Source of the DNA: a virus
Strand: one strand, 5' to 3'
DNA length: 60,305 bases
IMG/VR virus record: IMGVR_UViG_3300022902_000970
Span: 1 to 60,305 of that record
A program made the translations under genes and the position numbers. Shown piece after piece: positions 1-60,305 of this stretch. The notes below the pieces were generated by a model. That model ran no database searches. It was not told where the DNA came from and saw nothing but the letters and a program-made list of their open reading frames with translations. How positions within the stretch are numbered: the stretch's first letter is position 1; each line of letters begins with the position of its first letter.

Positions 1-335
1 ATTACAAACAAATATTTGCCCATGAGGAGCCTAATTCCATCACCTGTGTAGAAGATTTTTGCGACATGTTGAACTTTTTGGTAGATAACAATAAGACAGG
101 TATTTATAATTGTTCTAACGATGGTGTAGTCACACCATATGAAATCGCCCTGGGAATAAAAGAATATCTTTTACCTGAACTAGAAGTCACTTCCGCATCT
201 TATGAATATACTCTGAGCTTACAAGAAAATAAACGTGTAAATACTATTTTATCTAATGAAAAACTGAAACAAGCCGGCTTCACGCCAAGACATGCTAAAG
301 ATGCTTTAAAATGGTGTTTGGAAAATTATGAATAA
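1..335 (+). CDS. SDR sugar-nucleotide reductase/epimerase, C-terminal part (5' truncated)
   Basis: The reading frame is open from base 3, so the gene begins upstream of the window. The visible ~110 residues resemble the C-terminal substrate-binding part of RmlD-like dTDP-4-dehydrorhamnose reductases and related extended SDRs: a V-E-D-F segment, then G-I-Y-N-C-S-N-D-G, a helix, and a final short helix before the stop. The catalytic Y-x-x-x-K and the Rossmann fold would lie upstream. It overlaps the next gene by 8 bases (ATG at 328, stop ending at 335), so it belongs to the glycan operon. RmlD is the best guess because an RmlB-like gene lies downstream, but the substrate cannot be fixed from the tail alone. 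Confidence 0.7.
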   Translation, partial: YKQIFAHEEPNSITCVEDFCDMLNFLVDNNKTGIYNCSNDGVVTPYEIALGIKEYLLPELEVTSASYEYTLSLQENKRVNTILSNEKLKQAGFTPRHAKDALKWCLENYE

Positions 336-1083
336 AATAGCTCTTGTTATAAACACTATTAGTAAAAATAAAGATATTTGGGATATGTTCTTCACCCAGA
401 TTAAAAAACACACCCCTTCTTCTTTCTTTACAAAAAAATACATTTTTGTTGATAAAACAGATGATATATTGCCAGATGATTATGAAGTAATACACTATGA
501 TACGGATAAAAAATATAGAGATCAATTTTTAACAGGGATTTCTAAAGTCCAAGAAGAATACTGTATCTATATTTCGGAAGATTACATTCTCTATGATGAC
601 ATTATAGAAGATTCGATAAAAGAATATATGGGGGTATTAAAAAACGACCCTCACCTGTCTTTTGTTAGGTTTATAAAAGGCGGAATAATAAACATTCCTT
701 TTCCTTCCTATCAAGGAAGGAAAGATCTTTTCGAGCTTCATCATTCTATTCCTTATTTCTATACCAATCAAGCAGCATTGTGGAGAACCAGAGATCTAGA
801 AAAAATTCATCAACATGGACCTAACCTGCATATCGCAAATATGGATTATGAAAATTCTTTTGAGTGGCAGGCAACAAAAACGTGTCAAGACCTTGATATA
901 AAAGGTCTTTTCTGTTATCATGGCGAAACCAAGCGCGGGATGTACCACTATGACTCAAGTATATTTCCACACGTAGCCACAGCATTAGTAAAAGGCAAGT
1001 GGAATTTAAGCGAATATCAAAAAGAACTCACACCTTTAATAAAAGAATATAAGATAGACACTAGCCAACGAGGAGCCGTTTAG
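328..1083 (+). CDS. putative glycosyltransferase (GT-A-like)
   Basis: A soluble 251-residue protein with no signal peptide or membrane segment. The N-terminus (K-I-A-L-V-I-N-T) looks like a first Rossmann strand, and around residue 85 there is an acidic I-S-E-D-Y-I-L-Y-D stretch in the place where GT-A enzymes carry the metal-binding DxD-type motif. Position between an SDR and a second glycosyltransferase supports a role in sugar transfer. I do not recognise a named family, so both fold and activity are inference. It starts inside the stop region of the previous gene, and its stop (ending 1083) touches the GTG start of the next gene. Confidence 0.5.
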   Translation: MNKIALVINTISKNKDIWDMFFTQIKKHTPSSFFTKKYIFVDKTDDILPDDYEVIHYDTDKKYRDQFLTGISKVQEEYCIYISEDYILYDDIIEDSIKEYMGVLKNDPHLSFVRFIKGGIINIPFPSYQGRKDLFELHHSIPYFYTNQAALWRTRDLEKIHQHGPNLHIANMDYENSFEWQATKTCQDLDIKGLFCYHGETKRGMYHYDSSIFPHVATALVKGKWNLSEYQKELTPLIKEYKIDTSQRGAV

Positions 1084-2042
1084 TGAAAATAGTTGAGGAT
1101 TTATCCATAGAAGTTCCAGATACAAACGCACATCACTGGAAGTTGAATGAACTTAGTAAAAATTCTCATGATGCTGTTTTGATGTACGGATTTAATGCTT
1201 CTGCGAATGCTCAACTACATGATGAATATAAAGACTTTAAAAGAAGAATTTATTTTAACAACTGGGCGCCATGCGAGTTCGCCCAATATAAACCTCACAA
1301 TAATAAAACAGGGCTGAAGTATGAAGAATATTTCAACGAAGTTTACTCTATATGTCCATATAGCAGCGATTGGCTTAATAACTTCGATCTGAATAGAGAA
1401 TACAAGCCAATATTTTATCCTTTCAATTCCAAGATTATACCTGAAAATTGTGAAAAACAATATGATGTCATTTATCATGGAGGTATTCACGGTCAAGAAC
1501 ACTACAACTGTCTTTTGACCATGAAAGAGTTTAACTATAGATATGTTACCATGACTAGCCATATAAATCAAATGACTCAACAGTGCCTGCCTTTTGCTAC
1601 TAATGTAAATTTAAATTTTCAAGAAAAGATAAATTTAGTAGCTAAAAGTAAAATTTCAGTATGTTATAATCTAGTACACATAGCCTCTTCACACATTCCA
1701 GCTATAAAATCTTATAACAAGTGGATGGAAAACAAAGCATTTAGTGAGGTAGACAAATGGAACGTGATGCCTCAATTTAAAACAAGAGCCCACGAAGCGG
1801 CTATCTCTAGAACATTAAATTTAGTACAGAAAGATTCTTGGAATATAATGGAGAATTATTATGAACCTGAAACAGAATTCATCTATTTTAACAATGAAAG
1901 CGACTTGAGAAATAAAATTATTGACATAATCAATAATTGGGAAGATTATCAAACTATTATTGAAAACGCTTATAACAAAGCGATGAAGTATACAACCAAT
2001 AATTTTATTCAATTAATAGCTTCAGGAGAACAATGGAAATGA
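1083..2042 (+). CDS. putative GT-B glycosyltransferase (CgeB/group 1-like)
   Basis: 319 residues starting at GTG 1083, preceded by a strong GAGGAG ribosome-binding site. The C-terminal third resembles the glycosyltransferase group-1 / CgeB-like end: R-A-H-E-A-A near residue 240, an acidic E-P-E-T-E-F-I-Y-F segment, then a helical stretch. In this family the C-terminal domain binds the nucleotide-sugar donor. The middle V-I-Y-H-G-G-I-H-G looks like the domain-linker glycine loop of GT-B folds. It overlaps the C-methyltransferase gene by 10 bases. Donor and acceptor are unknown. Confidence 0.55.
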   Translation: MKIVEDLSIEVPDTNAHHWKLNELSKNSHDAVLMYGFNASANAQLHDEYKDFKRRIYFNNWAPCEFAQYKPHNNKTGLKYEEYFNEVYSICPYSSDWLNNFDLNREYKPIFYPFNSKIIPENCEKQYDVIYHGGIHGQEHYNCLLTMKEFNYRYVTMTSHINQMTQQCLPFATNVNLNFQEKINLVAKSKISVCYNLVHIASSHIPAIKSYNKWMENKAFSEVDKWNVMPQFKTRAHEAAISRTLNLVQKDSWNIMENYYEPETEFIYFNNESDLRNKIIDIINNWEDYQTIIENAYNKAMKYTTNNFIQLIASGEQWK

Positions 2043-3247
2043 AATGTAGAGGCTGCAAATCAGAAAAAATAAACTTGGTATTAGACCTTGGAAATCAACC
2101 TTGGTGTAATGATTTCTTAACAGAAGAAAGAGTCGGCACAGAAGAGAAATATCCTCTTCGCTTATGTTATTGTGAAGATTGCGAGCTATTACAGCTTGAT
2201 CATACCGTCCCCAAAGAGACTATGTTCGCTGACCATCAATATCTTTCGGGCATGACTACAACTTTGGTAAATCACTTTTATGAAGTAGCTGAAGAAAACG
2301 TTAAACAATTTAGAATGCAACCTGATGACCTAGTGGTCGATATCGGCGGGAACGACGGAAGTCAACTTTTACAATACAAAAAAGCCGGCGTTAACAATGT
2401 TCTTAATATAGAATCAGCTAAAAGGGTATCATGCATCTCTAGAGATGCCGGCGTAAAAACAGTCAATGAATTTTTTAACGAAGATAGTGCTAAAAAGCAT
2501 TTAGGAGAAAAGACAGTCAAGCTTTATAATGCTTCCGGCGTGTTCTTTCACCTAGAAGAGCTTCATAGCGTTATTAAGGGTATTAAATATTCCCTCCGTG
2601 ATGACGGTATTTTGGTCGTTCAGTTCATGTATGCCGGAGCGATGATCGAGAATGGAAACTTCGATACGATTTATCACGAGCACTTGTGCTACTATACTAT
2701 TAGAAGCTTGAATAACCTTCTTAAACCCTACGGAATGGAGATCTTTGATGCCTACGCCTCTGACATTCATAGTGGCTCTATTATAGCCAAGATTTGTCAC
2801 AATCACAGCGATTTAAACGTGCAGACAGATAGATTTTTAGAGTTACTAGAAAAAGATAACGAATATTCAATTCAAAGAACCTTAGAGTTTGCGGAAAGCG
2901 TAAAGCAGAATAAACATGCTTTAAGAGAACTGTTGACTGATATCAAGAACAAAAATAAAAGTGTTTATGTTTATGGAGCCCCTGCTAAAGGAAATACTTT
3001 GCTCAATTATTTCGGCATTGATAGAACCCTTGTAGACAAGGCAGTAGAAATCAACCCAATGAAAATTGGTCATTTCTTACCTCAATCGCATATTCCCATC
3101 TGTCAGGAAACAAAAGATGACTTACCAGATTACTATCTTCTCTTGTCTCATAATTTTGCAAAAGAAATTTTAAACAAAAACAAAGACATCATCGCTCAAG
3201 GGGTTAAGTTTATCATTCCCTTTCCGAAACTTGAGGTGATTGATTGA
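2033..3247 (+). CDS. sugar C-methyltransferase (TylC3/NovU type)
   Basis: 404 residues, normal length for SAM-dependent sugar C-methyltransferases of the TylCIII/NovU/EvaC type, which add a branching methyl to 4-keto-deoxysugar nucleotides. Three parts are visible. There is an N-terminal zinc module with C5, C8, C47 and C50; a methyltransferase core whose SAM loop V-V-D-I-G-G-N-D-G-S lies near residue 101; and a C-terminal domain with V-Y-V-Y-G-A-P-A-K-G-N-T (about residue 315), typical of Methyltransf_14. The sequence Y-H-E-H-L-C-Y-Y around residue 214 matches the usual active-site region. Start ATG 2033 has an AGGAG site. Such an enzyme needs a 4-keto sugar, which the downstream RmlB-like dehydratase could supply. 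Confidence 0.85.
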   Translation: MEMKCRGCKSEKINLVLDLGNQPWCNDFLTEERVGTEEKYPLRLCYCEDCELLQLDHTVPKETMFADHQYLSGMTTTLVNHFYEVAEENVKQFRMQPDDLVVDIGGNDGSQLLQYKKAGVNNVLNIESAKRVSCISRDAGVKTVNEFFNEDSAKKHLGEKTVKLYNASGVFFHLEELHSVIKGIKYSLRDDGILVVQFMYAGAMIENGNFDTIYHEHLCYYTIRSLNNLLKPYGMEIFDAYASDIHSGSIIAKICHNHSDLNVQTDRFLELLEKDNEYSIQRTLEFAESVKQNKHALRELLTDIKNKNKSVYVYGAPAKGNTLLNYFGIDRTLVDKAVEINPMKIGHFLPQSHIPICQETKDDLPDYYLLLSHNFAKEILNKNKDIIAQGVKFIIPFPKLEVID

Positions 3248-4161
3248 AGGTTTTAGTTACAGGCGCAACTGGTTTTCTTGGAAGACATTTAACTCCAAAG
3301 TTAGACAATCTAGGTTGGGACATATATTTTTCCAACACTAGAACAGCAAATCTTAATAATATCAATAACCTAGATGTTTTTAAAAATATTAAGTTTGATT
3401 ATATTTTTCACCTTGCTGCCGTTACGAAAGCAGGAGATTATTGTTTAAAACACCCTGGAGACCAGTGGCTAAAAAATCAAATCATTAATACTAATATTTT
3501 GGCATATTGGGTTGAAAAACAACCACAAGCAAAAATGATTTGTATGGGAACGAGCTGTTCTTACACACCAGATATTTTCATGACTGAAGATAATTATTTG
3601 TCAGGGGAGCCAGAACCGAGTCTTTATACATATGCCATGACAAAACGAATGCTCCTTTTAGGACTTCAGTCAATTCAAAAAGAATTCGGTCTCAAGTGGC
3701 TTTATTTTGTTCCTTCGACTTTATATGGATCTGATTTCGAACTAGATGATAATCATTTTATTTTTGATTTTATTAGAAACTGTTATAACGCAAAATATAA
3801 TGAGCAAGATTTTGTAATATGGGGTAATGGCAATCAAAGAAGAGAACTCATTTATGTCGATGACGCCGTATCCGCCATGATAAATCTTTTATCAGAAGAA
3901 AATCAAGTATTCAATCTTGGCTCAGGTACAGATCATTCAATAAACGAGTTCGCAGAAAAAATTTGCAAATGTTACAACTATGATTATAATCTAGTAAAGC
4001 GTGATTTGTCTAAATATGTCGGAGTTAAAGAGAAAAAAATTGACACTGCTAAAGTTTTAAAACATTTAGGAGACAAAGGTTTTTTAAATACATCTTTGGA
4101 CGAGGGTTTAGAAAAAAGTGTTAACTATTTTATTACCGCAATGGAGAAAATAAATGATTGA
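3244..4161 (+). CDS. extended SDR sugar-nucleotide epimerase/reductase (GDP-fucose synthase-like)
   Basis: 305 residues starting at TTG 3244, which overlaps the previous stop as TTGA. The NAD(P)-binding loop T-G-A-T-G-F-L-G lies at residues 7-14, and a Y-A-M-T-K catalytic Y-x-x-x-K follows near residue 130, after the S-S-type catalytic region G-T-S-C-S-Y. The motif V-P-S-T-L-Y-G and the long C-terminal substrate domain are typical of extended SDRs such as GDP-L-fucose synthase or UDP-glucose 4-epimerase. Exact chemistry cannot be read from the sequence. It probably finishes the sugar made by the C-methyltransferase immediately upstream. Confidence 0.75.
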   Translation: MKVLVTGATGFLGRHLTPKLDNLGWDIYFSNTRTANLNNINNLDVFKNIKFDYIFHLAAVTKAGDYCLKHPGDQWLKNQIINTNILAYWVEKQPQAKMICMGTSCSYTPDIFMTEDNYLSGEPEPSLYTYAMTKRMLLLGLQSIQKEFGLKWLYFVPSTLYGSDFELDDNHFIFDFIRNCYNAKYNEQDFVIWGNGNQRRELIYVDDAVSAMINLLSEENQVFNLGSGTDHSINEFAEKICKCYNYDYNLVKRDLSKYVGVKEKKIDTAKVLKHLGDKGFLNTSLDEGLEKSVNYFITAMEKIND

Positions 4162-5095
4162 TATAAACGTTTTTGCGACCAACTCTTATCTGTATTTAAT
4201 ACAAAAAATTCTACTCCCCAGTATTGTAGGTCACCACCCAGGAGCAGAGGTTAATATCCTTTTTACTGAAAAGGGGGCTCTTCCAAACATCGGCGGCGCA
4301 ACTCATGACCCTCAGTTTAAAGACTTAATGACTCATCGCATGGCTCATTATTTAAGAGTTCTAAAGAAGAATAAAGGTAAGAAAGTTTTATTTCTAGATG
4401 GTGATATAATCATTTTCCGACCCTTTCTACACGATTTAGAGGAGCGATTAGATAATTATGACATTCTGCACCAAGGCGGCGGGATTCTCGCTTTTAATTC
4501 CAATGAACACACTATTAAACTGTTTGAAGATTTTGTACACCAGTGTATAGCAACAAAACCAGAAGATCGACCCCCTGGTTTCCCGGAGTTCGAACTGCAA
4601 GCAGCTTTTAAAGAATACTACGACTCTTCTTTAGTGTCGCTCCTTCCTGAGCAATATGGTTATTTGTGCGAAGATCCTTACATGTATCACGCCATGAATA
4701 GTGGAAATACAATGCCTGAAAAAATGGTCATTCTTACTTGGGCAGAACAAATAGCCATTAAACTTAGAAATGTCAAACCAACTGAGTCAGAGCGATTTAA
4801 AAGATTTAAGAAAAATAAAGAAAATATATTATTTGGTTGCGGTTATGTAAAATATAACGACCTCGACGACCCTTCTAAAGGGTTAAATTATTTTGGCTTC
4901 GACTCTTATAAAACCGAAACCTTTGTGGATTTGGACATTATTAAAAATCATACTGATCATCTTTATTTTTGTTTTGAATCCTCTTGGGACAATGAAGAGG
5001 GTATAGAAAAAGAAGATAAAATAGTATATTTCGCTGACATGCAGAAGGCTGGTTTTCCAATTTTTGTTACTCAAGAAGCGGCTCCGTTCTTTTAA
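4154..5095 (+). CDS. putative glycosyltransferase with DxD motif
   Basis: 313 residues. The V-L-F-L-D-G-D-I-I-I-F segment near residue 92 is a classical GT-A DxD motif for the metal-bound nucleotide sugar, followed by a donor/acceptor region with H-Q-G-G-G-I-L-A-F-N. This resembles the nucleotide-diphospho-sugar transferase group (GT77-like). No membrane segments are visible. It overlaps the SDR gene by 8 bases and is followed by a small helical protein. It likely adds one sugar of the glycan built by this cluster; donor unknown. Confidence 0.6.
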   Translation: MIDINVFATNSYLYLIQKILLPSIVGHHPGAEVNILFTEKGALPNIGGATHDPQFKDLMTHRMAHYLRVLKKNKGKKVLFLDGDIIIFRPFLHDLEERLDNYDILHQGGGILAFNSNEHTIKLFEDFVHQCIATKPEDRPPGFPEFELQAAFKEYYDSSLVSLLPEQYGYLCEDPYMYHAMNSGNTMPEKMVILTWAEQIAIKLRNVKPTESERFKRFKKNKENILFGCGYVKYNDLDDPSKGLNYFGFDSYKTETFVDLDIIKNHTDHLYFCFESSWDNEEGIEKEDKIVYFADMQKAGFPIFVTQEAAPFF

Positions 5096-5111
5096 CGCCA
5101 AAGGAAAAATT

Positions 5112-5513
5112 ATGACTAATAGAAAATATTTACCCACACTATCCGAGCTTATAGATCGTCTCTCTATTGTTCAATTAAAAGAAGTGTTTATCCCCGAGCA
5201 CAAAAATGAATACGCACAAGAGATTAGCGCCATCGTCCACGATATTCAACTATCTTTAGATGAAGGTGGAGAGATTACTGCCGAAACAATTAGAGCAATT
5301 GTTGTTCTTTCACAGATGAACTTACATATTTGGCACAATGAATCCAATTATCGCAAAGGTATTAAAGACGGTAACAATCTTGAATTAACTCATGGGATTA
5401 ATGGAATTAGAAATACTGCTAAAAATAAAATCCAAGAGATTGTCGGAGGCAGAAAAGACTACAAAATTGATTGCCTCGCCGCAGATTTCAAAGATTGGGA
5501 AGTAAGCTGGTAG
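5112..5513 (+). CDS. small helical protein of the glycan cluster (unknown)
   Basis: About 133 residues from ATG 5112, chosen because AAGGA precedes it; an in-frame start at 5064 lies inside the previous gene and lacks a site. The protein is all-helical in appearance and begins with L-P-T-L-S-E-L-I-D-R-L-S-I-V-Q-L-K. That opening reminds me of short proteins found beside glycosyltransferases (DUF4254-like), a weak resemblance only. The stop overlaps the GTG of the kinase gene by one base, so translation is probably coupled. No catalytic motif is visible. Confidence 0.55.
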   Translation: MTNRKYLPTLSELIDRLSIVQLKEVFIPEHKNEYAQEISAIVHDIQLSLDEGGEITAETIRAIVVLSQMNLHIWHNESNYRKGIKDGNNLELTHGINGIRNTAKNKIQEIVGGRKDYKIDCLAADFKDWEVSW

Positions 5514-6256
5514 TGAAGGTTTTAGTCATTGGAGACGCCTGCGAAGATGTCTATATCTATGGAAATTGCAACCGTCTAGCTCCAGAAGCCCCCATACCAG
5601 TCTTCGTTCCTCAGAACAAAACCACCAACGGCGGCATGGCTATGAACGTTTTTGCTAATTTAAAGTCGCTTGGGACCACTTGTGATATTCTTCATAATAT
5701 TGAAGAAATTACTAAAACACGATACGTTGACAAAAAGACTAATCATATTTTTTTACGAGTAGATACGGATGATAAAAAACTAGAGCGAGTTAAAGAAAAG
5801 CATCTTGATAAAGATTTTCTTAAACAATACGACGCTATTGTAATATCGGACTACAACAAGGGATTTTTGACAGAAGAAGATATCGAAAAGATTTGTTATG
5901 ATCATCCTCTGACTTTTATGGATACGAAAAAAAATCTAGGGCGCTGGGCAAAAGACTGTACTTGGATTAAAATAAACGAAGAAGAATATGAGAAAACTTT
6001 TAATAAAATCTCACACTTAGATCATATTTTTGATGATAAACTCATCGTAACTTTAAGCGAAAAAGGTTGCCGCTACAAAGGAGATATATTCCCAGTAGAA
6101 AAGGTGGAGATTAAAGATCTAAGCGGAGCTGGAGATACTTTTCTCGCAAGTTTTGTTTCGGATTATCTTAAAAATAAAGATACTACACAAGCAATAATTT
6201 TTGCTAATGAATGCGCTACACAAGTTGTACAAAAGAGAGGGGTAAATGTCATTTAA
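5513..6256 (+). CDS. rfaE1: PfkB-family heptose-phosphate kinase (HldE kinase-domain-like)
   Basis: The true start is GTG 5513, directly after the previous stop; the frame runs open further upstream. The product of 247 residues opens with a V-L-V-I-G-D strand. It has R-L-A-P-E-A-P-I-P-V-F near residue 20, a close match to the R-x-[SA]-P-E-A-P-V-P-V signature of the D-glycero-beta-D-manno-heptose-7-phosphate kinase half of HldE. N-G-G-M-A-M-N, V-I-S-D-Y-N-K-G and the catalytic D-L-S-G-A-G-D-T loop (about residue 200) follow. It is shorter than usual (the domain is about 310 residues), with the middle lid region reduced. The matching nucleotidyltransferase half is the separate gene at 7470. The likely product is heptose bisphosphate on the way to a nucleotide-heptose. 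Confidence 0.8.
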   Translation: MKVLVIGDACEDVYIYGNCNRLAPEAPIPVFVPQNKTTNGGMAMNVFANLKSLGTTCDILHNIEEITKTRYVDKKTNHIFLRVDTDDKKLERVKEKHLDKDFLKQYDAIVISDYNKGFLTEEDIEKICYDHPLTFMDTKKNLGRWAKDCTWIKINEEEYEKTFNKISHLDHIFDDKLIVTLSEKGCRYKGDIFPVEKVEIKDLSGAGDTFLASFVSDYLKNKDTTQAIIFANECATQVVQKRGVNVI

Positions 6257-6536
6257 AGAATATTACGAGCACTATCTAACACTACATCAAAACAAGTGGA
6301 ATCGAAGATTGCACGTCCTTGGGAACGCCTCTACCGTTACATTCGCAACTCTTTGCGTTTTACATTCACTTTGGTTTGTGCTATTATTAACACCATTCAT
6401 AGTTTATCCTTTCGCTTGGAGCGGGCATTTCTTCTTTGAGAAAAACAAGCCTGCTGCTTTTTCCAACCCCTTGTGGGCTAAAGCGTGTGACTGGGTAATG
6501 TTGAAAGATATTCTAACAAGAAAAATAAGGTGGTAA
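6246..6536 (+). CDS. DUF962 / Mpo1-like membrane protein
   Basis: 96 residues with a GAGGGG ribosome-binding site. The pattern is that of DUF962 (Mpo1/YGL010w-like). It has an N-terminal E-Y-Y-E-H-Y-L-T-L-H-Q-N segment, N-R-R-L-H-V-L-G-N, two hydrophobic segments (about residues 28-40 and 43-58), W-S-G-H-F-F-F-E-K-N-K-P-A-A-F, and an ending with P-L-W-A-K-A-C-D-W-V-M. The conserved histidines are the presumed iron ligands. Yeast Mpo1 is a 2-hydroxy-fatty-acid dioxygenase of the ER; the bacterial role is poorly known. Its place between the heptose kinase and an SDR suggests lipid or lipid-linked glycan chemistry at the inner membrane, which is inference. Confidence 0.75.
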   Translation: MSFKEYYEHYLTLHQNKWNRRLHVLGNASTVTFATLCVLHSLWFVLLLTPFIVYPFAWSGHFFFEKNKPAAFSNPLWAKACDWVMLKDILTRKIRW

Positions 6537-6539
6537 GGC

Positions 6540-7469
6540 ATGGCTAAAGTATTAATCACAGGTGGTGCAGGATATATTGGAAGCGAATTAGTTCGATTTC
6601 TTCTTCCTGACCACAAGGTAACAGTTCTAGACAACCTTCTTTACGGAGGAGATTCTTTATTGAGATATGTCCCGGACAAAAATTTTGATTTTGTCAAAGG
6701 AGATGTTAGAGATACGAAGTTATTTAGAACCCTTCTAAACGAGTCAGACATTATTATCCCTCTCGCAGCCTTAGTCGGTTTTCCTTTGTGCGATAAAAGA
6801 CCAAAAGAAGCTGTTGAAGTTAACTTCCAATCCAATGCTTGGCTATCGAATGTAAAGTCGTCTGATCAAATAGTCTTATACCCCTGCACTAACTCGGGAT
6901 ATGGCAAAAGCGTCGATGGTTCTGTAGTGACAGAAGAATCGCCTCTTAACCCTGTATCTTTGTATGGAAAAACAAAAGTTGATGCCGAGACCATTTTTAA
7001 AAAAACTGAAAACTGCGCGACTTTTCGTTTAGCCACCGTCTGTGGACCTTCAAGTAGAATGAGGACTGACTTATTAGTAAATAATTTTGTTCTAAGAGCT
7101 TTGCGTGATAGAATCCTTGTGCTCTATGAATGTGAGTTTATGAGAAACTATGTTCACATATGGGACGTATGTCGATCGTTTAAGTTTCTTATTGACAACT
7201 GGGATGACTGTAAAAACAACACTTATAATCTTGGACACGACGCCATGAATATGAACAAACTTCAGTTAGCCGAAAAGATTGCGGAACATACTCCTCTTGA
7301 GATCATTAAAGCAGAGTTTACCAAAGATCCAGACGTAAGAGATTATATCGTAAGCAGTCAAAAGATCTACGACAAGGGCTTTGAATGCCTCTATGACCTT
7401 GACACAAGTATTGAACAACTAATAAAAGCCTATAAGATTATTGATTCCCCGTGGTATGCTAACTACTAA
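6540..7469 (+). CDS. extended SDR NAD-dependent epimerase/dehydratase
   Basis: 309 residues with T-G-G-A-G-Y-I-G at 7-14, a D-N-L-L-Y-G-G coenzyme-specificity stretch, the L-A-A-L-V-G segment, a Y-G-K-T-K active site (about residue 142), and the usual C-terminal sugar-binding region with Y-V-H-I-W-D-V. It resembles the UDP-glucose 4-epimerase group. It sits three bases after the DUF962 gene and ends right before the nucleotidyltransferase gene, so it separates the two halves of the heptose pathway. A role as the epimerase acting on the activated heptose is possible but not shown. Confidence 0.8.
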   Translation: MAKVLITGGAGYIGSELVRFLLPDHKVTVLDNLLYGGDSLLRYVPDKNFDFVKGDVRDTKLFRTLLNESDIIIPLAALVGFPLCDKRPKEAVEVNFQSNAWLSNVKSSDQIVLYPCTNSGYGKSVDGSVVTEESPLNPVSLYGKTKVDAETIFKKTENCATFRLATVCGPSSRMRTDLLVNNFVLRALRDRILVLYECEFMRNYVHIWDVCRSFKFLIDNWDDCKNNTYNLGHDAMNMNKLQLAEKIAEHTPLEIIKAEFTKDPDVRDYIVSSQKIYDKGFECLYDLDTSIEQLIKAYKIIDSPWYANY

Positions 7470-7874
7470 ATGAAAGTTATTTGGACTAATGGTTGTTTTG
7501 ACATACTTCATCGCGGACACATAGAACTTTTTAAATTTTGTAAATCTCAAGGCGACTATCTTGTCGTAGGTATCGATACAGATAAAAGAGTAAAAGAAAA
7601 CAAAGGACCTGATCGACCTTTTAACAAAGAGGAAGACAGGTCCTTTTTTTTGGAATCTATTAAATATATCGATAAAGTAGTAATGTTCTCATCCGACGAA
7701 GAGCTTGGGCAACGATTAGTAGAAAATGGCGTTGATATCATGATTGTTGGATCGGATTGGCAAGGCAAGCGCGTGGTAGGAGAGGAAAAGGTTAACAAAG
7801 TTTTATTTTTTGATAGAATAGGAACATATTCTACAACCAACATCTTGGAGGCGAACAATGACATACGTAGTTGA
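7470..7874 (+). CDS. rfaE2: nucleotidyltransferase (HldE C-terminal-like, ADP-heptose synthase type)
   Basis: 134 residues of the cytidylyltransferase-like fold. T-N-G-C-F-D-I-L-H-R-G-H at residues 5-16 contains the H-x-G-H nucleotide-binding motif in the exact context of the RfaE domain II family. G-I-D-T-D-K-R-V-K and G-P-x-R-P follow, and I-G-x-Y-S-T-T-N-I near the end matches the S-T-T-x-I closing motif. The enzyme would join heptose-1-phosphate to a nucleotide. It starts one base after the previous stop with a weak ribosome-binding site. The coding sequence contains a 10-bp inverted repeat followed by T8 (7602-7651), listed separately. Confidence 0.85.
   Translation: MKVIWTNGCFDILHRGHIELFKFCKSQGDYLVVGIDTDKRVKENKGPDRPFNKEEDRSFFLESIKYIDKVVMFSSDEELGQRLVENGVDIMIVGSDWQGKRVVGEEKVNKVLFFDRIGTYSTTNILEANNDIRS
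7602..7651 (+). terminator. terminator-like hairpin with T8 inside the nucleotidyltransferase gene
   Basis: AAAGGACCTG at 7602-7611 is perfectly complementary to CAGGTCCTTT at 7637-7646. The 3' arm runs into eight consecutive T (7644-7651). The loop is about 25 bases, long for an intrinsic terminator. Because it lies inside a coding gene, it could act as a partial terminator or attenuator, or be chance; translating ribosomes would normally prevent folding. Confidence 0.3.
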
Positions 7875-8187
7875 TATCGATGGAACCATTTGTGAAAAAT
7901 CTCCTGGTAATGATTATACCAAAGCCGTTCCTTTGCATAATAGAATAAAGATAGTTAATCAGCTTTATGATGATGGACACAACATTGTTTATCTTACAGC
8001 CAGAGGAATGGGTCGGCACAACAATGATGCTGAAAAAGCTATTGCCCAGTTTTACGAGATGACAGAAAAACAACTTGCTTCGTGGGAAGCTAAATACCAC
8101 ACTTTAATGCTCGGCAAACCAGCCGGGGATTTTTACATTGATGATAAAGGAATAAACGCACATGTCTACTTTGAATCAGGCTCCTGA
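7858..8187 (+). CDS. HAD-family phosphatase, small
   Basis: 109 residues with a GGAGG ribosome-binding site. All HAD motifs are visible: D-I-D-G-T at residues 6-10 (nucleophile aspartate and acid/base aspartate), L-T-A-R-G near residue 46, and G-K-P-A-G-D-F-Y-I-D-D-K-G near the end (lysine and metal aspartates). There is no cap domain. Small HAD proteins of this type occur in capsule and LPS clusters. A GmhB-like heptose-bisphosphate phosphatase step lies between the kinase and nucleotidyltransferase reactions, so it is a natural candidate, although its sequence class is not that of classical GmhB. It overlaps both neighbouring genes. Confidence 0.75.
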   Translation: MTYVVDIDGTICEKSPGNDYTKAVPLHNRIKIVNQLYDDGHNIVYLTARGMGRHNNDAEKAIAQFYEMTEKQLASWEAKYHTLMLGKPAGDFYIDDKGINAHVYFESGS

Positions 8188-8530
8188 AATCTCTCATGTC
8201 GAAAAAGGCTGGGGTTACGAAAAATGGATTGTAAATAAAAAAGAATATTGTGGAAAATTGCTATTTTTCCATCAAGGTAAAAGATGCTCTTGGCATTATC
8301 ATAAATTAAAAGATGAAGTGTTCTATCTTCAATCTGGCGAGTTAATAGTAAAATTCTCCGACCAAGATGATATAGAAAAAGCAGAAGAGATTATACTCAA
8401 ACCAGGAGGCAACTTTTACGTCTATCCAGGTCTACGACATCAAATGATAGCGCTTAAGCCATCACAACTGTTTGAGTTTTCAACAGAACATTTTGATTCA
8501 GATTCATATAGAGTGATTAAAGGAGATTAA
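8162..8530 (+). CDS. cupin-domain sugar isomerase-like protein
   Basis: 122-residue single cupin. W-G-Y-E-K-W near residue 17 is the usual entry of mannose-6-phosphate-isomerase-type cupins. The metal ligands are visible in W-H-Y-H (about 43-46), D-E-V-F and G-L-R-H-Q-M (about 96-101). It could be a sugar-phosphate isomerase or epimerase, or a binding protein; the short length argues for a stand-alone cupin of polysaccharide clusters. It overlaps the HAD gene by 26 bases, and its own site is a distant AAGGA. It is followed one base later by the RmlB-like gene. Confidence 0.7.
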   Translation: MSTLNQAPEISHVEKGWGYEKWIVNKKEYCGKLLFFHQGKRCSWHYHKLKDEVFYLQSGELIVKFSDQDDIEKAEEIILKPGGNFYVYPGLRHQMIALKPSQLFEFSTEHFDSDSYRVIKGD

Positions 8531-8531
8531 T

Positions 8532-9482
8532 ATGAAACTCGTTGTTATTACAGGATGTCTAGGTTTAATTGGCTCATACGTCACCCGTAAGTGCCTCTCT
8601 AAGGGATGGAAGGTCTATGGGGTAGATAACCTCACCTATGCGGCAAACAAATCGTTTCTAGAGCTATTTAAGAGGGATTCTAACTTTACCTTCCTAGAAG
8701 AAGATATTGCTCAACTTAAATCTTTACCAGATTGTGATTATGTTATTAATATTGCTGCGGAATCTCACGTAGGTAATAGCATCATTGATAGTAGTGATTT
8801 TATCGAAACAAACGTAAATGGAGTTAAAAACCTGCTCGATCTTATACGAAATAAACCAGATAACACCATGAAGCGCCCCGTATTCTTTCACTTCAGCACT
8901 GATGAAGTTTATGGAGACATCACCGAAGGCGAGCATGTAGAGACAGACCCTCTTATCCCAAGTAACCCTTATTCAGCCTCCAAGGCGTCGTCAGACATGC
9001 TTATCTTGGCTTGGGCAAGGACTTACGGCGTAAAATATGTTATTGTTCGCCCCACAAATAACTATGGCGAAGGGCAATATCCAGAAAAGCTTATTCCTTT
9101 GTGTGTGAAGCTCCTCCAACGAGGAAAAAAGATTATGCTTCACGACGGAGGCGAACCAATCCGCAACTGGCTTCACGCAGACGATACAGCAGAAGCAGTT
9201 ACAACTATCGTCGAGTCTGGAAAGACAGATGAAATATTCAATATTCCCGGAGACTTCGAGCAGAAGAATTATTTAACTGTTAAAAAAGTCATCGAAGCAT
9301 ACTATAATAATGATGTAAAATGGAAAGATTACGTGGACTTAAATCACAAACGCCCTGGACAAGATGTAAGATACGCTTTGAATGGCGATAAGTTAAGACA
9401 ACTCGGCTGGAAACCTACAAAGGTTTTTGACGAAGAGATTATAAAGCTTGTTGAGTTTTATAAAGAGAATTTCAAATGGTAA
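8532..9482 (+). CDS. rmlB: dTDP-glucose 4,6-dehydratase-like SDR
   Basis: 316 residues with a strong AAGGAG site. T-G-C-L-G-L-I-G at 7-14 binds NAD. F-F-H-F-S-T-D-E-V-Y-G-D near residue 115 contains the T-D-E dehydratase triad typical of RmlB, and N-P-Y-S-A-S-K (about 144-150) is the catalytic tyrosine/lysine pair. R-P-T-N-N-Y-G and R-N-W-L-H-A-D-D-T complete the RmlB signature. It makes the 4-keto-6-deoxy intermediate needed by the upstream C-methyltransferase and reductases. Variants acting on CDP-, GDP- or UDP-sugars share these motifs, so dTDP-glucose is the likely but not proven substrate. Confidence 0.85.
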   Translation: MKLVVITGCLGLIGSYVTRKCLSKGWKVYGVDNLTYAANKSFLELFKRDSNFTFLEEDIAQLKSLPDCDYVINIAAESHVGNSIIDSSDFIETNVNGVKNLLDLIRNKPDNTMKRPVFFHFSTDEVYGDITEGEHVETDPLIPSNPYSASKASSDMLILAWARTYGVKYVIVRPTNNYGEGQYPEKLIPLCVKLLQRGKKIMLHDGGEPIRNWLHADDTAEAVTTIVESGKTDEIFNIPGDFEQKNYLTVKKVIEAYYNNDVKWKDYVDLNHKRPGQDVRYALNGDKLRQLGWKPTKVFDEEIIKLVEFYKENFKW

Positions 9483-9492
9483 GGAGAAACAA

Positions 9493-9684
9493 ATGAAACT
9501 TTCAAATCAAGGAATGGGTACTCTTATGATGTGCCTTCAGAAATCCCTCATGGAACAAAGTGATATCATGCCTATGCTGCAAGAACTTAATTTCGAATTA
9601 GAAGGAGAAGAAATTGTTTGCGTCAACCCACCTAAGATAGAATTAAATACAACAGAATTTTATCAAGAAGATGAGGATGCCTAA
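9493..9684 (+). CDS. small acidic hypothetical protein
   Basis: 63 residues from ATG 9493 with an AAGGAGA site eight bases upstream. It opens M-K-L-S-N-Q-G-M-G-T-L-M-M-C-L-Q-K and ends in an acidic tail. Similar short proteins precede zinc-ribbon and sigma-factor genes in marine T4-like phages, as far as I recall, but I recognise no function. The stop overlaps the next gene's start region. Confidence 0.65.
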   Translation: MKLSNQGMGTLMMCLQKSLMEQSDIMPMLQELNFELEGEEIVCVNPPKIELNTTEFYQEDEDA

Positions 9685-9961
9685 ATATTTTTATAAATGT
9701 GTAGACGAAACCTGCTCTCGCGTTTTTGAAATTGTTCATTCGATGTCTGAAAAATTAATATCTTGTTCGCAATGTACAAAAGATTGTGAACGAGATATTG
9801 CTATAGAAAGGATGCCTCCAATCTCTATTCAAATTATCAAAGAGAGAGAAACAATTAACCAAGGTAAGAAGCCAGGGGAATTGGTAAAAAAAAACATAGA
9901 AGAGTTTAGAAAAGCTCTGAAGGAAGAACAAAAAAAATTAAGCGATGTGGAATATAAATGA
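9677..9961 (+). CDS. FmdB-like zinc-ribbon protein
   Basis: I choose ATG 9677 over the in-frame ATG at 9671 because the FmdB-type family begins M-P-x-Y-x-Y-x-C, and here the protein opens M-P-K-Y-F-Y-K-C. Cysteine pairs C-x4-C and C-x2-C, with an additional C in C-S-Q-C-T-K-D-C, can form one zinc ribbon. The C-terminal half is a charged helix. This may be a small DNA- or RNA-polymerase-binding regulator, and the late sigma factor two genes later makes a transcription role plausible, but that is inference. Confidence 0.6.
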   Translation: MPKYFYKCVDETCSRVFEIVHSMSEKLISCSQCTKDCERDIAIERMPPISIQIIKERETINQGKKPGELVKKNIEEFRKALKEEQKKLSDVEYK

Positions 9962-10380
9962 ATAAAATAATTTTAGCTATTTCTGTTATTGTTAATTTAC
10001 TTCTCATAGCATTTGTTGTGGGCTTGCTTCCTTTCTTGTTGTCTTCGTCGATAGTTGTAGTAGGGCTTCTTGTGTGGTATATTAAAAAACTAACAAGCCA
10101 GATTAATGATATAACGGCAAATTTTGATGATTTATACTCACAAATTGAAAGCTATGAACAACATGTTGAAAGTATACACAGTTTAGAAATGTTTTACGGA
10201 GATCAAACCCTCCAAGGGTTAATAAAACATTCACGTTCCTTGTTGAACGAAATTTATGATTTCCAAGAAAAATTTATTACACAAGAGGAAGAAGAATTTG
10301 AGCGAGAAACCGAAGACACGCAAACGCCGGAAGAAGAAAAATCTATACTTTACCGAAGTTCACCAGAAAGCGATAGTTGA
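9958..10380 (+). CDS. membrane-anchored coiled-coil protein
   Basis: 140 residues. Residues about 4-42 are strongly hydrophobic, forming one long or two short membrane segments. A heptad-like region with T-S-Q-I-N-D-I-T-A-N-F-D-D-L-Y-S-Q-I-E-S-Y-E then follows, and a very acidic C-terminus. The layout (inner-membrane anchor plus a coiled coil) is seen in many small phage proteins between zinc-ribbon and sigma-factor genes. Function unknown. It overlaps the previous gene by four bases (ATGA), and its 3' end overlaps the sigma-factor gene by more than 80 bases. Confidence 0.55.
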   Translation: MNKIILAISVIVNLLLIAFVVGLLPFLLSSSIVVVGLLVWYIKKLTSQINDITANFDDLYSQIESYEQHVESIHSLEMFYGDQTLQGLIKHSRSLLNEIYDFQEKFITQEEEEFERETEDTQTPEEEKSILYRSSPESDS

Positions 10381-10999
10381 GTACGCCTTAACAGATTGCA
10401 GAAAAGTAAGAACTGACCTTTATGTTCAATACATTGGTCCTGTTTTCGATGAGATGGTAGACAAGATTACTTATACCTATAAGTTTACTACACTACCTAA
10501 CATTGATGTGCTTAAGGATGAATGTAAGATATGGCTTACTACCATTTTAGACAAGTTCGACCCTGAAAAAGGCTCCAAAGCCTTTTCTTACTTTAGTGTT
10601 ATAACAAAAAATTGGTTCATCCATAAGGTAAAAAAGAACTCTAAAAACCTTAAGAAAGAGATAAACTATGAAGATGCTGTAGGAGAAATAGAACAACAAT
10701 TCTTATCAGAAGAGAATGCTTATTTAGAAAAACGAGAAAAATACGAATTCTGGCAATCCTTGATGAAAGAATTCGATACGTGGGAAAAACAAAAATTAAA
10801 AGAAAACGAAAGAAAAGTTTTAAATGCTATTATTGATCTCTTCGATAATGTAGATGAACTAGAAATTTTTAATAAAAAAGCTATTTATATGCATATAAGA
10901 GAATTGACAAATCTTAATACTAAACAAGTGGTTAATAATTTGAATAGATTAAGAGAGAAATATAGAAATTTTAAAAAAGATTATAACAAGGATATATAA
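10298..10999 (+). CDS. 55: late transcription sigma factor, T4 gp55-like
   Basis: I place the start at TTG 10298, preceded by AGAGGAAGAAG; an in-frame ATG at 10256 has no good site. The product of about 233 residues begins with a K/R-rich stretch. It carries the gp55-type core: K-F-D-P-E-K-G-S-K-A-F-S-Y-F-S-V-I-T-K-N-W-F-I near residue 90 is the sigma region-2-like sequence, and helices toward the C-terminus end with R-E-L-T-N-L-N-T-K-Q-V-V-N-N-L-N. In T4, gp55 redirects host RNA polymerase to late promoters of form TATAAATA. Here it should turn on the structural genes that follow. Confidence 0.8.
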   Translation: MSEKPKTRKRRKKKNLYFTEVHQKAIVEYALTDCRKVRTDLYVQYIGPVFDEMVDKITYTYKFTTLPNIDVLKDECKIWLTTILDKFDPEKGSKAFSYFSVITKNWFIHKVKKNSKNLKKEINYEDAVGEIEQQFLSEENAYLEKREKYEFWQSLMKEFDTWEKQKLKENERKVLNAIIDLFDNVDELEIFNKKAIYMHIRELTNLNTKQVVNNLNRLREKYRNFKKDYNKDI

Positions 11000-11293
11000 A
11001 TGGCAGGCTCTGATTTAGAAAATTGTCTCGATGCGGCTTTAGAAAACGTTAAAAACGATAGAGCTTTGGCTTTAACGTTGCTGGCGGATCTAATGAAATA
11101 CATCCAAGTAGAAGAAGCTCGTCATAAAGAAGTAGGTCTCACAGCCGCCAAATACCTTGAAACGTTACAACGCTCTAATGAGCAATTAGTAAAATTATCC
11201 ACCTTGTTATACAAAAAGAATAATCAAGAAGTAGGTCTTACACCTGACATCAAAGAAGATTTATATTCTCTTATTCAAAACAGCGAGGACTAA
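11000..11293 (+). CDS. small helical hypothetical protein
   Basis: 97 residues, wholly helical in appearance (A-L-A-L-T-L-L-A-D-L-M-K-Y-I-Q-V and L-Q-R-S-N-E-Q-L-V-K-L). It follows the sigma factor immediately and precedes the hub gene by two bases. Size and helix content would also fit a small terminase subunit, and none is recognised elsewhere in the window, but nothing specific supports that. No known motif. Confidence 0.6.
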   Translation: MAGSDLENCLDAALENVKNDRALALTLLADLMKYIQVEEARHKEVGLTAAKYLETLQRSNEQLVKLSTLLYKKNNQEVGLTPDIKEDLYSLIQNSED

Positions 11294-11295
11294 AC

Positions 11296-14200
11296 ATGGG
11301 TACTAAATCTTTTCGCAGAGCACTAGAGGAACAAAGACAAAGCGAAGATGGCTTAAGATTTGTAAGCAGAGCTTTAGATTTGCTGGCAGAAAAAGATGAG
11401 ATTTTAGATCACGGACCTTATCTTGCGTTTGTTTTGCGGGTAGAAATCCAAGAAGGTACGCACCCCAAGACAGGAGATAATGATTGGCTATCTAGGTTGC
11501 AATCCCAAGAAGTAAGATATCAAGCCGCCGCCTCCTCTAATTCTAAAAAAGTAAAGATACCTAATCCGGTCGCTGGTATAAGAAAAATGATTGTAACAGC
11601 CCGCGTCGCCCGAGATATTTTTCCTAGAGCCCCTAATAACCCATCACCAGGCTCATTCCCGCAACCGGACATTCACGCTTGGATCCCTTTCCCGACTCAG
11701 TTTGGTAATATAGATGAAGTAGATTCAGTTTCTAATTATTATATTACTCAGCATACCCAATTCATTTCTGAGTCCGAAAGAGTATTTGAGTATGGTATTC
11801 CTGCGCCCGGCAGTTTAGTACTTGTAGATTGGATAAAGAAGGGGCAAGATGGACCCCAAATGCCCATTTATAAAAGACCTTTAAGGACTGGGCAATCTGG
11901 CACTAAATCGTTACAAGACGAATGCAAAAAACAAAACCAGCAAACCAACCCTCCCCCCGGCAGTAGTAAACGTCAAAATACTCATCCCGGTAATAATAAA
12001 ACAGGACATATCTCCCCACCACCCAACGCCGGGTTTCGCAACTACCCCATATATAGTCACTTAACACCCCGGCTTCGCGGAAAAGGAATTATTCAGGGCG
12101 GAACAACGAGCCGGGATTATTTTAACAGCGACCAAAACCTTTTGAATAATATAAATTATCTTTTAGCTTCCATGCAGGTAATGCAATATTACGTTCAAGA
12201 CCTGGCTTTATCAGGGTGGATTCAAAAGCAATTTAAAATTTGTTCCAATTGGCCTGGTGTACGAGCGAAGATATACTACACGCCAAACGGAGGAGCGACC
12301 TATAAGGCACACGCTTCAGGGTCTCAACACAAAACAGGTAAAGCGGTAGATTTTGGGATTAAAATCTTTCCCACAATAGATAAAAATAACGCTCAACATC
12401 AACAAATAATGACGGATTATGTTACCGCTAATCATAAGAGAAGTTTTATGAAGTGGCGCAAAAAACGAAGATCGCGAAGACGCATGTCTGACGCCGACGC
12501 AGCGGTCGCATTCGCGGGAAAAGGGGTAAAATTGAGTTATGATTTTGCTTATGCTATCATAGCTTCTTTAATTGTAAAAGGAAAAATTAAAGATGGAGGT
12601 TGGGGAACTTACAAAAATGGTTCCGCCAAATCCACACGACAAGGCGGGACATATTACGACAGTTATAAAAATTTGTCTGCCGTTCCAGTAGATTCCACTC
12701 ACTGGGATTACCATAATAATCGTCGCTGGATGTGGGTAGCAGTTGAAAGTTCGAGAGAAAAAAAATGGTTTCAAGAATATTGGAAAGCATGGCGGAAAAA
12801 GAATAATTTAACGCAACACCAAGCCTCAAAGATGAAATATTGGATAAAATTTCAGATGGATTCTAAATTTACCACTCCCCAGGTTGATAGCTGGTATGGA
12901 GCTTTAACCACAGGCGCAGCCGCCTCCTTCGGAACACCACTCCCCTCACCAGAAACGGTGTTGCAATATTGGACCGATAATAATTTAATTTTAAAAGTAC
13001 AAGAAACAGGATATAGTAAGGCAGCTCTTAAAATCACCATTCCTCCTAGTACGCCCACCCCTACAAATACGTCTCAAGCACCGACACCTGCTGAAGCCAC
13101 ACCTCCCACCGCCGTAGCGGCGGTTATCCCTCCTCCTAATCAAGGACCGGGCTCCACCGGCGCCCAACACCGGGCAATGGCGATGGGCAACATGGGCACT
13201 CCCAGCGGCGGTGGCGGCGGATCTACTCCTCCTAAACCACAACCCACTCCCGCAACCGCTCCACCGACAACAAAAACTACTCCTAAGAAAGCCGACCCCA
13301 CACAACCTAAAAATGATTGTGCTAAAACCCCCTCTGGGACAACACCTACCCCGCCATCTTCGAAAAAGAACACCAAGGGCAATAAAAATACAGCACCTCC
13401 CGGAAAATCGCAACCAGTTCCTAAAGCACCTCCAGGAACTATAGAATATCCTTCTCAAAAGCCTCAATGGAAGAAAAACAAATATAATACTGCCCTAAAA
13501 GCCACCATGTTCGTAATCCACGAGACAGGAAAATCCAAACCTGCTTACCATGTAGCTAAAGAAAATTATGAACGTTCCCAAAAACGAAATAAAGATGGTG
13601 CCGGCTGGATGCATTTTTACGGCGGTCGAGCAGGAGAAATCATCCAACAGCTTCCGACTAATTCTCCCGCCCTTCATGCCAACTGGGCTAGTACTAATGC
13701 TATCGGCTACGAAGTATCTAATCTTGGTGCTATCCCATCATCTTCTACGCTGCTTAAGAAAGCGATTATAGACCAACGAGGTCTTAAAATCTTGGGACCT
13801 GATGGCAACATTGGTGGTAAATTCGGCAACGGCAAAGTAAAATCTTTAGGCTTGTATCCTGGGAAAAATTACACGCTCCCAGGAGAAAAACAATGTTTAA
13901 AAGTCTGGGAGACGATCAAATGGCTGGTAGGTACATCAAAACCACAGAAAGAATTATCTTTAAGTATCGTTTTCCCTGCTGTTCTTAATGATACGACCAA
14001 GAAGATTGGAACAGGTCTACATAGCTCAAAACTGGGCGGGTCTTCAAAAGAAAAAGTTTTTGTTTGGGGAAGATTTAATCCATTAAAGCCGCCTTTGTTT
14101 AAAAATGGAAATTATATGTCTTCGTGGAAAAAAGGACAACCATCTACTTTTGAAAGTCGCTTGTCATGGAAAGTAGAAAAGCCTTTCCAACATGGTATTG

Positions 14201-14529
14201 TGGGACATCACAGGTGGCAAGACAACGACGGTTGCTTTATAGAGTTTTATTGTTTGGGCAGAGCGCTAGGAATGACTAGTCCAGACGCATATTTTGCTGC
14301 CATCGGTGCGTTAGCTCTAACCTCTGATAAGACACCAACAGGAGCAAAAAATGTAACTTTCCTCCCAGATTATAAAAAAGCTAACTATGTTAAAGTCGGT
14401 CGAGACATCTGGGGTAATAACGGCGACATCAACTGGAAACAATGGATGAGTAGCATTCCCAAAGCTCTTCTTAAAGATAGAGGTAAGAAGTATGAAACCG
14501 GTACAGGCATTTATGAAAAATTTATTTAA
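11296..14529 (+). CDS. baseplate hub with M15-type peptidase and amidase domains
   Basis: 1077 residues. Residues 1-200 resemble a gp5-like hub N-terminus ending in G-S-L-V-L-V-D-W. Around 320-475 lies an M15/VanY-type peptidase: G-S-Q-H-K-T-G-K-A-V-D-F (zinc H and D) and later S-T-H-W-D-Y-H (catalytic/zinc H). Residues about 580-715 are a proline/threonine-rich linker with a glycine run. Residues about 728-1010 form an amidase_2 domain with V-I-H-E-T, A-L-H-A-N-W and G-H-H-R-W-Q-D-N-D-G-C; the H-to-C spacing of 8 equals H122/C130 of T7 lysozyme. It should cut peptide cross-bridges and the muramoyl-alanine bond during DNA injection, and might also serve in lysis. Confidence 0.8.
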   Translation: MGTKSFRRALEEQRQSEDGLRFVSRALDLLAEKDEILDHGPYLAFVLRVEIQEGTHPKTGDNDWLSRLQSQEVRYQAAASSNSKKVKIPNPVAGIRKMIVTARVARDIFPRAPNNPSPGSFPQPDIHAWIPFPTQFGNIDEVDSVSNYYITQHTQFISESERVFEYGIPAPGSLVLVDWIKKGQDGPQMPIYKRPLRTGQSGTKSLQDECKKQNQQTNPPPGSSKRQNTHPGNNKTGHISPPPNAGFRNYPIYSHLTPRLRGKGIIQGGTTSRDYFNSDQNLLNNINYLLASMQVMQYYVQDLALSGWIQKQFKICSNWPGVRAKIYYTPNGGATYKAHASGSQHKTGKAVDFGIKIFPTIDKNNAQHQQIMTDYVTANHKRSFMKWRKKRRSRRRMSDADAAVAFAGKGVKLSYDFAYAIIASLIVKGKIKDGGWGTYKNGSAKSTRQGGTYYDSYKNLSAVPVDSTHWDYHNNRRWMWVAVESSREKKWFQEYWKAWRKKNNLTQHQASKMKYWIKFQMDSKFTTPQVDSWYGALTTGAAASFGTPLPSPETVLQYWTDNNLILKVQETGYSKAALKITIPPSTPTPTNTSQAPTPAEATPPTAVAAVIPPPNQGPGSTGAQHRAMAMGNMGTPSGGGGGSTPPKPQPTPATAPPTTKTTPKKADPTQPKNDCAKTPSGTTPTPPSSKKNTKGNKNTAPPGKSQPVPKAPPGTIEYPSQKPQWKKNKYNTALKATMFVIHETGKSKPAYHVAKENYERSQKRNKDGAGWMHFYGGRAGEIIQQLPTNSPALHANWASTNAIGYEVSNLGAIPSSSTLLKKAIIDQRGLKILGPDGNIGGKFGNGKVKSLGLYPGKNYTLPGEKQCLKVWETIKWLVGTSKPQKELSLSIVFPAVLNDTTKKIGTGLHSSKLGGSSKEKVFVWGRFNPLKPPLFKNGNYMSSWKKGQPSTFESRLSWKVEKPFQHGIVGHHRWQDNDGCFIEFYCLGRALGMTSPDAYFAAIGALALTSDKTPTGAKNVTFLPDYKKANYVKVGRDIWGNNGDINWKQWMSSIPKALLKDRGKKYETGTGIYEKFI

Positions 14530-14546
14530 AGCCAAGGAGCTTCAAC

Positions 14547-15497
14547 ATGGTTCAATTTAAACAAAACAATCCTTATGAAGGCATGGCAGAGCCTGAAAAG
14601 ACAGATTATTCAAACCAGGAGTCACGTTCAATGCCTCACCAAACAGGCATTGCAGGTGCTGAGTTAAGAGAGGCAATCGCCAGATTCAATCAGCTTCCTT
14701 GTGAAAAGGTTATTAAAGGCAAGAATGATGCTTATATTGTCCTGGGGCGAGACCGAACAGGAACAGCTTTGCAAGGCAAAGGGATGCAAGGAGAAGCTAA
14801 AAGCTCTGCTATTGATATTGTAGTAGGAAGATGGAGTGGCGCAGTCCCTGAGACAGATGAGAACAATCAACATCTTTATTTAGACCCAGAGTTCCACCAA
14901 GACGCCGCTAGAATATATGTATCTCAAAATACTGATATTGATAAAAGCTTTGGTCTGGCAGACGGCAAAGTAGGGCACTATACCGATAGGTCTGCTATAG
15001 CATTAAAAGCTGATGGAATTAGGATAATCTCTAGGGAAGGAATAAAGCTAGTTACAAAGAACGTGCCGGATAGTGATGAAAAAAACTCTAAAGGGGGTCC
15101 AATAGACTTGCCTCAATTTGGAATCGATTTAATTGCTAATAACAATGATGATGATTTGCAACCACTAGTGAAAGGAAAAAATCTTGTTTTAGGATTAAAA
15201 TCTTTAACTCGGCACATTCACGATTTAAATAATATAGTAAAGAATTTCTTGCTATTCCAAATGAAATTCAATAAAGCAGTACAAGATCACGTTCATGTAA
15301 GTCCTTTCTGGGGCGACGATTGTGCCCCGTCAAACAATTTAAGCATGTTCGACGGACCTTTAAACATGAAAAATTTACAAGAAATTGTGGATGAAGATAC
15401 AAAAAAATTCAAACGCAATTTAATCGGTTTTGAAATGAAGTATTTAAAAGATAGCGGAAAGAAATATATTAATAGTGAATATAATAATACAAATTAA
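14547..15497 (+). CDS. baseplate/spike-associated structural protein (putative)
   Basis: 316 residues with a strong AAGGAG site. The middle part (A-I-D-I-V-V-G-R-W and G-L-A-D-G-K-V-G-H-Y-T-D-R-S-A-I-A-L-K-A-D-G-I-R-I-I) has short alternating strands with glycine turns, as in beta-helical spike proteins such as the gp5 C-terminal domain. The C-terminal third is helical. It lies directly after the hub, which supports a spike or hub-cap role. I do not recognise a named family. Confidence 0.5.
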   Translation: MVQFKQNNPYEGMAEPEKTDYSNQESRSMPHQTGIAGAELREAIARFNQLPCEKVIKGKNDAYIVLGRDRTGTALQGKGMQGEAKSSAIDIVVGRWSGAVPETDENNQHLYLDPEFHQDAARIYVSQNTDIDKSFGLADGKVGHYTDRSAIALKADGIRIISREGIKLVTKNVPDSDEKNSKGGPIDLPQFGIDLIANNNDDDLQPLVKGKNLVLGLKSLTRHIHDLNNIVKNFLLFQMKFNKAVQDHVHVSPFWGDDCAPSNNLSMFDGPLNMKNLQEIVDEDTKKFKRNLIGFEMKYLKDSGKKYINSEYNNTN

Positions 15498-15506
15498 TTA
15501 CTCTAT

Positions 15507-15524
15507 GATATATAATAAAATCAT
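15507..15524 (+). promoter_or_regulatory. possible promoter -10-like element before the giant gene
   Basis: The 43-base gap before 15541 contains TGATATATAATAAAATC, including TATAAT at 15511-15516. No matching -35 box is seen. An element with only the -10 part would fit a gp55-type late promoter. Confidence 0.25.
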
Positions 15525-15540
15525 TAGGTTAGGATAAACA

Positions 15541-18500
15541 ATGGCGGAATTAGTAGATTTTATTGGGAAGCGAACAGATTATACCACAGGTGAAGCTGGT
15601 GACAATCACTATGTGTTTAATATTAGATTCCGCGACACCGCTGAACCTGTTGTGAATGCGTCTAACACTTTGAACTATTGGTTTGCCCAGGAGTCTGAGA
15701 ACCCTAAAGCTCCATTCCATTTAAAAAATTATACTCTAGTTTCTTGGGACGGCATTAGATACTTTTTGAACAACTCAGAAAATAGATGGATAGGTAAAAT
15801 TAAAGTCCTTGATAAAAACAAAGACTACGCAAGACAACCTGATGATCCCGACGCAGAGCGAGATTTTAGCGGCGGCTGGTCAAAAATTGAAGATATACCT
15901 GATTTCGATAAACAAAATAATGTCTATGCAGATACCGCGAGCGACCCTACTGTTATCCCAGATGCTAAAATTTTAAGAACAACAGGGAAACCAACTAGAG
16001 AAGGAGAATATTGGATAGATTTAAGCAAGATATTAACAGTGGGCTCAAGCGATTTTCAAGACCAGAATTCTTTTGTAGTAAAAGATGTTGTTTTAAGTAA
16101 CCCGACTGATATAGAAAATTTACCTAAAGACACTGCATGGCGCTCCTCACCAGACAATACGATGTATGACGACACATTATATTATTATGTTCATATAAAT
16201 TCTTATAAAAACAAAATACCCTCGGAAAAACTAGAAGAGCTGAAAAACATAAACCGTCAATGTATCATTAATGCAATAGCGGTATTGGCTGATAAGCAAC
16301 AACGAAATATTGCTCTTTCTAAAGCAGAGAAGATAGCCGACTATCTTATGAAAGAACAAAGATCCGAAGTTATCAAAGAAAACGTTTCGAACCGACCTAA
16401 CTCGTTCTATAAAGCTTTAGTGAGGATTCCTAAAGCCTATATCGATCCTTATGAAATCGTTCCAAAAGTGGTCTCTACGCATGTAGGAGTATTTAGATCG
16501 TGGAAGGTTCTAGAAGAGAGCTATAAGAAGGTAGTTGAATATTTTCGAAAACTAACGCCACTCGTTAAAGAAAATACTGTTCGATTAGATATGGAACAGG
16601 AAATAAAATTTTTAAAGAAGGTTTGGGTAAATCTTGAATCGATTAAAAACGATCCCGTGTACAGCGAGCTACGATTCTTCGGCGACAATGCAGCCGGTAA
16701 ATACCATAAGATAAACGAAAGCACAATCATAAAATTTGGTTTTAATAGACGCAATAACTTTTCCCTCGAACAGATAGAGGCGGTTAATCTTATGGACGGG
16801 TCAGGCAATGCAAGTATTTCTGAACGTATCTTCCGAGGGATGATAGATCTTAACAAAACGGGCGTAAAAAACAATAGTACTTTTAAACGCGCCCGTACAA
16901 TGCTTTACTTGATGAATCTAGACCTAATGGCGCAAGATATAGACAACAAAGCCTTCGGAGGCAAAAACAAATGGATTGACTTTTTATTCAAATATACCTA
17001 TAAAATGCCTGACTTCCAGCCATCTAATACAACTTTTGATCAAATAAACTTCCAAAATAACGAAGTTGCATCGTTTTTAAACAAAATCGATCGTAAGTTA
17101 GATGGACCTAAAACATTGTTTTCTAACAATAAAATAATGAGAGAGATTAGCCCTGATATTAGAGGACTTGCCTCCGACGCTAAGAAATCGCTTTATTCTA
17201 AAATAGAAGACCCTACTTTACAAAAAATCTTTCAAACTATTGATGGTATCAATTCTTTAGAATCTTTATATACAGATGTTCTAAACAAAGTTCCCCTCGA
17301 TAAACTTTTAGAGATGGGAAGACAAGTTGCTGACCCCATCGCCAAACAGCAAATGTTTATTAAAAAGTCCTCGCAATTAAAATCTCAAGCAAGATTAGCA
17401 GAAGGAAGGCTTGAAGATATGCGTGGAAAAAAGTCTCTGCGTAAAGTAGAGATTAAATCCCCAACAGAGAAAGCCATCACTGACTTGACGGGACAACAGC
17501 CTGATATGATTATGAAAGCAATCGAAGAGATTTTTGTAGAAACTTTTTGTAATCAATTAAAACATATTATAAATACCATTAGAAGATTGATGTTTTCTCC
17601 CGATACAATACAACATACGAAAGACTTTGGAGAACTTAAAATACAAAATACCGTAAAAGATAACCAAGATGAAATAATAAAAAATATTTTAAATTCTTTA
17701 CCAGAGGGGAAAAATTTAGATATATTAGATGTCAGAAAAATTCTTCTCATAGTGTCAGAAAACTGCACCGCAGCGGAAATTGTCGCCCTTGCCGAAGGTG
17801 AAGCGCAATTGGCTATTTTAGAAATTTTAGGGTACTTGATAGGTTATGAATTTCCAATTTTAGCCGCCCGCTTGGATAGTGTTTATGATGTAGAAGAGTT
17901 TTTAGCATTGATTCTTAAACCTTTGAAATCACAATTAATCGAAGCCGCAGCAAAACTTCAATTTGATAAAAAAGAAGAAGAGACAAAAGCAACTTATTGC
18001 GCACCGGACTACCAAGAAATTACTAATCATTTATTGGACCGCTTCCCTACTGATTTAGCCGAAGCAGCCTTAAACGGCGAAAAAGAAAGCAAAGGTAATT
18101 TTTTAAGTTTATTAAATGAAATGGATACAGCGCTTAACCAAGATATAAATAAATTTATATTTGGTGATAAATTGGATGCAATTTTAAATCGAATTATGAC
18201 TGAAGATCAAAGCTCTTCTTATTTGACAAACATGGTTATAGAAAGCTTTTTTTCCCCTTTTATAAGAAATTTTTCTATTGAAGGGTTGAACATCTCCACT
18301 TTCTTTTTAGAACCGCAGTTGGTAGATAAAGATGTTTCGGATAATTTTTCTCGAACAGTAGCTCCACCTGAAATAACCTCTCGTATCAGCGAAATGATAG
18401 CAAAGCGGGATGCTTTGACTTTAGAAAGAGATTCCCTCGATAGAGGTGATCACAAAGCAAAACGAAAGAAACTAAAAGAACAAATAAATGATATAGACTC

Positions 18501-21500
18501 TTTTTTAGAATCAACAACAAAATCAAAAAAAGTTGTTTTGGGATTAAAAAATAGAATTGAGTTTTTAAAACAGGCTTTTGCCGAAGGCGTAGGAACTTGG
18601 GAAAGAACCTCTACCAATCCTGTCACTTATATTCTTATCGTTCCTCAGACAGAAGAAGATACAGCGGGCACATCTAGTTTTGTAGAATTAAAAATTTACC
18701 CTATGGAAGAAGTTTATCAAATAGACCCTGATAAACCTTTGGCATATGATTCCTCTTGGAAAACAAGTGGCAATCTACAAGCCAAAGATTCGGTGAAAAT
18801 TGAATTAAAAGCAGTCATTGCGGATGAGGTTGTTATCAACAACAGTAGCGTTATAAGTACGAAAGACTTGTCTATATACGACTTCATCTCTAATGATGAT
18901 GCAGGATATACGATTCAAGCGTCAGCGTTTTCTAATATTATAAAAGAACAAATAAAAGACTACTTTCCAGATTATATAGTAACAGATGGTTTGGGAGAAG
19001 AAGATACACTAGACATTGGCAATGCACAAAGACTTCAACAAGTAATAAATGATTTTAAAAGTTATTTGTTCGATCTTTTAAACCAACAACTACTAAAACT
19101 TGTCTCTAAAGAAGCATCTCGTTCATCTTTTTTTAAAGAAAGTGTATTGTCGCAGTTGAGAATCGCATCCTTACCAGGCGACATCAATGCGTCGCCACCG
19201 CCTATCTGCGGCGACGCTTATTCTGAAGAAGTAGTACCTCCCGGTGATAGAACATTATTTCCCGATCTTTTTGATTTAGAAGATATAGTAGAGAACATTA
19301 AATTACGCAAAACATATTTTGATATTTTGACTACTTCGGGACTTTCTCCTTTAATTTCAACACGATCACCATTAGACAATGCAATAATTTTTGAATCTAT
19401 AGACTTGTTATTACAAATAACATGTTTAGAATTTTTGATGAGCGGAATATTCATTTATGGAGAAATAAGTTTAGATACACTTCTAAAAGATAAGAATAAC
19501 TTTAAAATCTTACAAGATGCTTTGGACTTTTCACTTGAGAATCTAGGAGATGATTTTGAAGTAGTGTTCTACGATATATTAGAAGAATACGCCCACATCC
19601 GTCAAGATGGACCGCTTGAAGCCAGTGTAATGCGTCCAATGCCTGTTTTTTTCTCCTCGGAATCTTCTCAAATTGATGATGTAGTTAAATTCTTTTTGAC
19701 AGAAGCACTTGAAGATATTTTTCCTATTTTTCAACGGATTATACAAACATTTTCTTCAACAGATAAATTGTCACCCAACGAATTGTTGGATCTTGTTCCG
19801 ATAATGGACGTAGCTCCTCAGACAATCACTGATAATGTAAGGTTTGATTTTAGTAATGAAAAAACAAAAGATGTATATGATTATGGAGGTATTGTAGTAG
19901 AAAAATACATTAAAGCTATATATACACCTCCAGTCGGCTTAGAAAACAAAAGCTGGTATCATCCAGCTCACTCTGCCCTGTATAAGATGCTGATAATAGA
20001 CCCTCAGACCCCTTCTTCTTACTTCCAAGACGAATCGGGTCAGTGGATAAGGAAACAAGGCTCTGCTGAAGAAGTAGCCAGAAATACAACCATTGAGAAA
20101 TGGTTAAGCGACACAAATGAAAAAGTAAATCTTAATCAAGAACAGCGAGCCGACAGCCTGGGCAATATTGGTGTATCCCGGGAAAGTGAAAAAAAAGCCG
20201 AGCGGTTGAAGAATTGGCTAGAGGTATACCACAGCGAAGGACTATCGGGTATTGAAAATCTTGATATTCCTGGTTATGAAGATTTCGTGGTTGAATTAAA
20301 CTCTTTTGATTATTCATCGTTAAAAAACAATGAAGTCTTTCCAGTCGGCACAAAAACCGGAGTTGTAAATTTAAAATCATTCAAACATCTTCAACAACAA
20401 ATTATTGATTATAATGAGCCTTTCCTAGCAGCCATGCAAGATAAATTAACACTCTTAAACGAATCTTCAACATTTAAAAATAATTTTCTAGCTATCGAAG
20501 AAACAAGAAACGGGTACATTATGGAGCTAGATGCACTTGGTATTGAGTTAGATAAGTATTTGCTTGATTATTTGAATACTTTTAGAGATGGAGGTGCCAA
20601 TAAAGGTAAAGATTATATTGTTCAAGATAGCACTTTTCGATTCGACGCTGAACCTTCAATGGATGCCACCCCTCACATTTTTTCTGATCAAATTATATTC
20701 GAATGGGTATCAGGAAAGTCCCCGTATTACCATGAGTTAACAAAAATTCTTGGCGGAGGTCCAGTTCAAAAAAATGCCGAAGAATGGTGGGGATTAGAAT
20801 ATCCAGGGTACGAGCTTGCACAAAAGTATTGGATGGCTGTACTCGCAATAACAGGGATCCACCACAATTCTTATCTAGAAAACTTGTTTGATGAGGACGC
20901 CGCCAAAACCGCCTTTGAAAGCAACATGCAAGACTATTTAGCGGGTGACAAGTGGATGGCAGAAAATTCTCCGTATCTCTTTGGCTATACCGCAAAACTA
21001 AAACAATTCTTTTTTCTAAACCCGCTTTTCGGTAAATTAATATCCACTCTCGTAGGAGGCTCGTTTTACAGTGACATCTCGGGGTTTAGTTCGGCAACGC
21101 AGGCAGCAGCCAACGGCGACGAAAGTTGGGTCCCATACCATCTTGACTCCAGCCTGCTGACAACTCCGATACCAACGCCAGGCAGCCGAGGTACTGAAAA
21201 CGAGGTCGCCTTGCTAAATGAAGGACACAAAGCCATCATGCGCGGCGTGGGGCTGCAATCCTATTACGATGGTTTAGTTAAATATTATGAAAATAGAGTG
21301 GATCCGTACTGGCGTCAATGGAAGGAACAAATTCAGGGCTTGTTGAACCCACCTGAAAAGGCTTTAGAAAAATTTAACCACTGGGACACTCAACGAAAAA
21401 TAACTGAAAAAAGAATAGAATGGTTTGAAAAAAATATGGAAGCCATGAAAGCTACATATGAAAACTTTTTGTTAAAGCAAGAAGAAGTTTTAAAAAGCAC

Positions 21501-22851
21501 CCAAGAAAGGTCGGCTCTTTTATCCGAAGCTGAAGTTAACTTTGAAACAGACATTGATGATTCTAGCAGATCTTATGAAATGTATACTGATCCTAAAAAA
21601 TGGTTGGAGAACGCTGCATTTATTAGACAACAACTTTTAAATAAGGTGAATAAGGAAAAAAATGATAATGTCATTACTGGTGATTATAAGAAATACTTTG
21701 GATCGTTGAAATACGGTGTTAGGGTTTCCTACATTTTCCCTAATTTTGAAAATATTAATGTTCCTCCCGGTCTTCAACATAAATTACAATCCATACTTCC
21801 AAATCCGGCTGATGATAAAGCGCGTCTGGGGGAGATAAAAGATAATCTTAATAATTTATTTAGGGAACCCACCCACAGCCGCAACATTTTTCACAAAGCT
21901 TTTAAATTAGAAGAAAAATCAGTATCCAACACAAGTGTCCAAACAACTAAAATTAATTTGCTCCCCTTGGTCACTTACGAAGAGGATATAAATAACTTTT
22001 TCTACCCACCAGATGAACAAACAGGACCCACAATTATAGAAGGGATGTCGGTTCCTATTGAGAATATATCTATTTCAGATGAAAAAAAGTTTCCTTTTAA
22101 TGATCTTAAAAGCTCCTTGATGGAAACCCTTGAATATAAAGAAATATTTTCTGAATGTATGTATTACGGCGAATTAATCAATTGTATGGGATTATACAGC
22201 AGTCTTGTAACTTTAAAAGACTTTTACAACGCATCCGATACAGGAATGTTCTCTGGTACAAAAATTAATTTAAAAAACATAATTGAAGGGGTAAAAGAAA
22301 AAAAAGATTTCAGAGAAATATCAGCCGATACTTCTCCGCTGGACAAGATGAAAAATAATTTCCTTTCATTGTCAAATGCAGCAGACAACCCAAGACCGGG
22401 AGGAAGCAATCCCCCTAGTAAGACAGGATATGCTGCTGTCTTTGCAGCAAAAACGGCATTAAAAATATTGAAAGGGGTCGTCGAGACGACGGACCCAGCC
22501 ATCATCCAGGGTAAAAAAATTCAATCTGTTTTAGTTGGAGCCATCAAAGCGTCCAAAGACATCTCAGAGACATTAGCACAAGTAACGGGAAATGAAGTTC
22601 CTTCTAATAACTCAGACAGTTTTAGTCAAACTGAAAAAACTCTTGTCAATGATGCCATGCTCGGTCCCATTGTATTTATAGGGGTGCGACCATTCCCTCC
22701 TATCCCTTTCCCAGTAGGAAACCCTGTTTTTCCTTTGACAGCCGCCGGTGCCACTTATCTAGCTTTGACAACTGCCATGTCTTTGGGCGAAGGCACCGGA
22801 GACAAGAAATCTAATGCAGAGGAAGATGAAGCTTATTGCGTAGAAGAATAG
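15541..22851 (+). CDS. giant 2436-residue virion protein (unknown, probably baseplate)
   Basis: By far the largest gene. Long helical regions with coiled-coil character are visible near residues 950-1010 (A-K-R-D-A-L-T-L-E-R-D-S-L) and 1940-2000 (K-R-I-E-W-F-E-K-N-M-E-A-M-K). The last 60 residues contain a hydrophobic proline-rich stretch (P-F-P-P-I-P-F-P-V-G-N-P-V-F-P) and an acidic tail. It lies between the hub/spike genes and gp25/gp6, so a hub or wedge role is the best positional guess. A tape-measure role is possible because no other candidate is in the window, but I see neither repeats nor several membrane segments. It has an AGGA ribosome-binding site. Confidence 0.55.
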   Translation: MAELVDFIGKRTDYTTGEAGDNHYVFNIRFRDTAEPVVNASNTLNYWFAQESENPKAPFHLKNYTLVSWDGIRYFLNNSENRWIGKIKVLDKNKDYARQPDDPDAERDFSGGWSKIEDIPDFDKQNNVYADTASDPTVIPDAKILRTTGKPTREGEYWIDLSKILTVGSSDFQDQNSFVVKDVVLSNPTDIENLPKDTAWRSSPDNTMYDDTLYYYVHINSYKNKIPSEKLEELKNINRQCIINAIAVLADKQQRNIALSKAEKIADYLMKEQRSEVIKENVSNRPNSFYKALVRIPKAYIDPYEIVPKVVSTHVGVFRSWKVLEESYKKVVEYFRKLTPLVKENTVRLDMEQEIKFLKKVWVNLESIKNDPVYSELRFFGDNAAGKYHKINESTIIKFGFNRRNNFSLEQIEAVNLMDGSGNASISERIFRGMIDLNKTGVKNNSTFKRARTMLYLMNLDLMAQDIDNKAFGGKNKWIDFLFKYTYKMPDFQPSNTTFDQINFQNNEVASFLNKIDRKLDGPKTLFSNNKIMREISPDIRGLASDAKKSLYSKIEDPTLQKIFQTIDGINSLESLYTDVLNKVPLDKLLEMGRQVADPIAKQQMFIKKSSQLKSQARLAEGRLEDMRGKKSLRKVEIKSPTEKAITDLTGQQPDMIMKAIEEIFVETFCNQLKHIINTIRRLMFSPDTIQHTKDFGELKIQNTVKDNQDEIIKNILNSLPEGKNLDILDVRKILLIVSENCTAAEIVALAEGEAQLAILEILGYLIGYEFPILAARLDSVYDVEEFLALILKPLKSQLIEAAAKLQFDKKEEETKATYCAPDYQEITNHLLDRFPTDLAEAALNGEKESKGNFLSLLNEMDTALNQDINKFIFGDKLDAILNRIMTEDQSSSYLTNMVIESFFSPFIRNFSIEGLNISTFFLEPQLVDKDVSDNFSRTVAPPEITSRISEMIAKRDALTLERDSLDRGDHKAKRKKLKEQINDIDSFLESTTKSKKVVLGLKNRIEFLKQAFAEGVGTWERTSTNPVTYILIVPQTEEDTAGTSSFVELKIYPMEEVYQIDPDKPLAYDSSWKTSGNLQAKDSVKIELKAVIADEVVINNSSVISTKDLSIYDFISNDDAGYTIQASAFSNIIKEQIKDYFPDYIVTDGLGEEDTLDIGNAQRLQQVINDFKSYLFDLLNQQLLKLVSKEASRSSFFKESVLSQLRIASLPGDINASPPPICGDAYSEEVVPPGDRTLFPDLFDLEDIVENIKLRKTYFDILTTSGLSPLISTRSPLDNAIIFESIDLLLQITCLEFLMSGIFIYGEISLDTLLKDKNNFKILQDALDFSLENLGDDFEVVFYDILEEYAHIRQDGPLEASVMRPMPVFFSSESSQIDDVVKFFLTEALEDIFPIFQRIIQTFSSTDKLSPNELLDLVPIMDVAPQTITDNVRFDFSNEKTKDVYDYGGIVVEKYIKAIYTPPVGLENKSWYHPAHSALYKMLIIDPQTPSSYFQDESGQWIRKQGSAEEVARNTTIEKWLSDTNEKVNLNQEQRADSLGNIGVSRESEKKAERLKNWLEVYHSEGLSGIENLDIPGYEDFVVELNSFDYSSLKNNEVFPVGTKTGVVNLKSFKHLQQQIIDYNEPFLAAMQDKLTLLNESSTFKNNFLAIEETRNGYIMELDALGIELDKYLLDYLNTFRDGGANKGKDYIVQDSTFRFDAEPSMDATPHIFSDQIIFEWVSGKSPYYHELTKILGGGPVQKNAEEWWGLEYPGYELAQKYWMAVLAITGIHHNSYLENLFDEDAAKTAFESNMQDYLAGDKWMAENSPYLFGYTAKLKQFFFLNPLFGKLISTLVGGSFYSDISGFSSATQAAANGDESWVPYHLDSSLLTTPIPTPGSRGTENEVALLNEGHKAIMRGVGLQSYYDGLVKYYENRVDPYWRQWKEQIQGLLNPPEKALEKFNHWDTQRKITEKRIEWFEKNMEAMKATYENFLLKQEEVLKSTQERSALLSEAEVNFETDIDDSSRSYEMYTDPKKWLENAAFIRQQLLNKVNKEKNDNVITGDYKKYFGSLKYGVRVSYIFPNFENINVPPGLQHKLQSILPNPADDKARLGEIKDNLNNLFREPTHSRNIFHKAFKLEEKSVSNTSVQTTKINLLPLVTYEEDINNFFYPPDEQTGPTIIEGMSVPIENISISDEKKFPFNDLKSSLMETLEYKEIFSECMYYGELINCMGLYSSLVTLKDFYNASDTGMFSGTKINLKNIIEGVKEKKDFREISADTSPLDKMKNNFLSLSNAADNPRPGGSNPPSKTGYAAVFAAKTALKILKGVVETTDPAIIQGKKIQSVLVGAIKASKDISETLAQVTGNEVPSNNSDSFSQTEKTLVNDAMLGPIVFIGVRPFPPIPFPVGNPVFPLTAAGATYLALTTAMSLGEGTGDKKSNAEEDEAYCVEE

Positions 22852-22880
22852 GTTTAAGAAGTAATGAGGGTAATATTTTT

Positions 22881-22888
22881 TATAAATC
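22881..22888 (+). promoter_or_regulatory. candidate T4-like late promoter TATAAATC
   Basis: TATAAATC differs from the T4 late consensus TATAAATA in the last base. It lies in the 61-base gap before the gp25 gene, 25 bases ahead of its ATG and upstream of an AGAGGA ribosome-binding site, which is the right geometry for a + strand late transcript. Confidence 0.4.
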
Positions 22889-22912
22889 TAATTAGTTAGT
22901 AGAGGAAACATC

Positions 22913-23293
22913 ATGGGCAACAAAGGTTATTCTCCGTCATTACCATTAACATCTTTTCCCATTCATTATAAGATGCTTAATAATATTGGAGACAATATTA
23001 AACAAAACTTAAAAAATCTTATTTTAACTATTCCAGGAGAAAGAGTAATGATGCCTGAATTTGGAGTAGGGTTAAAACAGTTTATCTTTGAACATGCTAA
23101 ACAAGAAGTAGCAGCTGAAATAGATGGAGCTATTAGGGATGCAGTGGAAAAATATATGCCTTTTGTGCAAATAATAGATATTGACTTCCCTTTGGCGAAT
23201 AATGGACAATTTTTAGATGAAGAAAATCTTTTTATTGTATTATCTTATGCAGTACCTCCTCTGAATTTACAAGATAATCTAATTATTACATAA
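22913..23293 (+). CDS. 25: baseplate wedge protein gp25-like
   Basis: 126 residues matching the GPW/gp25 family (T4 gp25 is about 132). N-I-K-Q-N-L-K-N-L-I-L-T-I-P-G-E-R-V-M-M-P-E-F-G-V is the conserved core, with the E-F-G-x-G turn, followed by the amphipathic helix with A-I-x-D-A-V-E-K-Y and the I-x-I-I-D-I-D strand. gp25 binds gp6 and starts sheath assembly at the baseplate. The gp6-like gene follows 13 bases later, as in many contractile-tail clusters. It has an AGAGGA site. Confidence 0.9.
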   Translation: MGNKGYSPSLPLTSFPIHYKMLNNIGDNIKQNLKNLILTIPGERVMMPEFGVGLKQFIFEHAKQEVAAEIDGAIRDAVEKYMPFVQIIDIDFPLANNGQFLDEENLFIVLSYAVPPLNLQDNLIIT

Positions 23294-23306
23294 TGGAAAG
23301 ACAAAG

Positions 23307-25109
23307 ATGGTAAAAAAATTCACCCCCCCTATTGATTATACAGCGAGAGACTTTGATTCTATTAAATCTTCGTTAATAGAATATGCTAAAAGATATTACC
23401 CAAACACTGCTACAGATTTTAATGATGCTTCTTTTGGAGCACTGATGGTTGATATGGTGTCTTACGTAGGAGATGTTTTATCTTTTTATCTAGATTATCA
23501 AGCATCCGAATCTTTTTTAGATTCCGCAATTGAGTTAAAAAATGTAATACGTTTAGCTAAACAATTAGGATATAAATATGACTCTGAAGTCACTGCCTAC
23601 GGTATAGTTTCTTTGTATATTCAAGTTCCTGCCAATCCTTCAGGACTCGGACCCGATACGCGATATTTACCAGTCCTTCGAGAAGGAACTAGAGCTTCTT
23701 CTACATCTCGCGTACCTTTTATTTTATCGCAGGACGTGGATTTTAATTCAGCCGACGCGCAGGTTTTAGTAGCGCAAGCGGATGAGACAACCGGCAATCC
23801 TTTATCTTATGGTGTTAAAATGTATGGAGAAGTAGTATCCGGCGACATTGGAACTTACACATTTCCTCTTGGAACTGATGTTGCCTTCCCAAAGGTTTTC
23901 TTAAACACCCCTTCAGTTGCAGAGATTTTATCGGTGTTTGACGGCGAAGGTCATGAATATTATGAAGTAGAATATCTCTCACAAGATATAATATATAAAA
24001 GCTTGCCAAATCGCGGTGCCGACAAAGACACTGTTCCGTCTATTTTAAAAACTGTTGCGGTGCCTCGTCGTTTTGTTTTAGATAAAACTCCTGAAGGATC
24101 TTTTTTACAATTTGGTGGAGGCTCCACTTCAGACGCTATTATTAAAAATGATGATATCCTTAATCCTAACAATATAGCTCTTAAGATGCATGGAAAAAGT
24201 TATATTAGTGCTACTTCTTTTGATCCTTATAAATTAACTAAAAACAACAGCCTGGGTGTTGCGCCCTCTAACACAACTATCACAGTTACTTATCGCTCGA
24301 ACCTAACTGGATTAATTAACTTGGGTGTGGGTGAGCTATCCAGCATAGATGTGGCTTTAATGCTGTTTGAGGAGGAAAACTCTCTCACACCAGGAACAAT
24401 GCTGACTGTGAAGAACAGCTTAGAAGTAACCAACGAAGCTCCTGTTGCTGGAGATGTACAATTTCCAACTCTTGATGAAGTTAAGATTCGCGCCCAAAAC
24501 GCTTATTCTACTCAAAACCGAGCGGTAACCGTAGATGATTACAAAAGCTTGGTATACAGGATGCCTCCTAAGTTTGGCAAGATAAAAAAATGTAGAATTA
24601 TGCAGGATAAAGACTCTTTTAAACCCAATATGAACTTATACACTATCGGTGTCGGATTAGAAAACACTTTACAACCTTTAAATAATAAAATTAAAGTAAA
24701 CTTAAAAAATTGGCTTTCTAACTATAAAATGATAAATGATACGTTGGATATTTTAGATGCAAATATTGTAAATTTTGGCATAAAATATAAAGTTATAGGA
24801 GAAACTAATATTAATAAATTTGATTTAATGCAAGACATCTCTGTAGCGCTTGAAAATCACTTCAGCAATCCGCCGGAAATTGGCGAGCCTTTTTATATTA
24901 CAGATGTTTACAATGTTATCAATGTGTTAGACAATGTAGTGGACACAGTAGATGTAGATGTTTTTATTCAAAATGGCGCCCTATATTCTGACTACAGTAT
25001 TAATCTAACGGAAGCTATATCTCCTGATGGAAGGTTTATTAAACTACCGCAAGACGCTATATACGAAATAAAATTTATAGAAGATGATATTCAAGGTAAG
25101 ATTGTATAA
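23307..25109 (+). CDS. 6: baseplate wedge protein gp6-like (baseplate J family)
   Basis: 600 residues, close to T4 gp6 (660). The N-terminus is highly characteristic: D-Y-T-A-R-D-F-D-S-I, N-D-A-S-F-G-A-L-M-V-D-M, then V-S-Y-V-G-D-V-L-S-F-Y-L-D-Y-Q-A-S-E-S-F. The C-terminal half has the baseplate-J pattern with A-Q-N-A-Y-S-T-Q-N-R-A-V-T-V-D-D-Y. gp6 forms the inner ring of the wedge together with gp25 and gp7. Its stop overlaps the next ATG by one base. Confidence 0.92.
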   Translation: MVKKFTPPIDYTARDFDSIKSSLIEYAKRYYPNTATDFNDASFGALMVDMVSYVGDVLSFYLDYQASESFLDSAIELKNVIRLAKQLGYKYDSEVTAYGIVSLYIQVPANPSGLGPDTRYLPVLREGTRASSTSRVPFILSQDVDFNSADAQVLVAQADETTGNPLSYGVKMYGEVVSGDIGTYTFPLGTDVAFPKVFLNTPSVAEILSVFDGEGHEYYEVEYLSQDIIYKSLPNRGADKDTVPSILKTVAVPRRFVLDKTPEGSFLQFGGGSTSDAIIKNDDILNPNNIALKMHGKSYISATSFDPYKLTKNNSLGVAPSNTTITVTYRSNLTGLINLGVGELSSIDVALMLFEEENSLTPGTMLTVKNSLEVTNEAPVAGDVQFPTLDEVKIRAQNAYSTQNRAVTVDDYKSLVYRMPPKFGKIKKCRIMQDKDSFKPNMNLYTIGVGLENTLQPLNNKIKVNLKNWLSNYKMINDTLDILDANIVNFGIKYKVIGETNINKFDLMQDISVALENHFSNPPEIGEPFYITDVYNVINVLDNVVDTVDVDVFIQNGALYSDYSINLTEAISPDGRFIKLPQDAIYEIKFIEDDIQGKIV

Positions 25110-26641
25110 TGGCTATTAAACGATATTCTGCAATTAAAGATACCACAATTTCCAATGCTTACAGATCTAATTTAAGTGGCACCGCCACCGGATCTAATAT
25201 GGGCTCGGCAGACGCTTTAGAAGTTTTTTCCATATATGGTCAGATATCTAATAGCTCTGGCTTTTCCAGGGAACAGTCTCGTATTCTAATACAGTTCCCT
25301 GCCACCGGAACTACAAGCATTAAATCGGATCGAAATGCTGGAACTATTCCTGCCTCGGGAAACGTATCGTTTTATTTAAATTTGTACAATGCTGTAACTC
25401 CAAACACAGTTCCAAAGAAGTTTAAATTAAACTTATATGCCATTGACGCAGGTTGGGACGAAGGTTTTGGTTTGGACATGGAGGAGTATAAAAACATTGG
25501 AGTTGCCAACTGGGATCAACGAGCCGCCAATGCTGATTGGTCTTATACAGGAGGCTCTTACATCACTACTTCTTCGATGACAGATGGCGGAGCGTATGCA
25601 TTTTTTGAAGACGGAACAGAAGATCTATCGGTAGATGTTACTCCGTATGTAGAGTCGTGGATCAAAGGAGACGCTGGCAGCGGCTTTGATAATTTTGGAT
25701 TTTTAGTTGCCTTTACTCCTACTGAAGAAAGCGCTTCTCGATCCTATTATGATAAAAAATTCTTTGCTAGAAGTAGCGAGTATTTCTTTAAGCGACCCAA
25801 TATCGAAGCAAGGTGGAATAACTCTAACACTGATGACCGAGGCAAGTTTTATCTTTCCAGTACCTTGGCACCAGCCTCAGATAATATCAACACTCTATAT
25901 CTGTATAATTATGTTAGAGGTCAACTGCAAGATATTCCTGGTCTCGGGAGTGATAAATATATTTATGTGAGCTTATTTTCTGGCTCTATTCTCAACACAA
26001 TTCCTACTGGCGCTGCATTGGAACTTTCAGCTGACGACGCCGGTCGGGTCAGGGCGGATTATAACACTGTAGTAACCGGCGGTATCTCCTCAACAGGCAT
26101 ATATACAGCTTCTTTCGCATTTACAGGGTCTTCTTCGTTGACTGATGTCTTCGACGTCTGGTTCACAGGAAGTCATACTCACGGTCTCGCTACGACCGCA
26201 ACTAATCAATTCCATACGGGTAATGTTTCAGTTAAACAATTAGATGCGTCAAATGTCAATCCTACTCCTCAATATGTTACAAAAATTACTAATTTAAAGC
26301 CATCTTATACTAGAGACGAAGAACCAAAGATGCGAGTATATACAAGAAAAAAAGACTGGTCTCCAAACATATACACTGTTGCAAACTCCGATATTCAGAC
26401 TGACAATGTAGAAAAATCTTATTACAGAGTTATAAGAACTATAGATAATTTAGAAGTCATCTCTTATGGTACGGGAAGCGATCAACAGACCAAATTATCA
26501 TACGATGTAAGCGGAAATTATTTTAACCTGGATATGAATCTTTTAGAAAGCGGCTACATGTATGATTTAAAATTTGCTTACTATCTGAACGGCGCGTATA
26601 AAGAACAACCAGAGAGTTTTAAGTTTAGAGTGGAGGATTAA
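25109..26641 (+). CDS. structural protein with DNRLRE-like N-terminal domain
   Basis: 510 residues. The first ~240 follow the DNRLRE pattern: D-T-T-I-S-N near residue 11, N-M-G-S-A-D-A-L-E-V, a strand with S-R-I-L-I-Q-F, a linker with N-V-S-F-Y-L-N-L-Y, and W-D-E-G-F near residue 114. This fold is found in carbohydrate- or surface-attached bacterial proteins. The remaining part is rich in beta-sheet and glycine/serine. Right after gp6 it is probably a baseplate or wedge-attached protein, perhaps an adhesin. It starts within the gp6 stop. Confidence 0.55.
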   Translation: MAIKRYSAIKDTTISNAYRSNLSGTATGSNMGSADALEVFSIYGQISNSSGFSREQSRILIQFPATGTTSIKSDRNAGTIPASGNVSFYLNLYNAVTPNTVPKKFKLNLYAIDAGWDEGFGLDMEEYKNIGVANWDQRAANADWSYTGGSYITTSSMTDGGAYAFFEDGTEDLSVDVTPYVESWIKGDAGSGFDNFGFLVAFTPTEESASRSYYDKKFFARSSEYFFKRPNIEARWNNSNTDDRGKFYLSSTLAPASDNINTLYLYNYVRGQLQDIPGLGSDKYIYVSLFSGSILNTIPTGAALELSADDAGRVRADYNTVVTGGISSTGIYTASFAFTGSSSLTDVFDVWFTGSHTHGLATTATNQFHTGNVSVKQLDASNVNPTPQYVTKITNLKPSYTRDEEPKMRVYTRKKDWSPNIYTVANSDIQTDNVEKSYYRVIRTIDNLEVISYGTGSDQQTKLSYDVSGNYFNLDMNLLESGYMYDLKFAYYLNGAYKEQPESFKFRVED

Positions 26642-26643
26642 AA

Positions 26644-29600
26644 ATGTCTCTAAAGGACTTATTTAAAGACATTGAAAGAATCGGAACAACCACCACCGCT
26701 TCAGCACCCGATGTTCCTGTTATTAAAGACGAAATAGAATCGGTTAGTTTTGCGCGTCAGGTTCAAGAAAGACAAAAATCGTTTGTTCCTCATGTGGATT
26801 TCACGCAAGCTAAGAACTTTGCTAAATACGGTTCCGCAGAAGAATATTATGCAAAAGGTATTGAATATATTTATTCATACTACCCTTATGACGGCTCGCT
26901 AAAAGAAAAAGAAGAGTGGTATAATGATGTTACTTATTTAGAACAATATGTATTTGATCATGAATATCCTCGCACAAATGGATATGTGATTTTATCCGCT
27001 GACGGTTGGGGGACAAGCACGATAACCGATGGTTATGGTCTTCCCTCGTCACTAGAGTACATACAAGTTAAAAGTGGACCTCATGAAAAAAACATATGGG
27101 ATGCAAGCAAAGACAGAGAAGAAAATTTAAAATTCGCTCTTACCGGAGGTCTTACAGTAGAGTTTTGGCTAAACAAGACTGAGTTTGTAACTACAGAGAC
27201 CAAGAAAGAAGTTATTTTTGATTTATGGAACGGGAAACACTTTAATGATACTGAGTATGGTAGATTTAGAATAGAACTCTCGGGAACATCTCCAGGCGCA
27301 GCCTTCCGACTTACTGCTTTATCAGGCACAAGTGGTTTTCACGATGCACCAATTGGAGAAGTAGTTACACCGTCCGTAGTTTCTAACGGGGATTGGTCAC
27401 ACTATGCTTTTTCTCTGCACAATACAGGTTCCACCGTCTTGGTAGAAATGTATAAAGACGGCGTATTTATAGAATCAGCCGCAACTGGAAGCGTCGTCGG
27501 TCATGTCACCGGTACTATGATTGCTAATATAGGGGCTTTGCGCACTGCTACTTTAAATACTTCTGCCGCCACGGGTTCGGGTAAGCTTTCGGGCTCCCTG
27601 GATGAATTTAGATTTTGGAAGTCACGGCGCACCGCCAGAGATATTGGAAGATATTATATTTCTCAAGTCGGCGGAGGGACAAACACTGACGACGCTAATA
27701 CAGAATTGGGGCTATACTATAAATTCAACGAAGGCATCGTAGGTGACAGTACTTATGACCGAACAGTACTCGACTACTCGGGTCGTCTTAGCAACGGCGT
27801 CTGGACGGGATATACTCCTAATTCTCGTAACACAGGTTCAGCTATGGTTCTATCAGGAGAAACTACTTTCGAGTTTAAAGATCCTATAATTTATTCTACG
27901 AACCCTTCAGTCGTAGCTCTTTTAAATTCAAAAAAAGAACTGGGAGAGAGATATGATATTAATAATCCCGCAAATATGTACAACAGTTTTCCTTCTTGGA
28001 TTATAGACGAAGATAGCGACGCAGGCAGCGAACTAAAGAATCTAACTCAAATCATGTCTAGTTATCTCGACGAACTATACCTCCAAATAGAAAATGTACC
28101 CGCAATCAAAGATAGAGAATATCCTTCGGGTAGTTTATTAACTGGAAGTTTTAAGCCTTATCCTTTTTCTAAACAATTACTTACTAGTCACGGATTTAAT
28201 ACGCCAGAATTATTTGTTGACACCAGCGTTATAGAACAGTTTTTGTCCCGCAACGAAAAAATTAAATATGAAGAAAAAATCTATAATACAAAAAACCTTA
28301 TTTATCACAACATTTATAATAATTTATTAAATATCTTTAAATCTAAAGGAACAGAAAAGTCCATCCGTAATTTGATCAGAGCATACGGAGCCAATGAAGA
28401 TATAGTGGCAATTAATGTTTACGGACACAACGAGCCATTTGAATTAAGAAAAAATGTTGAACAAAGAACTTTTAGAAATAAAGTTATAGATTTTAATCAA
28501 AGTGATAGAAATGTAGCAACTATTTTTCAATATCAAACAGGCTCGGGCACAACCTCTTATATTTCTGGCTCTAGGTTAAATGACCTTACAGTACCAAACA
28601 CTGTTGAATGTGAAGTATTTTTCCCAAAAAAAGCACAACAGGGTCTCTCTAGCTACTATTATTATCCTACAATTACGTCCTCGTTATTCGGTCAGCATAC
28701 TGTTAATTTAGGTGCAGGCGATATTAATGTTTTGCAGTGGGCAGATAATGATGATGCTTCTTTCCAAGTATATGCTGTCAGGGATGTAATTGACTCAACG
28801 AGAGCTAAATTTGTTGTTACTGGTGCTGCTTTTGCTCCTTTAACAACTAGTTTCTATTCCCATGTTTATGAAAATTCTAAATGGAACTTTGCTGTTAGAT
28901 TAAAACCTTCCCGTGAGTTTGGAGATTTAGTATACCACGGTTCTAACACCAGTTATTATTTAGAATTTTATGGAGTTCATGAATCAATGGGCGCCATCGA
29001 ACATGAGTTTTTTCTTACAAGCAGTCTTTCTGCTACCGAAGGAGAAGCATGGTCTAACGCACCCAAGCGCCTTTACGCCGGCGCCCACAGAACAAATTTT
29101 ACAGGTAGTTTGCTTGAACATACTGATGTGAAAATAGCTAATGTGCGCTTTTGGTTGTCCTACTTAAACAACGAAGTTATTCAAGACCACGCCAAGAGTT
29201 ATGAAACATATGGACCAGCGCAGCCATTAAACGATGAAGGTTTTACACATGTAAATCTCGATAATACAGAAATTCCTTCTTTAGAAACTTTAGCATTAAA
29301 TTGGAATTTCCGAAATGTTTCTTCATCCGCTGACGCTAGTGGTCGTCTGTTTATCGACGATTTTTCATCTGGTTCATCTGAAATGGCTAGTCGATATTCT
29401 TGGGTTGGAGATATTACCAAACAATTGTACTCAGGGAGAGCCGACTTCTTTTTAGCTAATGAACCTAAAGCCTCGGATATCGAATTCACATTTTCTACTA
29501 GAAATAGATTACCCGAAACTTTTATTAGTTCCGATATGATTTCTATTGGTGAAGACGCAGATAAAATTTTCACCTTAGATAGCCGACCAGTTCATTATTA

Positions 29601-32097
29601 CTTTTCTATTGAAAACAGTTTGTACCGAGTTATTTCTGAAGAAATAATAAACATTTTTTCATCTATTATTGATTTTAACAATCTTATCGGTGAGCCAGTC
29701 AATAAATATCGGGAAACTTATAAAGATTTGTCTAAATTAAGACAATTGTTCTTTGAAAGAGTAGAAAATAAACCTGATATTGAAAGATATTTTACTTATT
29801 TTAAACATATAGATAGCTTCCTTCAGCAGTGCCTGGAAAAGCTACTTCCAGCATCAGCCAATGTTTCTGATTCTGTTCTTAATATTGTTGAAAGCCACGT
29901 CCTAGAAAGAAATAAATATAGACATAAGTTTCCTACATTAGAAAGCAAACAAGGCGACCCTGAAGCCGCCATCCTTGGTATAAATGAAATGCTTTTTGAT
30001 TGGAAGCATGGACATGCGCCCGTGTCAAGTAGTAATGTCGCGGGTGTGTATCCTCACCTTGAAGGAACTGATCAAAATCAAAATTGTATTTACTGGCATG
30101 ATTTAGCAGAACGAGGAGGCTCTGTTTTAACTTCTGGCGATGCAACCGTAGATGAACAGAGAGAAACAATAAAAGATATTGTAAACTCTAGTGTATCCGG
30201 GAGCAATTACGCCACACGAAAGTTTGCCCAAGTTTATAATTTAACTACGAAAGAGCCTCTTGATCTGGGAGGCGGAGCAAACTTAAAATCTAACAATATA
30301 TTTGGATTTTACCGCCAAGTTATTAAATTCAACGACCGGACCAATTATATTAAAATACCTTTCGCTGAAAGCAAACTTAATAAAGATTGTAAGGAAGACA
30401 CAGAGCCGCAAGAATTAACTAAACGAGTAATGGATGTCCCAGCTATTGCTTACAACGATGGCGAGCCTCCCCGAGCTAATGATTACAAAGATGGAAGTGC
30501 AAATTTATTGCTGCCGTTTACTGTTTTTTCATCTTCCTTAGACACAGGCTATTTAGGGATCATTTCCGACGCTCATAGCGCTTCTTTTGAAAATATGCAC
30601 CTAGATGTTGTAGGAACGCACGGCACTAGACCGATGCAAGGTCCGTTCACAGAAAAATATGTCGGCGGTCTTCAATATCGCCACATTAACGTTAATTATT
30701 CTGCTTCTGCGGTTACTAACTCCGACACCACAGCGCGATTACTTGATACTCCCCTTACAAGACCAGAAGGATGGTTCTTAAAAGTCCCAACAACCCCAGG
30801 ACACGCTGCAAGCCTCTTAAGCGAATCTTTCTCCGCAACTGACCCTGTGGGTTGGACAAATGTAGGAAGTACCGCTACAGGACCTTCTGGGTGGATTCTG
30901 ACGCATTCTGGTCCCACTCCTTCCATGAACACCGGACCCGATGCTTCGTTTGACGGGGATTATTACGCTTATGCGGAAACTTCAACTCCCAATCACCCAG
31001 GCAGTGCTTTTGGTTTAGTAACTCCAATAATTGACGCTGCGGACATGGGCGGCGACAATTTCAGCGCCTCTTTTTATTATCATATGTATGGTACAAACGT
31101 CGGTAGTCTTAAAGTCCAACACTGCACCAGCCCTTTATTCGGAGCAAGTGTAACTGATTTATCAGTGGTCTGGGATTTTGTATCTGCTCCTGGAGCAGCT
31201 TCAGAACACATCGCAGGACAACAACAATCCGCTGCAACTGATCCTTACAAACAAGCTCAAATTGATCTTTCTGATTACGCAGGAACAGAATTTTACTTAC
31301 GCTTCTTTTACGAAGGAGGTATAACTTATTTATCTGATGTTGCAATCGATGCAATACAAGTTTCTGGTACATCAGGTGGTTCCACTTATAAACTTTTAGA
31401 TCCTTCTTGGGACAATCCTAACAAGCCAAGAGCCATGTATTACCGCGATGAAGTAGCGAAAAGACCTCTTAATATTAGAAATATTAAAATGACAGGATCT
31501 TCTCCTACTATTATTGGTAACTATTCTCACAATTATGAGGTGGTCAACATTCCGGGAAGAAATGTAAATAATTTATGGTTTGTACAAAACTCCGGTGCTG
31601 TGGGACAAACAGAGGTTTTATCCGATTATATAACCTCTAGCTATGATTACTCGCTAAAAAACCGGGATACTCTCCAAGATGGTAGTAAAAACCGCACTGT
31701 GATAGTGGAGAGATTTTCTGCACCCGGCGGTCCTGAAGTGATGAGTCGTGGATTTTTAGATGTAACCTCGGAAACGTACTCCGTTTATAACTGCTTAAAC
31801 TACAGAAACTCCACTGTCCGAAACAACTTAAATCTTTGGGAAAAACATCATAGTATATGGGGAGGGTACGATGGAGTTTATGGCTCCCCCACGGCATCAT
31901 ATCATCAGGTTCAAAGGAATACAGGGTTGAGGCTTCAATTGAGTGGAAATTTAGTATTAGCAGGGTCGAGTGTCAATAATGGTATGCCCGTTATAACTGC
32001 CTCTTATTATGATAATGGCTTTGTAACCCATCAGATTCCACAAACCGACGCCGGATATGCTTGGATTTCTGGTTCGATTACTGGGTCGCTAATTTAA
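26644..32097 (+). CDS. large tail/baseplate protein with LamG-like and MAM-like domains
   Basis: 1817 residues with a GGAGG site. Residues about 160-335 look like a LamG/concanavalin jelly roll: G-G-L-T-V-E-F-W-L, later G-S-L-D-E-F-R-F-W and R-T-A-R-D-I. A second jelly-roll-like region spans about 630-860 (ending V-R-F-W-L-S-Y-L). Residues about 1390-1575 match a MAM-type domain: F-Y-Y-H-M-Y-G near 1480, Q-I-D-L-S-D-Y-A-G-T-E-F-Y-L-R-F, then D-V-A-I-D-A-I-Q-V. These are sugar-binding or adhesion folds. The unassigned part (about 350-620 and 900-1380) is helical and may be the wedge core, a gp7 analogue by position. Confidence 0.65.
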   Translation: MSLKDLFKDIERIGTTTTASAPDVPVIKDEIESVSFARQVQERQKSFVPHVDFTQAKNFAKYGSAEEYYAKGIEYIYSYYPYDGSLKEKEEWYNDVTYLEQYVFDHEYPRTNGYVILSADGWGTSTITDGYGLPSSLEYIQVKSGPHEKNIWDASKDREENLKFALTGGLTVEFWLNKTEFVTTETKKEVIFDLWNGKHFNDTEYGRFRIELSGTSPGAAFRLTALSGTSGFHDAPIGEVVTPSVVSNGDWSHYAFSLHNTGSTVLVEMYKDGVFIESAATGSVVGHVTGTMIANIGALRTATLNTSAATGSGKLSGSLDEFRFWKSRRTARDIGRYYISQVGGGTNTDDANTELGLYYKFNEGIVGDSTYDRTVLDYSGRLSNGVWTGYTPNSRNTGSAMVLSGETTFEFKDPIIYSTNPSVVALLNSKKELGERYDINNPANMYNSFPSWIIDEDSDAGSELKNLTQIMSSYLDELYLQIENVPAIKDREYPSGSLLTGSFKPYPFSKQLLTSHGFNTPELFVDTSVIEQFLSRNEKIKYEEKIYNTKNLIYHNIYNNLLNIFKSKGTEKSIRNLIRAYGANEDIVAINVYGHNEPFELRKNVEQRTFRNKVIDFNQSDRNVATIFQYQTGSGTTSYISGSRLNDLTVPNTVECEVFFPKKAQQGLSSYYYYPTITSSLFGQHTVNLGAGDINVLQWADNDDASFQVYAVRDVIDSTRAKFVVTGAAFAPLTTSFYSHVYENSKWNFAVRLKPSREFGDLVYHGSNTSYYLEFYGVHESMGAIEHEFFLTSSLSATEGEAWSNAPKRLYAGAHRTNFTGSLLEHTDVKIANVRFWLSYLNNEVIQDHAKSYETYGPAQPLNDEGFTHVNLDNTEIPSLETLALNWNFRNVSSSADASGRLFIDDFSSGSSEMASRYSWVGDITKQLYSGRADFFLANEPKASDIEFTFSTRNRLPETFISSDMISIGEDADKIFTLDSRPVHYYFSIENSLYRVISEEIINIFSSIIDFNNLIGEPVNKYRETYKDLSKLRQLFFERVENKPDIERYFTYFKHIDSFLQQCLEKLLPASANVSDSVLNIVESHVLERNKYRHKFPTLESKQGDPEAAILGINEMLFDWKHGHAPVSSSNVAGVYPHLEGTDQNQNCIYWHDLAERGGSVLTSGDATVDEQRETIKDIVNSSVSGSNYATRKFAQVYNLTTKEPLDLGGGANLKSNNIFGFYRQVIKFNDRTNYIKIPFAESKLNKDCKEDTEPQELTKRVMDVPAIAYNDGEPPRANDYKDGSANLLLPFTVFSSSLDTGYLGIISDAHSASFENMHLDVVGTHGTRPMQGPFTEKYVGGLQYRHINVNYSASAVTNSDTTARLLDTPLTRPEGWFLKVPTTPGHAASLLSESFSATDPVGWTNVGSTATGPSGWILTHSGPTPSMNTGPDASFDGDYYAYAETSTPNHPGSAFGLVTPIIDAADMGGDNFSASFYYHMYGTNVGSLKVQHCTSPLFGASVTDLSVVWDFVSAPGAASEHIAGQQQSAATDPYKQAQIDLSDYAGTEFYLRFFYEGGITYLSDVAIDAIQVSGTSGGSTYKLLDPSWDNPNKPRAMYYRDEVAKRPLNIRNIKMTGSSPTIIGNYSHNYEVVNIPGRNVNNLWFVQNSGAVGQTEVLSDYITSSYDYSLKNRDTLQDGSKNRTVIVERFSAPGGPEVMSRGFLDVTSETYSVYNCLNYRNSTVRNNLNLWEKHHSIWGGYDGVYGSPTASYHQVQRNTGLRLQLSGNLVLAGSSVNNGMPVITASYYDNGFVTHQIPQTDAGYAWISGSITGSLI

Positions 32098-32106
32098 TGA
32101 AAACAA

Positions 32107-32116
32107 CTATTTAAGA
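32107..32116 (+). promoter_or_regulatory. CTATTTA motif before the 1284-residue gene
   Basis: CTATTTAAGA lies in the 24-base gap between two large tail genes, preceded by AACAA as at 48345. It shares seven bases with motifs at 43473, 48351 and 59285. Only nine bases separate the core from the ATG, so if it is a promoter the leader would be very short. This is the weakest of the four copies. Confidence 0.3.
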
Positions 32117-32121
32117 ATAAC

Positions 32122-35100
32122 ATGAACGACGAAAACTTAACATTTATTAGTGCAAGCGAATACGGCTCTATCCAGGGACCTGCTCCCAGATCTTGGGGGT
32201 ACGCAACTCCATGGACTCAAACCGGATTTGTTCCAACAGATTTTGCTGGAATGAATACTAATGTTCATGAAGATACTGACTCTCTAACTCACACTTTAGG
32301 ATATCCAGCAGGGACAGGTCTCGTAACTGGGGTTCCTGCATATAGAAATGATGTATTCGCTCCAAACGTAACTGGTGATTACAAAGTGTTCGGCGCGGCA
32401 ACAATGTTTAACGCGCTGATCCTCCACCGTCAAGGTCCTTATGGCTGGCCAACTTGGAAACAAATCCGCACCGGCAACCATCCTTTGGCGCGATATTGGA
32501 AAGAAAATAGCACCTGGACTATTACTCTAAAACCTAGTATCAAACAACTTGCTAGCCTGATGTTTTATGATAACAACGCTACTAATTTAGCTGAAGCGGC
32601 TCAAGGAGCCCCTATCAACCTACAGTTTGTGCAATCCCCAATCAGTAATAGAGAGAAGCCTTTGGTTCATTCTTTTCTGGTGCAGCAAGACGATAAGACA
32701 AATCATTTAATTCTTAAAAGTTCGTATGCCAACTTGAAAGAGCAGTTTGCTAACAATAAACAAAATCTGTGGTCTCTTAAAACTAACAAATATGCAGCTA
32801 ATATAGAGATAATTTATGATGATTTAAAAAGCATATATATCGATGAAGATTATGGCACAAACACTCCATTTGAGCGATTTTTAGTTTTTAGATATGGACA
32901 AGGGATTTATCCCAAACAAACTAATAAATTTTTGCAGAGAACGCGCCAAAGAACCGTATATGCAGAAGCCGCCGGGACTGGGCTTAACGGTATCGATCAG
33001 ATCAATCCAAGAACTTTTTGGAAGGTGGTTTCTGCTTCAGCCACCCCAGTTAAGACCGTCTCCGAATGGGATTTAAGCCCGCGAAGGATAAGAACAGCGG
33101 AAGCATTAAACTCACAAGGAAATATTATAGGAGCTAGAACCCTAAGTGGCTCTGCCCTGGGAAGCCAACCATACTCCGGTCTAATCTCGCCTGGAATCCG
33201 CAGTGTGTGGTCGCTAGACACCGGAATTAATACTGGTAGTGCATATTCTAATGGCACGATAGTCGCAGGCGAATTAGGATGGAGACAAACTCAAGGAAGC
33301 GTCGGCGGCTTTAGAACCCAGGCTTATAATACTTGCTCCGCCGGCGCTTACAGACAAGATTTACGTGCAGATTACAGCGGCACCTATACTCAAATACCTG
33401 TATACGCTGCTGACTTAATCTCTGGTAAACAAGCTTTTTTCAATTCTTATGAAGATTTTGCGGAGGATATTAGAGGACTCGGTAAAGGAATGTCTATTCT
33501 ACCAGAATTTAAAATTTCAGAGCATATGGAATATTATGTGGCTGAGAAAGATGGAGACTTTTTAGCTCGTAACGATGCTTATCTTTCCTTAGAAGGCGCA
33601 GCAGTTACTTCTAGCGCTGTCACTAAGCTAGAGTACATTGGTGCGAGAGACAAAACATTCATAGCCAACAGCCGCACAGCAGGAATGAACGAAACGTTTT
33701 TTTCTGATTATTCTAATAGCGATTTTCTTAAATATTTTTCCATGTTTAAAAATGATCATAAAGGTAAAGCCAAAATTGCTAGCTATACTTTAAAAACTAC
33801 AGGTATTAAAAAACTATTACCTTATAAAGGTTTTTATCCCCATCAAAGAGCACTTCAACTGGCGACACTATTTTCCCAATCTTTTGCTGAGAATTATAAT
33901 GCCAACGGGACTCACACTAATACTTACTCCCCTAATGAAAGGGCTGGGTGGAACGCGATGTTACGCCCATTTTTCAATCCAGGTATTTGTTTTAACTCTT
34001 TGAGATCCTCTGTAGCTGTTAACTTTCCAATGATGACCGGATCATCTGTGGTGGATCTAGGGATAGAAAACGTGGGGGATATCCTTGGATACACTAGTGT
34101 GGGCGGCGGGGTTTCTAATTACAAACTTCCATTTGAAGCTATTATTTCACCTGATCAATATATTCCCATCGGCACCGCCGCCTCCCCTAAATATTTATTA
34201 AATGACGAAATTACTTTAGGAGATTGGGCAATAGGTACATACAACTTCAACACTGCACACGCACTTTATGGAGCCATACATGGTGAGTTATATTCCTTAG
34301 CAGCGAATAACTTTTTTGGAGAAATACCTCGCTTTTTCTTAGAAAATAAAAGTTTTACTAGCTTGACTTCTTCACCCCAAGGAGAGTGGAAAGAGGTTGT
34401 TCCTACCAAAACTTATTATATGGACGTATCTTTGTATAAAACTAAAAATATGTTACTGTCTGAAGGAAATGGGGAGGATAATTTGCGCGGCTCAATTTAT
34501 GGAAATCCCAATGCAAGCACCTATGCAAACGATACGCACTCTAATAAATTTAAAGATCCTGCTTATGCGGCATATACGCCACCGTATTTTTATGAAAAAT
34601 CAACCGCCCGGATTGCTTACACCCCAAGCACACCAGGACGCCCTACAGTGAAAGAACTTCTTTCTCGTATTGAACAAACCATTTCTTTAAGTGATGATTT
34701 CGTTGTTAACGAGTTTGGAGCGACTGCGGTTTCTGGTACTTTTTATACCGGTTCCTCTTACAATGTAAATGCTTTCGACGGCGGCGATTTAGCCTCATCA
34801 AACCGCATGAGAATTTCTGGCTCTGTTAATTTATTTGGTCGTGCAAAATATAAAAAAGTTACTTATGACAATAAAGTAAACTTATTAGATCCTGATGGAG
34901 GATATATTCCTTTAGTCTTTGAAGACACTTCTGACGACGCCTTCGACGCCTGGACGATAGGTACTAAGTTTGAATGCCCCGCTCTTAATTTTGTCGAAGC
35001 CACACAATTCCACAGTGCATCCGGCGCCCGAGGTATCTGGGGCGGTTATGGGCGATTTCCCAAAGGATCGGAAGGAGTATATTTGGAAGTTAAAAATCCA

Positions 35101-35976
35101 TTCCCCGATGCCGATCCTGCCACGACGGGCTCTTTGTTAGAAGTTTGTAAATTTTCTACTTTTGGTTCAACTAAAACTCGTAAAAAAATTGGCAAAATGG
35201 CAAAAGAAAAACAAATTTCAGAAGCTATTATAGCAATTCCCTACGTATGGGATTCTCTACAAGGAACGAACCAGCCTCCTTTAATCACATACCCAGAAAC
35301 TAAAAAGAAATTTTTTAGCATAAGCCAATCCACTCATTCGGAAACTTTATTAAATCTAAACGGCGGCGAGAAACCCCCTAGTGTTTCTTGCGGCGACCTC
35401 TACAAGAAAATGAAAAAATATAATATACCTCCACAATTTGATTTTTTAACCTTTCCTTTTAATTCTACGGATAAGAGCGGCTTGAAACCAATTGTTATGT
35501 TTATGTTTGAATTTACTCACACTCTTTCGAGGCAAGACTTAAGAGACATATGGCAAGGACTAATGCCTCAAATTTCTCGCCAAGCAGAAGTCCAAGAAGC
35601 AAAATTAACTTACCCCACTGGTCCCAAAGAATTCTTTGGAGGCAAAGAGATTCCGTCTTACGTAAGATGGATGGTTTTCAAGGTAAAGAAAAAAGCAGAA
35701 AAAAGTTATTTTGCTGTCACGGCAGACGTAGAAGACGATAATAATTTTAAGTTTAAGTTCCAAGGGCAAGAAAAAACCCCCGAGTATAATTATAATTGGC
35801 CATATGATTACTTTTCATTAGTAGAACTAGCGAACATAGAGAGTACAATGAATTTTATAGGAAACGGAAATATAATTGGAGCACCTGCTGAAGAGCCGCC
35901 ACCGGAAGACACATCCCAAGGCACTCTCATTACTAACATACCTTTCAGCGATGACGATGAAATACAGACGGGATAA
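32122..35976 (+). CDS. large virion structural protein (unknown)
   Basis: 1284 residues, no signal peptide. A characteristic stretch near residue 105 reads R-Q-G-P-Y-G-W-P-T-W-K-Q-I-R and then H-P-L-A-R-Y-W. The protein is rich in aromatic residues, glycine and serine in its middle and ends with a charged C-terminus. It lies between the LamG/MAM protein and a 351-residue structural protein, so baseplate or tail-fibre assembly is likely. Family and role not recognised. Confidence 0.55.
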   Translation: MNDENLTFISASEYGSIQGPAPRSWGYATPWTQTGFVPTDFAGMNTNVHEDTDSLTHTLGYPAGTGLVTGVPAYRNDVFAPNVTGDYKVFGAATMFNALILHRQGPYGWPTWKQIRTGNHPLARYWKENSTWTITLKPSIKQLASLMFYDNNATNLAEAAQGAPINLQFVQSPISNREKPLVHSFLVQQDDKTNHLILKSSYANLKEQFANNKQNLWSLKTNKYAANIEIIYDDLKSIYIDEDYGTNTPFERFLVFRYGQGIYPKQTNKFLQRTRQRTVYAEAAGTGLNGIDQINPRTFWKVVSASATPVKTVSEWDLSPRRIRTAEALNSQGNIIGARTLSGSALGSQPYSGLISPGIRSVWSLDTGINTGSAYSNGTIVAGELGWRQTQGSVGGFRTQAYNTCSAGAYRQDLRADYSGTYTQIPVYAADLISGKQAFFNSYEDFAEDIRGLGKGMSILPEFKISEHMEYYVAEKDGDFLARNDAYLSLEGAAVTSSAVTKLEYIGARDKTFIANSRTAGMNETFFSDYSNSDFLKYFSMFKNDHKGKAKIASYTLKTTGIKKLLPYKGFYPHQRALQLATLFSQSFAENYNANGTHTNTYSPNERAGWNAMLRPFFNPGICFNSLRSSVAVNFPMMTGSSVVDLGIENVGDILGYTSVGGGVSNYKLPFEAIISPDQYIPIGTAASPKYLLNDEITLGDWAIGTYNFNTAHALYGAIHGELYSLAANNFFGEIPRFFLENKSFTSLTSSPQGEWKEVVPTKTYYMDVSLYKTKNMLLSEGNGEDNLRGSIYGNPNASTYANDTHSNKFKDPAYAAYTPPYFYEKSTARIAYTPSTPGRPTVKELLSRIEQTISLSDDFVVNEFGATAVSGTFYTGSSYNVNAFDGGDLASSNRMRISGSVNLFGRAKYKKVTYDNKVNLLDPDGGYIPLVFEDTSDDAFDAWTIGTKFECPALNFVEATQFHSASGARGIWGGYGRFPKGSEGVYLEVKNPFPDADPATTGSLLEVCKFSTFGSTKTRKKIGKMAKEKQISEAIIAIPYVWDSLQGTNQPPLITYPETKKKFFSISQSTHSETLLNLNGGEKPPSVSCGDLYKKMKKYNIPPQFDFLTFPFNSTDKSGLKPIVMFMFEFTHTLSRQDLRDIWQGLMPQISRQAEVQEAKLTYPTGPKEFFGGKEIPSYVRWMVFKVKKKAEKSYFAVTADVEDDNNFKFKFQGQEKTPEYNYNWPYDYFSLVELANIESTMNFIGNGNIIGAPAEEPPPEDTSQGTLITNIPFSDDDEIQTG

Positions 35977-35978
35977 CG

Positions 35979-37034
35979 ATGGAATTTTTTAATCAAAAAG
36001 AAGAAGTAATAGATATACAATTAACGCAGTATGGGAAGCGCATACTCAAAGAAGGTAACTTTAAACCAACTTATTACGCTTTTTTTGATAAAGATATACT
36101 TTACAATAAATACGGTGACGCGAGAGAGTCCGAACTTCAGAATGAAACAGAACCTCGAATCCGCGAAGAAACTCCTCGCTTAAAAGCTCAACATAATTTT
36201 ATTGGTATCGAAACTCAATTTAATGAAATGAAAGAAATTATTACTTTTAGCGAGAAATTCTCTAAATTTGAAATGATTCAAAAATTACAAGACACGGAGA
36301 ATACTTTTTTCTCTCCTAATTCAGCGATTGCGAACACCAAACTTGGAAATGAATATAGACCAAGCTGGGATTTGTCTTTTTACAATGAGAATCTTCAGTC
36401 AGTCACAGGCTCTCTCACTTCTTCTAATTCTCCAACTGTAAATATACCTCAACTTGAAGCTACGCTTGATTTTACTACTTTGATGTCTAACGCTACGCTT
36501 AATTTAGAAGACTCGACTAACGTAGCAAATAATGACTATTCAAGTGATTTGGAATGGTTTGAAAACGAACCTTTAGAATTTGAGGACGGCTCTATTATCA
36601 TTTTAAAAGACGATTTTCTGTTGATTGGAATAGACGAAAAAAACACTGATTTTTTAAGTGAAAATTTTGAGGTAGAGGTTTTCAGGATTGAAGAGACCAA
36701 AGGGGACAAATCGTCTACAGGACTCGAAGAAGACCAGAAAAAAACCAAACTCATCCCATTGCAATTTCTTCCATCACGCGCACCCAATCAAAGTGACATG
36801 TTTGATGAAGAAGAATTGGAAATAAAGATGGGTAACCCTAACTATGTGGAATACTTTTTTGATTTATTGATTGATAGCGAAATACCCGAAGGCATCTTCT
36901 GCAAAAAAGTAGGACAAGATGTTAAGTCTAATTTATATGTTAAGCAGATATTTAATTGTGATGAAACTGATTTTTCCCAAAAACAAGATTATAATGTATA
37001 TGACGACGATGATCTAGGAGAACCTTGCGAATGA
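35979..37034 (+). CDS. structural protein sharing an N-terminal domain with the 43530 gene
   Basis: 351 residues. Residues 8-50 (I-D-I-Q-L-T-Q-Y-G-K-R-I-L, then F-K-P-T-Y-Y-A-F-F-D-K-D-I-L-Y) match the start of the 317-residue protein at 43530, which reads D-A-V-L-T-D-E-G-R-M-R-L, F-K-I-V-K-Y-A-L-G-D-D-E-I-N-Y. The shared pattern is L-T-x-x-G-[KR]-x-x-L, F-K-x-x-x-Y-A and an acidic D-[KDE] turn. The rest differs, with acidic linkers and beta-rich sequence. Likely a repeated subunit of the tail or baseplate. Confidence 0.6.
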   Translation: MEFFNQKEEVIDIQLTQYGKRILKEGNFKPTYYAFFDKDILYNKYGDARESELQNETEPRIREETPRLKAQHNFIGIETQFNEMKEIITFSEKFSKFEMIQKLQDTENTFFSPNSAIANTKLGNEYRPSWDLSFYNENLQSVTGSLTSSNSPTVNIPQLEATLDFTTLMSNATLNLEDSTNVANNDYSSDLEWFENEPLEFEDGSIIILKDDFLLIGIDEKNTDFLSENFEVEVFRIEETKGDKSSTGLEEDQKKTKLIPLQFLPSRAPNQSDMFDEEELEIKMGNPNYVEYFFDLLIDSEIPEGIFCKKVGQDVKSNLYVKQIFNCDETDFSQKQDYNVYDDDDLGEPCE

Positions 37035-40000
37035 CGGTGCCCATATCCAACAATCAATTAATTGGTGATTTCCTTCCTAAAGTTTTTGTTAAAAGAATTC
37101 TATTAACAGAAGCCGGAGGTTCTACTGACACACGAGGCGATAATCCTCATATTGATATCCCACCAAGGTCCTTTAAAGAAACAAAAGATGGTCTTTGGGC
37201 GTGGAAAGATAAATTTAAAGGATTAAAAGAGGATGAAAAAACTACTCTATCTACCTATGGTGCGGCGTCCAAGAAGGGAAATAAGCCCTTATCTGCCAGA
37301 ATTGATTTAAATTTCAAAGACAGTATAGAGAGCAATCTTTTAGGTACGTGGTTCAATAACGAAGACTTAAAAAAGATGATAAAAGTGCAAGTTATTGCTT
37401 GTGTTACTGTATTAGCTTCGAAAACTATTAATCAGCGTATATACGATATCAAAAAAGGAATTTCACCTGTAGAAGATCTTGGTAGCGTTATTCAAGCAAA
37501 TAGTCATATAACGAGCCAATATTTTACGCTCGCAACCGGCGGCGGAGCGGACGCCGGGAATATCATGACTCATAGCAATTATGATACACCAGACGGTCAA
37601 ACTATTTACGATATCCGTTCTTCACTTCAATTTAAATTTACCAAGCCAAACATCAATCATTTAACTTTTTTTGTTCTTCCATATATCGACCGCGAAGTGT
37701 TGCAAGATCATTTTAACCCCCCCTTACAACTAGACTCTGTGGATAACAACATGTTGGTAGGTGATTGTAGAACAGAACCAGTTATAAAAAACGGAGAAAT
37801 CGTTACCACTGCAACGGCATTTTATGATCAACAAGGCAATTTATATGTAGGATCCGTAGAGTGGCTTGGGAATTATGAAGTACCTAATTCTCCTTTGTAT
37901 CCCTATGCAATGCCGTCCAAGGCTCTTTTAACGGAAGAAACTATCACCAACACTGTTATACAAGACTTTAGGCAGCAAAACTTGGTTAAAAAAATGGATA
38001 TAGACTTTTCAGACGCTAAGAAAAATCTAAATGTGCCTGGTTTTACAAAAAAGCAATTCTTTAATGACAAATTAAATAATTCTTCGAATTTTTACACCCC
38101 TATTATGAGTACTAGAAGCCCTAAAGGGGATGTTAAGCTGTGCTTTGGAGTTAATTTAGAGTGGTTTTTAAGAACCAATTCTCCTTATGGAAACCTGTGG
38201 GATAATATGACCCCCGGACAGAAAGATAACTTATTTAACTCTAAGCTTTTCAAAGATGTTTCCTTGATACGACGAAGAGTAAAAAGCATCGACGACGCTC
38301 GGCTCCTGGACGAAAACAACCCACCCTCAGTTGTAACAACTGCAAACTCTCTCAACTCTCTTGGAGATTCTCAAAAAAGCAATATCGGTAAAGAGAGTAT
38401 TTTGACCCGTCTTTCTATAGACCAATTTAGCATCACCGAAACAAAGAACAAATTTGTTTATTTTAGTGCTAGAGACGCGGACATCCACAATCAAGGTCCG
38501 GGGTATTATCAATATGGATTGCGTTATACCTTCAACGACTCTATTCTAGGGACTGTTCAAAGCTTGGTGCTTAGTTTAGAACAAGATTTAAAAGTTTATC
38601 GACAATTTGTTTATATGACGCGCATTCCAAAGTATTACGATGTCTATACCGATTCTTTTAATAAAGCGTTTTCTTCTCAACAAGCAAATTGGGAAGGCAT
38701 CGTTCCTGTGATGCTTTCTAACTTTATTATGTTGAGAGACCTTTTGACGGGAGAGAATTTAGTTAACGGTAACCCCACTGACAAGACTAATGAAATATAT
38801 ATAAACTTATTAAATATAACTTCTCCCAAAACTGGTACACCTCAAGGAGTTGAACTTTTATTAAATTTAGTTGATGAACTTTTATCTATGACTAATGAAA
38901 TATTTGAAATAAAAAGCGTTACCAACACTGGACAAGGAATTAGAAATCCTTCCCCGTCTTCTCCCAAAAAAGAAGTTAAAAGTATCATCCGTGAAGTATA
39001 TTTTTCTCCTCAAATGGGGGGGATTGTTGACACCACCGTGAATAAAAATTTGGGATATGACTTCTTGTGGAAAACAGACAGTGAAGGTTTTTTAAAAAAC
39101 ACCGGTGTTGCGGGAAATATCAAGGTTAACCGCACAAGCCCACAGGGATTATCTTCTTTTTCGTATGATTATTTTACAGAGAGAACCAAGCAAGAGACAG
39201 AAAAGTATTTCACCAGTGACAAGCTGGAACTCAATTTGCGTCTTCCAAAGCTAGAAAATAAAAAAATTCAAAGCACCCTTGAAAGCCAAAAATACAAATT
39301 TCTTTCACCGTCACTTGTGCAAACTCCGCAATTAGGTTTTGTTCCTGTGTTAAGCAACGCAACAAATAAAATTGAGTACGATCGTTTGAACACTCTTTAC
39401 ACCGAAATAATCAAAAGAAGATTAAACGACTTAGACTCTGGCTTTAAAGTGGATAAAAAGGAGCTTAAATTTTTAAGTCAAAACGACAAGGAACAAAAAT
39501 ATCAATTAGAGCAAATAATTTCCCTTAAAGGAGGTACAGTGGTGTCTACGGACAGAGGAGGCGCCGAGCTTTTTGGACTCCTTAACCCTCCTACAGAAGA
39601 GGGTCAAAATATTTCTTTTAATAATTTAGGATCTCCCCTGGGTCCGTCTCAAACAGAAATAGAAGAGCAAAGCAGCTTTGAAACATTAGGGTCTGGGGTT
39701 CCCCCTGTAGATGAAGCGACAGCTGCACTCCTACAAGAAACCAATTATAATGATGCCATGCTTGGCTTAACTATTATAGACGCCCACGGCGGAATGAATG
39801 AGCTAAAGAAATTTGCTAGCAGTATTAATGGCGGCGGTCGAAATAAAAATGAAATACCTTATGTAACACTAGAAGATCTTGTTCCGCTACCTAATCAGCT
39901 TAAACAATTGGTTATTATAAACTCCAATACCGACCTAGACAATGTACAAAATAACTTAAATTTCAAAACCAATACGCTTACTGCATCAGATATAGAAAAA

Positions 40001-40540
40001 GGCGCTACACGCTTAGACACGTCGGATGCACAAAAGATTGAAAAACAATTTGGTATTTGGATGAATTATTTTAATTTGGTCAAAGTTCAAGTATTTAGTG
40101 GATTTAAATGGTCCAAATCTTCAGGGACTGATTATGTGATGCAAAATGTTTTCGTAGACATGACTCCTGAACATTTTACAATGATTAAAAATTCTAACAT
40201 GCGAGTGTTATGTCGCCTGACTCCGTATGTTAACGAACTTTTAGACATTACGACTGACAATACCTTGTCTCTTCCTATCTTTGATCAATATTTTATTATT
40301 GAGAGCGGACCAAGCGTCGCTGTCAAAACAGCGACTCAAAACTTAGCTAGCATGACAAAACTTCTTAACGGTATGTCATCTCATACGGATGCACTAGAAA
40401 CGCCTCCTGACTATGTTAATACAGGAACACCAGCACCCACGAAGGAAGCAAGCAAAAAACTAGGTCAAGGCGCTGGATTTGGTTCCAACTTCGGCGGCGG
40501 CGGTCCTGGCGCCGGAACACCAGGCGGCGGCTCTTACTAG
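37031..40540 (+). CDS. large virion structural protein with Gly-rich tail (unknown)
   Basis: 1169 residues from ATG 37031, chosen over TTG 37025 because it forms an ATGA overlap with the previous stop and has AGGAGAA upstream. The N-terminus (L-I-G-D-F-L-P-K-V-F-V-K-R-I-L-L) resembles an assembly segment. The middle is mixed alpha/beta with F-F-V-L-P-Y-I-D-R near residue 215. The last ~35 residues are glycine-rich, as in flexible attachment tails. It belongs to the tail/baseplate block; no family recognised. Confidence 0.55.
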   Translation: MTVPISNNQLIGDFLPKVFVKRILLTEAGGSTDTRGDNPHIDIPPRSFKETKDGLWAWKDKFKGLKEDEKTTLSTYGAASKKGNKPLSARIDLNFKDSIESNLLGTWFNNEDLKKMIKVQVIACVTVLASKTINQRIYDIKKGISPVEDLGSVIQANSHITSQYFTLATGGGADAGNIMTHSNYDTPDGQTIYDIRSSLQFKFTKPNINHLTFFVLPYIDREVLQDHFNPPLQLDSVDNNMLVGDCRTEPVIKNGEIVTTATAFYDQQGNLYVGSVEWLGNYEVPNSPLYPYAMPSKALLTEETITNTVIQDFRQQNLVKKMDIDFSDAKKNLNVPGFTKKQFFNDKLNNSSNFYTPIMSTRSPKGDVKLCFGVNLEWFLRTNSPYGNLWDNMTPGQKDNLFNSKLFKDVSLIRRRVKSIDDARLLDENNPPSVVTTANSLNSLGDSQKSNIGKESILTRLSIDQFSITETKNKFVYFSARDADIHNQGPGYYQYGLRYTFNDSILGTVQSLVLSLEQDLKVYRQFVYMTRIPKYYDVYTDSFNKAFSSQQANWEGIVPVMLSNFIMLRDLLTGENLVNGNPTDKTNEIYINLLNITSPKTGTPQGVELLLNLVDELLSMTNEIFEIKSVTNTGQGIRNPSPSSPKKEVKSIIREVYFSPQMGGIVDTTVNKNLGYDFLWKTDSEGFLKNTGVAGNIKVNRTSPQGLSSFSYDYFTERTKQETEKYFTSDKLELNLRLPKLENKKIQSTLESQKYKFLSPSLVQTPQLGFVPVLSNATNKIEYDRLNTLYTEIIKRRLNDLDSGFKVDKKELKFLSQNDKEQKYQLEQIISLKGGTVVSTDRGGAELFGLLNPPTEEGQNISFNNLGSPLGPSQTEIEEQSSFETLGSGVPPVDEATAALLQETNYNDAMLGLTIIDAHGGMNELKKFASSINGGGRNKNEIPYVTLEDLVPLPNQLKQLVIINSNTDLDNVQNNLNFKTNTLTASDIEKGATRLDTSDAQKIEKQFGIWMNYFNLVKVQVFSGFKWSKSSGTDYVMQNVFVDMTPEHFTMIKNSNMRVLCRLTPYVNELLDITTDNTLSLPIFDQYFIIESGPSVAVKTATQNLASMTKLLNGMSSHTDALETPPDYVNTGTPAPTKEASKKLGQGAGFGSNFGGGGPGAGTPGGGSY

Positions 40541-40555
40541 TAAAAGATAACAATA

Positions 40556-40627
40556 ATGTTAGAACAACACACATCAGAAAAAGAAAAACTTTCCAGTTTC
40601 AAATCTCAAGCCCAAAAGGACTGCTAA
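40556..40627 (+). CDS. possible 23-residue micro-ORF
   Basis: ATG 40556 to TAA 40627 encodes M-L-E-Q-H-T-S-E-K-E-K-L-S-S-F-K-S-Q-A-Q-K-D-C. The stop is immediately followed by ATG 40628 of the next gene with no gap, and AAAAGGA, the likely ribosome-binding site of that gene, lies inside it. No clear site precedes the micro-ORF. It may be translated as a leader, or be chance. Confidence 0.25.
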   Translation: MLEQHTSEKEKLSSFKSQAQKDC

Positions 40628-43444
40628 ATGGTATCAAAAATTCATCTGACTCCTCTTCAAAGAGTGTATATCGAAGCGGACAACACTAATCTTGTAGACG
40701 CAGAAGCAACTGAAAATAATATTCAAACCTTAGCGCTTACTACTACTATATCTGGCGATCCATTCCGACAGGATGCAAATATCTTTTGGACACAACGTAA
40801 AGTAGTTTCCGATGCAGCCGAACGCAACATGGAATATCTTTACGATCCCGAAGGTCAGTTAAAGTTAATTTCAACCCCTGAATATTCCCTCTCTCCCACT
40901 AATAATGAAGAGTTTTGTATACATAGCACCGCACTAGGAGGAAAGAAAGTTTACTTTAGACCACCACCATCACAGGATGACGCTCTGTGGTCAATGAACG
41001 GATCTAATCTTCCAACTAAAACTGAGCAATATCACGTTTATGTGCCAAACAACGCAGACTACACCCGCTCAAAACTAAACGAGCACCTACAGGGCTCAGA
41101 CAGTTTCCTAATAAATAACGCCTCCAAGACATTACAGCCTTTATGGTGGGAACAGTGGATGGGTAAAAACTTTCCTCAAGGAAGTTCTTTTGGTGATCAT
41201 TATTTTTCTATGGACCTCCCCACTACTAAAGATATATCCTCAATCAGCCCTAATCAAAACTTTGTTCACATAAAAACAAATTATAATTTTTATTTTGATG
41301 AATACGAAAAGGTCATTGAATTTCCTGAAGTCCCTGAAGTTTTGTTACCAAATCTTTATACGTACATGTATGTATCCGATTGGAATTACGATATTAATCA
41401 AGCTAACTGGGATGAGTCACAATTTAAATATTTAAGCCCTTTCGTTAATCATGCGACATTTGGCGGACTCTTGCCAACTGACAACATAATCTCTATTTAT
41501 GCGGAAGGAGGATTGTCGGGACACCCAATGCAACTTGAGCCTTTAGGCTCTCTTAACAGATATCTCGACACATGGTCCAAGACAATAGAACAATATTTTG
41601 ATCCTAATTTTAAATTCAGCGCAGGTATACAAGATTTAGTACTCTCTGAAGTAGTACAGGATTTTGATAAAATTGCTTTTGCTGAAAGTTCTTATAAAAC
41701 AACCTTCCAGCACAACAGAACAGCTAAACAATTTCCTATGAATGTGGAGATTAATTTCTCTACTGACAATAGAAATAACTTCCTTAATATGCTAAAGCAA
41801 ACTAATCAATATGATAATCTGCTCATGTATTTAATGAACAGCCCAGGAGTAAACGGAACTCCCACCGTACTTTCTCAAGCCCAAGCCAAAACATCGATTG
41901 TTACAGATAGATTAGAGTGGAATTTAATAAACTTTTTTAATGAAATAGACCCTTTGACTAATAAATTCAACAGCGTTTTACAGAAAAAACAAGATTTTAT
42001 TTACCTGGGGAAAGTAGTGCCAAAAGCTCCCGAGAATCAATTTTTTAATCAACTAATGGCACTAGGTTTGAAAACAAAATTTAATAATTTTGCTAAGAAA
42101 CACACCAGAGGTTTTCAAGATATTTTAAATGGAAGTGAAGCTTATGAAGAAATAGTGCTGTATGAAATGGAAAAATGGTCTTCTAACATGAACGGCGAGC
42201 CTCAAGAACTACTACAGCGCTTTTATCTTCCAAACGACGAAGATAAGATTTTAACTTTTTTTGACACGCAGGTAAAATATAACAAATTTTATGTTTATAA
42301 AATGTTTGCTTATAAGTTGATTATAGGTTCGACTTACTTTTATTCTCAAGAGACTTCAGCGCCAGGAACTGGAACAGGTGAATCTTATGGGAGCGACCCA
42401 CTCGCTGGAGGTCAATCTCCGTTGGATAGCCCTATATCTTATTACTCCGATACCAAAATGGGAAGTGCGAACCTCACTGTTGAGATCACCCCTTCTCCTA
42501 AAATTGTGAAAGTTCCTTATTATAACGCCGGTCCTCCCCCAGTGTTTAGAGTTTCAGGCGATTCTTACGATTTTATCACAGGGAACCCTACAGACAATCA
42601 AGCACAACATCAAACTACATATGTTTTAGATGCTCCTCCCTTAGCACCAGAAGTAGAGATCGTCCCCCTAATGGAAGATCGCCGTGATATAATCATTAAC
42701 CTTAAAGACACCACAGGAGAAACTCACGCCACTCCGAAAGCTATTTTTACTTCTGCCGATAATGTTAAGTTTGATGACGCACTAATATTTAAATTAATAG
42801 CCGTGATGCAAAAAAAGAATGAAGATAATATTTCTCTAGAACAAGCCACCAAAATCTTTAATGAATGGCACTATTACACGATTAAGTTTTCTTCCGATGA
42901 TCCAGCGAAAGAGTTCCAAATCTTTAGAACTAAAACAAAACCTGTTATCTATCCTCAGTTTTCTAATTCTTTATACGAGGTTGTACCAGGTCCAAATGGC
43001 TCTACGAAGGTAAGATTAAATTACAATGAAAAAAATTATTTTGTTTTTAGAACTGTGGACAATCATGGCAAGTTTTCCAACCCTACTGATGTCTATGAAG
43101 TAGAAATTAAAGAAGATAGTGGAATTTCTTATCCGGTTATAAGAGTATTCAACTTGGTTGCTGAAAATGCCAAAACTTCTAAAACAAAGCACGTTTTTTC
43201 CTTGGCAGGGAGAAAGTTTATTTATCTTAAACCAGCTTTCGAGCAGTGGGAGATGACAGAAAAATATGCTGAAGCAGATTACAATAGTGCTTTTGATATA
43301 CCTGATTTTGGGATAGGCACATCCAAAGAGTCAGTTTTTCAAGAAAACAGAAAATTTAAAATTCGCTTAACATCTAAGAAAACTAATAGGAAAATAGATA
43401 TTAATGTTTCTTGTAAACAAAAGAATAAAAAAGTAATACAATAA
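40628..43444 (+). CDS. large virion structural protein (unknown)
   Basis: 938 residues. The opening I-H-L-T-P-L-Q-R-V-Y-I-E-A-D is amphipathic. The central part contains L-W-W-E-Q-W-M-G, many tryptophan and tyrosine residues, and Y-M-Y-V-S-D-W-N-Y. The C-terminal 200 residues look like beta-sandwich sequence (F-R-T-V-D-N-H-G-K-F-S-N-P-T). The ribosome-binding site AAAGGA is at 40616-40621. Flanked on both sides by structural genes, it is most likely a tail or baseplate component. Confidence 0.55.
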   Translation: MVSKIHLTPLQRVYIEADNTNLVDAEATENNIQTLALTTTISGDPFRQDANIFWTQRKVVSDAAERNMEYLYDPEGQLKLISTPEYSLSPTNNEEFCIHSTALGGKKVYFRPPPSQDDALWSMNGSNLPTKTEQYHVYVPNNADYTRSKLNEHLQGSDSFLINNASKTLQPLWWEQWMGKNFPQGSSFGDHYFSMDLPTTKDISSISPNQNFVHIKTNYNFYFDEYEKVIEFPEVPEVLLPNLYTYMYVSDWNYDINQANWDESQFKYLSPFVNHATFGGLLPTDNIISIYAEGGLSGHPMQLEPLGSLNRYLDTWSKTIEQYFDPNFKFSAGIQDLVLSEVVQDFDKIAFAESSYKTTFQHNRTAKQFPMNVEINFSTDNRNNFLNMLKQTNQYDNLLMYLMNSPGVNGTPTVLSQAQAKTSIVTDRLEWNLINFFNEIDPLTNKFNSVLQKKQDFIYLGKVVPKAPENQFFNQLMALGLKTKFNNFAKKHTRGFQDILNGSEAYEEIVLYEMEKWSSNMNGEPQELLQRFYLPNDEDKILTFFDTQVKYNKFYVYKMFAYKLIIGSTYFYSQETSAPGTGTGESYGSDPLAGGQSPLDSPISYYSDTKMGSANLTVEITPSPKIVKVPYYNAGPPPVFRVSGDSYDFITGNPTDNQAQHQTTYVLDAPPLAPEVEIVPLMEDRRDIIINLKDTTGETHATPKAIFTSADNVKFDDALIFKLIAVMQKKNEDNISLEQATKIFNEWHYYTIKFSSDDPAKEFQIFRTKTKPVIYPQFSNSLYEVVPGPNGSTKVRLNYNEKNYFVFRTVDNHGKFSNPTDVYEVEIKEDSGISYPVIRVFNLVAENAKTSKTKHVFSLAGRKFIYLKPAFEQWEMTEKYAEADYNSAFDIPDFGIGTSKESVFQENRKFKIRLTSKKTNRKIDINVSCKQKNKKVIQ

Positions 43445-43472
43445 GAAAAGTTAGAAAATTCAATAAAAAACA

Positions 43473-43482
43473 CTATTTATAG
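43473..43482 (+). promoter_or_regulatory. CTATTTATAG motif in the 85-base gap
   Basis: CTATTTATAG lies in the 85-base gap between the structural genes ending at 43444 and starting at 43530. Its reverse complement contains CTATAAATAG, so the T4 late consensus TATAAATA is present on the minus strand, while the gene that follows is on the plus strand. It is 48 bases before the ATG at 43530, which has an AGGAG site. Confidence 0.4.
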
Positions 43483-43529
43483 AAATAAATGAGTATCCAC
43501 ATGGCACCAAGAGATAGAGGAGTACGAAG

Positions 43530-44483
43530 ATGGGTTTCTTAGACAATTCAGGTGACATCATTCTTGATGCAGTTTTGACAGACGAAGGTCGTATGCGTTT
43601 AGCTAGAGGCGACGGCAGTTTTAAAATTGTAAAATATGCGTTAGGCGATGATGAAATAAATTATAAACTTTATGATAAGAACAATGCAAGTGGGTCTGCC
43701 TATTATGACTTACAAATTCTACAAACTCCTGTTTTAGAAGCTTTTACTAATAACGTCTCTTCTATGAAGTCTAAATTAATGTCAATGACAAAGAATAATC
43801 TTCTTTATCTCCCCGTTATTAAATTAAATCGCCTCCAAGGTCCCACTCAGATGTTCGATGCTAACACTTTTTTGATTCTCGTGGACTCAACAACAGAAAA
43901 TAAGTTCAAGTCAACTAATGGAGATTCGTTTCCAAAAGGAATTTTATTCGGACAGACATTAGATTCCGACTCACATATTCTTTTGGAACAAGGGCTAGAT
44001 ACAATTGAAATACCCCAATCCGTCGCCCTGGATTCTGACTTGGTTGAAACTCAATATATCTTAGAAATGGACAATCGCTTTGGAAAGCCTGCCAAAGCAG
44101 GTCCGAGTAATATTCAAATTGCTCAACAGTCTTTTGTCGATGATGATCAAATCGCAAGCTATTACTTCTCCTTAGCTAACAACGCTGACTATGTAAGTGA
44201 TAGCTGGACCGGTAAAGCCGATCCACCTCCCGGCGGCGTCCCCGCTAATACCAATTCTATTCGCGGACCACAAGGTACGCAGTTTAAGTTTGAAATTGCT
44301 TCGTCATTAGATTTGGCAACGAGCACTTATTTGTTCGATCAATTAGGCACCAGCACTACGATTAACGTTAATTCAACCGATCTATCGTGTTTAGTGCTCG
44401 ACAGCACCATTAGAGTCATGGGAGCAACAACCGGTTATACGGTTGATATTCCTGTTAGATATGTAAAATATACCGCAAGTTAG
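43530..44483 (+). CDS. structural protein with L-T-x-x-G-R N-terminal domain
   Basis: 317 residues starting M-G-F-L-D-N-S-G-D-I-I-L-D-A-V-L-T-D-E-G-R, a start I associate with abundant structural proteins of marine T4-like phages. Residues 10-50 are related to those of the 35979 gene. The C-terminal 100 residues are beta-rich with S-A-Y-Y-D-L-Q-I-type strands earlier and T-S-T-T-I-N-V-N-S near the end. A subunit of the tail, possibly tube- or fibre-associated. It opens a new transcription unit after the 43473 motif. Confidence 0.65.
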   Translation: MGFLDNSGDIILDAVLTDEGRMRLARGDGSFKIVKYALGDDEINYKLYDKNNASGSAYYDLQILQTPVLEAFTNNVSSMKSKLMSMTKNNLLYLPVIKLNRLQGPTQMFDANTFLILVDSTTENKFKSTNGDSFPKGILFGQTLDSDSHILLEQGLDTIEIPQSVALDSDLVETQYILEMDNRFGKPAKAGPSNIQIAQQSFVDDDQIASYYFSLANNADYVSDSWTGKADPPPGGVPANTNSIRGPQGTQFKFEIASSLDLATSTYLFDQLGTSTTINVNSTDLSCLVLDSTIRVMGATTGYTVDIPVRYVKYTAS

Positions 44484-44494
44484 AGGAAAAATTA

Positions 44495-45688
44495 ATGGCT
44501 ACCGTATTTAAAACACTTACAAATAATGATATCACCACGACGAGGACGCTTCTTCATGAAGCTATCCCAATCACAGGGAGTATCGTTTCTGGTACTTACA
44601 ATGCTGCCGGAGCAGTCGCATTAGGCTCAGAAGCCAATATTAAAACTTATGCACATGGAATGTTTGAATCTGTGTATGATTACCCTTATCTAAGCTCGTC
44701 AGCGAATCATATTATTGATATTACGCTCGGGTATTCTACTTCTTCTTCTGAAAACAATGCCGACAACACTCAAAACAGTAAAAAAGTCAATATTTACACT
44801 GAACTTGCTCAAGTGCTGGTCGGCTACAATACCGACAATAACATCTTAAGGTTCGACGAAGATGGAAATATTAGTGACGGCGGCACCAAAGTTGATGAAT
44901 GTTTCTTTTTGAACTTTTCACGTCTCCTAGCTAAAGATGAAATTAAAAAAGGATCTTTTAACCTTGAATTAGGTATTGGTACTGCTTTTGAAGAAAATCC
45001 TGCCGACCAAGATACTTTTCAAAATAGAATTTTGATTACCGACTACAGCGGAACCTCGGGTTATAAAGTTAATTCACCAGCTGGGGAATATGGAATTCTT
45101 TATGCAAGCTCCTCGGCGCAAGGAGGTTCAACGACACAACCTGCGGTTTTATATACCGGAAGCGCTACCTTTGAACAAGCCGCTTATGGCGTCCCGTGTG
45201 GATTGCTTTTCTATCAAGCTGGCATCGCGGTTGTCTCCGGTTCTGTTTTCAATGGAAATCAAATCGGAGGAATCTTAAACCACTCCTCGTCTTTTCTGGG
45301 CTCTAACACATATGGCTCTCCATTAGCGGGCGATACCGGCATGGGCGGCGGATTTTATTCAGTGACGGGAACATCAATCAACGATATGTCCAACGCTATT
45401 AGAAATCGTATTTATAATGTATCCTTCAACAACACCACAGAGTTAAATTCTACGATTTACTTCTGCCGTGCAAACCACAATGATTTTAATTACAGCACCA
45501 ACCCCACTTACCTGACGGAAAGTAAAATAAGAGTTAAAAACACCTCCACTGATAGTCCTGTCTCTTACGCTACAACGGTAGGGCTGTATTCCTCCGACAA
45601 TGCACTTCTTGCGGTAGCTAAGCTTTCGGAGCCTTTAAAGAAGACTCCTGAAACAGAACTTACCTTGAGAGTTAGACTGGATTACTAG
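44495..45688 (+). CDS. virion protein, first member of a paralogous pair
   Basis: 397 residues with AGAGGAAA ahead of its ATG. The protein shares its architecture with the next gene: a middle segment ending G-I-A-V-V-S-G-S, a T-N-P-T-Y strand, and a C-terminus with T-V-G-L-Y-S-S-D-N-A-L-L-A-V-A-K-L, P-L-K-K-T and R-V-R-L-D-Y. The fibre-like strands and frequent S/T/G suggest an exposed tail or fibre protein. No T4 counterpart recognised. Confidence 0.6.
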   Translation: MATVFKTLTNNDITTTRTLLHEAIPITGSIVSGTYNAAGAVALGSEANIKTYAHGMFESVYDYPYLSSSANHIIDITLGYSTSSSENNADNTQNSKKVNIYTELAQVLVGYNTDNNILRFDEDGNISDGGTKVDECFFLNFSRLLAKDEIKKGSFNLELGIGTAFEENPADQDTFQNRILITDYSGTSGYKVNSPAGEYGILYASSSAQGGSTTQPAVLYTGSATFEQAAYGVPCGLLFYQAGIAVVSGSVFNGNQIGGILNHSSSFLGSNTYGSPLAGDTGMGGGFYSVTGTSINDMSNAIRNRIYNVSFNNTTELNSTIYFCRANHNDFNYSTNPTYLTESKIRVKNTSTDSPVSYATTVGLYSSDNALLAVAKLSEPLKKTPETELTLRVRLDY

Positions 45689-45698
45689 GCGATATGTT

Positions 45699-46901
45699 AT
45701 GTCTTTATACAAGTTTGGTCGAAATGATATATTTGTCACAAATATAAAGACCTATCCAAAAGCAAATTTTTTAATTTATTCGGGCTCTTATTATTATAAC
45801 CACGAAGCCCCTCAATCAGGCACATGGTCCGACCCGGTAACTAATGTACCAGTAGGCAACCTTAGCTTATATGAGTACAATGTTGATCGCCCTGCGAATC
45901 AATTTATCTATCCTTTTGTAACCAAGCAAGGCACCCTCACGGCTTTTAAAACTATATCTAAAGACTCTTTCATGGGTTTTGACTATGGAGATGTCTTGTC
46001 TGGGAGTTACCCTCTATCGGCTACTATTGATAGAAAATTTTATTTAGAGTACACAGGGAAGCTCCCTATCCCTACTGCTAATGCCACGTATCGCCCTCAT
46101 GTGATGGCTTTGAGAAATATCCTAAATGACAACCGAAGATTAAGCCCTCATTATCAATTTTCCGCATCGTCTGATAGTATTTTAAAAGGGTGGGATAAAG
46201 ACACTCAAATGATGACGATGATAAGCATCCCATCTATTTTCTACGGGTCATCGATCAAACAGGGTTCTGTAGATCTTAAATTTTACACCACAGGTTCTTT
46301 GGCAGGACAACTTATTGACTATTACAAGAATGGAGAGTTAATTCAATATTCTGGCTCGATTTCCGAAAATAACGGAAAAGTGGCAGGAGTGGTTCTTTAT
46401 AATCAAGGAATTATTTTATTAACAGGCTCTTGGGATGTTTCAGCCCACCAAGAAAAATATAGGAATAGCGCTACTGATTACAATGCTGCTTGGGTTTATT
46501 ATGGAGCCTCTGGTTCTGCTGTCAATGATTATCTTAAAGAGTCAAGCTACACTCTTGATTTCGAAGGAAACCATACAATACCTTCGCTCACTATGTTTGC
46601 TCATGCGAAAAAACATCAATTAAACAACTCTTCTAATCCTACTTTTGTTGTGAGTAGTTCTTATAACACCAACATTATAACTGGGTCTTCCAAATATATG
46701 GAATACGATAAAGTAAAAGTTAAAAATATCGTCAGCAGCTCTTTTGTCAACTATAGTGCTAGTTTTGAAAGACAAACTTATATTTCGGAAATAGGCATAT
46801 ACGATAAAGATAGAAATCTTATTGCGATTGCTAAAGTAGCGAATCCTATGAAAAAGACAGAAAACAACGATTACACATTCAAGCTCAAGATAGACATTTG
46901 A
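45699..46901 (+). CDS. virion protein, second member of a paralogous pair
   Basis: 400 residues. It matches the preceding gene at the end: S-E-I-G-I-Y-D-K-D-R-N-L-I-A-I-A-K-V, P-M-K-K-T and K-L-K-I-D-I correspond to its G-L-Y, A-V-A-K-L, P-L-K-K-T and R-V-R-L-D-Y. G-I-I-L-L-T-G-S and S-N-P-T-F also correspond. The first 130 residues differ more and contain many aromatic residues. Tandem duplication followed by divergence is the simplest explanation. Its stop overlaps the TTG start of the next gene. Confidence 0.6.
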   Translation: MSLYKFGRNDIFVTNIKTYPKANFLIYSGSYYYNHEAPQSGTWSDPVTNVPVGNLSLYEYNVDRPANQFIYPFVTKQGTLTAFKTISKDSFMGFDYGDVLSGSYPLSATIDRKFYLEYTGKLPIPTANATYRPHVMALRNILNDNRRLSPHYQFSASSDSILKGWDKDTQMMTMISIPSIFYGSSIKQGSVDLKFYTTGSLAGQLIDYYKNGELIQYSGSISENNGKVAGVVLYNQGIILLTGSWDVSAHQEKYRNSATDYNAAWVYYGASGSAVNDYLKESSYTLDFEGNHTIPSLTMFAHAKKHQLNNSSNPTFVVSSSYNTNIITGSSKYMEYDKVKVKNIVSSSFVNYSASFERQTYISEIGIYDKDRNLIAIAKVANPMKKTENNDYTFKLKIDI

Positions 46902-47434
46902 TATTAGCCCTAGACATTAGCACCAGCATCACAGGAGTAACAATACTTGAAAAAGACGGAACCCTTGTTTATAATGATGCGTGGGACACAAGAAAATACA
47001 AGAACTTTTTTGAGAAAGTAAAACATGTTGAAAAAAATCTTACAGAGCTTTGCAACAAACGTGGGGGAATCGAAAGGGTATTTATCGAGCAATCTCTCCA
47101 GAGTTTCCGATCTGGATTCTCGTCGGCAAAAACTTTGTCAACTCTCTCTCGTTTTAATGGGGTGGTGTCATGGTTGGTATATCGAATTTTGCAGGTTGAA
47201 CCACAATACTTAGCTGCTACCTCCGCTCGTAAATTGTGTGGCATTAAAGTTCCACGCGGAACCAAAGCCAAACAAGTTGTTATTCAACATATTTTAGATA
47301 ATGTCCCTGAAATCCAAATAGAATACACAAAGCAAAACAACGTGAAGCCTCATTGCTACGACAAGGCAGACAGTTGGGTTATTGCTAAAGCAGGACTTAT
47401 TCAGTGTCAACAGGAAGAAAAACAGCAATCATAA
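46898..47434 (+). CDS. RuvC-like Holliday-junction resolvase
   Basis: 178 residues starting at TTG 46898 in a TTGA overlap with the preceding stop. The RNase H-like fold is indicated by L-A-L-D-I-S-T-S-I-T-G at the N-terminus (first catalytic aspartate, residue 6), V-F-I-E-Q-S near residue 63 (glutamate), and C-Y-D-K-A-D-S near residue 155 (last aspartates). RuvC-type enzymes resolve four-way junctions; phage versions may also debranch DNA for packaging. The gene opens the nucleic-acid island and overlaps the primase gene by 31 bases. Confidence 0.8.
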   Translation: MILALDISTSITGVTILEKDGTLVYNDAWDTRKYKNFFEKVKHVEKNLTELCNKRGGIERVFIEQSLQSFRSGFSSAKTLSTLSRFNGVVSWLVYRILQVEPQYLAATSARKLCGIKVPRGTKAKQVVIQHILDNVPEIQIEYTKQNNVKPHCYDKADSWVIAKAGLIQCQQEEKQQS

Positions 47435-48345
47435 GGGAAGTCTTTGGAGACTGTTATGGCTCCGGCTCCGAAATGCTGTTTCACTGCCCTAAATGCGAAC
47501 ACCACAAGCGCAAGCTCTCTATCAATGTAGAGAAGGATGCTTGGAAATGTTGGGTTTGTGATTGGTCAGGACGAAACTTAACCAAGATTGTGCGCCGCTA
47601 TGGCGACCTCTATAATAAGAAGAAGTGGTCCGAACTTGTAAACAAAGTTGAACTTGCTTCTTTTGAAGAGAAGATGTTCGCTGAAGTAGAAGAAGAACCA
47701 GAGCAAAGGGTCGAACTTCCAAAAGAGTTTAAATCTCTTGCGAACAAAACTGTCCCTCGTTCAGCGTCAGCCGCCCTTCGCTATCTCCGCGAGAGAGGAA
47801 TAAAAAAAGATGACATTATAAGATGGAAGATTGGCTACTGTGATTCAGGAGAATTCGCCAAGAGAATCATCATTCCATCCTTTTCCTTAAATGGTCATAG
47901 CAACTACTTTATTGCCCGCTCCTACGATGGGCACTGGAAGAGATACCTAAACCCCAAGGCATCCCGTAACATCGTTTTTAACCACCTTTTCTTGGACTTT
48001 GAGGATGATTTAACCATTGTTGAAGGAGCATTTGATGCAATCGTCGCAGGAACCAACGCAGTTCCTCTTTTGGGCTCAACTTTGCGCGAGTCATCCAAAC
48101 TTCTCCAAGAGATTGTAAAGAACGACACAACAGTTTACATGGCACTTGACCCTGACGCACGAAAGAAAGAAGATAAGATAATGACGCTTCTGCTAAACTA
48201 TGGAATAGAAGTTTACAAAGTTGACTTAAGTGAGTATAATGATGTAGGCGAAATGTCCCCGAACGTTTTCCAAGAAAGAAAAGAAAAATCTCCTTTGGTA
48301 GAAGATAAATTCTATTTACTAACAGAAAGGTTGTTTTCCTTATAA
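47404..48345 (+). CDS. DNA primase, DnaG/gp61-type
   Basis: 313 residues from GTG 47404 with AGGA upstream. The N-terminal zinc ribbon uses C28, C31, C49 and C52. The TOPRIM domain shows V-E-G-A-F-D-A near residue 205 (catalytic glutamate) and A-L-D-P-D-A near 247 (metal aspartates). It makes RNA primers for lagging-strand synthesis; in T4 the primase (gp61) works with helicase gp41, not in this window. It is the size of T4 gp61 (342). The gene ends just before the promoter-like motif at 48351. Confidence 0.85.
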   Translation: MSTGRKTAIIREVFGDCYGSGSEMLFHCPKCEHHKRKLSINVEKDAWKCWVCDWSGRNLTKIVRRYGDLYNKKKWSELVNKVELASFEEKMFAEVEEEPEQRVELPKEFKSLANKTVPRSASAALRYLRERGIKKDDIIRWKIGYCDSGEFAKRIIIPSFSLNGHSNYFIARSYDGHWKRYLNPKASRNIVFNHLFLDFEDDLTIVEGAFDAIVAGTNAVPLLGSTLRESSKLLQEIVKNDTTVYMALDPDARKKEDKIMTLLLNYGIEVYKVDLSEYNDVGEMSPNVFQERKEKSPLVEDKFYLLTERLFSL

Positions 48346-48350
48346 AACAA

Positions 48351-48360
48351 CTATTTATTG
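48351..48360 (+). promoter_or_regulatory. CTATTTATTG motif before the first tagged gene
   Basis: CTATTTATTG in the 36-base gap after the primase gene, preceded by ACAA. It lies about 21 bases before ATG 48382, with an AGAGG ribosome-binding site between them, a good layout for a short-leader promoter. The same ten bases occur at 59285. Confidence 0.45.
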
Positions 48361-48381
48361 AAGATAAAAGAGGCATTTTTT

Positions 48382-48615
48382 ATGAAAATCACAAAAACCA
48401 GACTTAAAGAAATCATTAAAGAAGAGATCGAGGGCTACGATGACCACTATACTGATCCTATTGCCCCACATAGACCGGAGTATCCTTGGACTGAATTTGA
48501 AGGAATAGTGTATACAACGGTTTCACGGGCCATCCAGCGTGGTGATGATGCCGCTGCTCTAATGAAGATAATCAAGCGCCTGCTGAGTGAAGAGCCAACA
48601 GGGGCAAACAAATGA
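48382..48615 (+). CDS. small protein with MKITKTRLKEIIKEE tag (1)
   Basis: 77 residues from ATG 48382 with AGAGG upstream. The first 15 residues (M-K-I-T-K-T-R-L-K-E-I-I-K-E-E) are a basic amphipathic helix ending in I-x-E. The rest is unrelated to the other tagged proteins: I-E-G-Y-D-D-H-Y, a proline-rich segment, and a C-terminal helix. By analogy with T4 internal proteins, the tag could direct the protein into the prohead and be cut after I-K-E by the protease encoded at 59418. The stop overlaps the ATG of the next gene. Confidence 0.6.
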   Translation: MKITKTRLKEIIKEEIEGYDDHYTDPIAPHRPEYPWTEFEGIVYTTVSRAIQRGDDAAALMKIIKRLLSEEPTGANK

Positions 48616-48656
48616 AAATCACGAAAACAAGACTTAAAGAAATCATTAAAGAAGAA
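48382..48656 (+). repeat. tandem copies of the 45-base tag sequence
   Basis: Bases 48382-48426 and 48612-48656 are near-identical direct repeats encoding the same 15 residues, 230 bases apart. A third, more diverged copy, different in several codon positions but nearly the same in protein, lies at 60047. Identical protein with partly different codons suggests selection on the peptide rather than on the DNA for the distant copy, and a more recent duplication for the close pair. Confidence 0.7.
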
Positions 48657-48884
48657 GTTGTTAAAATCTTCGAAGCAGGACGACCCCATGCGTTACGCGG
48701 CGGACGAACCATGAAAGACCTAGATGACGATGCAAAAACTAGAGAAACCGATTTCTTAAAAAAGAAAAAGGATGAAAAGGAAGAAGAAGAACTCGATGAA
48801 ACTTCTGCCTCGGGCACTGGAGCAGTTGCAGGTTCCTCTGTCGGTCCTATGTCCCCCAGGCGCAAACCAGTCAAAGAACAATGA
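48612..48884 (+). CDS. small charged protein with MKITKTRLKEIIKEE tag (2)
   Basis: 90 residues. The same N-terminal tag is followed by a very charged body (K-K-K-D-E-K-E-E-E-E-L and a basic end P-R-R-K-P-V-K). The DNA of the tag differs from the 48382 copy at only 2 of about 45 bases. A tag joined to a small charged body is typical of injected or internal head proteins, which here would be inferred. It starts within the previous gene's stop and is followed by a 73-base gap holding a sigma70-like promoter. Confidence 0.6.
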   Translation: MKITKTRLKEIIKEEVVKIFEAGRPHALRGGRTMKDLDDDAKTRETDFLKKKKDEKEEEELDETSASGTGAVAGSSVGPMSPRRKPVKEQ

Positions 48885-48923
48885 CCGGACCTCGATCGCT
48901 AGTATAACGATTTAAATAACCTC

Positions 48924-48951
48924 TTGATTAACTGCAAATAGTGATTATAAT
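48924..48951 (+). promoter_or_regulatory. sigma70-like promoter before the Mre11-Rad50 gene
   Basis: TTGATT (48924-48929), a 16-base spacer and a perfect TATAAT (48946-48951). A start point seven bases after the -10 box would be the A of the ATG at 48958, so the transcript may be leaderless; no ribosome-binding site is seen upstream of the ATG. A host-type promoter fits early or middle expression of a recombination gene inside a late region. Confidence 0.5.
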
Positions 48952-48957
48952 ATACGC

Positions 48958-51900
48958 ATGAAGATTGCACATATTAGTGATTTGCATATTCGTAACTATC
49001 GTTATCATTACGAATATGAACAGGTGTTCGAACGACTCTACGAAAAACTCAAAGAGTTGAAACCAGACATCATTGTCAATACCGGCGATACAGCCCACAC
49101 CAAATTAAATCTTAGCCCGTCTTATTTTGACATGGCTGCGAGGATGTTTGAGAAGTTGGCTGATATTGCTCCCTATCATATTATCTTGGGGAACCACGAT
49201 CTAAACCTTCGCAACCTTTCCAAGATCGACGCCGTTTCCCCCCTTGTTGCGGCGTTGAACCATCCCGATATTCACTTCCACAAGCACTCTGCGGAAGTGG
49301 ATGTTGGAGATGGTTTTTGTTTTCATGTGTTATCTATCGTAGACGAAGAAAACTGGACTCTTCCTACAGACATGGACAAAATAAACATTGCTCTTTTCCA
49401 TGGTTCAGTCGCAGGAGTTAAAACTTCTACAGGTTGGACGATGACTCATGGGGATATTAGCCTAGATCGTCTCACAGAATACGACTATGCTCTTCTAGGG
49501 GACGTTCATAAACCCAATCAGGAGTTAGATAAAGAAGGTCGCATTCGCTACGCCGGTTCTCTCGTACAACAAAACTTCGGAGAGTCAGAAGAAAAGGGAT
49601 TTCTTCTTTGGGATATCAAAGACGTTGATACCTTTAAAGTAAAACATTACGCGCTTGAAAACCCTAAGCCTTTCGTGACTATCAATTTAACCAAGAAAGG
49701 GAAGATTCCCTCAAAAGCACAGATTAAAGAAGGTTGCCGCCTCCGCCTTGTTTCTAATGTTAATCTGCCTATCGACGTTATTAAACGCACCATCGATGTT
49801 GCGAAAACAAAATATAACCCTGAGACTGTAAATTATTATTCAAATGTATTTGGCAAGAAAGGCAAGAATGATATTATTAACTCTGTATTCAAAGATGACC
49901 TTCGCAGCATAGAGGTCCAACAGAACTTGATTTCTGAACACCTCGTAGATTATGAATTAGAGGAGGATACTTTAAACCAAATATTCGAACTTAATCAAAA
50001 ATACAACAAGCTGGTTACCGATGAAGAAGAAGTAAGCCGCAATATCCACTGGTCAGTTAGTAACCTGAACTGGGATAATCTTTTTAACTATGGAGAAGAC
50101 AACTCTATTAACTTCAACAAGCTAAAAGGAATCGTTGGAATCTTCGGTAAGAACTTCTCTGGTAAATCTTCCATTGTTGATTCTTTACTTTATACCATGT
50201 TTAATACAACTTCCAAGAACGAAAGAAAGAATCTTAACGTTATCAACCAGAATAAAGATAATGGTTCCGGGACTATTGAAATAGACATTGGAACTAATAC
50301 CTACAGGATTGAACGAACTAGCGAGAAGTATGAAAAGAAACTTAAAGGAAACACTTCTATAGAAGCCCGCACAAATGTAGAATTTACACAGATAGACAAA
50401 CTAACAGGTGAAGAAACTCCCTTAAACGGAGACACTAGAGCCCAAACAGACAAGAATATCCGCTCGGTTTTCGGTTCTATCGAAGATTTTCTTTTAACTT
50501 CCATGGGCTCCCAGGTAGATTCCCTCGCTTATATTAACGAAGGCTCAACAAAACGAAAAGAAATCCTTGCTAAATTCCTCGACCTGGAGGTTTTTGAAAA
50601 GAAATATAGAAAAGCTAAGGATGATGCAGGTGACCTCCGCGTAGCGATTAAAAAGCTCAAAGACCGGCAGTTTGAAGACGAGTTAAAAAATAAAAGAAAA
50701 GAACTTGCCCTCAATGAAGCTAAAATAGATGTCCGCCATAGAGAATGTGAAGAGCTTAAAACACAGACAGGAGAGTTTAGAGATTCTCTCTTAGCATTAC
50801 AAGAAAAAATTAGTTCTATCCCAACCGAAGTCATTCAAATCAAGAATGTCTTAAAGCAGATTAAAGCCAAAAATGGACAACTGGAAGAAATAACTAAAAA
50901 AGAAAAACAGTTTCTAGAAGAGATTGAAAATAAAATAGAGTTTATCCATAAGTTTGAAAAGTTCCAACAAATTTTTGATATTGAAGACGCTACAGAAAGA
51001 AAAGAAAAAGCCGATGCTTTAATCAGTGAACTTGAAATGATTGAAAAAGATATTGAAGTAACATCTTTAAGATATCAAAATCAAGTGAAAAAAGTGTCTC
51101 TTCTAAGTGAAGTCCCTTGTGGTTCCGAGTATTCGTCGTGTAAGTTCATTAAAGACGCCTATAAGGCATCCAAAGCGATTGATACTACCAAGGTAGCCTT
51201 AAATGACCTAACGCTCTCAAAGACCCAAAAAACCACTGATTTAGGGGGTTTAGATTACGAGCAAAATAATGAGTATATAAACAAATATAACACCGCAAAA
51301 ATAAAGAGTAACGAGCACGAGAAAGAAATAAAAGATGTCAAGTTAAAAATACAGGAAAACAAGACAGAAAGTCTGAAACTAACTAACGAAATTAACGAGT
51401 TGATTGACAAAAGAGAAGAATACGAAGAACATAGGGACGCTATTGAAAACTTAGAGACGCTTATAAACGAGAAAGATTGTATAGAAAGCGTAATCACCAC
51501 GAATGATTTAGCTTGCGAAAGATGTAACGAGGGATTGCTTGAGCTTTACAAGTCTAATGGATTTCTAGGGCAGCAATTCAAGCAGATTGAGATCGAACAA
51601 AAGGAATATGAAACATTAAATACAAGCTATTCTGTATATGATTTATACATGAAAGCAGTTCACTCTAACGGTATTCCTTCAAATCTTATTAACAGAAGTC
51701 TTCCAGTTATTAATCAAGAGATACAGAAGATTTTATCTAATGTTGTAGACTTTGAGGTTCTTTTCGAGAACGAAGATACCAAGCTAGATATTTTGATTAA
51801 ACATCCTAAATACGACGCTCGACCAATCGAAATGGGCTCGGGAGCAGAGAAAACTATCACTGCAATGGCAATCCGCCTTGCACTCCTTAATGTGTCAACG

Positions 51901-52110
51901 CTTCCTAAAGGAGACATTTTTATTCTCGACGAACCAGGGACAGCCCTAGACGAAGAAAATATGGAAGGTTTTATTCGCATCTTGGACATAATCAAAGGCG
52001 AGTTTAAAACAATCTTTCTTATTTCACATTTAGAAGTACTTAAAGATATCGTAGACAAGCAAATAATCATTAACAAAGAAGATGGTTATGCTAAAGTTAA
52101 TGAAAGCTAA
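48958..52110 (+). CDS. fused Mre11-Rad50 (SbcD-SbcC, T4 gp47-gp46-like) nuclease/ATPase
   Basis: 1050 residues in one frame. Residues 1-340 are an Mre11/SbcD phosphodiesterase: S-D-L-H-I (7-11), N-T-G-D-T-A-H near 43, G-N-H-D near 79, L-F-H-G-S near 147 and G-D-V-H-K-P near 180, the metal-binding motifs. From about 365 a Rad50/SbcC ATPase follows: G-K-N-F-S-G-K-S-S near 396 (Walker A), a Q-loop region M-G-S-Q-V-D, long coiled coils, a hook-like C-x6-C (P-C-G-S-E-Y-S-S-C) near 720, a C-E-R-C near 853, signature M-G-S-G-A-E-K near 958 and Walker B F-I-L-D-E-P near 988. T4 encodes these as two genes. The enzyme should process DNA ends for recombination-dependent replication and may degrade host DNA. 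Confidence 0.88.
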   Translation: MKIAHISDLHIRNYRYHYEYEQVFERLYEKLKELKPDIIVNTGDTAHTKLNLSPSYFDMAARMFEKLADIAPYHIILGNHDLNLRNLSKIDAVSPLVAALNHPDIHFHKHSAEVDVGDGFCFHVLSIVDEENWTLPTDMDKINIALFHGSVAGVKTSTGWTMTHGDISLDRLTEYDYALLGDVHKPNQELDKEGRIRYAGSLVQQNFGESEEKGFLLWDIKDVDTFKVKHYALENPKPFVTINLTKKGKIPSKAQIKEGCRLRLVSNVNLPIDVIKRTIDVAKTKYNPETVNYYSNVFGKKGKNDIINSVFKDDLRSIEVQQNLISEHLVDYELEEDTLNQIFELNQKYNKLVTDEEEVSRNIHWSVSNLNWDNLFNYGEDNSINFNKLKGIVGIFGKNFSGKSSIVDSLLYTMFNTTSKNERKNLNVINQNKDNGSGTIEIDIGTNTYRIERTSEKYEKKLKGNTSIEARTNVEFTQIDKLTGEETPLNGDTRAQTDKNIRSVFGSIEDFLLTSMGSQVDSLAYINEGSTKRKEILAKFLDLEVFEKKYRKAKDDAGDLRVAIKKLKDRQFEDELKNKRKELALNEAKIDVRHRECEELKTQTGEFRDSLLALQEKISSIPTEVIQIKNVLKQIKAKNGQLEEITKKEKQFLEEIENKIEFIHKFEKFQQIFDIEDATERKEKADALISELEMIEKDIEVTSLRYQNQVKKVSLLSEVPCGSEYSSCKFIKDAYKASKAIDTTKVALNDLTLSKTQKTTDLGGLDYEQNNEYINKYNTAKIKSNEHEKEIKDVKLKIQENKTESLKLTNEINELIDKREEYEEHRDAIENLETLINEKDCIESVITTNDLACERCNEGLLELYKSNGFLGQQFKQIEIEQKEYETLNTSYSVYDLYMKAVHSNGIPSNLINRSLPVINQEIQKILSNVVDFEVLFENEDTKLDILIKHPKYDARPIEMGSGAEKTITAMAIRLALLNVSTLPKGDIFILDEPGTALDEENMEGFIRILDIIKGEFKTIFLISHLEVLKDIVDKQIIINKEDGYAKVNES

Positions 52111-52127
52111 TTTCAAGGAGAAATAAA

Positions 52128-52322
52128 ATGGAAAAAGTTAAAGCACTTTTAGATAGAATGACAGAAAAGGTTATTAGCCGCAAGTTTCTTGCGTGGGTTA
52201 CAGCGACAGTGCTGTCTGCCCATAATCATATTGATTCAGCCGATTGGGTAGCAGTAACGGTAATGTATATCGGTTCTGAAGCTCTGGTTGACCTAGCAGC
52301 AAGATGGAAGCACGGAGCCTGA
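52128..52322 (+). CDS. small membrane protein, holin-like
   Basis: 64 residues with a strong AAGGAG site. A basic N-terminus leads to two moderately hydrophobic segments (about 20-31 and 39-57: F-L-A-W-V-T-A-T-V-L and W-V-A-V-T-V-M-Y-I-G) and a short basic end. The pattern R-K-F-L then Y-I-G-S-E-A-L-V-D resembles small phage holins. It starts a three-gene set with membrane/coiled-coil proteins. A holin function is inference; the segments are short and contain H, D and S. Confidence 0.45.
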   Translation: MEKVKALLDRMTEKVISRKFLAWVTATVLSAHNHIDSADWVAVTVMYIGSEALVDLAARWKHGA

Positions 52323-52326
52323 TGAT

Positions 52327-52713
52327 ATGCTTACTTTAAAAAAAGTTTGGGTATGGATTAAAAAGCACTGGTATGTTCCGGTGCTTTTTATTTTGGCATT
52401 GGTTGCAGGAGCATTTAGTTTTTCTCGCAATAAAAAGTTAATCAAGCTGCTTGAAATTAATAAAGAAAGCTACGAGAAACAAATAAGAGTCTTAGAAGAC
52501 AACCATTCTTCTGAGATTAAAAGACGTGATGAGATTTACGCCAAATATGTAGAGACTATGAAGAAGCTCAATAAAGACCACGACATAGACATGAAGAATC
52601 TTTCCAAAGAAAAGAAAGAAAAAATGGACGATATGGTCAAGAAATATAAAGGAACACCAGAAGAGCTTGCAAAAGAGCTAGCAGAAATGTTTGGAGTTGA
52701 TTTTGTTGAGTAA
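52327..52713 (+). CDS. membrane-anchored coiled-coil protein (inner spanin-like)
   Basis: 128 residues. One membrane segment near the N-terminus (about 15-33, W-Y-V-P-V-L-F-I-L-A-L-V-A-G-A-F) is followed by a long charged coiled coil (about 40-110). N-in topology with a periplasmic coil is the form of inner-membrane spanins (Rz type). It starts four bases after the holin-like gene, and the next gene overlaps its end by eight bases, as Rz/Rz1 pairs often do. No sequence family recognised. Confidence 0.5.
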   Translation: MLTLKKVWVWIKKHWYVPVLFILALVAGAFSFSRNKKLIKLLEINKESYEKQIRVLEDNHSSEIKRRDEIYAKYVETMKKLNKDHDIDMKNLSKEKKEKMDDMVKKYKGTPEELAKELAEMFGVDFVE

Positions 52714-53182
52714 GATTTTATCTATATTTTTATGTTTTCTATTGGTGTTTACACCTGCGATTGCGTTCGGTGGAGAATCAGACCCAGATAATTCGTTAAG
52801 TCCTAGCGGAAGAGTAACGGTAATAGGTCAAGGGGAGAAAACGCCCTATGGAGGTCTTCTTTTCGATTTAAAGGCGTCCGTCAAGCTAAAGTTAGATAAA
52901 GAATTTGCTTTAAAGAAATATGAACTACAACTAGATTTACAAAAGAAACTAATAACGTCAGAATTTACTTTAAAACTTGGGCTTCTACAAACTAAGTATG
53001 ATTCTTTACAAGAGAAGCACACCGCACTTCTAAAAATAAAGAACGAAGAAATCTTTCGTCTACAAGAATTGGTCAAAAATAGCCCTAACGATCATACACA
53101 ATGGTGGTTCATAGGTGGTATTGTGGCGGGATGTCTTCTCTCTCTTGGGGTTTATTACGCCGCCCTCAAGGTTAATCAATGA
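52706..53182 (+). CDS. signal-peptide, coiled-coil, C-terminal TM protein (spanin-like)
   Basis: I choose TTG 52706 because GGAG lies at 52693-52696, nine bases ahead; earlier in-frame TTGs at 52691-52703 are possible. The product of 158 residues has an N-terminal signal-like segment (I-L-S-I-F-L-C-F-L-L-V-F-T-P-A-I-A-F) with a cleavage-type A-I-A, no proper lipobox, a helical coiled-coil periplasmic part, and a C-terminal membrane segment near 133-152 (W-W-F-I-G-G-I-V-A-G-C-L-L). This resembles the layout of unimolecular spanins but without an outer-membrane lipoprotein anchor. The stop overlaps the next ATG. Confidence 0.5.
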   Translation: MSKILSIFLCFLLVFTPAIAFGGESDPDNSLSPSGRVTVIGQGEKTPYGGLLFDLKASVKLKLDKEFALKKYELQLDLQKKLITSEFTLKLGLLQTKYDSLQEKHTALLKIKNEEIFRLQELVKNSPNDHTQWWFIGGIVAGCLLSLGVYYAALKVNQ

Positions 53183-53577
53183 GCGAGAAAGATCCCAACT
53201 ATGTAGCCAAACTAGAGAAAGCTATTGCAGATAAATACGGCAAGGAAGCTATTCAAAACCCTAAGTCTGGCTGGACACCCGAGAAAGAAAAAGAATATAT
53301 TGAACAAGTAAAGAAAATCCAAGAAAAGAGAAACCAGAAAGAAGAGACAGCAGAAAAGGTTGAAACTAATGGCTTTTTCATCAAAAAAAAACTACTTAAT
53401 AGAGAACAAAAAAGAAACTGTCCTGTTTGCGAAGAATATTCGTTAGAAAAAAAAGATGATGTCTATATGACAAAATTTGATTGTTGTTTTAAATGCTATA
53501 TAAGCTATGTAGAAAATAGAGAGGAACGCTGGAAAACAGGATGGCGACCAAACACAGGAGATAAAGATAATGTCTAG
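53179..53577 (+). CDS. small zinc-finger-like hypothetical protein
   Basis: 132 residues. The N-terminal two thirds is a charged helix. The C-terminal part has C-P-V-C near residue 80 and C-C-F-K-C near 102, a likely zinc knuckle, followed by W-K-T-G-W. It overlaps the spanin-like gene by four bases and the next gene by eight. Function unknown; proteins of this type near terminase genes may bind nucleic acids. Confidence 0.6.
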   Translation: MSEKDPNYVAKLEKAIADKYGKEAIQNPKSGWTPEKEKEYIEQVKKIQEKRNQKEETAEKVETNGFFIKKKLLNREQKRNCPVCEEYSLEKKDDVYMTKFDCCFKCYISYVENREERWKTGWRPNTGDKDNV

Positions 53578-54082
53578 CAAAGAAGATTTAGAAGTGATTA
53601 GAGCGATTGGGCAGTGCGCGGCAAATGCGTATGACGGCGCTCTGGATGAAAACGGAGAGCCTATTGTCATTGGTCTCTCTCGCGATGTAGGTAATCCCAC
53701 CCTTGATAGTCGTATTGTGGATGGTTTTAAGGTTAAGATGGTAGGAAAAAAACTTATGATTTCCTATCAATCAGATGTTTTTTTGAAAGATGTCCATAGC
53801 AATAACTTTGAAAACGACCTAGAAAGAAAAATGGGAGACATTGTTTCTTATCTCAAAAAAGAGTTTAAAAAAATCACCAAAAAAGCACTTAACCTAAAAT
53901 CTCTTGGAGATTGCGATGCCTTAGTCCAACAGACTTCCCGCGTTAGAGTGTTTGTTGTCGCTACTAAGACCTATGAAGTAGGAAACCTATCCAGTGTTGA
54001 CACTGTGGAGGGAGACACGACAGTGAAAAACACCCACCGCAATTTCCAAGATTTCCTCGCAGAAGGTGCATGGAAAGCTTAG
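53570..54082 (+). CDS. hypothetical protein upstream of terminase
   Basis: 170 residues, mixed alpha/beta. The start D-L-E-V-I-R-A-I-G-Q-C-A-A-N-A-Y-D-G-A is helical, followed by strands (K-L-M-I-S-Y-Q-S-D-V-F-L-K) and R-V-R-V-F-V-V-A-T-K-T-Y. It occupies the place of T4 gene 16 (small terminase), but its length, strand content and lack of a DNA-binding helix pair argue against that identity. A head or neck component is also possible. Confidence 0.55.
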   Translation: MSSKEDLEVIRAIGQCAANAYDGALDENGEPIVIGLSRDVGNPTLDSRIVDGFKVKMVGKKLMISYQSDVFLKDVHSNNFENDLERKMGDIVSYLKKEFKKITKKALNLKSLGDCDALVQQTSRVRVFVVATKTYEVGNLSSVDTVEGDTTVKNTHRNFQDFLAEGAWKA

Positions 54083-54103
54083 TAGATAATATAACCAAAA
54101 ATA

Positions 54104-55678
54104 ATGCCGTATAATCTTACCAAAAAAGAAATACTAACTGAGATTGTCAAAGCGGGAAAAGACCCGTCTTATTTTATCAACAACTACGCTAAGATTGCTC
54201 ATCCAATGCGCGGTTTAATTCCGTTCAAGCTGTATAACTTTCAAGAACAGTTGTTGAAAGATTTTAATGACCACCGTTTTAATGTCATTCTTAAGGCACG
54301 ACAGTTAGGTATTTCTACTATTTCTGCTGCTTACATCGCATGGATGATGATGTTCCACCGAGATAAGAACATTCTTGTCATTGCAACAAAGTTTGGAACA
54401 GCAGCTAATCTTGTAAAGAAAGTTAAATCGATTATTAAATATCTTCCCCCTTGGATGCAGATAGCAAATATCTCTATTGACAATAGAACTTCTTTTGAGC
54501 TTTCTAACGGTTCGCAGATTAAAGCCTCCTCGACTAGCTCCGACGCTGGACGATCTGAGGCTTTATCTTTGTTAGTAGTTGACGAGGCTGCACACGTTGA
54601 CGGACTCGACGACTTGTGGACTGGCTTATATTCTACCCTGTCTACTGGCGGACGATGCATCGCTCTTTCAACGCCGAATGGCTGCGGCAACTGGTTTCAT
54701 CAAACATATGTGGACTCCATCTCGGAAAACAACGATTTCTTCCCCACCAAACTAATGTGGGATGTCCATCCCGATAGAGACCAAGGGTGGTTTGAAAAAG
54801 AAACTCGTAACATGTCTAGGAGGCAGATTGCCCAGGAATTAGAATGTAACTTCAATATGTCGGGAGAAACTGTGTTTCATCCTGACGATTTAGTTTACAT
54901 TGCCAACAGCGTAAAACCTCCCAAACATAAAACTGGACTTGATAGGAATTTTTGGATTTGGGAAGAGTACCAATCGGAATCGACTTACCTTATCTCAGCC
55001 GACGTCGCTCGCGGCGACGGTAAAGATTATTCTACCTTTCATGTTATCAAGATAGAAACAAATGAAATCGTAGGAGAGTATCAAGGAAAGTTAACACCGG
55101 ATATTTTTTCTGGTATACTCTATGATGCCGGCAAAGAATATGGCGATTGCATGATTGTTGTAGAAAATTTAGCCGCAGGACATACGGTACTGGACAAGCT
55201 GGCAGAAAGAGAATATCCCAATGTGTACCACTCTTATAAATCTTCTCACGAGTATGTAGATCAAGTAACTGCCGAGTATTCTAATAACGCTATCGCAGGC
55301 TTTACCACCTCTAGTAAAACTCGCCCTTTAATAATTGCAAAAATGGAAGAATTCATTAGAAATAAACTACTTACGATATATTCGACAAGATTACTTGAGG
55401 AGATGAAAACATTCATTTGGCACAATGGTCGCCCACAAGCCATGAGAAAATATAATGATGATTTAGTTATGGCTTGCGCTATAAGCTGTTGGGTTAGAGA
55501 CACGGCATTTGAAACAAACAAGAGAGAACTGGAATACAAGAAAGCATTCTTAGGGGCTATGGCAACGACAAAAACAGAAATAAACACTGCAATCCCTGGA
55601 ATGCAGGGATATAAGTCTCATAAAAAACAAGATCAAATTAAAGAATATAAAGATTATAATTGGCTTTTAAAAGGTTAG
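54104..55678 (+). CDS. 17: terminase large subunit, T4 gp17-like
   Basis: 524 residues. The ATPase part shows a Q-x-x-L motif region Y-N-F-Q-E-Q-L-L near 46, a Walker-A-like K-A-R-Q-L-G-I-S-T (about 63-71), and Walker B L-L-V-V-D-E-A-A-H near 152-160. A coupling motif S-T-P-N-G follows at about 194. The C-terminal RNase-H-type nuclease has D (I-S-A-D-V-A-R-G-D, about 296), E (V-V-E-N-L, about 353) and D (N-D-D-L-V-M-A, about 452). It cuts and pumps DNA into proheads through the portal encoded next. No intein or frameshift seen. Confidence 0.93.
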   Translation: MPYNLTKKEILTEIVKAGKDPSYFINNYAKIAHPMRGLIPFKLYNFQEQLLKDFNDHRFNVILKARQLGISTISAAYIAWMMMFHRDKNILVIATKFGTAANLVKKVKSIIKYLPPWMQIANISIDNRTSFELSNGSQIKASSTSSDAGRSEALSLLVVDEAAHVDGLDDLWTGLYSTLSTGGRCIALSTPNGCGNWFHQTYVDSISENNDFFPTKLMWDVHPDRDQGWFEKETRNMSRRQIAQELECNFNMSGETVFHPDDLVYIANSVKPPKHKTGLDRNFWIWEEYQSESTYLISADVARGDGKDYSTFHVIKIETNEIVGEYQGKLTPDIFSGILYDAGKEYGDCMIVVENLAAGHTVLDKLAEREYPNVYHSYKSSHEYVDQVTAEYSNNAIAGFTTSSKTRPLIIAKMEEFIRNKLLTIYSTRLLEEMKTFIWHNGRPQAMRKYNDDLVMACAISCWVRDTAFETNKRELEYKKAFLGAMATTKTEINTAIPGMQGYKSHKKQDQIKEYKDYNWLLKG

Positions 55679-55681
55679 AAA

Positions 55682-57619
55682 ATGGTTAATAAGAAAAATA
55701 CAAAAAATCCTCAAAGTAAATTATTTAGACAACTTACTCGTTTGCTTTCTGGTCCTATCACAGATTACAGGAGACAAAACCCTCGTAAGTTAAGGCGTAA
55801 GCAGCTGGATAAATATAATTTTCAATCCGCCGGCGGTCTTGAATTTAAAAAAAGTGCTTATGATCCGTATAAGAATCTAGGATCAAACTTTTTTAATAAC
55901 CAGAGTCGTATGGAGAGGTATCTCGATTTTGACCAAATGGAATATTCCCCCGAGCTTCATTCTGCTTTAGATATTTATGCTGATGAAATGACGACCTCTA
56001 ACGAATTTAGTCCTCTTCTAGCGATTAAATGCCCGAATGAAGAGATTCGATTTACTTTAGAAAATCTATATCACAACGTTCTTAATATAGACTTTAATCT
56101 TTTTGGATGGTGCCGCACTATGTGCAAATATGGCGACTACTTCCTTTATTTAGACCTGGATGATGAGACAGGTGTTAAGAATGTTATTGGTTTACCAGCA
56201 AAAGAAATTGAACGACTTGAAGGAGAAGACCCAACAAATCCTAATTATGTCCAGTTTCAGTGGAACTCGGGCGGTCTTACCTTCGAAAATTGGCAGATGG
56301 CTCATTTCCGTATCTTAGGTAACGACAAACACGCCCCTTACGGCACATCGGTACTAGACCCCGCAAGACGTATCTGGCGACAACTCACCTTGCTCGAAGA
56401 CGCCATGATGGCTTATCGTATTGTGAGAGCCCCAGAACGAAGAGTTTTCTACATCGATACTGGAAATATCGCCCCAGAAGATGTGGAACAATACATGCAA
56501 AAAGTCATGACTCAAATGAAACGTAATCAAGTTATCGATACCGACACTGGAAGAGTAGATCTCAGGTATAATCCCATGTCTGTTGAAGAAGATTACTGGG
56601 TGCCGGTACGAGGACAAAGCAATACGCGAATTGAAAATCTACCAGGCGGAACATATACTGGAGATATTGATGATGTAAAATATTTACGTGATAAGCTTTT
56701 TAGTGCTATTAAAATCCCAGCATCTTATTTATCGTCAACTGACGATACAGAGGACAAAACAACCCTTTCTCAAAAAGATATTCGCTTCGCTCGAACTATT
56801 CAGAGACTCCAACGTTCAATCATTGCTGAATTAGAAAAAATAGGAGTTATCCATCTCTTCACATTGGGATTTAGAGGACCAGATTTAATTTCTTTTAACT
56901 TGACGTTAAATAATCCTTCGAAGATTGCAGAACTTCAAGAATTGGAGCACTGGCGAACTAAGTTTGATGTTGCTTCCGCCGCTACAGAAGGATTCTTCAG
57001 CAAACGGTGGATTTTCGAAAAGCTGTTTAATCTTTCACATGAAGAAATAAATCAAATTCAACGAGAAAAATATTACGACAAGAAATACGAAACTGCCCTT
57101 GAAGGAACAGCAGAAGAAGCCGCAGGGGGCGTCGGCGGGGGTGCTGGTTTTGATACCGGAGGCGAAGGAGATATCTTTGGAGGAGGTGAAGGCGAAGATG
57201 ACCTCGGTGGAGAAGAAGATTTAGGTGATTTAGGAGGCGATGATCTCGGAGGGGAAGAACCAGCAGAAGAGGAATCACCAACCGGCGGGCTTATAACAGC
57301 CCCCGGTAAAAGAGATGATGAAAATTATAAAACAACAAAAGTAGATAATATGGGGAGAAAAAAGACCACCACTACCGATTCAAAGCTGAGTTGGCATAAA
57401 CCAGTCACTCACGACAAGCGAACTTCTTCCGGTCCCCGTTCAAAACAAATGAAAGCACCAGGTGGTATACCCCAACCAATGAAAAGTTTAGGCAAGGGGA
57501 TAGTCGCAGAAAAACTTGCTACTACTTATAAGAAGGAAGAAGAACTTTTATTTCAAAGAAAAATAGATATTGATAACCTCATAGCAGGGATGGAGAACAA
57601 ATCTAAAGATGAAGTTTAA
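55682..57619 (+). CDS. 20: portal protein, T4 gp20-like
   Basis: 645 residues. The body matches gp20-type portals: M-E-Y-S-P-E-L-H-S-A-L-D-I-Y-A-D-E near residue 80, F-G-W-C-R-T-M-C-K-Y-G-D near 140, R-A-P-E-R-R-V-F-Y-I-D near 242, then the conserved Y-L-R-D-K-L-F-S-A-I-K-I-P-A-S-Y. Residues about 480-535 are a low-complexity glycine/glutamate segment, unusual for T4 itself, and the end is basic. It forms the twelve-fold ring at the head vertex. It lies three bases after terminase; T4 genes 18 and 19 (sheath, tube) that separate them in T4 are absent here. Confidence 0.93.
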   Translation: MVNKKNTKNPQSKLFRQLTRLLSGPITDYRRQNPRKLRRKQLDKYNFQSAGGLEFKKSAYDPYKNLGSNFFNNQSRMERYLDFDQMEYSPELHSALDIYADEMTTSNEFSPLLAIKCPNEEIRFTLENLYHNVLNIDFNLFGWCRTMCKYGDYFLYLDLDDETGVKNVIGLPAKEIERLEGEDPTNPNYVQFQWNSGGLTFENWQMAHFRILGNDKHAPYGTSVLDPARRIWRQLTLLEDAMMAYRIVRAPERRVFYIDTGNIAPEDVEQYMQKVMTQMKRNQVIDTDTGRVDLRYNPMSVEEDYWVPVRGQSNTRIENLPGGTYTGDIDDVKYLRDKLFSAIKIPASYLSSTDDTEDKTTLSQKDIRFARTIQRLQRSIIAELEKIGVIHLFTLGFRGPDLISFNLTLNNPSKIAELQELEHWRTKFDVASAATEGFFSKRWIFEKLFNLSHEEINQIQREKYYDKKYETALEGTAEEAAGGVGGGAGFDTGGEGDIFGGGEGEDDLGGEEDLGDLGGDDLGGEEPAEEESPTGGLITAPGKRDDENYKTTKVDNMGRKKTTTTDSKLSWHKPVTHDKRTSSGPRSKQMKAPGGIPQPMKSLGKGIVAEKLATTYKKEEELLFQRKIDIDNLIAGMENKSKDEV

Positions 57620-58427
57620 ACATAATAAAAAAAGAAACACTGCTTTTGTATTTGAAAGCCTGACCCGCGAAGTAGTTAAAAATATCATAGCAGAAGACTT
57701 AGAAAAAAAAGATAAAGTCCTCGCGATGCTTAAGAAGTTTTTTAATAAAGATACCGAACTTTACAAAGAGCTGCAAATCTACAAATCGATATTAGAAGCT
57801 AGAGAAATGTGCGCGGAAATGAAAGAAAAAGTAATCAAAGAAGCCAGATTTCAGCATGACAAACTCAACAAAGAACAAATTTTTAAGACTCAGACATTTT
57901 TGATTAAAGAAATCAACACTAATGTTTCAAAAGATATTTTCAATAACTTTGTTCCTAACTACAAAAACCTAGCTACGATTTATAACTTTTTGAATATGGA
58001 TATGTCTCCAAAGAAAAAAGTTATCTTAGAAAGCCAGCTTCTCGAAGAACTTAAGAAACTTGAAGAAGAAAAACAAACACCTTCAGATAAACTTACTTTT
58101 GATGTTTTTATGAAAAAGTATAACGAAAAATATGGAAATAATCTTCTTCAAGAACAAAAAACACTTCTTAATAAATATATTACCTCGTTTTCTGATAATG
58201 GTCTGGGTTTAAAGATATTTTTGAACGAAGAGGTAGGTCGCATTAAAACAAAACTTAAGAACACTCTTAAAACAAACATTGTTAAAGAAAATAAGCCGAT
58301 TAAAGAAAAGATGTTGAAAGTTGAGGAGATTGTTGAATCTTTTAAAAATCAACCTATTAATCAAGATGTCCTTAAAAGTATTCTTAAAATACAAACCTTA
58401 TTAAACGAGATGGAATTAAATGAGTAG
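57609..58427 (+). CDS. hypothetical helical protein after portal (prohead-core position)
   Basis: 272 residues, strongly helical and charged, opening M-K-F-K-H-N-K-K-R-N-T-A-F-V-F-E-S-L. In T4 the portal is followed by the small core proteins 67 and 68 and then the protease. This and the next gene hold those positions, but no sequence match can be claimed. The high helix content would suit a scaffold-associated protein. It overlaps the portal gene by 11 bases and the next gene by 8. Confidence 0.6.
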   Translation: MKFKHNKKRNTAFVFESLTREVVKNIIAEDLEKKDKVLAMLKKFFNKDTELYKELQIYKSILEAREMCAEMKEKVIKEARFQHDKLNKEQIFKTQTFLIKEINTNVSKDIFNNFVPNYKNLATIYNFLNMDMSPKKKVILESQLLEELKKLEEEKQTPSDKLTFDVFMKKYNEKYGNNLLQEQKTLLNKYITSFSDNGLGLKIFLNEEVGRIKTKLKNTLKTNIVKENKPIKEKMLKVEEIVESFKNQPINQDVLKSILKIQTLLNEMELNE

Positions 58428-58944
58428 CGAAATAAAAATAACTATAAAACAAAAAAAACTTGTAGAAGTTGCTCTCGATGTTAAAAAATCATTAGATGGA
58501 AATCTAATGATTTTTGATCACAAAGATATTGATATTGTCATTATCCCCGAAAACAAAAAAATTGTTACTTTTCCTAAAAAGGAGTACTCTAAGCATGTGT
58601 ATCCCACCCAAGATAAGCTTTTTAATTATTTAAGAACCGACGGGGTTATCCAATACGATAGTATTAAAGGCGGTAATATTTTTATGTCAATGGAAGCTAT
58701 AATCTCTGAGTCGGAAGAAGTAAACTCTATCGACGCAACGCTTTATTCTATTTCTAAATTTATGATCCGGGAAAGAGAAATATTCGATTATGAAGACGCT
58801 ATGCAGAGCGATGAAGAAGATAACCTCACTGAACCTACCCCGGAAGACTCTACAGCGTTAGGAGAAGTCCCACAAGAGCCTAGAAAGGGAAGCATTGTCC
58901 CAGGGGTTAATCCCTATGGGCTGCCCGGTCAATATAATATGTAA
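58420..58944 (+). CDS. hypothetical protein with acidic C-terminus
   Basis: 174 residues. The first 100 look alpha/beta with V-A-L-D-V-K-K-S-L-D-G-N-L-M-I and D-I-D-I-V-I-I-P-E. The last 55 are acidic and proline-rich, ending G-V-N-P-Y-G-L-P-G-Q-Y. It lies in the prohead-core position between portal and protease. No family recognised. Confidence 0.6.
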   Translation: MSSEIKITIKQKKLVEVALDVKKSLDGNLMIFDHKDIDIVIIPENKKIVTFPKKEYSKHVYPTQDKLFNYLRTDGVIQYDSIKGGNIFMSMEAIISESEEVNSIDATLYSISKFMIREREIFDYEDAMQSDEEDNLTEPTPEDSTALGEVPQEPRKGSIVPGVNPYGLPGQYNM

Positions 58945-58948
58945 TTAA

Positions 58949-59263
58949 ATGGACTTGATTTATTTTATCCTGTGTACCTATGGAATGACACAAATCATTC
59001 TTTACGGGTCTATATTCAACAAAATCCGACCTTCCAAAGATTGGCTAGGAGGAACCGGAAAACTATTTCATTGTGCTATGTGCATGGGCTTTTGGGTGGG
59101 AGTTTTTCTTGCTTTCTTAAGCCCTTTTTGTTCTTTGTGGCAATATGAATTTACTATTGTAAATATCTTTCTGTTAGGGTGCCTCTCGTCGGGAACATCG
59201 TATATTTTAAACCGCCTTGTGAACGACGATGGAGTTTCTATCACCTTAAATAAAAATGAATGA
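58949..59263 (+). CDS. DUF1360-like membrane protein
   Basis: 104 residues with three or so hydrophobic segments (about 2-20, 44-60 and 70-88). The stretch H-C-A-M-C-M-G-F-W near 41-49 matches the C-x2-C-x-G-F-W hallmark of small DUF1360-type membrane proteins. Role unknown. It has no good ribosome-binding site (GTAATTAA before the ATG), so coupling with the upstream gene is likely. Finding an inner-membrane protein within a head module is unusual; T4 proheads assemble on the inner membrane, which might explain it (speculative). Confidence 0.6.
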   Translation: MDLIYFILCTYGMTQIILYGSIFNKIRPSKDWLGGTGKLFHCAMCMGFWVGVFLAFLSPFCSLWQYEFTIVNIFLLGCLSSGTSYILNRLVNDDGVSITLNKNE

Positions 59264-59284
59264 TGCTTTAAGTCCTTAAAGATA

Positions 59285-59294
59285 CTATTTATTG
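59285..59294 (+). promoter_or_regulatory. CTATTTATTG motif before the protease gene
   Basis: Identical over ten bases to the motif at 48351 and located in the 154-base gap between the membrane protein and the prohead protease. An AGGAG site follows at 59311-59315, serving the micro-ORF at 59324. Confidence 0.45.
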
Positions 59295-59323
59295 TGGTAT
59301 TTTATATTTAGGAGTACAATAGA

Positions 59324-59407
59324 ATGCGAAGACAAAACACACCCGGCGTTCGGCGCTGTTGCAGCGGAAGTCATACCAAGCAGGGGCGAGCCCTGCTTCT
59401 TTTTTAG
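59324..59407 (+). CDS. possible 27-residue basic micro-protein
   Basis: ATG 59324 to TAG 59407, with AGGAG at 59311-59315, eight bases ahead. It encodes a basic peptide with a C-C pair (R-R-C-C-S-G-S-H) and a hydrophobic end. The last third is overlapped by the terminator hairpin, so the apparent peptide may instead be an untranslated structured RNA. It is too short for a family call. Confidence 0.3.
   Translation: MRRQNTPGVRRCCSGSHTKQGRALLLF
59378..59405 (+). terminator. intrinsic terminator before the prohead protease
   Basis: AAGCAGGG (59378-59385) pairs with CCCTGCTT (59391-59398) around a 5-base loop GCGAG, followed by C and six T (59400-59405). This is a textbook Rho-independent terminator shape. 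A second small hairpin, CGCTG-TTG-CAGCG, lies just upstream at about 59354-59366. It would end transcripts from the 59285 motif or from the packaging genes just before the protease, or attenuate them. Confidence 0.75.
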
Positions 59408-59417
59408 GAAATGAAAT

Positions 59418-60050
59418 ATGAGTAAACAACTTATTAGAGAATTTTATGAACTTTGCCCTGATGGAAACTGCGTTCTTGACGTATTGACCGAAGGCGAAAG
59501 AGCCCGCCGCGACACCGGAGCAGTGTTTCTTGTTGGTATTTGCCAAAAAGCAGGCACTAAGAACGGCAATGGCAGAGTTTATCCTAAGAATGTCTTGGAG
59601 CGAGAGATAGAACATTATCAAAATCTTGTCCGAGAGAGGCGAGCCCTCGGAGAACTTGACCATCCCGACGATTCTGTCATTAATCTTAAAAATGCCTCTC
59701 ACCTTATTACAAAGATGTGGTGGGATGGCGATAGCGTCATGGGCAAGATTGAAGTCTTAGATACTCCATCTGGTAAAATACTTAAAGATCTTTTGAACTC
59801 TAATGTCAAGCTAGGTATCTCCTCCAGAGGAATGGGATCTGTTAAAGAATCTATGGGTTCTTTGACTGTAGAAGATGACTTTCAGCTTATCTGTTTTGAT
59901 ATGGTTGCAGATCCTTCTACTCCTGAAGCCTTCATGAGAGTGTCTACGGGCATGAATGAAAACAAGACACCTACCTTCACAAAGGAACTTACCCAAGTTG
60001 ATAAAATCAACTTTGCTTTAAACGATATTCTAAAGGAGACCAACACATGA
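59418..60050 (+). CDS. 21: prohead core protease, T4 gp21-like (S80/U9)
   Basis: 210 residues, like T4 gp21 (212). Typical segments are N-G-N-G-R-V-Y-P-K-N-V-L near 50-61, G-E-L-D-H-P-D near 79-85 (catalytic histidine), L-G-I-S-S-R-G-M-G near 131-139 (catalytic serine) and I-C-F-D-M-V-A-D-P-S near 157-166 (aspartate). T4 gp21 cuts head proteins after glutamate in [LI]-x-E contexts and destroys the scaffold during maturation. AGGAA lies ahead of the ATG. It overlaps the tagged gene at 60047, whose product contains such an I-K-E site. Confidence 0.92.
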   Translation: MSKQLIREFYELCPDGNCVLDVLTEGERARRDTGAVFLVGICQKAGTKNGNGRVYPKNVLEREIEHYQNLVRERRALGELDHPDDSVINLKNASHLITKMWWDGDSVMGKIEVLDTPSGKILKDLLNSNVKLGISSRGMGSVKESMGSLTVEDDFQLICFDMVADPSTPEAFMRVSTGMNENKTPTFTKELTQVDKINFALNDILKETNT

Positions 60051-60305
60051 AAATTACAAAGCAGCGATTAAAAGAAATTATTAAAGAAGAACTCAATGGC
60101 GCGTTGACGGAGAACCAAATCGCACTTATCATGGAAAGTGACCCGAAGGCGCTAGGACGGAAGCTGGCTCTTATGCCATCAAACCAAATGTCACCTGAGC
60201 GAGCAGGCATACTTTCTAGAAACAAATTGCAGGGCGCTACTGAACAGGAGCTTATCGCTATGATGAATAATCATTTAAAAAGTCTTGAAAGCCCAAGTGC
60301 ATCTG
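60047..60305 (+). CDS. MKITKQRLKEIIKEE-tagged protein (3), cut by window end
   Basis: ATG 60047 overlaps the protease stop (ATGA), with AAAGGAG 12 bases upstream. The frame stays open to the last base, giving 86 residues so far. The N-terminal 15 residues are the third copy of the tag (T-Q replaces T-T at one position). The visible body is helical (N-Q-I-A-L-I-M-E, E-Q-E-L-I-A-M-M-N-N-H). In T4 the gene after the protease encodes the scaffold gp22, so this may be the scaffold or another internal protein. The 3' end is missing. Confidence 0.65.
   Translation, partial: MKITKQRLKEIIKEELNGALTENQIALIMESDPKALGRKLALMPSNQMSPERAGILSRNKLQGATEQELIAMMNNHLKSLESPSAS

Follow-up and report, generated by a model that had tools for sequence, protein, structure and literature searches.

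What the shared N-terminus of three otherwise unrelated proteins encoded by one phage DNA fragment is for, is the question raised by this locus. The window analysed here is the complete 60,305-base IMG/VR record, a linear fragment, and, as the earlier note on this DNA had stated, the peptide MKITK[TQ]RLKEIIKEE is read in frame from ATG at 48382, 48612 and 60047. No fourth copy was detected within the window, even when a looser pattern was searched with 2 mismatches allowed (0.01 expected by chance). We regard this tag as a T4-type capsid-targeting propeptide, or as a peptide working like one, loading variable cargo, and assign this reading a probability of about 75%. The features concerned are the following:

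47404..48345, plus strand: DNA primase, left border of the island of tagged genes
48382..48426, plus strand: tag copy 1 (MKITKTRLKEIIKEE); [LI]-x-E only internal (LKE10 and IKE14), none at residues 21/22
48382..48615, plus strand: tagged gene 1, 77 aa, body without assigned function
48612..48656, plus strand: tag copy 2; second [LI]-x-E site at residue 21 (I-F-E before A)
48612..48884, plus strand: tagged gene 2, 90 aa, charged body
48958..52110, plus strand: SbcC/SbcD-like (gp46/47-like) nuclease-ATPase fusion as read from the sequence, right border of the island, kept in relatives
54104..55678, plus strand: terminase large subunit
55682..57619, plus strand: T4-type portal protein gp20
59418..60050, plus strand: gp21-type prohead protease (Peptidase_S77), the presumed processing enzyme
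60047..60091, plus strand: tag copy 3; second [LI]-x-E site at residue 22 (L-T-E before N)
60047..60305, plus strand: tagged gene 3, at least 86 aa, an extra gene directly 3' of S77

The head module of the window is T4-like and comprises terminase, portal (PF07230) and S77 prohead protease. The product of 59418-60050 matched the curated Peptidase_S77 model with 108 bits (cut-off 27, E = 5.6e-31), and its N-terminus, MSKQLIRE followed by F, is similar to the autosite of T4 gp21. The record stops inside the third tagged gene; hence the body of this gene is incomplete and the scaffold and capsid genes are missing from the window. The start codons of two tagged genes lie in ATGA overlaps, that of 48612 with the stop codon of the first tagged gene and that of 60047 with the stop codon of S77. 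In the closest relatives, whose S77 is about 90% identical, a different conserved gene with the start MKKxELKxxLKPLxKEC follows S77, indicating that 60047 is an inserted extra gene. Its assignment as the scaffold gene was rejected, as the relatives place that other conserved gene there and a scaffold-like gene further down. The left end of the window (1-9500) carries a cluster of sugar-nucleotide/glycosyltransferase-like genes, judged from their translations to include epimerases, a cytidylyltransferase, a kinase and a HAD phosphatase.

The tag belongs to a set far larger than the three proteins first noted: counted together with a second, interchangeable tag, it heads hundreds of unrelated proteins in uncultured T4-like phages. 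When 2.9 million viral contigs were scanned with a codon-degenerate pattern for MKITKxxLxxII[KR]EE, at least 120 stretches were retrieved; a control pattern with the same codons in permuted order gave 0 matches in these contigs. In one genome per species of 84,980 bacteria and archaea (257 Gb), 10 stretches were found on 7 contigs, all metagenome-assembled and two of them with S77. Between 1 and 14 copies were counted per large phage contig, and none for the reversed pattern. The at least 215 distinct tagged ORFs fall, by similarity of their bodies, into at least 178 families that are mutually dissimilar among the matches listed; the median length of tagged proteins is about 109 residues. A profile of the first 23 residues detected 436 distinct copies in 2.2 Mb, of which 397 are N-terminal (60 of them counted after start correction), 8 C-terminal, 30 internal and 1 cut, in loci mostly retrieved by the N-terminal pattern. 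The internal and C-terminal copies lie mostly in proteins also bearing an N-terminal copy. In 80 loci retrieved via S77 alone, 42 of 56 matches were strictly N-terminal, 6 near the N-terminus and 8 internal.

The pattern is absent from the whole records of T4, KVP40, S-WAM1, RM378, Mel-JY01 and immuto, which were searched directly because BLAST with such short queries is weak; a BLAST search of isolate phages with 22-residue tag peptides, weak as it is, had no match. Among the records searched with the pattern, loose versions of the tag occurred only in the uncultured 484-kb record LR756508, and a literature search for MKITK found no paper. The tag is so far restricted to uncultured phages.

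Tagged contigs also tend to encode the presumed processing enzyme. S77 was present in 44 of 78 tagged contigs versus 2 of 40 control contigs picked by an arbitrary 15-mer. For tagged contigs of about 28 kb or more the value is 25/30 (p = 6e-12 against the controls) and above 100 kb 17/17; the further 48 tagged contigs, mostly small fragments, include 19 with S77. The protease gene lies about 2.5 kb after the portal gene, and tagged contigs with portal but without S77 end before this position or within inserted genes preceding it. Contigs with a second tag described below, with portal and without S77, likewise end ahead of it. The earlier note had named occurrence of the tag in phages lacking a gp21-type protease as evidence against its proposal; we found no such case in the tagged contigs. 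Tagged genes are mostly on the same strand and in the same region as the head genes, and part of the link to S77 is genomic proximity, because many of them are located within about 11 kb of it. In one contig (L082; G124:C1:6492-8006) the S77 frame comprises 553 residues with the halves of the domain about 350 residues apart, a possible intein or other insertion.

Tagged phages contain a second N-terminal tag, MKLLxENWRKFLNE (general form MK[LKQ][LI][MLF]ENW[RN]x[FY][LIV]xE; e.g. L015, L061, L069, L084, L105, L110). It was first seen without any requirement for Glu at position 14, when 29 of 31 matches were near the N-terminus and none was found in control ORFs. The second tag occurs on 114 unrelated families, 97 of which have [LIVM]-x-E ending exactly at residue 14; the families were chosen on the first eight residues, and part of the sample came from a pattern already requiring Glu at 14. 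Related bodies are found behind either tag: those of L061 and L096 are 76% identical after different tags and those of L062 and L121 71%, and the GNAT proteins L084 (second tag) and L021 (first tag) share 32% identity; other pairs exist. In L061/L096 and L062/L121 homology begins at residues 15-17, and thus the exchanged unit comprises 14 residues.

These tags end in a motif that fits the protease. The gp21 protease cuts after L/I-x-E (PMC9026906). Among the matches listed, I/L12-x-E14, the end of IIKE, is present in 177 of 178 families of the MKITK tag. A second [LI]-x-E ends at residue 21/22 in 90 of the 178 families (shuffled sequences: mean 5.5, maximum 16 in 2000), and conservation ends there, the information per residue dropping from 1.1 bit at 22 to 0.26 at 23. 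The earlier note had placed the cut after I-K-E. The nearly invariant I12-x-E14 and the start of homology at 15-17 in the tag swaps favour this position, but the conservation boundary at 22, with its second motif in half of the families, favours the later site. At first 21/22 was favoured as the sole site; this was dropped, since the tag swaps and the second tag, which often has Glu at P1', point to residue 14. Judged from these motif positions, cleavage of the tag by S77 is likely, possibly at both sites. For phiKZ, propeptides are described as having redundant sites built in (PMC9026906).

The same motif recurs in other head proteins. The major capsid proteins of tagged phages possess a conserved QLL[KR]E or [VI]L[KR]E followed by A/S/Q/T, which ends their pro-region and aligns with the region of the T4 gp23 pro-region; we take FLTE, cut before A, to be the cleavage site of gp23 itself. 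The S77 proteins of these phages have L[LI]xE at residue 8, and T4 gp21 begins comparably with LIE-9 (PMC9026906). The conserved head gene found after S77 in relatives encodes MKKxELKxxLKPLxKECIKE-x-[IL]-[FL]-E, whose end is similar to that of the tag. Two phages of 240-293 kb (L378, L381) have two near-identical major capsid protein genes in tandem.

Alternatively the tag might be a docking helix for the prohead core or the capsid interior, never or only sometimes removed, with [LI]-x-E being part of the helix. Several observations would suit such a helix: C-terminal and internal copies exist, several of which keep LxE though a cut there frees almost nothing; E15 is invariant and left unexplained by a cut at 14; and about half of the families have no [LI]-x-E at 21/22. 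We nevertheless consider such a docking helix unlikely, because two unrelated tags end in [LI]-x-E at fixed positions, beyond which conservation drops sharply, and because this motif also ends the pro-region of the capsid protein and forms the autosite of S77. For residues 1-18 the hydrophobic moment does not stand out (p = 0.14). In an AlphaFold model of L096, built from two sequences and with a mean pLDDT of 79.6, residues 5-20 form a helix with a pLDDT of about 55, and the confidently predicted body begins at about residue 24; a detached low-confidence helix is as expected for a detachable leader. L026, L030 and L020 contain an internal copy of the tag that ends in LxE or SE; after it, near the C-terminus, comes a short SEKQRR[WY] motif, which also heads the small protein MPFKSEKQRRWMWA in L121.

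Few known domains were detected by Pfam and PHROG scans of 95 tagged proteins. Cargo of the first tag includes a GNAT acetyltransferase (L021), a 481-residue pentapeptide-repeat protein (L117) and a protein with weak EF hands (L102). The second tag is found on a GNAT protein (L084), a zeta-toxin-like kinase (L110) and a weak P-loop protein (L105). The earlier note was correct in placing two tagged genes of the window far from the head module, next to primase and recombination genes, and this location recurs in related phages: at least one tagged gene lies between primase and SbcCD in 16 of 22 loci having that pair, a count that describes anatomy and not a rate, as these loci were mostly retrieved via the tag and include near-duplicates. 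An orthologue of the second tagged gene occupies the same primase/SbcCD location in the contig of L149. Other tagged genes are situated in the head module beside S77.

This cargo and its location leave room for a different partner. The tag could be a bait for a phage or host partner outside the head, such as the replication machinery, the membrane or a shared chaperone, with the S77 linkage only reflecting the phage clade. Many tagged genes adjoin primase and SbcCD, all of the linkage comes from one phage group, and neither the bodies nor the partners have an assigned identity. Such a bait would, however, leave the terminal [LI]-x-E unexplained as well as the tagged genes in the head module beside S77, and the layout of the tag resembles that of the propeptides of T4 internal proteins; we judge it still less probable than the docking helix.

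The conservation concerns the peptide and not the DNA. Each of the two neighbouring copies differs from the copy at 60047 by 7 synonymous bases plus the T/Q codon, in agreement with the observation in the earlier note that the codons of the distant copy differ while the peptide is kept. Across the matches Leu8 is encoded by all six codons and Ile11 and Ile12 by all three, and on this codon variety DNA-level conservation of the tag was rejected. The orthologue of tagged gene 1 (L387) is 77% identical over 73 aa. Between the window genes and their orthologues the tags differ by 5/0 (L387 pair) and 4/0 synonymous/non-synonymous changes and the bodies by 15/30 and 15/36; thus the tag is kept as a peptide, far more strictly than its body. 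A conserved DNA element (translation enhancer, promoter or recombination hot spot) or a recent gene duplication might be suspected from the two neighbouring copies, which are nearly identical in DNA (3 synonymous, 0 non-synonymous changes between 48382 and 48612), but is very improbable in view of the freely varying codons, the purely synonymous differences between orthologous tags and the unrelated bodies.

Candidate DNA elements were seen in front of the genes:

48350..48360, plus strand: ACTATTTATTG, candidate promoter element upstream of tagged gene 1, suggestive only
59284..59294, plus strand: the same 11-mer ACTATTTATTG upstream of a micro-ORF/S77 unit, kept in close relatives

Being common to tagged gene 1 and the S77 unit, ACTATTTATTG is a possible shared late promoter. 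Another element, ACTATTTA, was found 24 times upstream of tagged genes versus 4.8 expected, an enrichment inflated by related sequences; the test restricted to the window was not significant. Directly upstream of S77 we observed a conserved micro-ORF, M[RK][RK]xNxPEVRRCC[KSN]GS (16-33 aa), with 51 matches in 80 loci (L154-L233). In the window it is located at 59324-59407, followed by the hairpin GCAGGGGCGAGCCCTGC and a T-run at 59380-59404. Possible roles of the micro-ORF are those of a leader peptide or attenuator for the protease gene, or of a very small peptide of the head.

The internal proteins of T4, which include an anti-restriction protein, are among the closest known models for such a targeting propeptide. 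To our knowledge, only few T4 internal proteins with targeting propeptides are known, and we know of no phage other than T4 for which sufficiency of the propeptide for targeting is proven. Like the targeting sequences of IPI, IPII and IPIII, the MKITK tag is short, N-terminal and attached to unrelated small proteins, its h-h-x-E end fits the gp21 rule and the phage encodes gp21. The propeptides of T4 comprise 10-19 residues (PMC9026906); the tag would measure 14 if cut after IKE and 21/22 if cut at the second site. With its 14-22 residues, two candidate sites, up to 14 genes per contig and interchangeability with a second tag, it differs from the T4 sequences. By inspection we found no clear similarity to the IPI, IPII and IPIII propeptides beyond M-K and the terminal h-h-x-E, and the tag is therefore described as working like a capsid-targeting sequence and not filed as a homologue. 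The second tag is the closer look-alike of the IPII/IPIII start in the T4 record. C-terminal propeptides are also reported for T4 Alt and gp21 (PMC9026906).

Other systems are more distant. The packaging signal of phage P1 DarB, the first 30 residues, is likewise N-terminal and sends anti-restriction cargo into the head (PMC9024508). Unlike our tag it is described for one large protein, and the parts of that description available to us contain no many-gene tag; the two are set apart by this description only. Ejection proteins of phiKZ and SPN3US have N-terminal propeptides cut after a short x-x-E, with several sites each (PMC9026906, PMC10052503). Their motifs are S/A-x-E or A-x-E and that of the tag is L/I-x-E: among the matches listed, P3 is L/I in nearly all families at 14 and in half at 21/22, and in the capsid proteins of the window's clade that we examined P3 is L. 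T4-type portal, terminase and capsid genes are the feature in common with Far-T4/RM378-like uncultivated T4 relatives. In the nearest annotated isolates phoH lies nearby, and the capsid proteins of the nearest isolates include that of RM378. In contrast to the window phage, RM378 has no tag, and the accessible part of the Far-T4 description mentions none.

The proposal of the earlier note that the tag routes proteins into the prohead is thus well supported, though indirectly, by strict N-terminal use on unrelated bodies, the link to S77, the [LI]-x-E ends and the interchange with a second tag whose layout is similar. We envisage that a short N-terminal amphipathic helix (residues about 5-20) on unrelated small proteins would bind the prohead core and that the tagged protein would be enclosed as the head assembles. 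S77 would then remove the tag at one or both [LI]-x-E sites (IIKE at 14; LxE at 21/22). The mature cargo would stay in the head and could probably pass into the next host together with the DNA. Core binding, cleavage and packaging are inferred from the tag, its position and spread, the S77 link, the motif positions and the swaps; injection of the tagged proteins is suggested by analogy to T4 and by the kind of cargo.

What is new is the scale on which the tag is used, the exchange between two tags, and the fact that so far they are confined to uncultured phages. More broadly, we lean slightly towards the view that uncultured T4-like phages, including those with genomes of 240-290 kb, use two or more interchangeable N-terminal propeptides as a general address code. 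These would bring a large, fast-changing arsenal of small proteins into the head, to be delivered on infection, an arsenal listable from sequence alone and encoded partly in the primase-SbcCD island. If the tag means the same as in T4, any tagged gene in a viral metagenome would be predicted to encode a virion-packaged and probably injected protein. This would give access to the small 'dark' genes that abundant uncultured phages carry (at least 178 families with few recognisable domains), and would provide a source of candidate counter-defence proteins as well as short portable signals by which proteins could be directed into phage heads.
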